Below, in pieces: positions 1 through 33,683 of a stretch of 33,683 nt of DNA; position 1 is the first letter of the stretch, and every line of letters begins with the position of its first letter. Source of the stretch: Sulfurimonas sp. GTDB lineage: Bacteria; Campylobacterota; Campylobacteria; Campylobacterales; Sulfurimonadaceae. Under the pieces are notes generated by a model that saw nothing but the letters and a program-made list of their open reading frames with translations, did no database searches and had not been told where the DNA came from. The position numbers and the translations under genes were made by a program. The stretch spans positions 1 to 33,683 of the forward strand of contig JANEIH010000010.1 in NCBI GenBank assembly GCA_024513425.1. Reading direction: 5' to 3'.

Positions 1-37
1 TTATCATACCAAGACCAGTCACTACTACTCTTCTCAT
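1..37 (-). CDS. fabF: Beta-ketoacyl-ACP synthase II (FabF), N-terminal start only
   Basis: Only the first 12 codons lie in the window, reading MRRVVVTGLGMI on the minus strand from an ATG at 37-35. This is the conserved opening of FabF, the condensing enzyme that elongates acyl-ACP in type II fatty acid synthesis. A GGAG ribosome binding site lies at 50-47, nine bases before the start. It follows acpP on the same strand, the usual acpP-fabF order. The rest of the gene is outside the window, so the active-site Cys-His-His cannot be checked. The name rests on the N-terminal motif and the neighbour. Confidence 0.85.
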   Translation of the reverse strand, partial: MRRVVVTGLGMI

Positions 38-91
38 TTAAATATTCTCCATAAATAAAATACTTTTAAAAATTAATTTACCAATTAACTA

Positions 92-119
92 CTAAAAATA
101 TTTACTTCCAAGAAGTAAA
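92..119 (-). terminator. Weak hairpin plus T-rich tract between acpP and fabF
   Basis: On the minus strand TTTACTTC-TTG-GAAGTAAA forms an 8-bp perfect stem (positions 119-101) followed by TATTTTTAG. It could be a weak Rho-independent terminator or attenuator that lowers fabF expression relative to acpP. The stem has only two G-C pairs, so termination efficiency is doubtful. Confidence 0.35.
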
Positions 120-143
120 ACTCCCTGGATAAGTAAACTACGA

Positions 144-371
144 CTATTTGCTTTCTATATAGTTAACAACATCTTGAACTGTTTGAATCTTTTCAGCTTC
201 ATCATCAGGAATTTCGATATCGAATTTTTCTTCAAGAGCCATTACCAATTCTACAACATCAAGGCTATCTGCACCTAAATCTTCTACAAATTTTGAATCT
301 TCTTTTACCTCATCCGGGCTCACGCTTAGTTGTTCAACTACTACTTCTTTAATATCGTCTAAAAGTGCCAT
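144..371 (-). CDS. acpP: Acyl carrier protein
   Basis: This 75-residue acidic protein carries growing acyl chains on a 4'-phosphopantetheine arm for the cytoplasmic type II fatty acid synthase. The attachment motif [10 protein letters not shown] is intact, with the modified serine at residue 36. Length and charge are typical of ACP. An AGGAG ribosome binding site precedes the ATG. It lies between fabG upstream and fabF downstream on the same strand, so the three form a fatty acid synthesis cluster. An extended -10 promoter in the 89-base gap after fabG suggests it also has its own strong transcript, as expected for an abundant protein. Confidence 0.97.
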
Positions 372-404
372 TATAGCTCCTATCTTTAAGTTTAAAATCC
401 CGTA

Positions 405-413
405 ATTATAGCA
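405..413 (-). promoter_or_regulatory. Candidate extended -10 promoter of acpP
   Basis: On the minus strand TGC-TATAAT (413-405) lies about 34 bases before the acpP start. The hexamer is a perfect -10 with the TGn extension; no good -35 is seen, which is common in Campylobacterota promoters. It would give acpP a transcript separate from fabG. Confidence 0.5.
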
Positions 414-460
414 TAAATATCTTAATCAATTTGGAAACAAGCCAAAATAAATCAAAAAAA

Positions 461-1207
461 TTACGCCATATTCATCCCGCCATTTACTTTTAAAGTCTCT
501 CCTGTAATATAAGAAGCACTGTCTGAAAGCAGAAATGCCGTTGCTTCAGCAACCTCTATCGGGTTACCAAAACGATTCATCGGAATCTTATCCGTAAAAC
601 TTTTCTTCACCTCATCACTAAGCACTTCTGTCATCTCTGTTGCAATAAATCCTGGGGTAATCGTGTTGTATCTAATACCACTTGTTGCTGCTTCAATCGC
701 GAATGATTTACTCATCGCAATCACTCCGCCTTTACTTGCTGCATAGTTTGTTTGACCACCATTTCCTGTTTCACCAACAATCGAAGAGATATTGACTACC
801 GAGCCAAATTTCTTTTTGCGTGCAGCCTTAAAAAATTCACGACAACCAATAAATGTTGATGTTAGATTTGCATTAACTACAGACATAAAATCTTCTGACT
901 TCATACGAAGTGCAAGCTTATCGTTTGTAATTCCGGCATTGTTTACAAGATAGCTAAGTTCACCGTCAGAATCAACAATAGTTTTAATTGCATCAATAAA
1001 AGCTACCTCATCACTCACATCAAAACCAATAACTGCTGCCTCACCGCCCGTAGCCTCAATAGCCTCTTTTATAACATCTGCTTCTGCTGCACCACTACGA
1101 TAGTTGATCCAAACTTTTAGACCATAACCTGCTAAAACCTTTGCAATCTCTGCACCGATACCACGACTTGAACCTGTTACTAAAACATTTTTACCTGAGA
1201 ATTTCAT
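461..1207 (-). CDS. fabG: 3-oxoacyl-ACP reductase
   Basis: A 248-residue short-chain dehydrogenase that performs the NADPH-dependent reduction of 3-oxoacyl-ACP, the first reduction step of each fatty acid elongation cycle. The Rossmann motif TGSSRGIG sits at residues 11-18 and NNAG at 89-92. The catalytic serine (SS at 141-142) and YxxxK (Y155, K159) are intact, and the C-terminus ends in the typical LKVNGGMNM-type segment. Many SDR enzymes look alike, but the neighbouring acpP and fabF support FabG. The start is ATG at 1207 with an AGGAA-type ribosome binding site. It begins 26 bases after the end of gpmI on the same strand and is probably co-transcribed with it. Confidence 0.94.
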   Translation of the reverse strand: MKFSGKNVLVTGSSRGIGAEIAKVLAGYGLKVWINYRSGAAEADVIKEAIEATGGEAAVIGFDVSDEVAFIDAIKTIVDSDGELSYLVNNAGITNDKLALRMKSEDFMSVVNANLTSTFIGCREFFKAARKKKFGSVVNISSIVGETGNGGQTNYAASKGGVIAMSKSFAIEAATSGIRYNTITPGFIATEMTEVLSDEVKKSFTDKIPMNRFGNPIEVAEATAFLLSDSASYITGETLKVNGGMNMA

Positions 1208-1233
1208 CTTCTATATTTTCCTTTTTATTAAAT

Positions 1234-2709
1234 TTAGACTAAAGAGTGATCCATCTCTGCCGGAATCTCTAAATCCATAAGCTTTAAGATCGTTGGTGCG
1301 ATGTTGTTAAGTCCACCGTTATCAACTTTCTTCACGCCATCTGCATTAACAAAACACCACACTTTTCCAACTGTGTGGTTTGTAAGAACATTGCCTGCAT
1401 TATCTTTCATCTTTTCACAGTTTCCATGGTCGCTTACAAGAACAAGAGAATACTCATTCTCTTCTGTTTTGCTCCAGATTTTTCCTAACTGCTCATCAAC
1501 TGCCTCAACAGCTTTTTTTGCCGCTTCAAAATCTCCTGTATGACCTACCATATCGCCATTCGCAAAGTTTACTACGATAAAGTCATATTCCTCATTCATA
1601 GCTCTTAGCACTGCTTCACCTACCTTGCGTGCGCTCATTTCCGGCTTCATATCGTAAGTTTTTACATCCGGAGAGGGAATAAGCACGCGCGTTTCATTGG
1701 CATAGGGTTCATCAATACCGCCATTTAAAAAGAATGTCACATGTGCATACTTTTCTGTCTCTGCAATATGAAGTTGTCTAAGTCCTGCATTGGAGATCAC
1801 CTCTGCAAGAGTATTTTTCGGCGGTTCTTTTTTAAATAAAACAGGATAGCTAAAGCTCTTGTCATACTCTGTTATCGTTGCAAGATGCACTTTGATAGGT
1901 TTGCATTCAAACTTTGTAAAATTCTCATCTGCCAAAGCTGTTACTATCTCACGCATACGATCACTTCTAAAGTTGATTGTAAGTACTGCATCTCCATCTT
2001 GCATGCCTTCATAATTCTCAAATGCAGTTGGTTCTACGAACTCATCTGTCTCGCCCTGCGCATAAGAGTGACCGATATAGGCTTCAGGACTCATTGAAAT
2101 TTTTGGCTCTGCATTTACGATTGCATCATATCCGCGTTTGATTCTCTCCCAGCGGTTATCTCTGTCCATTGTATAAAAACGACCTGCTACTGTTGCAATA
2201 GTCACATTTTCATTCAGGTGTTCTTGTATCTTTTCTATATACTTTTGTGCAGATACGGGAGAGACATCACGACCGTCAGTGATAAGGTGTAAAAAAACTT
2301 TTTTGCCGTTTTTTGCCGCGATATCGGATAAGCCCATAAAGTGGTCTATATGCGAATGTACACCACCGTCGCTTAAAAGTCCGATAAGATGAATTCTTTC
2401 CGATCTGCCAAAAAGATCTTGGAGTGTTTCATTGAACTCTAATGTTCCCTCTTGGAGCGCCAAAGATATCTTTACTAGATCCTGATACAAAACACGCCCA
2501 CTTCCTATGCTCATATGTCCCACTTCAGAGTTTCCCATCTGTCCTTCCGGAAGTCCAACACTTAAACCGGAAGTATTGATGAAAGAGTGAGGTATCTGAT
2601 TAAATAATTTATCGTATGTAGGTTTATTTGCATTATAAAAAGCATTATGTTCCGTGTCTGCACAAAAACCTATTCCATCTGTAATAACCAATATCACTTT
2701 TTTGCTCAA
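1234..2709 (-). CDS. gpmI: 2,3-bisphosphoglycerate-independent phosphoglycerate mutase
   Basis: A 491-residue manganese-dependent enzyme of the alkaline phosphatase superfamily that interconverts 3- and 2-phosphoglycerate in glycolysis and gluconeogenesis. The N-terminal metal site LVITDGIG is followed by the phosphorylated serine in MGNSEVGHMSIGSGR (Ser61), and further metal and substrate motifs DGRD, NFRSDRMREI, NFANGDMVGHTGD and SDHGNCE are all present. The start codon is TTG at 2709 (TTGAGCAAA) with a GGA Shine-Dalgarno about eight bases upstream; the next residues SKKVILVITDG match the family opening, so the start is credible. It is divergent from mraY, with -10 boxes of the two genes lying back to back. 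Confidence 0.95.
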   Translation of the reverse strand: MSKKVILVITDGIGFCADTEHNAFYNANKPTYDKLFNQIPHSFINTSGLSVGLPEGQMGNSEVGHMSIGSGRVLYQDLVKISLALQEGTLEFNETLQDLFGRSERIHLIGLLSDGGVHSHIDHFMGLSDIAAKNGKKVFLHLITDGRDVSPVSAQKYIEKIQEHLNENVTIATVAGRFYTMDRDNRWERIKRGYDAIVNAEPKISMSPEAYIGHSYAQGETDEFVEPTAFENYEGMQDGDAVLTINFRSDRMREIVTALADENFTKFECKPIKVHLATITEYDKSFSYPVLFKKEPPKNTLAEVISNAGLRQLHIAETEKYAHVTFFLNGGIDEPYANETRVLIPSPDVKTYDMKPEMSARKVGEAVLRAMNEEYDFIVVNFANGDMVGHTGDFEAAKKAVEAVDEQLGKIWSKTEENEYSLVLVSDHGNCEKMKDNAGNVLTNHTVGKVWCFVNADGVKKVDNGGLNNIAPTILKLMDLEIPAEMDHSLV

Positions 2710-2745
2710 TGGGACTATCCTATCTATTAATAAATTTTTTTGTGA

Positions 2746-2758
2746 ATTATACTATAAT
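2746..2758. promoter_or_regulatory. Back-to-back -10 boxes of gpmI (-) and mraY (+)
   Basis: TATAAT occurs on the minus strand at 2751-2746 and again on the plus strand at 2753-2758, one base apart. The minus copy is 37 bases before the gpmI start and the plus copy 35 bases before mraY. Neither has a clear TTGACA at the right distance. Placed this way, two polymerases could hardly bind at once. Confidence 0.5.
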
Positions 2759-2792
2759 ATCACTTTGATTTTATAAATGAATAGGAAATATA

Positions 2793-3854
2793 TTGTTATA
2801 TTGGCTACACGATCTTTTAGATATTAACATTTTGGGATACATTACCATCCGAGCCGGTATCGCATTTTTTATTGCGCTCTGCCTTACACTTTTTTTACTC
2901 CCTCGTTTTATAAAATGGGCACAAAGAACTTCTAGCGTGCAACCTATCAACGGCTGGGCACCCGAGCGTCATCAAAAGAAGCACTCAACCCCCACAATGG
3001 GCGGTATTGTTTTTATAGGCGCAACTATATTTGCATCTCTCTTATCAATACATTGGAGCAATGCTTATGCACAAGCAGGAATCCTTACCCTGTTTCTGTT
3101 TTCACTAATTGGTTTTTATGATGACTTTGCAAAGATAAAAAAAAGTGAAAATTTGGCAGGATTTAGAGCAAGAACAAAACTTTTTTTACAAATTCTCTCA
3201 GCCTTTGCAGTAGCATCTTTTTTATGTCTCTTTGCAGACTTCAATACAGATCTCTACATCCCGTTTCTAAAAAACCCTATTATAGATATGGGTCTTTTTG
3301 CTATCTTGTTATGGGTTTTGGTCATCATTGCAACATCAAATGCGGTTAATCTAACAGATGGACTTGATGGTCTTGCAACAGTGCCTTCTATTATTGCGTT
3401 GACAACATTTAGCATTATCATTTACATTACGGGAAATATAAAAATCTCTTCTTACCTTTTAATGCCACACTTTCAAGTGGGTGAAGTTGCTATTATCGCT
3501 AGTGCACTCATTGGTGCACTTACAGGGTTTCTCTGGTATAACTGCCATCCGGCAGAGCTCTTTATGGGCGATAGTGGTTCTTTGACAATTGGAGCATTTT
3601 TAGGTTATCTTGCTATCATCTCAAAAAGTGAGATTTTACTTATTCTTATTGGTTCTATTTTTGTTATTGAAACACTCTCTGTTATTTTACAGGTTGGGAG
3701 TTTTAAACTTAGACAAAAAAGAGTCTTTTTAATGACACCGATTCATCATCATTTTGAGATGAAGAATTGGGCAGAGAACAAAATTATTGTTCGTTTTTGG
3801 ATTATTGCTATTTTGTCAAATATCTTGGCACTCATAACACTCAAAATAAGATAA
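2793..3854 (+). CDS. mraY: Phospho-N-acetylmuramoyl-pentapeptide transferase
   Basis: A 353-residue polytopic inner-membrane enzyme that moves phospho-MurNAc-pentapeptide from UDP to undecaprenyl phosphate, making lipid I for peptidoglycan. About ten hydrophobic helices are evident. Family motifs are intact: HQKKHSTPTMGG after the first helix, the catalytic aspartates in NLTDGLDGLA, FMGDSGSL, and PIHHHFE near the C-terminus. The start is TTG at 2793 with AGGAA six bases upstream; the reading MLYWLHDLL matches the usual MraY N-terminus, so the TTG start is preferred. Often murD follows mraY; here tRNA-Phe and then the nuo operon follow instead. Confidence 0.96.
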   Translation: MLYWLHDLLDINILGYITIRAGIAFFIALCLTLFLLPRFIKWAQRTSSVQPINGWAPERHQKKHSTPTMGGIVFIGATIFASLLSIHWSNAYAQAGILTLFLFSLIGFYDDFAKIKKSENLAGFRARTKLFLQILSAFAVASFLCLFADFNTDLYIPFLKNPIIDMGLFAILLWVLVIIATSNAVNLTDGLDGLATVPSIIALTTFSIIIYITGNIKISSYLLMPHFQVGEVAIIASALIGALTGFLWYNCHPAELFMGDSGSLTIGAFLGYLAIISKSEILLILIGSIFVIETLSVILQVGSFKLRQKRVFLMTPIHHHFEMKNWAENKIIVRFWIIAILSNILALITLKIR

Positions 3855-3894
3855 TGAATCTTGCAATTTTTGCCTTCTCACGCAACTGTATAAG

Positions 3895-3922
3895 TTTACT
3901 TTCAGTACAAACGGAGTATAAT
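3895..3922 (+). promoter_or_regulatory. Candidate promoter of tRNA-Phe
   Basis: TTTACT (3895-3900) and a perfect TATAAT (3917-3922) are separated by 16 bases, with the mature tRNA starting 17 bases after the -10 box. The position fits a dedicated tRNA promoter after mraY. Confidence 0.55.
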
Positions 3923-3938
3923 TTCACTCTTTTAAAAT

Positions 3939-4014
3939 GGCCTGTTAGCTCAGTCGGTAGAGCAAGTGACTGAAAATCACTGTGTCCTTGGTTCGATTCC
4001 GAGACAGGCCACCA
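3939..4014 (+). tRNA. tRNA-Phe (GAA)
   Basis: The 76-base sequence folds into a full cloverleaf: acceptor GGCCTGT with ACAGGCC, D stem GCTC/GAGC, anticodon stem AGTGA/TCACT around loop CTGAAAA, and a T arm with GTTCGATTC. The anticodon GAA is at 3972-3974, and ACCA is encoded at the 3' end. It lies between mraY and the nuo operon on the same strand. Confidence 0.97.
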
Positions 4015-4069
4015 CTTCATTTTACTCATATCAAATCTTAAAAGTACCAATTTAAAAACAAGTACAATT

Positions 4070-4195
4070 TCACCTCATTTCCTTGAAAAATATTTCATAT
4101 GGAGTTTTACATCTAAGTGCTTCTCTGGGTCTCATGGTTAAGTCTGTTTTTGAGTTTCACTCTCTCACTCATTTTAAAAAATCGTGTTGCGATAA
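4070..4195 (-). pseudogene. Remnant of an IS30-type transposase C-terminus
   Basis: On the minus strand the segment reads TRFFKMSERVKLKNRLNH in one frame and, after removal of one G in AACCATgAGACCC, continues RPREALRCKTPYEIFF and KEMR then stop (4072-4070). The RPR-AL-KTPYE-FF pattern is the C-terminal signature of IS30-family transposases. Nothing upstream on the minus strand can be assigned to the catalytic core, so only the last roughly 40 codons survive, with a frameshift. It sits directly after tRNA-Phe and before nuoA. The identification is by motif recognition only; terminal inverted repeats were not identified. Confidence 0.55.
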
Positions 4196-4246
4196 GTGAC
4201 ATTTTGAATATCTTCTAGTCTATAAAACTTTTTTTAATACTCTTTT

Positions 4247-4260
4247 TGATATAGTGTAAT
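4247..4260 (+). promoter_or_regulatory. Candidate promoter of the nuo operon
   Basis: TGA-TATAGT (4247-4255), an extended -10 type box, is followed by an overlapping TGTAAT (4255-4260). No convincing -35 is seen, but the upstream 30 bases are A/T-tract rich. A start near 4262 would leave a leader of about 100 bases that includes the 14-bp inverted repeat. Confidence 0.4.
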
Positions 4261-4313
4261 AGCTGTTTTTTCTAAACGCAAAAGTGTATAAGCGTTAGAG
4301 GGCAAATATTAAG

Positions 4314-4344
4314 AAGAGCGATATTTAACATAAATATCGCTCTT
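4314..4344. repeat. 14-bp perfect inverted repeat in the nuoA leader
   Basis: AAGAGCGATATTTA (4314-4327), loop ACA, TAAATATCGCTCTT (4331-4344) pair without mismatch. It ends 19 bases before the nuoA ATG, just upstream of the AAGGTAGG ribosome binding site. No T run follows, so a standard terminator is unlikely. It could be an mRNA 5' stabilising hairpin, a translational control element or a dimeric regulator operator. Confidence 0.8.
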
Positions 4345-4363
4345 AATTTAAAAGGTAGGTTAT

Positions 4364-4753
4364 ATGGATCATGTAGTGACTTCAAATCCGTATTTTGGGA
4401 TATTTGTACTATTTGTAATTACATTTGGTGCATTTACGGCTACGACTGTAATTGCTCGTTTGGCGAGTCGTGCGTTAGCTGCAAAAGATAGCGAAAAGAT
4501 TAAGCTTTCTGTTTATGAATGTGGACCGGAAATCACAAAACAACCAAATAGAGTGTCGCCACAGTTTTACCTGTTCGCACTGCTTTTTTTACTCTTTGAT
4601 GTTGAGATTGTATTTATGTTTCCATGGGCGGTTGACTTTAAAATTTTAGGTTGGTTTGGATTTGCTGAGATGATTATGTTTATCTTGTTGTTGGCAATCG
4701 GTTTCATATATGCATGGAGAAAAGGAGCGCTAGAATGGCACAACATAAAGTAA
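4364..4753 (+). CDS. nuoA: Complex I subunit A
   Basis: A 129-residue membrane subunit with three predicted helices, part of the junction between the peripheral and membrane arms of NADH:quinone oxidoreductase (complex I). The family motif YECGPE is followed by the conserved stretch around [14 protein letters not shown]. It opens the nuo operon; the AAGGTAGG ribosome binding site and a strong inverted repeat lie just upstream. Its last 19 bases overlap the preferred nuoB start, which implies translational coupling. Length and features are ordinary. Confidence 0.96.
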
Positions 4754-5244
4754 ATTATACACAAGACGGCGGGCTTCCGGTTGCGCTGACTTCTATTGAC
4801 AAGATTGTAAACTGGGGGCGTTCAAATTCACTTTGGGCATTAACATACGGTCTTGCTTGTTGTGGTATTGAGATGATGGCATCAGGTGCATCTCGTTTTG
4901 ACTTTGACCGTTACGGAACGATATTTCGTGCATCTCCTCGTCAGGCAGATGTTATGATTGTAGCGGGTACACTTACAAAAAAACATGCTGAGTTCATTAA
5001 GCGTCTGTATGATCAAATGACAGAACCTAGATGGGTTATCTCTATGGGTTCATGTGCAAATACCGGCGGAATGTTCAATACTTATGCAACCGTTCAGGGT
5101 GTCGATAGAATTATTCCAGTTGATTTGTATCTGCCTGGTTGTGCTCCTCGTCCTGAGACACTTCAGTATGGCGTAATGCTACTACAGAAAAAAATCCGTG
5201 CAAATAAAGCTGGAAATGCACAAAAAGCGAAAAGGTTAATGTAA
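4735..5244 (+). CDS. nuoB: Complex I subunit B (N2 cluster)
   Basis: A 169-residue peripheral-arm subunit that holds the terminal [4Fe-4S] cluster N2, which reduces quinone. Ligand cysteines are the adjacent pair C42-C43 in [11 protein letters not shown]107 in GSCANTGG and C136 in PGCAPRPE. The ORF track starts at 4714, but AAAGGAG at 4721-4727 is eight bases before ATG 4735, and [10 protein letters not shown] is the better N-terminus, so 4735 is chosen. It overlaps nuoA by 19 bases and its TAA shares one base with the nuoC ATG. All four N2 ligands are intact. Confidence 0.96.
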
Positions 5245-6050
5245 TGAGAGTGTATAAACCTAAAAACGATGTACAGGCAAAAGCTTACTATACGGATAGA
5301 TACTATGTAGCACCACAGGTTCCAAAACAGGAGATTGCTTCCGATGAAGTGTTTGCAGCTGACCTAGAGACTATCAAAACAAAATTTGAAGTAAAAGAGG
5401 CATACATTCAAGTAGAGCAGATGGTAATCTATATCAATCCACATGATATCTATGGTCTATTAGAGTTGATGCGTGATGAACTTGAATATACACAACTCTC
5501 AGAGATGAGCGCAATCGATTGGCTTGCAAAAGATAATACATTTGAGATCTTTTACCAAATGCTTTCAATGACAAAACGCAAGCGTATCCGTATAAAGTAT
5601 TTCATACAAAATGGTCAGGCAGTTGATTCTGTTGAGAAGCTTTTTCGTTCTGCAGATTGGTCAGAGCGTGAGATGTATGATATGTTTGGAATCGAAGCAA
5701 ATGGACATCCATTTATGAAAAGAATTCTTATGCCTTATGATTGGCAAGGACATCCACTTCTTAAAACATACCCGTTAGAAGGCGACGAGTTTGCTGCGTG
5801 GTATGAAGTAGATAAGATCTATGGAAAAGAAGCACGCGATATTATCGGACCTGAACTTCGTGATACGGCAAGGGTTGACAGGTATGACTCTAAGCGTTTT
5901 GCTCGCCTTGGTTTTGAAGTACCAAAAGGAACTGAGATCACAGAAGATATGGAGTCTACAGTTCAAGAGTATCAAGAAGATGGTGGAGTGTTTTTAATTA
6001 GAAAAGTAGATAAAGAGTCATCAAAAGTTATTGATGATCCTCAAAGATAG
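5244..6050 (+). CDS. nuoC: Complex I subunit C
   Basis: A 268-residue 30-kDa-type subunit of the complex I connecting module, without cofactor. The hallmark appears near residues 145-190: SEREMYDMFGI, HPFMKRILMPYDWQGHPL and KTYPLEGDE. It is separate from NuoD, unlike the NuoCD fusion of E. coli. The N-terminal portion of about 60 residues ([15 protein letters not shown] onwards) is longer than in many stand-alone NuoC proteins. Its ATG overlaps the nuoB stop by one base (TAATG), and nuoD follows after 12 bases. Confidence 0.95.
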   Translation: MRVYKPKNDVQAKAYYTDRYYVAPQVPKQEIASDEVFAADLETIKTKFEVKEAYIQVEQMVIYINPHDIYGLLELMRDELEYTQLSEMSAIDWLAKDNTFEIFYQMLSMTKRKRIRIKYFIQNGQAVDSVEKLFRSADWSEREMYDMFGIEANGHPFMKRILMPYDWQGHPLLKTYPLEGDEFAAWYEVDKIYGKEARDIIGPELRDTARVDRYDSKRFARLGFEVPKGTEITEDMESTVQEYQEDGGVFLIRKVDKESSKVIDDPQR

Positions 6051-6062
6051 GGTGGTAGAAAT

Positions 6063-7304
6063 ATGGCACAAGTAAAAAACAGATTAACACCGTTTTTTGA
6101 AAACATTACATTTGACAGAGAAGATAATGAACTCATTCTTAACTTCGGTCCGCAGCACCCTTCTGCTCATGGGCAGTTACGCCTTATGCTTCATTTACAA
6201 CAAGAGCAAATTGTAAAAGCACATCCAGATGTTGGATATCTTCACCGTGGTATGGAGAAGATGGCTGAGAATATGATCTATAATGAGTTTATGCCTACTA
6301 CTGACCGTATGGATTATATCGCTTCATCTTCAAACAACTATGGTTTTGCACTTGCAGTTGAGAAGCTCATCGGTCTTGAGGTACCGCGTCGTGCGAAAGT
6401 AATTCGTATGCTTCTTTTAGAGATTAATCGTTTGATGTCTCACCTTTTTTGGTTGGCAACAACTGCACTTGATATTGGTGCAATGACAGTATTTTTATTT
6501 GCTTTTCGTGAGAGAGAGTATTTAATGGATATTATTGAAGGGTACTGCGGGGCACGCTTAACACATGCCGCAATTCGTATCGGCGGTGTTCCTTTGGATA
6601 TTCAGGGCGACTTTTTACATCAGTTAAAAGTTTTTTTAAACAAACTTCCGCAAAACATCAAAGATTATGAGGATCTACTTGAGAGTAACCGTATCTGGAG
6701 AATGAGAATGGAAGAGGTCGGTGTGGTGCCGACTGAAATGGCACTCTCTTGGGGCTGTACAGGTCCAATGTTAAGAGCTTCCGGCGTTGCGTGGGATATC
6801 CGTAAAGAAGAACCATATGAGCTTTATGATGAAGTAGAGTTTAATGTTCCTTGGTCTGATAAGGGCGATAACTTTGCGCGTTACCGTATTTATATGGAAG
6901 AGATGAGAGAGTCTGCAAAGATTCTTTATCAATGCATGGAGATGTATGAGAAGTGCCAAAAAGATGGTCAAACTGAGCTTATGGCACATGCACCCAAATA
7001 TATCTCAGCACCAAAACTTGACATTATGACACAAAACTACTCTTTGATGCAGCATTTTGTTCTTGTAACACAAGGTATGAGACCACCGGTTGGCGAAGTG
7101 TATGTACCGACAGAGTCCCCAAAAGGTGAACTCGGTTTCTACATTAACTCTCAAGGTGGACCGTATCCATACAGACTCAAACTTCGTGCGCCGTCATTCT
7201 GGCATACAGGAATTTTAACCGACCTTTTACCAGGTCACTATATTCCGGATGTTGTATCTATTATTGGTACTACAAACATTGTATTTGGAGAGGTTGACAG
7301 ATAA
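6063..7304 (+). CDS. nuoD: Complex I subunit D (quinone-site, 49-kDa type)
   Basis: A 413-residue subunit, homologous to the large subunit of [NiFe] hydrogenases but without metal ligands, that forms the quinone pocket together with NuoB. Seen motifs are [11 protein letters not shown] with the quinone-site histidine, [23 protein letters not shown] and near the C-terminus [13 protein letters not shown] followed by RAPSFWH. Length is close to the family norm. The start follows GGTGG six to eight bases upstream. The stop overlaps the nuoE-like start by one base (TAATG). Confidence 0.96.
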
Positions 7305-7528
7305 TGAAACGCTATGATTTAAGAAATTTAAAAGATAATTTTGAGCCTCGTATGAAAGAGATTTTAGAAGAGAAACATAAGCCGACTGAGACTTTGATTT
7401 TTCTTTTTGAAATAGGCAACTTTACACCGATTCAGCGTTCAGCTGATTTGGTAAAAGAGTGTGGATATGAGTTATATAACTCACTGAAATTTAACGAAGT
7501 CGACTGGACTATCGTAGTTAAAAAATAG
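7304..7528 (+). CDS. nuoE: Miniature NuoE-position protein of Campylobacterota complex I
   Basis: A 74-residue soluble protein in the position of NuoE. Canonical NuoE is about 160 residues and binds a [2Fe-2S] cluster (N1a) with four cysteines; this protein has a single cysteine (KECGYEL) and cannot bind that cluster. The central LIFLFEIGNFTPI and the closing FNEVDWTIVVKK resemble, from memory, the small proteins that replace NuoE in Helicobacter pylori (HP1264) and Campylobacter jejuni (Cj1575c). It is translationally coupled to nuoD. It presumably supports the unusual NuoF-position protein that follows. The symbol reflects position, not proven homology. Confidence 0.8.
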   Translation: MKRYDLRNLKDNFEPRMKEILEEKHKPTETLIFLFEIGNFTPIQRSADLVKECGYELYNSLKFNEVDWTIVVKK

Positions 7529-7537
7529 GGATTTAAT

Positions 7538-9574
7538 GTGAGTAAAGTCTATTTTTCTACTTGGAAAGGCGAGTCTGTAAACAATATAGGTAAACCTCAA
7601 GAAGAGTGGGAAGAATCCGCTTATAATCTACCGGCACAATATGACGATCATCGTGACTCTAAAGCTTTTATTGGCTGGGATGGTGTCGCACTCTTTCATG
7701 AAGATGTAGATGTTATTCGTCTTGCTATGGAGTATGCTGCACAGTATCAAGAGTATAGTGAAGCATGTGGTAGATGTGCACCTGGGCGTTGGGGTGGTCG
7801 TATTTTATACGATGTACTTGATAAAATTGCTCGCGGTGAAGGTGAAGTAGCTGATTTGGATCACTTGAAAGAGATTGGTAAAAGTATGCAAATTACATCA
7901 AAGTGTGAGATCGGCAAAACTGTACCAAATCCTATTCTTGACTTAATGACACACTTTGAAGATACATTCTTAGAGTGTATCAATGAGAAAAAACAATCAA
8001 AACATTATGAAGAGAGTATTGGCTATATTGCAAAAATCACGGCTCCCTGTACAGATGCGTGCCCAAGTCATGTTGATATTCCCGCATATATTGAGGGTGT
8101 AAGAGATCTGCGTTTTGATGATTCTCTGGAAGCTACGCGTCAGACCATGCCGCTTGCACATGTTTGTGGTCGTGTCTGTCCGCACCCATGTGAAGATGCA
8201 TGTCGTAGAACAAATTTAGATGAGCCTATCTCTATTATGTCACTTAAGCGTCTCGGTGCTGACTGGGAGACGGATCATGGATTTGACTTTTTCCATCCTA
8301 TGGAGAAAAAACCATCAATTGATAAGAAAATCGCCGTTATCGGTGCAGGTCCCGCGGGACTTACAACGGCTTACTATACTGCTGTAGAGGGAATTTGTGT
8401 AGATGTTTATGAAGAGCTTCCTGTTCTTGGTGGCGAGGTAACGGTTGGTGTACCTGAGTACCGTATGCCTTGGGATAAGTACGAAAAAGATATCGAATGT
8501 GTAAAAGATATGGGTGTGAACTTTATCACAAACCGTAAAATTACAGCTGATGATATGCGTACATTTGAAAAAGAGTATGACGCTGTTATGGTAGCTACAG
8601 GTACTCGAATCTCTAAAAAAGTTCGTTGTGAAAATGAGCGTGAAGAGATTAAGGGTTACTGGGGTGCTATTGATTTTCTTGACTGGGTAAACCTCTATGA
8701 AAAGTTTGATATAAAAACACCAAAATCGATACAAGAGCAACAGATGCTAAGCCAAGACTTTGTTGACTTGACCGGTAAAATAGTTGTCTGTGTTGGTGGT
8801 GGATTTACTTCGATGGATGTTGTTCGTTGTGCGATTCGTGCCAATGCGAAAAAAGTCTATATGGTTTATCGTCGTGATGAGAATACAATCATTCGCAATA
8901 CAACCTATGAAGAGTATCACGAAGCTGTAGAAGAAGGTGTAGAATTTCTTTTCCATTCCGCAGTAAATAAGATTACAACAGATGAAAATGATATCTTGCG
9001 TGAGCTTCTAATCGATAAATTTGAACTTGTACCTGATCCTGATGGTGGGCGTCCGCAGTTGGTGAAAATTGAGGGTGAGTCATATGCGATTGAGGCGGAC
9101 TACTTAATTCCTGCTGTTTCTCAGTCGGCTGATTTAGACCTGCTTCCTGAGGAGTGGGAAATTGAGAAGACATCATGGGCTACTATCAAGACGAATGGAA
9201 AAGACTATATGACCTCACGCAAGGGTATCTTTGCTTCTGGTGACTGTGAATATGGTCCGATGACGATTGTAAATGCAGTTGGTCAGGCAAAGCGTGCGGC
9301 TTCTGTAATGTCTCGTTATGTTCAAACGGGTGAGATTACGCTTACTGATGAAGAGATTATGGAAGATCACTTGGTAAAACTGAAAGTCTATGACAAGAGA
9401 GAGAAAGTTACAGGTTGGCTTCCGGGGCTTCTGCGTGAGCACTCTGCGGTTTTAGCTGTTAATGAGCGTAAAGACAACAACAAAGAAGTAAATCTTGGCT
9501 TCACGCAAGAGCAGGCTTTGGCTGAAGCAGAGCGATGTATGCGTTGTTATTATATCGCTATGGTTCAATCCTAG
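7538..9574 (+). CDS. NuoF-position fusion: NuoF-type Fe-S domain plus GltD-like FAD/NAD(P)H oxidoreductase
   Basis: A 678-residue protein at the NuoF site. Residues about 55-150 resemble the C-terminal Fe-S (N3) domain of NuoF: ACGRCAPGRWGG, then GEGEVADLDHLKEIGK and SKCEIGK. The N3 pattern C-x2-C-x2-C...C is broken because the third ligand is Gly83 (C77, C80, G83, C123). From about 165 it is a GltD/DPD-type flavoprotein: an N-terminal Fe-S domain with C171, C175, C210, C214, C218 and C222, the FAD motif GAGPAG (269-274), a second dinucleotide motif VGGGFTSMD (about 419-427) with YRRDE, and a FAD-closing GIFASGDCEYGP. The FMN/NADH domain of true NuoF is absent. It starts with GTG at 7538 (the overlapping ATG at 7536 is followed directly by a stop). 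It probably delivers electrons to NuoG; the donor (NAD(P)H, ferredoxin or flavodoxin) is not shown by sequence. Confidence 0.88.
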   Translation: MSKVYFSTWKGESVNNIGKPQEEWEESAYNLPAQYDDHRDSKAFIGWDGVALFHEDVDVIRLAMEYAAQYQEYSEACGRCAPGRWGGRILYDVLDKIARGEGEVADLDHLKEIGKSMQITSKCEIGKTVPNPILDLMTHFEDTFLECINEKKQSKHYEESIGYIAKITAPCTDACPSHVDIPAYIEGVRDLRFDDSLEATRQTMPLAHVCGRVCPHPCEDACRRTNLDEPISIMSLKRLGADWETDHGFDFFHPMEKKPSIDKKIAVIGAGPAGLTTAYYTAVEGICVDVYEELPVLGGEVTVGVPEYRMPWDKYEKDIECVKDMGVNFITNRKITADDMRTFEKEYDAVMVATGTRISKKVRCENEREEIKGYWGAIDFLDWVNLYEKFDIKTPKSIQEQQMLSQDFVDLTGKIVVCVGGGFTSMDVVRCAIRANAKKVYMVYRRDENTIIRNTTYEEYHEAVEEGVEFLFHSAVNKITTDENDILRELLIDKFELVPDPDGGRPQLVKIEGESYAIEADYLIPAVSQSADLDLLPEEWEIEKTSWATIKTNGKDYMTSRKGIFASGDCEYGPMTIVNAVGQAKRAASVMSRYVQTGEITLTDEEIMEDHLVKLKVYDKREKVTGWLPGLLREHSAVLAVNERKDNNKEVNLGFTQEQALAEAERCMRCYYIAMVQS

Positions 9575-9583
9575 GAGTTGATG

Positions 9584-11827
9584 ATGGGTAATACAATTAA
9601 CTTTACAATAGATGGCAAACATGTAACAGCAAGCAAAGGTGAGACAATCCTTCAAGTTGCACGCAAGAACGGTCTCTATATTCCAACAATGTGTTATATT
9701 TCAAAGACTTCTCCATGTGCATCTTGTCGTATCTGTTCTGTAGAGGTTGAGGGTGTTGATGGATTTATTCTCTCATGCAATACGCCACCGACTGAAGGTA
9801 TCAATGTCGCAACAAACTCTTATGAGCTTGAGCGTGAGCGTCAAAACATTATGAAACTCTATGATGTAAATCACCCTTTAGAGTGTGGTGTATGTGACAA
9901 GTCAGGTGAGTGTGACCTACAAAATATGACATTGGAGTTTGGTCTGTCACAGCAGGAGTTCTCCGCAAAAGATCAACTTCGAATTGTAAAAGAGTGGGGA
10001 GTTATCAATTACGACCCAGCACTATGCATTATGTGTGAAAAGTGTGTGCATGTTTGTAATGAAGTAATCGGTGATGATGCAATTGAAGTAAAATTTGGTG
10101 GATATGGCTCAACTATCATTCCGAAAGATTCCGATACGCTTGATTGTACTTTTTGTGGTGAGTGTATCGCAGTTTGTCCGGTCGGCGCACTTGTAAGCAG
10201 TGATTTCAAATATAGTGCAAATGCATGGGAGCTATCGCGTATTCCATCGACATGTTCGCACTGCTCAGCCGGATGCCCACTGGAGTATGAGATACGCCAC
10301 TCCGGCATCAATGCCGATGATGCAATTTACAGAGTAAAAAATAACTTTGAATTTGCATCACTCTGCGGAGCCGGGCGTTTTGGATTTGATTTTGATGTAC
10401 AAGATAACAAAGATAAAAGAAGATTTACAGCAGCATTAAAAGTAGTTCAAAATGCAAGGGCCATCCGTTTTTCATCAATAATTACAAATGAAGAGGCACT
10501 GATTTTACAAAAAATGAAAGAGAAGCTTGGTTTGAAACTTTTTAATGAAGATGCAAGACTCTATGCTCACTTTATGAAAGCCTATGCATCTGTAAGTGGA
10601 AAACTTCACGCAACTGCAAACCTTGAAGCGATCAGAGAAGCTGATGCCATCGTTGTAATAGGGACAAGAGTCGCAACAGACAATCCTTGCGTTCGCTATG
10701 CTTTAACTACGGCAGCGCGTCATAATGGTGCAAAAATCGTCTATGCACACCCTATGGAAGATGTATTGATGAAAAATACTGTAACACAGTTTATGAAGTA
10801 TGAAGTAGGAACAGAAGAGGGTGTGATGGCTCTTCTTGCAAATGAACTTTTGAAAAATACAGATCTTGATGATGCAACAAAAGCCTTCTTTGACAATCTT
10901 GACCTAGGATATCTTGAAGCAGAAAGCAACATAGGCGATGATGAGCTCTTTTTTATGAGTAAGTTGTTTATGCGTGCTGAGAAAAAAGTACTTGTAGTTG
11001 GCGCTGATATGTTTGCTCACGCAAGGGTTCAAAACATTGCCAAGCTTGCAGCGATCATTGAAAAGCATACAGATTTCTCACTGCTTATTGTACCAAATGA
11101 GGTCAATACTATAGGTGTTTCACTTATCTGTGATTTAGATGTTGATGAAGATTTAAGAGGTGTTGTCGGGTATAATGCTCATGGAGAGTATATAATTGCA
11201 GCCGACGAAAATGCAGACTTCATTGTTCCGGCACTCAATCAACAAGAGGGAACTGTTGTTGGTATTGACAATCAGGTGTTGCCGTTAAATGCTGCACTTA
11301 GTTTTAATGGGTATGAGCTTAATGATATAGCATCTGCATTTTGTATTGAAGCTGAAAATACGATTGACTATACAAAAGAGCTACCGCAATCTGTAGGCTT
11401 TAAAGGAGTAGAGTTTGATTCACTAGAGAATTTCTTAGGGGAGTTTGGTGAAGATGAGCGTGGTTATCAGCTTGAGAGTGTAGAGTGTGTAATGGATGGT
11501 AAACTTGAAGAGGTAGCGGAACTCCCAGAGTATAATGGAACAGTTATCTATCAGGTAAATCCTGTATTGCAGTTCAATAGCTTTACAAACAAAACGAAGC
11601 AGTTAGAGCGTGATACAACTCTAAGAGGCTCCGCACAGTTTGCAGCAGTAGCGAAGATTAGTGATGGCGATGAGGTAGAGATTAGTTTAGGAGATACAAC
11701 ACAAAAAAGAGTCTTTAAACTAGATGATGAGTTAAAAGGAACAATTGCACTTAACCCTACATTTGATAGCGGTTACGATCATGGCAGTTATAGATTTCTT
11801 AAATCCAAAATAGTGAGAGTAGTGTAA
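9584..11827 (+). CDS. nuoG: Complex I subunit G, first copy
   Basis: A 748-residue iron-sulfur subunit carrying electrons along the complex I peripheral arm. Motifs in order: [2Fe-2S] ligands C37, C48, C51, C65; the His-Cys3 site HPLECGVCDKSGEC; CIMCEKCVHVC and CTFCGECIAVCPVGAL, together eight cysteines able to hold two [4Fe-4S] clusters; then an N7-type site CSHCSAGC with a later SLCGAGRF; and a molybdopterin-oxidoreductase-like domain without an obvious catalytic site. The ORF track starts at a TTG inside the ribosome binding region; AGGAG at 9573-9577 is six bases before ATG 9584, which is preferred over ATG 9581. It ends in a TAATG overlap with a second, different nuoG. Confidence 0.93.
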   Translation: MGNTINFTIDGKHVTASKGETILQVARKNGLYIPTMCYISKTSPCASCRICSVEVEGVDGFILSCNTPPTEGINVATNSYELERERQNIMKLYDVNHPLECGVCDKSGECDLQNMTLEFGLSQQEFSAKDQLRIVKEWGVINYDPALCIMCEKCVHVCNEVIGDDAIEVKFGGYGSTIIPKDSDTLDCTFCGECIAVCPVGALVSSDFKYSANAWELSRIPSTCSHCSAGCPLEYEIRHSGINADDAIYRVKNNFEFASLCGAGRFGFDFDVQDNKDKRRFTAALKVVQNARAIRFSSIITNEEALILQKMKEKLGLKLFNEDARLYAHFMKAYASVSGKLHATANLEAIREADAIVVIGTRVATDNPCVRYALTTAARHNGAKIVYAHPMEDVLMKNTVTQFMKYEVGTEEGVMALLANELLKNTDLDDATKAFFDNLDLGYLEAESNIGDDELFFMSKLFMRAEKKVLVVGADMFAHARVQNIAKLAAIIEKHTDFSLLIVPNEVNTIGVSLICDLDVDEDLRGVVGYNAHGEYIIAADENADFIVPALNQQEGTVVGIDNQVLPLNAALSFNGYELNDIASAFCIEAENTIDYTKELPQSVGFKGVEFDSLENFLGEFGEDERGYQLESVECVMDGKLEEVAELPEYNGTVIYQVNPVLQFNSFTNKTKQLERDTTLRGSAQFAAVAKISDGDEVEISLGDTTQKRVFKLDDELKGTIALNPTFDSGYDHGSYRFLKSKIVRVV

Positions 11828-14313
11828 TGAGTAAAATAGTCATAAACATTGATGGGAAAGAGATTGAGACACAAGAGGGCGAGTATCTTTTAAATGCTGC
11901 CCGTGCGAACGATATCTTCATTCCCGCAATATGTTATTTAACGCGTTGTAGTCCAACTCTTGCATGTCGTATATGTCTTGTCGAAGCAGATGGTAAACAG
12001 GTTTACGCCTGCAATGCCAAAGCAAAAGATGGAATGAGCATTACTACAAGCACAGAGAGTATTGAAAAAGAGCGTCGCGCTATTATGGAAGTTTACGATG
12101 TAAACCATCCACTACAGTGTGGTGTTTGTGACCAATCAGGAGAGTGTGAGCTTCAAAACTATACGCTTGAAATTGGAGTAGATTCACAAAGTTATGCGAT
12201 CAAAGATGTAGATAGAAGTAGTCATGACTGGGGACATCTTCACTACGATCCAGGTCTCTGTATCGTTTGTGAGCGTTGTGTAACTGCATGCAAAGATATG
12301 ATCGGTGATAATTCACTCAAGACTACTCCTCGTGGTGCTGATGCAATTGATGCCGAGTTTAAAGAGAGTATGCCAAAAGATGCCTATGCGATGTGGAATA
12401 AACTCAACAAATCAGTAATCGGTCTTACCAATGGAACAGATGTTCTTGACTGTACATCATGTGGTGAATGTGCTGCAGTTTGTCCAGTTGGCGCACTTGT
12501 AGATACGCATTTTCTATATAAATCAAATGCATGGGAGTTGAAGCAGATCCCAGCAACATGTGGACACTGTTCTGCAGGTTGTCAGATCTCTTATGATGTA
12601 AAACATACAAGTATTGAAAATCCCAAAGAGAAGATTTACCGTGTAATGAATGAGTGGAACTATGTTTCACTTTGTGGTGCGGGACGCTATGGATTTGATT
12701 ATCAAAATGCAGATGTTGTAAAAGATGAAGCAGCATTCAACACGGCACTTGAGGCATTTAAAAAAGCTACCGCGATCGCATTTACTTCTACTATTACAAA
12801 TGAGGAAGCACTTCTACTGCAGAAGATGAAGAAGAAGTTTGGATACAAACTTATCAACCCCGAAGCAAAAGCATTTCAGACTTTTATGAAAGATTACTCT
12901 GAGATTAGCGGTAGAAAACTTTATAGCTCTGACTTAGAGCGTGTGCATACGACTAACTTTATCGTATCAATCGGTTCAGCATTAAAAACTGATAATCCAA
13001 ATGCTCGTTATGCTCTTAATAACTCTCTTACGGTAAGCAAGGGCGCGGGAATCTACTTTCATCCGGTAGCCGATCCAATTATCGAAGGTCTCGGCAAAGG
13101 AGTTATGACCGTAACACATGCTCCACTGCAAGAAGAGATAGCACTCTATCTGTTGCTTGATCTCTTTGGTGATAAAGAACAGATGCCATCTGAAATCAGT
13201 GAATATTTAGCATCATTTCACTCTGAAAAAACAGTTACAGTAACTGAAGTAGTTAAAGAAAAAGTTGTTGAAGTCGTTAAAGAAGTAAAAGTGAATGAGG
13301 AGACGGGTGAAGAGGAGGAGATTGAAGTAGAAAAATCTAAAATGGTCTCTAAAAAAGTTGAAAAAGAGGTTGTTGTTGATGATAACAAACTTTTAGAGCT
13401 TTTAGGTGCAGATGATAAATTTATGGAGACTTTAGAGAAAAACCTTAAGAAAAAAGAGACTTTTGCTCTTATGGTCGGATCGGATCTTTATAGACATCCA
13501 AAATCAAAAAATCTTGCACGCTTAGTTGCCCTTGTTGAAAAATATACAAAATTTGAACTTGTAATAATCCCATCTCTTACAAATACACTTGGTGTAAGCC
13601 TGATTTGTGATCTTGATGATGAGAGAGACTCTTATACTATTGGTTATAATACAGACGGAGACTTTGTCCTCTCAGCTCTTGGTGATGGTGATTTGGATAT
13701 GCCGGCAATGAATCAGCAAGAGGGAACATTAACATCTGTTAATAAGCGTGTAAACCCTACAAATGCCGCAATCGGTTATAATGGTTATGAGTTTAATGAT
13801 ATTGCAAATGCACTTGGTTTGAAAGCTGATAATATTATTGACTATACAGCAGAACTTCCAACGATTGTCGGATTTAAGCGTGAGGAGTTTGATAACTTGC
13901 CAAATCATTATGAGAATGATGGCACCGAGATGCGTGGCTATGTGTTAGAAAATGTAGCAGTTGCGCCTTCTGGTGACGAAAGTGTAGATAAATTCAGCGA
14001 TGACAAGCTTGAAGGTAGTATAATCTACTTGGCTAATCCTGTGAGACAGTTTACCCCGTTTACACATAAAACGACTGAGCTTGATGAGGTAAGCGGTATC
14101 TATATGAGTGAAGAATTCTTGTCAAATTCTGATTTTAATGAGGGTGATACTGTAAAAATTGCAACTGATAATGGCGAATTAATCGCAAATGTAGTCAGTG
14201 ATAACAAAATAAAAGGTTCAACTGTAGTACTTCCTACTTTTGATAAAAATCTAAACTCAGAGGCTCTCTTTAGCGGATATCGCTTTAGTACAGCTTCGAT
14301 AGAAAAGGTGTAA
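11827..14313 (+). CDS. nuoG: Complex I subunit G, second copy
   Basis: An 828-residue paralogue of the preceding NuoG. It keeps every cofactor motif: [2Fe-2S] ligands C36, C47, C50, C62; HPLQCGVCDQSGEC; CIVCERCVTAC and CTSCGECAAVCPVGAL (eight cysteines); CGHCSAGC with SLCGAGRY. It differs by an extra segment between the two ferredoxin motifs (around KESMPKDAYAMWNKLNK) and by a Val/Lys/Glu-rich insert at about residues 466-521 (TVTEVVKEKVVEVVKEVKV and onward) likely to be helical or extended and solvent exposed. The C-terminal half shares blocks with copy one, such as TNEEALLLQKMK, NTLGVSLICDLD and NQQEGT. Both copies look functional. Whether both sit in one complex or in alternative forms cannot be told. 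Confidence 0.92.
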   Translation: MSKIVINIDGKEIETQEGEYLLNAARANDIFIPAICYLTRCSPTLACRICLVEADGKQVYACNAKAKDGMSITTSTESIEKERRAIMEVYDVNHPLQCGVCDQSGECELQNYTLEIGVDSQSYAIKDVDRSSHDWGHLHYDPGLCIVCERCVTACKDMIGDNSLKTTPRGADAIDAEFKESMPKDAYAMWNKLNKSVIGLTNGTDVLDCTSCGECAAVCPVGALVDTHFLYKSNAWELKQIPATCGHCSAGCQISYDVKHTSIENPKEKIYRVMNEWNYVSLCGAGRYGFDYQNADVVKDEAAFNTALEAFKKATAIAFTSTITNEEALLLQKMKKKFGYKLINPEAKAFQTFMKDYSEISGRKLYSSDLERVHTTNFIVSIGSALKTDNPNARYALNNSLTVSKGAGIYFHPVADPIIEGLGKGVMTVTHAPLQEEIALYLLLDLFGDKEQMPSEISEYLASFHSEKTVTVTEVVKEKVVEVVKEVKVNEETGEEEEIEVEKSKMVSKKVEKEVVVDDNKLLELLGADDKFMETLEKNLKKKETFALMVGSDLYRHPKSKNLARLVALVEKYTKFELVIIPSLTNTLGVSLICDLDDERDSYTIGYNTDGDFVLSALGDGDLDMPAMNQQEGTLTSVNKRVNPTNAAIGYNGYEFNDIANALGLKADNIIDYTAELPTIVGFKREEFDNLPNHYENDGTEMRGYVLENVAVAPSGDESVDKFSDDKLEGSIIYLANPVRQFTPFTHKTTELDEVSGIYMSEEFLSNSDFNEGDTVKIATDNGELIANVVSDNKIKGSTVVLPTFDKNLNSEALFSGYRFSTASIEKV

Positions 14314-14316
14314 TAT

Positions 14317-15306
14317 ATGGACAGTGCATATTTAATTGAAACGATAATCAAAGTCGTTGTAATTCTACTTATATTTTCAGCTTTAGCTGGTATTGGTACA
14401 TATTTTGAGCGTAAGATTCTTGCATTTATGCAACGCCGTTTAGGACCAATGAATGTTGGGCCGTACGGACTTTTACAAGTTGCAGCAGATGGTATCAAAC
14501 TCTTTACAAAAGAGGATATTATTCCTACGAATGTAGTTACTCCTATCTTTAAGATTGCACCTGTAATTACTGCGGCTACAGCGTTTATGGCTGCAGCTGC
14601 AATTCCTTTCTTGCCACCATTTGAGGTTTTTGGATATGAAGTACATCCAATCGTAGCTGATGTGAACATTGGTATTTTATATGTTTTAGGTATGATGGCG
14701 GTAGGGTTTTACGGTCCGCTTCTTGGCGGTATGGCATCAGCAAACAAATTCTCTTTACTTTCAGCCGCGCGTACTGCTGCAGTGTTTATCTCATATGAGG
14801 TTGTAACAGGACTCTCCCTGCTTGCTCCTATTATGATGGTAGGTTCATTATCACTTATTGATTTCAATGAGTATCAAGCCGGTGGTATCGGCGATTGGAT
14901 TGTATGGTCACAACCTGTAGCATTTATTCTTTTTTGGATCTCTGCTTTTGCTGAAACCGGTCGTACACCATTTCACCTGATTGCAAATGACCACGAGATT
15001 ATCGATGGTTTTGGCACTGAGTATTCTGGTATGAGATGGGGTCTTTTCTTCATTGGAGAGTATGCAAATATGTTCTTTATCTCATTTGTAATTCCTTTAA
15101 TCTTCTTAGGAGGTTATGGTGATGGTTCATTGTTTGGGGCGCTTGGTCTTCTTGGAAAAATGTCGTTTTTCTTCTTTTTCTTTTTATGGACAAGAGCTGC
15201 GTGGCCAGATGTAAGACCTGACCAGTTAATGTGGTTATGTTGGAAAATACTTATGCCAATAGCGGTGATTAATGTTGTAATCACTGGCTTTGTGATGATG
15301 TTTTAA
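14317..15306 (+). CDS. nuoH: Complex I subunit H
   Basis: A 329-residue membrane subunit with about eight to nine helices at the junction of the two arms, forming part of the quinone channel and the first proton path. Conserved loops are present: FERKILAFMQRRLGPMNVG, DGIKLFTKEDIIP, and FAETGRTPFHLIANDHEI followed by EYSGMRWGLFFIGEYANM. The acidic residues in these loops, important for coupling, are retained. The start ATG at 14317 follows AAAGGTG and lies three bases after the second nuoG. Confidence 0.96.
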   Translation: MDSAYLIETIIKVVVILLIFSALAGIGTYFERKILAFMQRRLGPMNVGPYGLLQVAADGIKLFTKEDIIPTNVVTPIFKIAPVITAATAFMAAAAIPFLPPFEVFGYEVHPIVADVNIGILYVLGMMAVGFYGPLLGGMASANKFSLLSAARTAAVFISYEVVTGLSLLAPIMMVGSLSLIDFNEYQAGGIGDWIVWSQPVAFILFWISAFAETGRTPFHLIANDHEIIDGFGTEYSGMRWGLFFIGEYANMFFISFVIPLIFLGGYGDGSLFGALGLLGKMSFFFFFFLWTRAAWPDVRPDQLMWLCWKILMPIAVINVVITGFVMMF

Positions 15307-15316
15307 GGGGATATGA

Positions 15317-15934
15317 ATGAGTTTAGAAGCATTTAACAATAGAAATGTAGCAGAAGGTGATTACTTTCTTGTTGCCATAGAGGAGTATCCGACAACAGGT
15401 TGGGATAAGTTTAAGCGTGTAGTAAAGAGAACTTTCAAGGGAGAGCTTTTTGTAGGTCTTTGGGTAGTGTTGCGTGAGATGATTCGTTTTGATATCCATA
15501 CTGTTCAATATCCTCAAGAGAAGATGCCAATTGGCCCAAGGTACCGTGCTGTGCATCAGATGAAAAGACTTTGGGAGTCTAATACTGAGCGATGTATCGG
15601 TTGCGGACTCTGTGAGAAGATCTGTATCTCTGATTGTATTAGAATGGATACTAAAATTGATGAAAACTCTCGCAAAGAGGTAACAGAGTACACAATCAAT
15701 CTTGGTCGCTGTATCTTCTGTGGTTATTGTGCAGAGGTTTGTCCCGAACTTGCAATTACTCACAGTGGAGAGTATGAGAATGCAAGTGAGCAGAGAGAGC
15801 ACTTCATTATCTATGAAGATATGTTAACACCGATTGATAAAATGAAAGCTGGAAAACAGCTTGAATTTGAAGGTTTTGGTGCCATCACACCACATGAAGA
15901 CGAGCGTGTTAAGAAGACACCTCTAGCATATTAA
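15317..15934 (+). CDS. nuoI: Complex I subunit I (two [4Fe-4S])
   Basis: A 205-residue ferredoxin-like subunit that passes electrons from NuoG to NuoB through clusters N6a and N6b. Two complete ligand sets are seen: CIGCGLCEKIC with a nearby C in ISDC, and CIFCGYCAEVCPEL. The N-terminal about 90 residues include amphipathic segments that lie against the membrane arm. AAGGGGAT precedes the ATG. The gene is between nuoH and nuoJ as expected. Confidence 0.96.
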   Translation: MSLEAFNNRNVAEGDYFLVAIEEYPTTGWDKFKRVVKRTFKGELFVGLWVVLREMIRFDIHTVQYPQEKMPIGPRYRAVHQMKRLWESNTERCIGCGLCEKICISDCIRMDTKIDENSRKEVTEYTINLGRCIFCGYCAEVCPELAITHSGEYENASEQREHFIIYEDMLTPIDKMKAGKQLEFEGFGAITPHEDERVKKTPLAY

Positions 15935-15946
15935 GGAGTATGAATT

Positions 15947-16513
15947 ATGTTTGAAGCAGTAGCGTTTTACTTGTTTGCATTTTTAACGATTGCGATGTTT
16001 TTTATAACAGTGACTACATCGCAAGCGTTATATGCATTAACCGCATTGGCAGCGGGAATGATTTTTATATCGGCATTTTTCTTTATCCTTGGTGCTGATT
16101 TTTTAGGTGTGATACAGATTATCGTCTATACAGGTGCCGTAATGGCTCTTTATGCCTTTGGTATGATGTTTTTTGATACGACACGCAAGGTTAAAGAGAA
16201 GAGGGGAAACAGATATATTATCGTTGGACTTTCAACTCTTACGGCAGTTTTGATTGTTGTGATTTTCGCAGCTCCTATGGTAAGCAAAAATATTGTAGCA
16301 CTTTATCCTGTGATTGAAGATGCCGGAAATATACAGCTTGTAGGCGTGATTCTTTTTACAAAATACCTTATTCCATTTGAGGTTGCGGCAATTATGCTAC
16401 TTGTGGCAATGGTTGCAGGAATTGTACTAGCCGGCAAGAAGATGGATATCTCTCTCACACTTATGAGTTCTGAAGAGATTAAAAAAGAAGAAAATAAAAA
16501 GGTGCTTTCATGA
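15947..16513 (+). CDS. nuoJ: Complex I subunit J
   Basis: A 188-residue membrane subunit with five predicted helices. The conserved third helix region reads FLGVIQIIVYTGAVMALYAFGMMF, with the pi-bulge-type segment typical of NuoJ/ND6. A charged cytoplasmic tail (KKEENKK) ends the protein. Start ATG follows AAGGAG. Its TGA overlaps the nuoK start (ATGA), so translation is probably coupled. Confidence 0.95.
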   Translation: MFEAVAFYLFAFLTIAMFFITVTTSQALYALTALAAGMIFISAFFFILGADFLGVIQIIVYTGAVMALYAFGMMFFDTTRKVKEKRGNRYIIVGLSTLTAVLIVVIFAAPMVSKNIVALYPVIEDAGNIQLVGVILFTKYLIPFEVAAIMLLVAMVAGIVLAGKKMDISLTLMSSEEIKKEENKKVLS

Positions 16514-16818
16514 TGGAAATAGGTTTAAATCATTATCTTGTTCTATCCACGATTCTCTTTGCAATAGGTCTCGCAGGTGTAATAAAGAGAAAAAACTTGC
16601 TTTTATTGTTTTTCGCAACCGAGATTTTACTAAACTCTGTAAATATCGCCTTTGCCGCTATTTCACACTATTATGGTGACTTAACCGGTCAAATGTTTGC
16701 ATTTTTCATAATTGCAATCGCTGCCTCAGAAGTTGCTGTAGGGCTTGGTCTATTAATTGTATGGTATAAGCGTCATGGAAATATCGACCTAGAAACCATG
16801 AAAAGTATGAGAGGATAA
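16510..16818 (+). CDS. nuoK: Complex I subunit K
   Basis: A 102-residue subunit with three helices, homologous to MrpC and ND4L. The conserved membrane glutamates are present in LLLLFFATEILLNSVNIAF and in the later IAIAASEVAVGLGLL, both needed for proton coupling in studied homologues. Two in-frame ATGs occur (16510 and 16513); the first overlaps the nuoJ stop by four bases and is used here, but the second is equally possible. Confidence 0.95.
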   Translation: MMEIGLNHYLVLSTILFAIGLAGVIKRKNLLLLFFATEILLNSVNIAFAAISHYYGDLTGQMFAFFIIAIAASEVAVGLGLLIVWYKRHGNIDLETMKSMRG

Positions 16819-16821
16819 GCC

Positions 16822-18750
16822 ATGGAAACATTATTATATATAGCACTTTTTGCACCACTTGTTAGTTCAATGTTTTCTGCGTTATTTACAACAACGCCAA
16901 AGAAAACATTTGTTGGTGTAATTGCTTCACTATTAATCTTTACTTCTTTTGTAAGCACTAGTTTGCTCTTGGCATCGATTGTGATTAATGGCAATGAATC
17001 TGTTCATGTTGAGATGATGACATGGATGGCGACCGGGAATTTATATATTCCTTTTGGGTTTATTGTTGATAAAGTATCAGTTACTATGATGATGGTCGTA
17101 ACACTTGTTTCTACCATTGTTCATATCTACTCTATCGGCTACATGGATCACGATAAGAGCTTTAATAGATTCTTTGCATGGTTGTCGGCATTTGTTTTTT
17201 CAATGATGGTTCTTGTTATGAGTGATAACTATGCCGGTCTTTTTATCGGCTGGGAAGGTGTTGGTCTTTGCTCTTGGGGGCTTATTGGATTCTGGTTTCA
17301 CAAAGAGAGCGCTACATGGGCAGCAAATGAGGCATTTATCATGAATCGTATCGCTGACCTTGGAATGTTGATCGGTATCTTTTTGGTATATTGGAATACA
17401 GGTACGCTTCAGTATGAAGGTGCATTTGAAGTATTTAAAACATTGGATCCTGCTACATTAACTTGGATCGGTATCTTCTTGTTTATCGGTGCGATGGGTA
17501 AATCGGCACAGTTTCCACTCCACACATGGCTTGCAGATGCAATGGAGGGCCCTACCCCAGTATCGGCCCTTATTCACGCAGCAACAATGGTAACAGCAGG
17601 TGTATATCTTGTTATTCGTTCAAATGAGCTTTATAGCTTGATCCCTAATGTTGGTCTATTTATCGCTTCGCTTGGTGCATTTGTTGCACTCTTTGCGGCA
17701 TCTATGGCACTTGTTAATCGTGATATGAAACGCATCATCGCATACTCTACGCTTTCACAGTTAGGATATATGTTCGCAGCAGCCGGTCTTGGTGCATACT
17801 GGGTGGCACTTTTCCACCTTGTGGCTCACGCATTCTTTAAAGCACTTTTATTTCTTGGTGCCGGTAATGTAATGCACGCTATGCATGATGAGCTTGATCC
17901 ATTTAAAATGGGTGGACTAAAGAAAGTGATGAAGTGGACTTGGATTATGATGACTATTGCCTCTTTGGCATTAGCAGGAATCTTTCCATTTGCAGGTTTT
18001 TTCTCAAAAGATACAATTTTAGAAGCAGCATTTGCAGAACATCATTTTGTAATTTATGGAGTACTTCTTTTTACCGCAGGTTTGACGGCATTTTATTCAT
18101 TTAGACTTGTAGCGCTCATCTTCCATGGTGAAGAGCGTTATAAAATCTTTGGCATTTCTCCACATGAAGCATATAGATTTATGCTTGTTGCGATGAGCCC
18201 GCTTTTAATTCTTGCAATGATTGCAGGTGTGCTTCAAGAGCCGTTCTTTCATATGATTGAAGAGATTTTGTCAGCACATGAGTACCATATCCATTCACAT
18301 ACTACACTTTGGATTATGTTAGTTGGAACACAAGTTTTCGTTGCTTTAGCGATTCTTTATGCATATAAAAAATATGCAAATGCATTTATTAAGGTACCAG
18401 ACGGTACAAGTGCAATTGAAAACTCATTTGTATATAAATTTTTATATAATCAGTACTATATTCCTTATTTCTATGAAGAGTATCTTGTAAAACCATATAG
18501 AGAGCTCTCTGATATATTCTGGAATAAAGTCGATATGAAAATTCTTGATGCAAGTGTTGATGGAATCGCAGGCATCATCTATGGTACCGGTGAAAAAACA
18601 AGAGCAATGCAGAGCGGTAACCTCTCTGTGATGTTAAGATGGATGGTAGTTGGTTTTGTGGTACTACTTTCATTAGCTGTAGTTTTTGGACTTACGGCAA
18701 GATATTCTGAAAATATCACGGTGATATTTTCAGGTTTAGGAGCTATGTAA
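16822..18750 (+). CDS. nuoL: Complex I subunit L (antiporter-like)
   Basis: A 642-residue subunit with about 16 helices, the distal proton-pumping unit of complex I and a relative of MrpA antiporters. Core motifs are retained: GWEGVGLCSWGLIGFW with the key glutamate, GKSAQFPLHTWLADAMEGPTP with lysine and aspartate/glutamate residues, SALIHAATMVTAGVYL, and AHAFFKALLFLGAGNVMHA. The C-terminal part (after about residue 500) contains the long amphipathic lateral helix typical of NuoL. The stop codon is immediately followed by the nuoM ATG with no spacer. Confidence 0.96.
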   Translation: METLLYIALFAPLVSSMFSALFTTTPKKTFVGVIASLLIFTSFVSTSLLLASIVINGNESVHVEMMTWMATGNLYIPFGFIVDKVSVTMMMVVTLVSTIVHIYSIGYMDHDKSFNRFFAWLSAFVFSMMVLVMSDNYAGLFIGWEGVGLCSWGLIGFWFHKESATWAANEAFIMNRIADLGMLIGIFLVYWNTGTLQYEGAFEVFKTLDPATLTWIGIFLFIGAMGKSAQFPLHTWLADAMEGPTPVSALIHAATMVTAGVYLVIRSNELYSLIPNVGLFIASLGAFVALFAASMALVNRDMKRIIAYSTLSQLGYMFAAAGLGAYWVALFHLVAHAFFKALLFLGAGNVMHAMHDELDPFKMGGLKKVMKWTWIMMTIASLALAGIFPFAGFFSKDTILEAAFAEHHFVIYGVLLFTAGLTAFYSFRLVALIFHGEERYKIFGISPHEAYRFMLVAMSPLLILAMIAGVLQEPFFHMIEEILSAHEYHIHSHTTLWIMLVGTQVFVALAILYAYKKYANAFIKVPDGTSAIENSFVYKFLYNQYYIPYFYEEYLVKPYRELSDIFWNKVDMKILDASVDGIAGIIYGTGEKTRAMQSGNLSVMLRWMVVGFVVLLSLAVVFGLTARYSENITVIFSGLGAM

Positions 18751-20313
18751 ATGTTAGATCATATTTTATCGATTTTAATTTTCTTTCCAGCAATAGCAGC
18801 TGTGTTTGGTTTTATGATTCAAAAAGATAGTATTCGTGCCTACGGTATTAGTGTGGCAACTATTGAGTTTGGATTGTCACTGTGGTTATGGTTTACATTT
18901 GATGGAAATGTTTCCGGAATGCAGTTTATGGAGAATCTTCCGTTAGTACCGTCTTTTGGTGTTAACTACATCTTGGGGGTAGATGGAATCTCTCTGTTTA
19001 TTATTGTACTTGCAGCATTCTTTACGATGATAGGTATAGCATCACTTACTGAGACCCCTAATGAAAAGAATATGATTATCACAATTTTGTTCTTACAGAT
19101 GACGATGGCAGGTGTATTTGCCGCATTAGATGCGATTGTGTTTTATGTGTTTTGGGAGCTCTCCCTTGTTCCAATGCTTTATATTATTGGTGCATGGGGT
19201 GGACCACTTCGTATATATGCGTCGATTAAGTTCTTCCTCTATACATTTGCAGGTTCACTTGTAATGCTTGTCGGTATGCTTTTTATGGCATACTTTTTCT
19301 ATCAAGCAACAGGCACATGGTCTTTTGCACTGCTTGATTGGTACAGACTGATTTTACCAGAAACATTGCAATTGTGGCTATTTGCAGCTTTTTTTATCGG
19401 TTTTGCTATCAAGGTTCCAATGTTTCCGTTCCATACATGGTTGCCATATGCGCATGGTCAAGCACCGACTATAGGTTCTGTGATACTTGCGGCGATTCTA
19501 CTTAAAATGGGTACATATGCATTTATCCGTTTTTCATTGCCACTATTTCCGGATGCTTCCGCAGCATTTATGGTTCCAATCGCTGTAATTACGATCATTA
19601 TGATTATCTATACTGCGATGATTGCGTACGCACAAAAAGATGTGAAGCAGGTTGTTGCTTATTCGTCAATCTCACATATGGGTGTTATCATTCTCGGTAC
19701 ATTCGCACTTAATGTTGAAGGCATTACAGGTTCAATCTTTTTAATGATTGCTCACGGTGTTGTATCTGGGGCTCTGTTTTTACTTGTAGGTGTTATCTAT
19801 GATAGACGCCATACAAAACTTATGAGTGAATTTGGTGGGCTTGCACATATTATGCCGAGATATGCAACTATCTTTGGTATCATGTTAATGGCTTCAGTCG
19901 GCATGCCGCTTACAATTAACTTTGTTGGTGAGTTCTTATCACTTTTAGGGTTCTATCAACAATCTCACATCTTAACACTATTGGCTGGAACCGCGATTAT
20001 TGTTGGTGCTATTTATATGTTGTCGGCATACAAAAAAATGTTTTTTGGCGATGTTACAAAAGAGGAGAATAAAAATCTTCCTGATATAAACAAAAGAGAG
20101 TTAGTAGCACTCATTCCTCTTTCTGTAATTGCGATCTGGCTAGGTATCTATCCTAAACCGATTCTGGAGCCTATTAACAACTCCGTTGAGGCAGTTGTGC
20201 GGTTAATGCATAATAAAGCACAGAGTGAGTTGGCAAAAGAGAGAATCCCCAATCTGGTAAAAGAGAGAGCTTCAGTTATCAAAAAAACTGTTATTGAAGA
20301 GGAGGTGCACTAA
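18751..20313 (+). CDS. nuoM: Complex I subunit M (antiporter-like)
   Basis: A 520-residue membrane subunit with about 14 helices, the middle antiporter-like proton channel. Conserved signatures include FYVFWELSLVPMLYIIG with the essential glutamate, KVPMFPFHTWLPYAHGQAPT with the channel lysine, and VVAYSSISHMG. A TTAGGAG ribosome binding site lies inside the end of nuoL. It ends with a TAATG overlap to nuoN, preceded by a strong GAGGAGGTG Shine-Dalgarno. Confidence 0.96.
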   Translation: MLDHILSILIFFPAIAAVFGFMIQKDSIRAYGISVATIEFGLSLWLWFTFDGNVSGMQFMENLPLVPSFGVNYILGVDGISLFIIVLAAFFTMIGIASLTETPNEKNMIITILFLQMTMAGVFAALDAIVFYVFWELSLVPMLYIIGAWGGPLRIYASIKFFLYTFAGSLVMLVGMLFMAYFFYQATGTWSFALLDWYRLILPETLQLWLFAAFFIGFAIKVPMFPFHTWLPYAHGQAPTIGSVILAAILLKMGTYAFIRFSLPLFPDASAAFMVPIAVITIIMIIYTAMIAYAQKDVKQVVAYSSISHMGVIILGTFALNVEGITGSIFLMIAHGVVSGALFLLVGVIYDRRHTKLMSEFGGLAHIMPRYATIFGIMLMASVGMPLTINFVGEFLSLLGFYQQSHILTLLAGTAIIVGAIYMLSAYKKMFFGDVTKEENKNLPDINKRELVALIPLSVIAIWLGIYPKPILEPINNSVEAVVRLMHNKAQSELAKERIPNLVKERASVIKKTVIEEEVH

Positions 20314-21821
20314 TGTTGTCGCCAATCAATGTTTCAATGGAGTCATTAAACTTAATAACTCTTGCACCAATGCTTATACCGGTAGTCGGTGCGCTGTTAA
20401 TTTTAATAATAGACATTATTAAAGTCGGTCTGCATAAATCATTATATGTAGTACTTAGCCTTCTGTTTTTGGCAATGGATTTTATTGCCGTAGTAGATTC
20501 TAGCGGTGTCTTTATAGCAAATGGCACAACATTTGGTCTTTTTGATGTAATGCTAATAGATGGACTTGCTATTCTTGCAGAGTTTATTATTGTCGGTGCA
20601 TCAATGCTGTTTATTCCACTAGCAATGACACATAAGCGTTTCCATGAGTTTTCATACCCTGAGTTCTTTGCACTCTTTTTGTTTATGATTGCAGGCTTTC
20701 AGTTTATGGTTGCTACTGATAACCTTATTTTAATATTTGTAGGATTAGAGACCTCCTCTTTGGCACTCTATACACTAATAGCTATGCATAACCGTGATAA
20801 ATCTTTTGAAGCAGCTGTGAAATACTTTACTATGGGTGCATTGGCAGCAGGTTTCTTTAGTTTTGGTGCAATGGTATTTTATATGCTTACCGGTTCTATT
20901 GAGATTAATAAAATTGCACTTGTTCTTGCTGCAAATGGATATGCTGATATGGGCTTTGTGCTAATTGGCGTGACATTTTTCTTAGCTGCATTTGGTTTTA
21001 AACTTTCACTTATTCCGTTCCATACATGGGCACCTGATGTTTACGAAGGAAGTTCGGCTTCTATGGCTGGGTATATGTCGATCGTTCCAAAAATCGCTGC
21101 TTTTGTTGTTGCTATGAGATTTTTTGAATTCTTAGTGCATAGTGGTAATGCATGGCTTGATATAGTGCTTTATATTGTTGTAGTTGTAACAATGACAGCT
21201 TCAAATATGTGGGCACTTGTTCAAACTGATGTGAAGCGTATGCTTGCATACTCTTCTATTTCTCACGCAGGTTTTGTAATGGCTGCGATCCTTATTGGAA
21301 CGACACAGGCAAATACTGCACTATTTTTGTATTGGATTTTGTTTAGTTTTACAAATCTTGGGTCATTCTCTATGCTTTGGATGTCAAGGCAAAAACATCT
21401 TCCAGATTATCAGAGTTCAGATCACTCATACAATAAGTTTGCAGGTATGATTAAAACTGCACCGATTGCATCTGTGATTGTAGGACTGTTTATGTTGAGC
21501 CTTGCGGGTTTACCGCCATTTGCACTTTTTTGGGGTAAACTCTATATGATATCTTCAGCAGTTGCAGGTGGCTATACGGTTCTCGCACTCATCATGGCAC
21601 TCAACTCTGCAATCGCAGGCTACTACTACTTAAAACTGATCATCTATATGTTTATGAAAGAGCCGCTTCAAGGGAGTGATAGTTGTGCATATGCTACAAA
21701 TATAACACTAGCATTGAAAACTATTGTCGGTATAGCAGCGATAGGAACTATATTTGCTTTTGTAGCGATAAATCCACTTTTAGAGTTCATTACGGCATTT
21801 GTACACAACAGCGGATATTAA
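20313..21821 (+). CDS. nuoN: Complex I subunit N (antiporter-like)
   Basis: A 502-residue membrane subunit with about 14 helices, the antiporter-like channel nearest the peripheral arm. Seen motifs: LIFVGLETSSLALYTLIAM with the functional glutamate, AFGFKLSLIPFHTWAPDVYEG with the channel lysine, and MLAYSSISHAGFV. It closes the nuo operon; pflA starts 33 bases downstream on the same strand without an evident terminator between them, so read-through into pflA is likely. Confidence 0.96.
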   Translation: MLSPINVSMESLNLITLAPMLIPVVGALLILIIDIIKVGLHKSLYVVLSLLFLAMDFIAVVDSSGVFIANGTTFGLFDVMLIDGLAILAEFIIVGASMLFIPLAMTHKRFHEFSYPEFFALFLFMIAGFQFMVATDNLILIFVGLETSSLALYTLIAMHNRDKSFEAAVKYFTMGALAAGFFSFGAMVFYMLTGSIEINKIALVLAANGYADMGFVLIGVTFFLAAFGFKLSLIPFHTWAPDVYEGSSASMAGYMSIVPKIAAFVVAMRFFEFLVHSGNAWLDIVLYIVVVVTMTASNMWALVQTDVKRMLAYSSISHAGFVMAAILIGTTQANTALFLYWILFSFTNLGSFSMLWMSRQKHLPDYQSSDHSYNKFAGMIKTAPIASVIVGLFMLSLAGLPPFALFWGKLYMISSAVAGGYTVLALIMALNSAIAGYYYLKLIIYMFMKEPLQGSDSCAYATNITLALKTIVGIAAIGTIFAFVAINPLLEFITAFVHNSGY

Positions 21822-21854
21822 ATAGACCTAGCTTATTTTAAAGGGGAAGAGCAA

Positions 21855-24233
21855 TTGTTCAAGCATATACTCTTAACCTTTATAGCGCTACAATCTTTTG
21901 CATTAGAGATATCAATTGATAGTGCAAAAGACAACTTTGCAAAATACTCCATACTTCATATCACAAGTAAAGAAAATTTTGTCTGTCAAGAAATAAAAGA
22001 TGATTTCTCTGTTACAAAAGAGATTGTCTGTGCATTTTCAAAAAAACCTTTAAAAGATATTGAAAGTTTACAAAATAACTTTTTTCAAGTGAAAAGTTTT
22101 CAAAAAAAAGATACCTATTTTATTTCAATAAAACCTTTTCATAAAATGAAACTCTATGCGGAAATCTTTAATCTAATAGAGGATGACACTCTGTTCTCAG
22201 CCGATATTAGTATTGCAAATCGATGGAGTATTATTGGATATAAAGAGAATCTCCCTTTAATAAAAAGCGAAGAGAAGTCGGCTTTAGCAATTAACTTTCC
22301 ATTTTATTTAGATAAAGAGAAGTTTCCTTATGTAGGAAGTCTTGATTTAAGAGGAAATCCGATACATATTAAAAAAGTAGAAGATGTAACAGAGTATCTT
22401 AAGGTCAAAAAGTATTTTGCTACAAAGCGTTATGAAGATGCTTTGGATATAATTAATGATATTTTATCATCTTATCCAAATACTCTTTTTAAATCAGAAC
22501 TCATTTACTATAAAATAAAAATCTATAACAAAATAAAAGCTTATGAAAATGTCATTAGTAATGCAAAAGAGTTTTTAAGAGAGTACTCTTCAGATGAAAA
22601 TATTCCTGAAATACTCTCATTAACGGCAAAGGCTTATGCGCAAATCGGAAAAAATGCAGATGCAGATTACTTCTTTGATAGACTCTTTAGTGAGCATAAA
22701 GGAGATGTATTTTCGGAATGGGGCTATATCTACAAAGGGGAGATGCTTGAAGCATCGAGTGGAAACACCGAAGCGATTAAGCATTATAAAAAAGCACTCT
22801 ATGAGACAAAAGATTTGGAGGTGGCTGTTACTGCTGCATATCATCTAGTAGAGATATTTATGGCACACTCACCGAAGAAAGCTGTGAAGTATGCACGCAA
22901 AATCATTGCTGCCAAACCAGACTATTTTATGCAAGATCTAAAGAAGTCACAAAAGATAATGAATGGACTTGCTAAATCAGAAGAGTATAAGGTAGCAGCA
23001 TCTATTGCAGAGGCGATGCTTCAAAGTATGGGTCCTACTTATGATGAGTATGAAGAACTTCTTAGAGACAGAGCACTCTGGCTTGCAAAAACAAAAGATA
23101 AAAAGCGCGCTATTGAAGCTTTAAATGATTATATGAAAAAATTTCCGGATCAAAACAATTTTGATGCCATTCAAACTGCAAAAGATAGACTCTTTTTTGA
23201 TGATAATGATACAAATACGAGCAGAAAGTTGGCGGGGTATGATAAACTCATGAGGGAGTATGCCGGAGACGATATAGCCCAGCGTGCTCTATATGAAAAA
23301 GCAAAACTGCTTTTGAAGGAGAAAAATTATGAGTCAGTTCTTAATTTAAAAGATTCACTAGAGGAGCTACAGGAGAAGTATATTGATGTAGAAGATATCA
23401 TCAGAGAAGCTGCTATGGGATTGATGAAAGTGTCACTCAAACAACAGAATTGTAAAAATATTTTACTCATTGCCAATGATTATAATATCACGCTCTTAGA
23501 TAGTTGGGATGATGAAATTTACGCATGTGCCATGAAAGGCGGTGATTTCCAACTTTCAAAATCAATCGCATCAAAGAATCTTAACTTTAAAAATATAGAT
23601 TTAAGAAAAAAATGGCTTTATCGATATATTAAGATTGATTTTGAGATAGGAAACTATAGCAAGGTAGTAGATGCTACAAAAGATTTGATCACTCTCATTG
23701 ACAATATAAAAGAGTCACCATACAAGGAGATATACAGATACCTTTTTGATGCCTATGAACGCTTAGGAGAAAAAGAAAAGATGATTGATACTATAGCAAA
23801 GGTAGAAGAGGTGTTTGGCTTTGACTATAAAGATATAGAGAGATATGTTGCTATGGTCAGTTTGGGAAATGAACTCAAAGATGATAGTATGGGTATAAAA
23901 TATGCATTAAAAGTCATAGATATTCAAAATCGCTCTCAAACTCACGCACAGACACCATATATTGAATTTACCCTATATAGTGCATATATGAATAAAAATG
24001 AATTTAATAAAGCATATAAAACTTTAGTATCGCTTAATAGTGCCAATCTTACCAAGAAGCAAAGAGCAAGGCAAAAGTATCTGCTTGGAGTGATACTAAA
24101 TAAATTACAAAGAGATAAAGATGCTACAAAGGCATACAGTGAAGCGATAGAAGCTGATTCAAACTCTGCGTGGGCAAAGCTCGCAAAATCGGCTTTAGAG
24201 ATTTATAACTCTAAACAGTCACTGATACCATAA
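21855..24233 (+). CDS. pflA: Flagellar motor TPR protein PflA
   Basis: A 792-residue protein with an N-terminal signal peptide (MFKHILLTFIALQSFA, cleavage probably before LEIS) and a long helical region of tetratricopeptide-like repeats, for instance near residues 190-240, 260-360 and 720-785 (YLLGVILNKLQRDKDATKAYSEAI). In Campylobacter and Helicobacter the gene after nuoN is pflA, whose periplasmic product is part of the disk structures that support the wide flagellar motor stator ring. Size (about 790 residues), signal peptide, TPRs and location all match. Start is TTG at 21855 after AAGGGGAAGAG; no in-frame ATG gives a signal peptide. The 3' end overlaps convergent dapB by 31 bases. Confidence 0.82.
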   Translation: MFKHILLTFIALQSFALEISIDSAKDNFAKYSILHITSKENFVCQEIKDDFSVTKEIVCAFSKKPLKDIESLQNNFFQVKSFQKKDTYFISIKPFHKMKLYAEIFNLIEDDTLFSADISIANRWSIIGYKENLPLIKSEEKSALAINFPFYLDKEKFPYVGSLDLRGNPIHIKKVEDVTEYLKVKKYFATKRYEDALDIINDILSSYPNTLFKSELIYYKIKIYNKIKAYENVISNAKEFLREYSSDENIPEILSLTAKAYAQIGKNADADYFFDRLFSEHKGDVFSEWGYIYKGEMLEASSGNTEAIKHYKKALYETKDLEVAVTAAYHLVEIFMAHSPKKAVKYARKIIAAKPDYFMQDLKKSQKIMNGLAKSEEYKVAASIAEAMLQSMGPTYDEYEELLRDRALWLAKTKDKKRAIEALNDYMKKFPDQNNFDAIQTAKDRLFFDDNDTNTSRKLAGYDKLMREYAGDDIAQRALYEKAKLLLKEKNYESVLNLKDSLEELQEKYIDVEDIIREAAMGLMKVSLKQQNCKNILLIANDYNITLLDSWDDEIYACAMKGGDFQLSKSIASKNLNFKNIDLRKKWLYRYIKIDFEIGNYSKVVDATKDLITLIDNIKESPYKEIYRYLFDAYERLGEKEKMIDTIAKVEEVFGFDYKDIERYVAMVSLGNELKDDSMGIKYALKVIDIQNRSQTHAQTPYIEFTLYSAYMNKNEFNKAYKTLVSLNSANLTKKQRARQKYLLGVILNKLQRDKDATKAYSEAIEADSNSAWAKLAKSALEIYNSKQSLIP

Positions 24234-24976
24234 AGACCTGCATCTTTGTCTGCAAGCCATTTTCCAGCACGAAGTGCACCTTTTGAGAATGTGTTGCGTG
24301 AGGTTGCAGTATGGTTGAGCTCAATGAACTCCCCATCATTATAAAAACCTACAGTATGACGACCAACAATATCTCCGCCACGCAGAGCCATAACCGCTAT
24401 CTCATCTTTTGTTCTTGCATCAATATTGCCATCACGACCACTTACGCGAACTTTGTCGATGTCAAGCCCGCGTCCTCGTGCAGCTGATTCGCTGAGGGTG
24501 AGTGCCGTACCGCTTGGTGCATCTTTTTTATGTCTGTGATGCATCTCTAAGATTTCGATATCAAAGCCTTCTAAAGCTGCAGAAGCTTGATATACCAGTC
24601 TGTTTAAGAGCGCAACCCCTAAAGACATATTTGTAGCATAGAGTATAGGCATAAGTTTACTTGCTTGCTTTAAGAGGTTCAACTGATGCACATTAAGCCC
24701 TGTGGTTCCGATAACTAATGGTTTAGGAGTCTTTATCGCCTCCCTTAAGAGTAGTTCGCAGGCTTCAGGAAGTGAAAAATCAACAATGATATCACTTGCA
24801 CTTAAAAATGTATGTATGTCAGATGTAACAAGCACGGAAGAATCGATTTGAAAATCGAGAGAGTTTCTAACATAGGCACTGCTTAGACTCATACCGTCAG
24901 TAACTTTTAAATCTTCAATAAGCAGTTTTCCAACACGACCGCTTGCCCCAAATATACCCACTTTAATGCTTGCCAT
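24203..24976 (-). CDS. dapB: 4-hydroxy-tetrahydrodipicolinate reductase
   Basis: A 257-residue NAD(P)H-dependent enzyme of the diaminopimelate/lysine pathway that reduces hydroxytetrahydrodipicolinate. The nucleotide motif GIFGASGRVGKLL opens the protein, IGTTGL lies in the middle, and the catalytic/substrate motif HHRHKKDAPSGTAL is intact. The C-terminal GALRAGKWLADKDAGLYGI is typical. It is the last gene of the trxA-orf-trxB-dapB group, nine bases after trxB. Its last 31 bases overlap pflA on the other strand. Confidence 0.96.
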   Translation of the reverse strand: MASIKVGIFGASGRVGKLLIEDLKVTDGMSLSSAYVRNSLDFQIDSSVLVTSDIHTFLSASDIIVDFSLPEACELLLREAIKTPKPLVIGTTGLNVHQLNLLKQASKLMPILYATNMSLGVALLNRLVYQASAALEGFDIEILEMHHRHKKDAPSGTALTLSESAARGRGLDIDKVRVSGRDGNIDARTKDEIAVMALRGGDIVGRHTVGFYNDGEFIELNHTATSRNTFSKGALRAGKWLADKDAGLYGISDCLEL

Positions 24977-24985
24977 TTTTTTCCT

Positions 24986-25936
24986 TTAGTTTAATAGTTC
25001 GTCAACATAGCTAATTGCGGCAATACCTGCAACTGCACCGTCGCCTGCAGCGCTGACAACCTGTTTTGGTGCTTCAATACGCATATCACCTGCAGCAAAG
25101 AGACCATGTAGTGATGTTTTCATATTTAAATCAACGATAACCTGCCCCTGTTCATTTACATCACATAAAAATGTACCATCATCTTGGATGAGTGTTTGGT
25201 TAATTACATCGTTACCGACAAAAGTAAAGACGCCATGGACTTCAATATCACGAATATTTTCTTTTTTGTCTTTGACTTTAATGCCCGTTACACCCATTGC
25301 ATCTCCATAGACTTCCTCGGGAGTAGAGTTAAGAATAAGCTCAATTTTCTCATTGCCTTCCACGCGTTTTACTGTATTTGGCGCTGCTCTAAAGGTGTCG
25401 CGTCTGTGAATAAGATAAACTTTTGAACAAATCTTTGCTAGGTAAAGTGCCTCTTCAAATGCAGTATCGCCGCCACCGATAACGGCTACCTCCTTGTTTT
25501 TGTAAAAAAATCCGTCACATGTCGCACAGGTACTTACACCTTTTCCGAAAAACTCATCTTCTCCTTTAAATCCTGCACGGCGTGGTGATGAACCTGTGCA
25601 TACAATTACAGAGTGCGAATGTGTAATGCTCTCATCGCTCATGATAACAGAGAAAATATCCCCATCTTTTCTAATTTGTTTGACTGCAACCATTTTATGT
25701 TTAAGCCCAAATTTTTGGCACTGCTTGGGCCATGGTATCATGAGGTCCATCCCTGTGATATCACCTGTGACTCCAGGATAATTTTCTATCTCTGAACTTT
25801 GTGTGATTTGTCCACCCGGCATACCTTTCTCAAACATTGTTACACTCTCAAGTCCACCACGAGTTGTATAGAGCCCTGCAGTAAGTCCAGCAGGACCTCC
25901 ACCAATGATCGCGCAATCTAAAATATTTTTGCTCAT
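24986..25936 (-). CDS. trxB: Thioredoxin reductase
   Basis: A 316-residue flavoprotein that uses NADPH to reduce thioredoxin. The FAD motif GGGPAGLTAGLY is at residues 12-23, the redox-active CATC with DGFF at about 136-139, the NADPH motif GGGDTAFEEAL and HRRDTFRA follow, and the C-terminal FAD motif is GLFAAGDMR. Its ATG overlaps the stop of the upstream small membrane protein (ATGA), suggesting coupled translation; trxA lies one gene further upstream, so it probably serves this thioredoxin. Confidence 0.95.
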   Translation of the reverse strand: MSKNILDCAIIGGGPAGLTAGLYTTRGGLESVTMFEKGMPGGQITQSSEIENYPGVTGDITGMDLMIPWPKQCQKFGLKHKMVAVKQIRKDGDIFSVIMSDESITHSHSVIVCTGSSPRRAGFKGEDEFFGKGVSTCATCDGFFYKNKEVAVIGGGDTAFEEALYLAKICSKVYLIHRRDTFRAAPNTVKRVEGNEKIELILNSTPEEVYGDAMGVTGIKVKDKKENIRDIEVHGVFTFVGNDVINQTLIQDDGTFLCDVNEQGQVIVDLNMKTSLHGLFAAGDMRIEAPKQVVSAAGDGAVAGIAAISYVDELLN

Positions 25937-26421
25937 ATTTTTTTTGCCTCTTTGCTTAATTCATCTAAATTATCAAGTTTGCGTATTGTACTGTCTTGTT
26001 TATAAAGAGACTCTTTGATCTTTTTTATAAAGAAAATGGAAGGGGTCTCATAGATATTAAATCGCTGAATGAATTTAAGCGATGTATTTGTCCCAGAGCG
26101 TAAAAAAGTTGTTGTTTTTGAGCTTATTCCTATTTTATTATAGTAGTCAATCGCAAGAATAGGGTTGTTTAAATTCAATTTTTCCAATTTTTCCATACTC
26201 TCTTTTATGCGAGAGGAGTAGAAGATCACAATGTAGGTCTCTTCTTTTGGTGTGAAGATATCGCTCTTCTCATAAAAAGCCCACTCTTTGAAATCGATAA
26301 ATTTATATTCAGAAAATTTGTAGTTGAAGTAAGCAAAAGCGCCGGCTATCATAGCAGCACCAAAGAAAGAGGCTAAAAGGGTGGAGAGAGAGAAGAGGTT
26401 TTTGCCTCCTTTTCTTGCCAC
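25933..26421 (-). CDS. Membrane-anchored thioredoxin-like protein lacking cysteines (unknown function)
   Basis: A 162-residue protein between trxA and trxB. Residues about 9-33 form one hydrophobic helix after a basic start (MARKGGKN), so it is probably an N-in single-pass protein with most of it outside the cytoplasm. The rest can be read as a degenerate thioredoxin-like fold: strand YIVIFYSSR, helix, strand PILAIDYY, then RFNIYETPSIFFIKK, where ETPS-IFF matches the cis-proline strand of thioredoxins. The position expected to hold CxxC reads YSSR, and there is no cysteine in the entire protein. The fold assignment is an inference from pattern and context. It is 16 bases after trxA and overlaps trxB by four bases. 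Confidence 0.72.
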   Translation of the reverse strand: MARKGGKNLFSLSTLLASFFGAAMIAGAFAYFNYKFSEYKFIDFKEWAFYEKSDIFTPKEETYIVIFYSSRIKESMEKLEKLNLNNPILAIDYYNKIGISSKTTTFLRSGTNTSLKFIQRFNIYETPSIFFIKKIKESLYKQDSTIRKLDNLDELSKEAKKI

Positions 26422-26437
26422 CTTCTAATACCTAAAA

Positions 26438-26758
26438 TTACGCTAAAAGATCGTCGAGTTTCTGGGCAAATGCATCTTTGGAAGCCGCACCAACCATTTG
26501 ATCTACCGACTCACCGTTTTTAAAGAACATTACCGTTGGAATAGAGCGGATACCAAATTTTACAGCAATCTCTTGCTCCTCATCAGTATTTACTTTGCAG
26601 ATTTTTGCTTTTCCGTCATAATCTTCAGCTAACTCTTCGATAACCGGAGCAATCATACGACAAGGACCGCACCATGGAGCCCAAAAGTCCACTAGTACCA
26701 CACCCTCTGCAAGTGTTGCTTCAAAGTTGTCAGCGGTTAATTCAATATATTTACCCAT
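26438..26758 (-). CDS. trxA: Thioredoxin
   Basis: A 106-residue cytoplasmic thioredoxin that reduces disulfides in client proteins. The active site WCGPC (C30, C33) follows VLVDFWAP, and the cis-proline motif [12 protein letters not shown] lies near residue 73. Length and motifs are classical. It heads the trxA-orf-trxB-dapB group on the minus strand. AGGAAAT precedes the ATG, and a TATAAT box lies about 40 bases upstream. Confidence 0.97.
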
Positions 26759-26795
26759 TAGGATTTCCTTTTTTTTACATTTATTATTTTAAAGT

Positions 26796-26801
26796 ATTAT
26801 A
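26796..26801 (-). promoter_or_regulatory. Candidate -10 box of trxA
   Basis: A perfect TATAAT on the minus strand, about 38 bases before the trxA ATG, in an A/T-rich stretch. No clear -35 was found. The remaining part of the 154-base gap before the next gene contains no recognisable gene. Confidence 0.45.
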
Positions 26802-26912
26802 CAAGCGAAATTATTAATTATAACTTTAAATATATTTATAGAAATTATTTGTATAGTTTCGTCAAATTAACAGACAAAGAGAAGCAATTAACGGTAAGGC
26901 ATTATGCCCATA

Positions 26913-27692
26913 TTAGAGGGCTAAAAATTTTCTTTCTCTGTTGACAAAATAGGCACACTCTCGATAGCCCACATCTTTTACCATTTTGATGACCGCATCA
27001 CTATGGAGTCCGACCTGTTCCGGCTTATGGGCATCTGATGAGAGTGTGATGGGAATATCAAGTGCATAGGATTGCGTGAGAAGCTCTAGCGACGGATAGG
27101 CTTCGGCTACGGGTTTTCTGTATCCTGCAACATTGATCTCTAAAACCATATCACTCTCTTTAATAGCCAAAAGAGCATCTTTGGCAAGTTGAGCAATCTC
27201 TTTTGTCGGCATAAAATTAAAAACTTTAATAAGGTCTAAGTGTCCTACAATATCAAAAAGTTTGCTTTTGGCCATTGTCTCAATAGTGTCAAAATATTTC
27301 TGCCATACTTCATTGACATCCCGCTCTCTCCACTTTCCGATAAATTCTGGATTATCAAAGCCCCATCCCTCAATAAAGTGTACAGATCCAATAAGATAAT
27401 CGACATTAGCCTTAAGCACTCTTTTGTCTATATGTTCAGGAAGATAGTCAACCTCATAGCCTAAAAGGATTTTGATCTTCTCTTTATACTTCTCTTTCGC
27501 ATCTCTTATTTGTGTCTCATACTGTTGCATATCTTCAAACTTCATGCGATAAGCTGGATCAAAATCCATAGGAGCATGGTCGGAAAAACCGAAAATTTTT
27601 GTACCCTTTTTAATAGCTGCCTCAATATACTCTTCTATTTCTCCTTGGGCATGATTACAAAGCGGTGTGTGGTTATGCAGATCTATTATCAT
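26913..27692 (-). CDS. hisJ: Histidinol-phosphatase of the PHP family
   Basis: A 259-residue metal-dependent phosphoesterase of the polymerase-and-histidinol-phosphatase (PHP) family. Metal-ligand motifs in order are MIIDLHNHTPLCNHA, FGFSDHAP, LGYEVDYL, IGSVHFIEGW, DIVGHLDLIKV, EIN and SSDAHKPEQVG, the full set for a trinuclear site. The size and the SVHF and GHLDL motifs match HisJ/HisK, which dephosphorylate histidinol phosphate. Many PHP proteins act on other phosphates and no his gene is adjacent, so the substrate is inferred. It is divergent from the cheZ-like gene. Confidence 0.8.
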   Translation of the reverse strand: MIIDLHNHTPLCNHAQGEIEEYIEAAIKKGTKIFGFSDHAPMDFDPAYRMKFEDMQQYETQIRDAKEKYKEKIKILLGYEVDYLPEHIDKRVLKANVDYLIGSVHFIEGWGFDNPEFIGKWRERDVNEVWQKYFDTIETMAKSKLFDIVGHLDLIKVFNFMPTKEIAQLAKDALLAIKESDMVLEINVAGYRKPVAEAYPSLELLTQSYALDIPITLSSDAHKPEQVGLHSDAVIKMVKDVGYRECAYFVNRERKFLAL

Positions 27693-27719
27693 TTTTCTCT
27701 CAGATTTTTATATATTTTA

Positions 27720-27728
27720 TGCTATTAT
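27720..27728 (+). promoter_or_regulatory. Candidate extended -10 promoter of the cheZ-U32 pair
   Basis: TGC-TATTAT at 27720-27728 on the plus strand is an extended -10 box 45 bases before the preferred cheZ start. The upstream 20 bases are T/A rich; no good -35 is visible. Confidence 0.45.
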
Positions 27729-27773
27729 AGTGATATTTAATAAATCAGCCCAATTTGGACGATGGAGAACTTT

Positions 27774-28424
27774 ATGACGCAAGAAGAATTAGATGCATTT
27801 ATAAAGGGTGATATAAATATAGATGAACTTTCTGATGAGCAATTATTGCAAGAAGACTCTACTGCTCTTGAAGATAAAATAAAATCAGCTAAATTGCCAC
27901 TTCCTGCGACTAATGAGAACAAAATAGTCCATCAACTTGACGATGTAATAAAAGAGTCCGAAGAGAAGGCAAGCAAGATTTTCGACTCTATTGAGATAAT
28001 CAGTAATGATTTGATGGAGAAAGAGAAGTCATTAACAACTGTTCTTACGGCATTTAATGCAAATATAGAGCTCTTTGAGAAATTAACAGCAAAATTTCCT
28101 GATATTGAAACTTTTAAAAAACAGTTAGAGCTAAATAAACAAGCAGTTGAAGATACAAACAGTACGATTGAAACACTGCAAAACAGTGGTGATTCAATTG
28201 TGACAGTTATGGATATTATGCAATATCAAGATATTCACAGACAGAAAATAGAGCGTGTTATCAATGTTATGCGTACTTTGTCAAAATATATGAACACTCT
28301 CTTTGAGAGTAAAATCAATGATGAAAAGCGTGTCTCTTCGGCAACACACATTGCAGGCGATACAGATAATGATGTAGCCTTGCGTGAAGATATTGAAGCA
28401 CTTCTTGCGCAGTTTGGAAAATAA
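27774..28424 (+). CDS. cheZ: CheZ-like CheY-phosphate phosphatase
   Basis: A 216-residue, mostly helical cytoplasmic protein. The segment MDIMQYQDIHRQKIERVI matches the CheZ catalytic helix: the DxxxQ pair (D153 and Q157 from this start) corresponds to Asp143 and Gln147 of E. coli CheZ, which dephosphorylates CheY to reset flagellar switching. Campylobacter and Helicobacter have a remote CheZ (Cj0700, HP0170) whose gene is next to a U32 gene in C. jejuni, as here. The ORF track starts at 27762, but GGAG at 27764-27767 is six bases before ATG 27774, which is chosen. That start exposes MTQEELDAFIKG, a motif like the SQ-E-DALL N-terminus of FliM and FliN-type switch proteins. Confidence 0.83.
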   Translation: MTQEELDAFIKGDINIDELSDEQLLQEDSTALEDKIKSAKLPLPATNENKIVHQLDDVIKESEEKASKIFDSIEIISNDLMEKEKSLTTVLTAFNANIELFEKLTAKFPDIETFKKQLELNKQAVEDTNSTIETLQNSGDSIVTVMDIMQYQDIHRQKIERVINVMRTLSKYMNTLFESKINDEKRVSSATHIAGDTDNDVALREDIEALLAQFGK

Positions 28425-29719
28425 TGGGTACAAAAGTCGAATTACTCTCCCCGGCAGGGACACTAGAAAAACTAAAAATTGCTTTTGACTATGGTGCTGA
28501 TGCTGTTTATGGTGGCGTGAGCCATTTTTCACTTCGTATTCGTTCAGGAAAAGAGTTTACTTTTGAAGATTTTGAAGCAGGCATTAAATATGCTCATAAA
28601 CGCGGTAAAAAAGTCTATGCTACGATTAATGGCTTTCCATTTAACTCACAGTTAAATCTTCTAAAAAAACATATCTTGAAGATGGCAGCATTGCAACCAG
28701 ATGCTTTTATTGTAGCAACACCGGGTGTATTAAAGCTCGCTCATGAACTAGTGCCTGACATGCCGCTCCATCTCTCCACGCAAGCCAATGTTATGAATGT
28801 ATTAGACGCAAAAGTCTATTGTGATATGGGTGCTACAAGAATTATCACGGCACGCGAGATATCGCTCAAGGACTTAAAAGCAATCAAAGAGGAGTTGCCA
28901 GATTTGGAGCTTGAGGTTTTTGTGCATGGTTCAATGTGTTTTGCATACTCTGGGCGATGTCTTATCTCAACACTGCAAAGCGGTCGCGTGCCAAATCGTG
29001 GAAGTTGTGCAAATGATTGCCGTTTTCCATATGAGATATATGCTGCAAATCCTGAGACAGGCACACTCTTTAAGCTAGAAGAGGAGAAGGGTATAGGGAC
29101 TTACATTATGAACTCAAAAGATTTGAACTTGGCTTCGCATATGCAAGAGATCTTAGACTCCGGCGTGGTCGATAGCGTAAAGATAGAAGGCCGTACCAAA
29201 ACAGCATACTATGCAGCTGTCACTGCAAAAGCTTACAGAATGGCCATAGATGATTATTATGCCGATAAGTTAGATAGTACAAAGTATCAGTATGAGCTTG
29301 AATCACTTCAAAACCGTGGATATACGGATGCTTATCTTGTTTCGCGTCCTTTTGAGAAGCATGACACGCAGTCACTTGATTTTACCATGCAGTTTGGAAC
29401 GCATCAGGTAACAGGTGTGACAAATGAGGCGGGAACACACTATATGTGTAAGTTTACAACGCGTCTTGGTGATGAACTTGAAGTTGTGGCTCCACAAGAG
29501 AGCAAGATAGAGCTAGTAGATAATGAGAATGGTAGAACTTATGAAAAAGATGGAAGGCTTTATTTGCAATTTAAGCAATTAAAAGCCGAGAATGGAAAAT
29601 TTTTAGAAGTGATCCATAGCGGAAATACCAACCCAATTGAGTTGCCCATAAAGTTTCCTGCTTTTACATTTTTTAGAATTTCTTTACACCCTGACACTGA
29701 AGCATATCCAAAAAGTTAA
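28424..29719 (+). CDS. U32 family protein, likely tRNA U34 hydroxylation protein TrhP
   Basis: A 431-residue U32 (collagenase-like peptidase) family protein. The opening VELLSPAGTLEKLKIAFDYG and the signature HGSMCFAYSGRCLIS followed by NRGSCANDCRFPYE are diagnostic; the cysteines of this signature are thought to bind an iron-sulfur cluster. U32 members such as E. coli TrhP (YegQ) support prephenate-dependent hydroxylation of uridine 34 in tRNA rather than proteolysis, and this one resembles TrhP in length and C-terminal domain. Its ATG overlaps the cheZ stop by one base (TAATG), so the pair is co-translated. Why these two are coupled is unknown. Confidence 0.85.
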   Translation: MGTKVELLSPAGTLEKLKIAFDYGADAVYGGVSHFSLRIRSGKEFTFEDFEAGIKYAHKRGKKVYATINGFPFNSQLNLLKKHILKMAALQPDAFIVATPGVLKLAHELVPDMPLHLSTQANVMNVLDAKVYCDMGATRIITAREISLKDLKAIKEELPDLELEVFVHGSMCFAYSGRCLISTLQSGRVPNRGSCANDCRFPYEIYAANPETGTLFKLEEEKGIGTYIMNSKDLNLASHMQEILDSGVVDSVKIEGRTKTAYYAAVTAKAYRMAIDDYYADKLDSTKYQYELESLQNRGYTDAYLVSRPFEKHDTQSLDFTMQFGTHQVTGVTNEAGTHYMCKFTTRLGDELEVVAPQESKIELVDNENGRTYEKDGRLYLQFKQLKAENGKFLEVIHSGNTNPIELPIKFPAFTFFRISLHPDTEAYPKS

Positions 29720-29756
29720 AATTTAGCTAAAAAAGTAATAGATATTGAACGAGAGA

Positions 29757-29833
29757 TGGTGTCAAGAGAGAGACTTGAACTCTCGACCTCCGGCTTATGA
29801 GACCAGCGCTCTAACCAGCTGAGCTACCTTGAC
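29757..29833 (-). tRNA. tRNA-Met (CAT), probably elongator
   Basis: On the minus strand a full cloverleaf is present: acceptor GTCAAGG with TCTTGAC, D arm GCTCAGCTGGTTAGAGC, anticodon arm CTGGT-CTCATAA-GCCGG with CAT at 29799-29797, T arm GAGAG-TTCAAGT-CTCTC, discriminator A and encoded CCA. The anticodon stem lacks the three G-C pairs of initiator tRNA. Because tRNA-Ile2 is also encoded with CAT, that alternative is not ruled out. A TATAAT on the minus strand at 29860-29855 is a likely promoter. Confidence 0.9.
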
Positions 29834-29854
29834 ATCGCTTAATTTAAAGTGGAA

Positions 29855-29860
29855 ATTATA
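29855..29860 (-). promoter_or_regulatory. Candidate -10 box of tRNA-Met
   Basis: TATAAT on the minus strand, 22 bases upstream of the mature 5' end of the tRNA. The -35 region is poor. Confidence 0.45.
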
Positions 29861-29963
29861 CAGAAGTTCATCTTAGAGTTTCATAAAAGCACAGAAAGGT
29901 TTTATAGTGCTTTTGGAGATGCTTTCATAGTAAAGAAAGTTTCATAAAAATATTTAGAAAAGT

Positions 29964-29989
29964 TTAGTCACTTAGACTAAGAGTATTGA
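29964..29989 (+). promoter_or_regulatory. Inverted repeat / degenerate CIRCE-like element at the groESL promoter
   Basis: TTAGTC-acttA-GACTAA (29964-29980) is a 6-bp inverted repeat next to the -35 box. The wider segment TTAGTCACT-N8-GAGTATTGA partly matches the HrcA operator TTAGCACTC-N9-GAGTGCTAA (six of nine in the right half; left half with one inserted base), and its right end covers the -35 box. Location is right for heat-shock repression, but the match is weak. Confidence 0.35.
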
Positions 29990-30014
29990 CATATTCTCTT
30001 TTTTTTTGTATTAT
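29986..30014 (+). promoter_or_regulatory. Sigma-70 type promoter of groES-groEL
   Basis: A perfect TTGACA (29986-29991) and TATTAT (30009-30014) are separated by exactly 17 bases. It is the best -35/-10 pair noticed in the window, and it lies 38 bases before the groES ATG. A strong AGGAGG ribosome binding site follows at 30038-30043. Confidence 0.8.
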
Positions 30015-30051
30015 CACATTTGTAATTTAAAAAAATTAGGAGGATAATTAA

Positions 30052-30312
30052 ATGCGTTTCAAACCACTAGGCGAGAGAATATTAGCAGAGAGAGTCGAAG
30101 AGACAAACAAAACTGCAAGTGGGATTATCATCCCTGACAATGCGAAGGAAAAACCTTTACAGGCAAAAGTAGTCGCAGTATCAAACGAGGTTGCAGATCT
30201 AAAAGAGGGTGATGTTGTTGTATTTGGCAAATACTCCGGAGTTGAACTTACACTTGAAGATGGAGAGTATTTAGTGCTTGATACATCAGACATTCTTGGC
30301 GTAATCGCATAA
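30052..30312 (+). CDS. groES: Co-chaperonin GroES
   Basis: An 86-residue co-chaperonin that caps the GroEL ring during ATP-driven folding of cytoplasmic proteins. The opening [15 protein letters not shown], the mobile loop [17 protein letters not shown], and the later FGKYSGVEL and [13 protein letters not shown] are classical. AGGAGG lies eight bases before the ATG. It is the first gene of the groESL operon, 36 bases upstream of groEL, behind a strong promoter. Confidence 0.98.
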
Positions 30313-30348
30313 CATTGACAACTATAAATTTTTAAGGAGATAATAGAT

Positions 30349-31992
30349 ATGGCAAAAGAGATAATTTTTTCAGATAATGCAAGAAATAAATTAGCACGCG
30401 GAGTTGAGAAACTTACAGATGCGGTAAAAGTAACAATGGGACCACGCGGTCGCAATGTTTTGATCCAAAAATCTTATGGAAGTCCTATAATTACAAAAGA
30501 TGGTGTTTCTGTTGCTCGAGAGATCGAACTTGCTGACAAACTAGAAGATATGGGCGCACAACTTGTAAAAGAGGTAGCGTCCAACACTGCTGATGAAGCT
30601 GGTGATGGAACAACAACCGCAACAGTTTTAGCGAATGCTATCTTTCGTGAGGGTCTTAGAAATATCACCGCAGGTGCAAATCCTGTTGAGGTAAAACGCG
30701 GAATGGATAAAGCGTGCGAAGCGATTTTAGAGAATCTAAAAGCAAGTGCAAAAACAATTAAAGATAAAAGTGAAATTGCACAAGTTGCTACAATCTCTGC
30801 GAACTCTGATGCACAGATCGGTGAGATGATCGCTGAGGCTATGGAAAAAGTCGGTCAAGATGGCGTTATTACCGTTGAGGAAGCAAAAGGTATCGTTGAT
30901 GAGCTCAATGTAGTTGAGGGTATGCAGTTTGATCGTGGTTATTTAAGTCCTTATTTTATCACAAACACTGAAAAGATGACAGCTGAGATTGAAAATCCTT
31001 GGATTTTGCTTGCCGATAGCAAAATCGCATCTTTAAAAGATCTACTTCCAGTGTTGGAACAAGTGCAAAAAACAAACCGTCCACTTTTAATCATCGCTGA
31101 AGATGTAGAGGGTGAAGCACTCTCAACTCTAGTTGTAAATAAACTTCGTGGCGTGTTAAATATCTCTGCTGTTAAAGCACCTGGTTTTGGTGACAGAAGA
31201 AAAGCGATGCTCCAAGATATTGCAATCCTTACAGGTGGTAATGTAATCTCTGAAGAGATAGGACATACACTAGAGGGCACAACTATTGATATGCTTGGTC
31301 AAGCTGCTCGTGTAGTCATTGACAAAGACAATACCGTTATCGTTGATGGTACAGGAAGTAAAGAGGCAGTTGGAGATCGAATCAAAGAGATTAGAACTCA
31401 AATGGAGACAACTACAAGCGAATATGACAAAGAGAAACTTCAAGAGCGTCTTGCAAAACTTGCTGGCGGTGTAGCAGTTATCAAAGTGGGTGCTGCAACT
31501 GAGACAGAGATGAAAGAGAAAAAAGATCGTGTTGATGATGCGCTTTCTGCAACAAAAGCTGCTGTTGAAGAGGGAATCGTTATCGGTGGTGGTGCTGCAC
31601 TTGTTCGCGCTGCTGCAAAAGTTAGCATCTCTGACTTGGAAGGTGACCATAAAATTGGTGCCGAGATCATCTTGCGTGCTGTAAAAGCTCCGTTAAAACA
31701 GATTGCAGAAAATGCTGGATATGATACCGGTGTTATTGTTAATGCGATTGAGAATGCCGATAGTAAAACTGTTGGTTTCAATGCAGCAACCGGTGAATAT
31801 GTAGATATGTTTGAAGCAGGAATTATCGACCCACTAAAAGTTGAGCGTGTTGCACTTACAAATGCTACATCAGTTTCAAGCCTACTTCTTACAACAGAAG
31901 CAGCAATCTTTGAGATTCCGAAAGAGGAAACCGCTGCACCAGATATGGGAGCAGGTATGCCTCCGCAAATGGGAATGCCAGGTATGATGTAA
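30349..31992 (+). CDS. groEL: Chaperonin GroEL
   Basis: A 547-residue 60-kDa chaperonin that folds proteins inside a double-ring cage with GroES. Family motifs are intact: [14 protein letters not shown], the ATP-site [17 protein letters not shown], and [13 protein letters not shown]. The C-terminal tail ends MGMPGMM, the Met/Gly-rich tail common to GroELs. AAGGAG precedes the ATG. A hairpin terminator follows. It is the only groEL seen in the window, and nothing unusual was found in it. Confidence 0.98.
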
Positions 31993-32011
31993 CTATCAAA
32001 AGTGGTGGCAC

Positions 32012-32039
32012 AAAAAGCATCGTGTTTATCGATGCTTTT
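32012..32039 (+). terminator. Rho-independent terminator after groEL
   Basis: AAAAGCATCG (32013-32022), loop TGTTTAT, CGATGCTTTT (32030-32039) form a 10-bp perfect stem ending in T's, 20 bases after the groEL stop. The outer A-T pairs provide a U tail on the plus strand and could also act on the minus strand. Confidence 0.8.
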
Positions 32040-32289
32040 CAAGCCCCATACTGCCGAGTTGAACTTAAGCTCTCAACTCCCCCCCCCTTTTTTTTAAAAA
32101 AAAAGAGTAAAATAGCGACTTATTAATGGTTTAAAATAAATACACCTCTTGGTGGATATAACCCAGACTAGGCAGTCCTAATCGAAAAAGATAATGAAGT
32201 GAAGCTCTGACCCGGATATAGAAATAGAGAAATAAGAACATAAGGGGAAATATCGTAAAATAGGGGAATAAAAAGCGAAAAACTGAACC
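32040..32289. other. Intergenic stretch with C9-T8-A9 tract
   Basis: This 250-base stretch between the groEL terminator and the decayed transposase has no credible gene. It holds a run of nine C, eight T and nine A at 32079-32104; T8A9 is itself a perfect palindrome. A short imperfect palindrome TAGG-CAGT-CCTA lies near 32170-32181. The left end of the IS1380-type remnant may be in here, but no terminal repeat was matched. Confidence 0.6.
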
Positions 32290-33302
32290 ATAACACAAAC
32301 AGTTTTAAATTTTTCTATAGAGTCTACAAATGAGCGATTGACACCAAGGTCAGGAGAGATCTTATTTGGTGAGTATCTTAAAGCCATAGGTGTTGACAGA
32401 CTATGTGACTCCTATCTTCCACAATCCAAAAGTAATCGAGGTTACGCACCTTCTACATTTATCCAAGCCCTACTCCTGATGTTATACAGTGGCGGTAAGT
32501 CACTTGATGATGTCTGAGTGATTCAAGAAGATCACGCAATGCGTGAAGTCTTGAATATGAGATCCATACCTACCGCAGGAGCTATTGGCAAATGACTCAA
32601 ACGTTTAGGACTTATGGGTGTGTATGGTTCGGAAAGTATCAACAGACACTTACTTCAACGCCATATCAATGGAGGCTTCATCATTCATAGTGAATTTAGA
32701 AGTGGCAATATAGCACCTGCTGATACTAACCTTGAGTCTGTAAAACGCTGTATTGCTCAATTGCCTACAACACGGACATCAGCCTATATCAGAGCAGATT
32801 CAGCTTCTTACCAACATAGACTCTTCGACTACTGTGATAAGCATGGGATCATCTATACTGTTGGTGCTCATCTAGACAGCAGTGTATGGGAAAGTATCAA
32901 AGAGATAAAGCAGTGGCGGAGTTCATTCATACCATGAATGAGGGTAAAAATGCTTTTAGACTCATCGCCATCAAAAAGAAGATCACACCCATACTGCCTA
33001 CACTTGAAGAGATGTTGAGTGAAGAAGAAAAACTGCAATACGCAAGAGAACACTATAGTGTCATCGCCACCAACTCGGATGAAGAGATAGAAGATGTTGT
33101 CAGGTTCTATCGTCAACGTGGAGATGCAAGTGAAAATCGTATCAAAGAGTTGAAAAATGGATTCAATCTAAAGTATCTGCCAACATTAGACTTCACTGCC
33201 AATGCCTTTTACTTCCAGATAAGCGTACTGGACTACAACTTGTTTGTTCTCTTTCTGTTTCTAAGTAACTACTACGAAATCAACTTAGAAAATTGTACCT
33301 AA
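32290..33302 (+). pseudogene. Decayed IS1380-family transposase
   Basis: Reading from 32290 gives ITQTVLNFSIESTNERLTPR then SGEILFGEYL, so the original ATG appears to be ATA now. In-frame TGA codons interrupt at 32515 (codon 76, GGKSLDDV-stop-VIQED) and 32593 (codon 102, GAIGK-stop-LKRLG, where Trp is expected). After ESINRHLLQRH the text jumps to NGGFIIHSEFRSGN, so the stretch expected to hold the first catalytic Asp seems deleted. The second Asp (RADSAS) remains. Near 32915 one G is missing from TGG(G)CGGAG, shifting the frame to AEFIHTMNEGKNAFRL; the glutamate region RGDASENRIKELK follows. The C-terminus is cut short. At about 337 codons it is shorter than typical family members (above 400) and cannot be active. 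The family call rests on motif recognition. Confidence 0.8.
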
Positions 33303-33634
33303 AATAGGCACATTTTCATAGTCCAAAAGAAGCAAAAAAAAGAATGGTCTTTAATTGCTTGGTGTTGCTTTGCTATCTTATGTGTATCATGCGCTTGACT
33401 TTTGGATACAAACGTTCCGCTCTTGTATGAGCTTCATCAATTGCTTCGCTTTTCCCCTCTGATATGAGCGGTATTTCCTTTAGAAGCTTTGGTTTTTTAT
33501 ATCTTTAATGTCGTAAATTTCAGCAATAAAGTGTTGCAAATCTAATCTCCTTTTGTTCCAAAAAGGTAGTGTAAAATAATTTCTGTAAATTCCAAATTAA
33601 CTATGATTATAAAAAAATAAAAAGGATCATAGAG
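33303..33634. other. Gene-poor spacer after the decayed transposase
   Basis: A 332-base spacer without an intact gene on either strand. It holds a broken small ORF on the minus strand (described separately) and an A/T-rich leader with AAGGA (33622-33626) before the last CDS. The segment AGTGTAAAATAATTTCTGTAAATTCC near 33568-33593 has the look of an IS256-type element end, but this is only an impression. Confidence 0.5.
33373..33539 (-). pseudogene. Broken small ORF of unknown function
   Basis: On the minus strand a TTG start at 33539 behind AAAAGGAG reads MQHFIAEIYDIKDIKNQS and then stops (33482-33480). In another frame the text continues LLKEIPLISEGKSEAIDEAH and TRAERLYPKVKRMIHIR to a TAG at 33375-33373. 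Together they look like a frameshifted protein of about 55 residues with coding-like amino acid use. I do not recognise the family. It may be unrelated short ORFs. Confidence 0.3.
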
Positions 33635-33683
33635 ATGGAATTACAAGGTAAAAAGATAGAGTTTGATTTAGAGGAGTTTGTAC
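33635..33683 (+). CDS. Start of an unidentified protein, cut by the window edge
   Basis: ATG at 33635 with AAGGA eight bases upstream opens MELQGKKIEFDLEEFV, running off the window end. A TATGAT at 33603-33608 could be its -10 box. The opening faintly resembles DsrC/TusE sulfur-relay proteins (M-E-x-x-GK-x-IE-x-D), but an IS256-type transposase start is equally possible given the IS-like sequence just upstream. Sixteen residues are not enough to decide. Confidence 0.6.
   Translation, partial: MELQGKKIEFDLEEFV

Follow-up and report, generated by a model that had tools for sequence, protein, structure and literature searches.

In Campylobacterota, two other genes stand in for nuoE and nuoF of complex I, and flavodoxin or ferredoxin is possibly used (PMC6682613, PMC4178425, PMC4585668). 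For Campylobacter jejuni, the account in PMC4178425 credits Weerakoon and Olson (2008) with the report that Cj1574c mediates flavodoxin-dependent input to complex I, which ties the nuoF position to complex I function. HP1264 has been reported to bind FMN (PMC6269979). GltD-type modules of Stn and Nfn bring electrons from NADPH to FAD and onward via two [4Fe-4S] clusters, which in Stn lead to NuoG-type clusters; StnC K170 is a ligand of the cluster adjoining the FAD (Cys3-Lys coordination), and the R239 position is the counterpart of NfnB R201 (PMC10482914). SfrAB of Geobacter is an NADPH oxidoreductase made up of GltD-like and NuoG-like subunits (PMC7483475).

We analyzed a 33,683-nt stretch of DNA (the window) from a Sulfurimonas genome of 1,349,585 bases in 91 contigs (99.96% complete; nearest named match S. 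indica NW8N, 97%). In this genome and in many related autotrophs, the NADH-binding head of complex I is replaced by a conserved fusion protein and a second NuoG. The nuo genes, all on the + strand, encode NuoA (4364..4753), NuoB (4714..5244), NuoC (5244..6050), NuoD (6063..7304), a 74-aa protein in the nuoE position that we call X (7304..7528), the fusion protein (7538..9574), NuoG1, an extra NuoG paralogue (9578..11827), NuoG2, which belongs to the family of the single Campylobacter/Helicobacter NuoG (11827..14313), NuoH (14317..15306), NuoI (15317..15934), NuoJ (15947..16513), NuoK (16510..16818), NuoL (16822..18750), NuoM (18751..20313), and NuoN (20313..21821). The membrane arm (H, A, J, K, L, M, N) and the Q-module (B, C, D, I) of complex I are thus present in one locus. 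X is a member of PF16514, the HP1264 family (profile 130.5 bits), and matches the solved HP1264 structure 2lxr (E 2.8e-21). The sequence-only reading had described the nuo operon as complete apart from the fusion gene at the place of nuoF; the position is correct, but the operon lacks nuoE and has two nuoG genes in tandem. Directly downstream of nuoN is a gene for a 792-aa TPR protein with DUF7494 (21855-24233).

The fusion protein (678 aa, GTG start) joins a NuoF/HydB-type Fe-S domain to a GltD/StnC-type FAD-NAD(P)H oxidoreductase. Pfam bears out this previously proposed order, with PF10589 (NADH_4Fe-4S, the NuoF-type 4Fe-4S domain) at residues 74-145 (7757..7972, +; 71.2 bits, cut-off 23.5), the two-cluster region Fer4_20 at residues 168-247 (8039..8278, +; 85.5), and Pyr_redox_2, comprising the FAD and NAD(P)H Rossmann domains, at residues 264-584 (8327..9289, +; 90.9). 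The NuoF flavin domain PF01512 was not detected in the protein by Pfam. Among PDB chains, the N-terminal 158 residues match NuoF/HydB proteins (best E = 1e-18) and align with the C-terminal Fe-S domain of HydB, NfnB, StnB, and NuoF, with scores of 55-71 bits for the HydB/StnB type and lower ones, about 31-47 bits, for complex I NuoF. The closest sequence relatives of the GltD half are the large subunits of Caldicellulosiruptor NfnABC (9bov), Sporomusa StnABC (8oh5), and Thermococcus NfnABC (9n5u). A Foldseek search returned the same subunits as nearest by fold, using an AlphaFold2 model with a pTM of 0.56 and pLDDT below 50 across the cluster region (residues 171-254). The GltD half contains FAD and dinucleotide Rossmann folds and the two-cluster Fer4_20 region with its Cys set, as in GltD, NfnB, and StnC. 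It is 32% identical to the genome's own GltD-like paralogue, and its matches fall far below the NCBIfam cut-offs for the glutamate synthase small subunit (TIGR01318, 240.7 bits versus 482.95) and for GltA (TIGR01316, 278.7 bits versus 471.75).

Searches of the whole genome returned no match to PF01512 and a single match to PF10589, which is the fusion gene. No NuoE match exceeded the family cut-off, the one partial match below it lying on another contig, and the HydBC-type FMN module of Stn/NfnABC (NuoF flavin domain plus NuoE) is not in the genome. With no separate canonical nuoEF above cut-off, the proposed replacement of NuoF stands. Within the class sample, the fusion occurs in 32 genomes (this one included) from nine families, and named genomes with fusion loci include Sulfurimonas, Sulfuricurvum, Nitratiruptor, Nitratifractor, Hydrogenimonas, and Candidatus Thiovulum. 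PF01512 proteins were found in 18 of 150 genomes, four of which also have the fusion. Some relatives have a separate NuoF/HydB-type protein in addition to the fusion. Genomes in the sample with a short standard NuoF (open frame of about 407-431 aa) lack the fusion.

X, the fusion, NuoG1, and NuoG2 constitute one unit across Campylobacterota. They are adjacent in 61 loci that extend over the whole set, and apparent exceptions to the order are mostly due to over-extended ORF starts. In one 10.5-kb locus (L091), NuoG1 was found without NuoG2 beside it. Campylobacterota-like nuo contigs also occur in MAGs labeled 'Acidimicrobiia' (L095) and 'Chloroflexota' (L100), most likely by misbinning rather than transfer. 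The fixed arrangement bears on whether the fusion and NuoG1 could be a separate soluble, SfrAB-like NADPH oxidoreductase merely co-transcribed with complex I. Geobacter SfrAB, with its GltD-like and NuoG-like subunits (PMC7483475), makes this conceivable. However, the insertion between nuoD-X and nuoG2-H is fixed across families, the Sulfurimonas genome has no other NuoF or acceptable NuoE, and the C. jejuni nuoF-position protein has been linked to complex I function (PMC4178425), so we regard a soluble enzyme as very unlikely and prefer a module acting on complex I.

The N3 site within PF10589 is modified. It reads C77-G-R-C80-A-P-G83 (7766..7786, +), the third Cys being replaced by an invariant Gly, and the fourth Cys lies between an invariant Lys and Glu (K122-C123-E124; 7901..7909, +). 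In the alignment, canonical E-S-C-G-K-C-x-P-C-R-E-G falls over E-A-C-G-R-C-A-P-G-R-W-G of the fusion, and the fourth Cys is also aligned. Instead of the four-Cys N3 site of NuoF, the protein therefore has three Cys and a Gly, as the sequence-only reading had described. Codon 83 is GGG, and codons 77, 80, and 123 are all TGT. Gly83 is present in all 108 aligned fusion homologues, as are C77, C80, and C123. The Gly is kept (CGRCTPGK) even in the most diverged fusion found, which comes from another family (locus L179, genome G092), whereas all NuoF/HydB-type proteins of the same class have C-G-x-C-x-P-C-R. Loss of the third ligand is thus old and fixed. The L179 family also contains Helicobacter-like relic genomes (see below), and the NuoG2 branch of L179 is very long.

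Cys at position 83 in homologues had been named earlier as a sign of error in this genome, and none of the 108 has it. Between the window gene and its closest named relative there are 90 synonymous and 17 non-synonymous codon differences, indicating purifying selection. These counts, the 108 Gly residues, and L179 all contradict chance, a pseudogene, or a sequencing error as the source of Gly83; we found nothing in favor of this explanation and rejected it as having virtually no probability. K122 and E124 are invariant among fusions, and canonical proteins have L/I and G/A/V at these positions. The three invariant Cys argue for a cluster that is still bound, and our guess is that K122 or E124 could be the replacement ligand. 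Cys3-Lys coordination has a precedent in StnC (K170; PMC10482914). An incomplete N3 site could, on the other hand, break the electron wire.

In the GltD half, C171, C175, C210, C214, C218, and C222 of the Fer4_20 region are invariant, and overall the eight Cys of the GltD module and the three of the N3 site show little or no variation. StnC K170 has its aligned counterpart in the invariant K237 (8246-8248), and StnC R239 in the invariant R309. An R-C667-M-R-C670 motif is found at the C-terminal end (9533..9547, +); RCxxC is C-terminal in the large subunit of StnC/NfnABC also, and N-terminal in stand-alone NfnB. Two invariant departures from the GltD consensus are E300 (8435-8437), in GGEV...GVPEYR near the FAD, and F423 (8804-8806), in the nucleotide motif GGGFTS.

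One alternative is electron bifurcation, in which the GltD FAD (or a flavin on X) would split or join electrons among NADP(H), ferredoxin, and the quinone-linked chain. The near relative NfnB bifurcates at the same FAD, R309 occupies the StnC R239/NfnB R201 position (PMC10482914), and HP1264, from the family of X, binds FMN (PMC6269979). Against this, StnC, which is architecturally closer and shares the Lys position of K237, has lost bifurcation (PMC10482914), and no HydBC-type FMN module is encoded in the genome. We therefore consider bifurcation improbable and return to simple NADP(H) chemistry at the FAD.

The nucleotide is likely NADPH rather than NADH, judging from the binding motifs. Y444-R445-R446 (YRR) is invariant in 48 of 48 aligned fusion homologues and aligns with the same motif of NADPH-binding relatives, yet the second nucleotide motif, GGGFTS, departs from the GxGxxA typical of NADP(H) binders, so that the preference is likely only. 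Alternatively, complex I could be ferredoxin- or flavodoxin-linked, with exchange at exposed GltD or NuoG1 clusters and a secondary role for the NAD(P)H site. Relic-type complexes that lack the module have been reported or proposed to use flavodoxin or ferredoxin (PMC4178425, PMC4585668, PMC6682613), NfnB has a ferredoxin-binding site (PMC7483475), and the OOR and POR of rTCA autotrophs require reduced ferredoxin (PMC4584964). But a complete FAD and dinucleotide domain with YRR kept in all 48 would be needless for pure ferredoxin entry, as the relic lineages illustrate. We view this alternative as unlikely, although it deserves consideration, and favor entry and exit of electrons at the NADP(H) site.

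NuoG1 has five full cluster ligand sets whose Cys/His residues are invariant in 65 of 65 sequences, which we take to be [2Fe-2S] N1b, His-ligated N5, two ferredoxin-like [4Fe-4S] sites, and N7. NuoG2 has the same five, but N7 is present in 70 of 87. The N1b, N4, and N5 ligands expected of NuoG are invariant in both proteins. In each, the five include an extra ferredoxin-like [4Fe-4S] site next to N4. Counting NuoI and NuoB as well, the Fe-S sites number approximately sixteen, some of which may be off-path. To our knowledge, two NuoG subunits in series have no structural precedent.

Overall, the fusion and NuoG1 probably form an exchangeable SfrAB/StnC-like NADP(H) module on complex I, docked via the second NuoG and probably operating mainly in reverse. 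The GltD-type domain would bind FAD and NADP(H), and its two [4Fe-4S] clusters would relay electrons, probably through the modified N3 site, into the NuoG1 cluster chain. From NuoG1 they may pass via NuoG2 to NuoI and NuoB and finally reach menaquinone, and the complete membrane arm (H, A, J, K, L, M, N) would couple this transfer to proton movement. A candidate docking piece on NuoG1 is the N-terminal NuoF-type domain. Its N3 cluster would be site-differentiated, with three Cys and a fourth ligand that might be K122, E124, exogenous, or missing altogether. The genome encodes ATP-citrate lyase, and thus likely an rTCA cycle. In rTCA autotrophs the main direction is likely reverse, with menaquinol and proton-motive force driving NADPH formation, which fits an organism whose menaquinone would receive electrons from H2 or sulfur compounds (genus metabolism in PMC4584964). 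Replacement of NuoF by a flavoprotein with its own Fe-S domain had been anticipated and agrees with the absence of NuoF from the genome, and the reverse use suggested at the same time is plausible given ATP-citrate lyase; the second NuoG and the HP1264-family X had been missed. A more elaborate scheme, in which proton-motive force and menaquinol yield NADPH and low-potential ferredoxin together at the GltD-type FAD of a bifurcating/confurcating complex I, along a wire with two NuoG and as many as some sixteen Fe-S sites, seems to us very unlikely.

The gene in the nuoF position of Campylobacter/Helicobacter/Sulfurospirillum-type loci (L123-L152, L182-L186) is of another kind. These loci encode X, a 230-339-aa protein, and NuoG. 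The L147 protein is 35% identical to NuoG1 over 150 residues (E 3e-27), matches NuoG2 weakly, and in sequence comparison has nothing above noise in common with the fusion. Profile comparison again favors NuoG1 (99.9% probability, E 4.8e-37) over NuoG2 (E 6.3e-14), and the match covers the C-terminal part of NuoG1. CxxC motifs are absent from 27 of 27 such proteins, and this type holds the nuoF position in all Campylobacter/Helicobacter-type loci examined. From these alignments, the Cj1574c/HP1265-type 'NuoF' looks like a relic of NuoG1, namely its C-terminal half. Hence, we rejected it as a counterpart of the fusion, contrary to the link implied by the sequence-only reading. X of one relic-type genome is identical to HP1264 over 74 of 74 residues, so the set includes Helicobacter pylori-like genomes; the labels Campylobacter and Sulfurospirillum for other relic groups are inferred from gene sizes and the two-complex-I pattern of PMC4585668. 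A quick NuoG2 tree requires three changes between the fusion and relic states, with starred branches forcing at least two, the exact number being unsure due to long branches. Since the relic is NuoG1 in truncated form, the likely direction is loss, both of the fusion and of the NuoG1 Fe-S half.

Sulfur- and hydrogen-oxidizing Campylobacterota are major primary producers at vents and redoxclines, and how they supply NADPH and reduced ferredoxin to the rTCA cycle is an open question, for which this locus offers a specific, conserved candidate machine. It also suggests that complex I can swap its input module for one of the GltD type and do without a NuoF that binds NADH. Searches of the open-access literature turned up no account of the fusion, the second NuoG, or the relic relation; prior notice in subscription papers is possible.

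Several known systems share parts of this architecture. GltD has the Fer4_20 and Pyr_redox_2 fold in common with the fusion, which differs in having RCxxC at the opposite end, a NuoF-type N-terminus, and a nuo operon setting. SfrAB of Geobacter sulfurreducens shares the GltD-like and NuoG-like subunits, and is set apart by a description that includes no NuoF-type domain (PMC7483475). Stn/NfnABC (8oh5, 9bov, 9n5u) are similar in their GltD-type NADPH/FAD module, which has RCxxC in its C-terminal part and connects to NuoG-type clusters, in the NuoF-type subunit within the complex, and in the Lys at the K170 position. Unlike the complex described here, they are soluble and without a membrane arm, their GltD part is joined to a NuoG-type domain rather than to a NuoF Fe-S domain, and Stn includes a NuoE-type subunit as well as a complete NuoF-type subunit that binds FMN. 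Canonical complex I (NuoA-N) has NuoA-D and G-N in the same order, but here its thioredoxin-fold NuoE and NuoF flavin domain are replaced by the fusion, and there are two NuoG. Finally, the epsilon-type complex I of Campylobacter/Helicobacter/Sulfurospirillum shares the X family (PF16514), the NuoG2 family, and the gene position, and has neither the fusion nor the NuoG1 Fe-S half. Its so-called NuoF (Cj1574c/HP1265 type) would be the remaining tail of a second NuoG, the Fe-S half of which disappeared together with the fusion, and the flavodoxin-using complex I of these pathogens would be a derived, stripped form of the autotroph enzyme, with only the NuoG1 tail left in the nuoF position.

Follow-up and report, generated by a model that had tools for sequence, protein, structure and literature searches.

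A tandem pair of complete NuoG subunits and a StnC-like protein in the complex I operon of Sulfurimonas: a proposed branched complex and its reduced relatives in Campylobacterota

Why should a single complex I operon carry two nuoG genes in tandem, and do their products serve one complex or two? The question arises from the window analysed here, a stretch of 33,683 nucleotides from Sulfurimonas sp. (assembly GCA_024513425.1, contig JANEIH010000010.1), which contains a complete nuo operon on the plus strand (4364..21821) in the order A-B-C-D-X-Y-G1-G2-H-I-J-K-L-M-N. The original prediction for this locus offered two answers, a branched complex with two electron inputs (bifurcating or ferredoxin-linked) or two alternative complexes sharing one membrane arm. 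The genes and sites on which the argument draws are the following.

4364..4753, plus strand: nuoA (PF00507, NF006303)
4714..5244, plus strand: nuoB, carrying N2 (A-B-C-D order kept among relatives)
5244..6050, plus strand: nuoC (PF00329, NF006304)
6063..7304, plus strand: nuoD (open reading frame, synteny)
7304..7528, plus strand: nuoX, 74 aa, HP1264 orthologue (phmmer to 2lxr_A)
7538..9574, plus strand: Y, the protein in the 'NuoF position', 678 aa (PF10589, PF14691, PF07992; PDB matches; conservation)
9584..11827, plus strand: nuoG1, 747 aa, with sites for N1b, N5, N4, a putative extra [4Fe-4S] and N7, and a Mo-enzyme-like C-terminal half
10025..10177, plus strand: dicluster part of nuoG1, N4 at C148,151,154,198 and putative extra cluster at C158,188,191,194
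11827..14313, plus strand: nuoG2, 828 aa, with sites for N1b, N5, N4, a putative extra [4Fe-4S] and N7, and a C-terminal half
12259..12483, plus strand: dicluster part of nuoG2, N4 at C145,148,151,219 and putative extra cluster at C155,209,212,215
14317..15306, plus strand: nuoH (synteny)
15317..15934, plus strand: nuoI, N6a and N6b (NF004542, 340 bits)
15947..16513, plus strand: nuoJ (synteny)
16510..16818, plus strand: nuoK (synteny)
16822..18750, plus strand: nuoL (NF005141)
18751..20313, plus strand: nuoM (synteny)
20313..21821, plus strand: nuoN (synteny)

Directly 5′ of nuoA lies an inverted repeat with a 14-bp stem (4314-4344), terminator-like on the minus strand.

Both nuoG frames are open and without stops, and both products score above the cut-off (591 bits) of NF006305, the Campylobacterota NuoG model, NuoG1 with 894 bits in two stretches and NuoG2 with 1175 bits across positions 2-817, in agreement with the prediction of two divergent, intact copies. 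nuoG1 starts with an ATG at 9584, close downstream of an RBS-like GGAG, and shares one base with nuoG2 (TAATG overlap), so that translation of the two genes is probably coupled. The products are 43.7% identical overall, with the Fe-S half (52%) more alike than the C-terminal half (39%), and by these values are divergent paralogues. This identity, together with the retention of all ligands and the grouping of NuoG2 in one clade (100/100), ruled out a pseudogene or a recent duplication. NuoG1 is 91% identical to the copy of S. indica, the host being a Sulfurimonas near that species, and dozens of named Sulfurimonas, Sulfurovum and Nitratifractor loci ruled out an artefact of a single genome. The pair is not special to this genome; it is the rule in non-pathogenic Campylobacterota.

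The predicted [2Fe-2S], His-Cys3 and N7-type sites and the two complete CxxCxxCxxxC motifs are present in both copies. N1b would be coordinated by C37,48,51,65 in NuoG1 and C36,47,50,62 in NuoG2, N5 by H97,C101,104,110 and H94,C98,101,107, and N7 by C224,227,231,261 and C245,248,252,283, respectively; the two motifs comprise C148,151,154,158 and C188,191,194,198 in NuoG1 and C145,148,151,155 and C209,212,215,219 in NuoG2. The N1b, N5 and N4 ligands are kept in 83/83 relatives of NuoG1 and in 121/121 of NuoG2. The N7 site of NuoG2 (12559-12675) is lost in 45/121 relatives, of both the long and the short locus type described below and independently of the extra cluster. An AF2 model of the full NuoG1 had a mean pLDDT of 75.6, with values below 50 across much of the Fe-S half, and was not used for geometry; since the model is poor precisely there, cluster geometry rests on alignment.

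The original prediction took canonical NuoG to have only four cysteines in this section, which fits the aligned NDUFS1-type sequence (CxxCxxC ... CP), and suggested one extra [4Fe-4S] cluster per copy, provided that the additional cysteines were suitably placed. In the alignment they coincide with the dicluster cysteines of HydA1 (8a6t), FdsA (6tg9), NiFe-HydA and the solved NuoG 7q5y. Moreover, the NuoG domain of StnC has been solved with four [4Fe-4S] and one [2Fe-2S] clusters (PMC10482914), the same complement as predicted for the Sulfurimonas NuoG copies. In NuoG2 all eight dicluster cysteines are invariant (121/121), Campylobacter and Helicobacter types included. In NuoG1 the extra quartet C158,188,191,194, made up of the fourth cysteine of motif one and the first three of motif two, the expected ligands of the second cluster, is intact in 51/83 relatives and lost in 32/83: all four positions are changed in 29 of these and three of the four in 3, and none of the 83 has lost just one or two, while the N4 set is kept in all 83. 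The losses sit in Sulfurovaceae-type loci, and the NuoG1 tree requires between one and three events to account for them, hence they document covariation of the quartet but not many independent tests. The dicluster alignment, the StnC structure and this nearly all-or-none loss together support a possible extra cluster in each copy; the pattern of loss suggests that it is dispensable in NuoG1 and not in NuoG2.

The protein encoded upstream of nuoG1 bears directly on the kind of input that this second wire could have. The first 150 residues of Y correspond to the N3 domain of NuoF (PF10589) and the remainder to a GltD-type FAD/NAD(P)H domain (PF14691, PF07992), whose best PDB matches are the StnC-like chains 9bov_A/8oh5_C and Nfn. 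Y lacks a match to the Complex1_51K FMN/NADH domain (PF01512) and, by its domains, is not a NuoF. Eight NfnB-type cysteines (171,175,210,214,218,222,667,670; the last two in a C-terminal RCMRC) and R309 are kept in 76/76 Y sequences; in NfnB the equivalent arginine holds N5 of the FAD. At the FAD-proximal cluster all 76 have a lysine (Lys237), in place of the glutamate ligand of NfnB. The equivalent lysine of Stn (K170) is strictly conserved and that FAD is non-bifurcating (PMC10482914), so that, as regards this residue, Y is StnC-like. A YRR nucleotide motif is likewise present in 76/76. The N3 site of Y (7766-7906, residues 77-123) has only C77, C80 and C123, in a CGRCAPG context, the canonical third cysteine being Gly83 in 76/76. 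An N3 cluster in Y is thus uncertain, and the three-cysteine site may hold a [3Fe-4S] cluster, a cluster with a non-cysteine ligand, or none. In a Helicobacteraceae-type genus (g43; L138, L140-L142) the N3-like and GltD domains of Y are separated by an insert of about 250 residues, which brings the protein to about 890-960 aa.

X is an orthologue of H. pylori HP1264 (phmmer against structure 2LXR, chain 2lxr_A, E=2.8e-21), which is reported to bind FMN (PMC6269979). Searches of the Sulfurimonas sp. genome (1.35 Mb, 91 contigs, listed as 99.96% complete, a caveat that all absences carry) gave no match for a PF01512 protein of the NuoF/HydB type, for PntB or for Flavodoxin_1. The genome thus holds no HydB/StnB-type FMN subunit such as StnABC and HydABC have, and the nuo operon contains no StnA/StnB-like partner. 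Elsewhere NuoF does accompany Y, in 27/126 Y-positive genomes.

The gene order was then read in the loci of named genomes and of further members of the phylum. Among 128 loci spanning X to NuoH, 86 carry Y and a full NuoG1, and 41 are of a short type without Y and without the NuoG1 Fe-S half. The short loci are of Campylobacter, Helicobacter, Sulfurospirillum and Arcobacter type, labels that, beyond the named genomes, rest on family grouping and protein length, not on record names. The sole outlier (L058), which brings the long type to 87, has Y and NuoG1 each split in two frames beside an intact NuoG2, either by sequencing error or by early decay of the Y-NuoG1 module. Y accompanies NuoG1 throughout the long type and, this broken locus excepted, none of the 128 has NuoG1 without Y or Y without a full NuoG1. 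One MAG titled 'Helicobacter pylori PMSS1' (L114) clusters with long-type Arcobacter loci in the tree and is probably mislabelled. One family (f5) has genomes with ATP-citrate lyase in which the Campylobacterota NuoG model finds nothing, in line with the description of a Nautilia complex I without nuoEFG (PMC2628731).

In short-type loci, a protein of 229-339 aa stands between X and NuoG2. In hhalign, where each E-value is a single comparison, it matched the C-terminal half of NuoG1 with E=2.6e-69 for the Arcobacter type (NuoG2: 6.5e-26), 5.5e-54 for the Sulfurospirillum type (NuoG2: 3.2e-15), 2e-27 for the Campylobacter type (NuoG2: 6.1e-6) and 1e-14 for the Helicobacter type (NuoG2: 2.2e-3), and none of the four groups gave a signal to Y or to either NuoG Fe-S half. 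Its AF2 model (pLDDT 90.9) matches formate dehydrogenase-type and NuoG C-terminal domains, e.g., 3i9v_3. These results suggest that the short protein is a C-terminal stump of NuoG1 from which the Fe-S half is missing; a remnant of NuoF or of Y was rejected, given the strong match to NuoG1 and the lack of any to Y. By synteny it occupies the position of Cj1574c/HP1265, called NuoF, NuoY or NuoF replacement in the literature. In C. jejuni, flavodoxin is reported to deliver its electrons to complex I by way of Cj1574c and to depend on this protein for it (PMC4178425). The motif LDxGYLSAESNxGEEE (NuoG1 residues ~439-455) occurs in full NuoG1 as well as in all short forms and was not seen in the NuoG2 of the window; it is a candidate docking surface.

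On a locus tree built from the NuoG2 Fe-S half and NuoH, the distribution of the long and short types needs three changes, and well-supported branches make all three unavoidable. One falls within the Helicobacteraceae-type family, another belongs to the Campylobacter + Sulfurospirillum-type clade, and the last falls within the Arcobacter-type family. This tree cannot itself separate gain from loss. However, NuoG1 is homologous to NuoG2 over its whole length, so that the stump would be derived, and the simple reading is that Y and the NuoG1 Fe-S half were lost jointly in three independent lineages. In the NuoG tree every NuoG2 falls in one clade (100/100), and NuoG1 plus NuoG2 separate from five PDB outgroups (99/94); the outgroup branches are long, and the duplication can be dated no more closely than before the sampled families.

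From these observations we lean towards a single branched complex I holding both NuoG copies, with Y and NuoG1 as an added NAD(P)H port. NuoG2 would be the standard wire, leading to NuoI, NuoB and menaquinone, and is placed at the canonical site beside NuoI because this copy is never lost. NuoG1 would have its own site within this complex: even without clusters its C-terminal half has been retained, which would not be expected of an interchangeable wire. The N3-like domain of Y would serve for docking on NuoG1, in the way NuoF docks on NuoG, a placement suggested by the fact that Y and the NuoG1 Fe-S half go together. The two would form a port built like StnC (GltD + NuoG) but divided over two subunits, and electrons would pass from NAD(P)H to FAD, the two GltD clusters, the N3-like domain of Y, the NuoG1 clusters and NuoG2. 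X, of the HP1264 type and presumably with FMN, would be a second port on the ferredoxin/flavodoxin side, serving short-type complexes too. Joint loss of Y and the NuoG1 Fe-S half, in three lineages or more, would have left the C-terminal half as a small 'NuoF-replacement' subunit, whose role could be purely structural.

An unlikely alternative, though the one that survives best, is the second answer of the original prediction, in which NuoG1 (with Y) and NuoG2 would swap on the same NuoI and membrane arm, giving one NAD(P)H form and one ferredoxin/flavodoxin form. The full ligand set in each copy, the single set of membrane-arm genes and the fact that Y travels only with NuoG1 would all suit such an exchange. 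However, adjacent genes overlapping by one base favour equal dosage, and the clusterless C-terminal half of NuoG1, kept beside an intact NuoG2 in three lineages, implies a place of its own, which favours the branched complex.

The bifurcating version of the branched complex fared less well. A proton-pumping complex I in which the FAD of Y couples NADPH, ferredoxin and menaquinone by confurcation or bifurcation, the high- and low-potential branches being the two NuoG wires, and whose Campylobacter and Helicobacter descendants lost this function three times, has in our judgement little chance of being correct; bifurcation as such is opposed by the StnC-type lysine in the GltD domain and by the lack of a NuoF/HydB-type FMN subunit in the genome. 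We also consider it quite improbable that Y and NuoG1 have no wiring to quinone and form a StnC-like NADPH:ferredoxin oxidoreductase, either soluble or loosely attached: the architecture GltD plus NuoG is that of StnC, and Stn is soluble, but Y has a NuoF-type N3 docking domain at its N-terminus, the operon still contains the C-terminal half of NuoG1, whose product works with complex I in C. jejuni, and the StnA/StnB-like partner and the PF01512 protein are missing from operon and genome, respectively. Flavin-based bifurcation or confurcation at the FAD of Y, by which complex I would couple NADPH to both ferredoxin and menaquinone, is just as improbable and, in its classical form, disfavoured, for all eight NfnB-type cysteines, the FAD-holding arginine and two possible one-electron paths (X/NuoG2 and NuoG1) are offset by a lysine in 76/76 where NfnB has glutamate, as in the non-bifurcating StnC, and by the missing FMN-type HydB partner.

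For the branched complex with an NAD(P)H port at Y, NADPH is the favoured carrier, given the GltD/StnC kinship and the conserved YRR motif. In Sulfurimonas-like chemolithoautotrophs the complex would probably run mostly in reverse, the proton-motive force pushing menaquinol electrons uphill onto NAD(P)+ and ferredoxin to supply the rTCA cycle. ATP-citrate lyase is present in 103/126 Y-positive versus 16/271 Y-negative genomes, an association that is imperfect and clumped by descent; together with the 23 Y-positive exceptions, mostly of Helicobacteraceae type, this makes it only suggestive of reverse electron transport as a main use of the Y-positive complex. Flavodoxin occurs in 193/204 short-type versus 69/126 long-type genomes, as expected if the port remaining in the short type uses flavodoxin, and consistent with a change of partner. 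Flavodoxin as the sole partner was rejected, as the Sulfurimonas sp. genome has none.

The ancestral complex I of most Campylobacterota would likely have had two electron ports together with two NuoG wires, an arrangement that could explain how rTCA autotrophs of vents and sulfidic waters obtain both NAD(P)H and ferredoxin from menaquinol. An extra NuoG cluster, the replacement of NuoEF and FMN-less NuoF-like proteins of reverse transport have each been described separately (PMC10482914; PMC6682613; PMC3578206), and the extra cluster in itself is already known, as StnC, HydA and FdsA align. The new part would be the surroundings, that is, the double NuoG and StnC-like Y that most Campylobacterota have in common, and the origin of the stump. 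A literature search, outside which key subscription papers lie, gave no report of two NuoG in one complex I and none deriving Cj1574c/HP1265 from NuoG, and we are unsure of priority on both points.

Among known systems, 7q5y NuoG, HydA1 and FdsA share the second full CxxCxxCxxxC motif and are single-copy subunits of other complexes, unlike the tandem NuoG pair. NUO-2 of Nitrospina gracilis and Kuenenia has a subunit, also named NuoG2, with an additional [4Fe-4S] cluster (PMC3578206) and is set apart by its description, with a single NuoG and a NuoF2 with extra ferredoxin-like clusters. Sporomusa StnABC (StnC, 8oh5/9bov) shares the GltD domain with the FAD-proximal lysine and the NuoG domain with one [2Fe-2S] and four [4Fe-4S] clusters. 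However, StnC holds GltD and NuoG in one polypeptide, whereas Sulfurimonas has separate genes for Y and NuoG1, and StnC is joined to a HydBC-like bifurcating FMN module, whereas the two Sulfurimonas proteins would be subunits of a membrane complex I, in a genome with no HydB-like protein. The complex I of C. jejuni (Cj1575c/Cj1574c) and H. pylori (HP1264/HP1265) has the same operon order, X and an eight-cysteine NuoG2, and lacks NuoEF; unlike Sulfurimonas, where Y and NuoG1 are both complete, this short type has no Y, and of NuoG1 the C-terminal stump is all that remains. Cj1574c/HP1265 would then be what is left of a second NuoG, kept after the loss of the NAD(P)H port, an origin that makes the flavodoxin entry site testable in these organisms.
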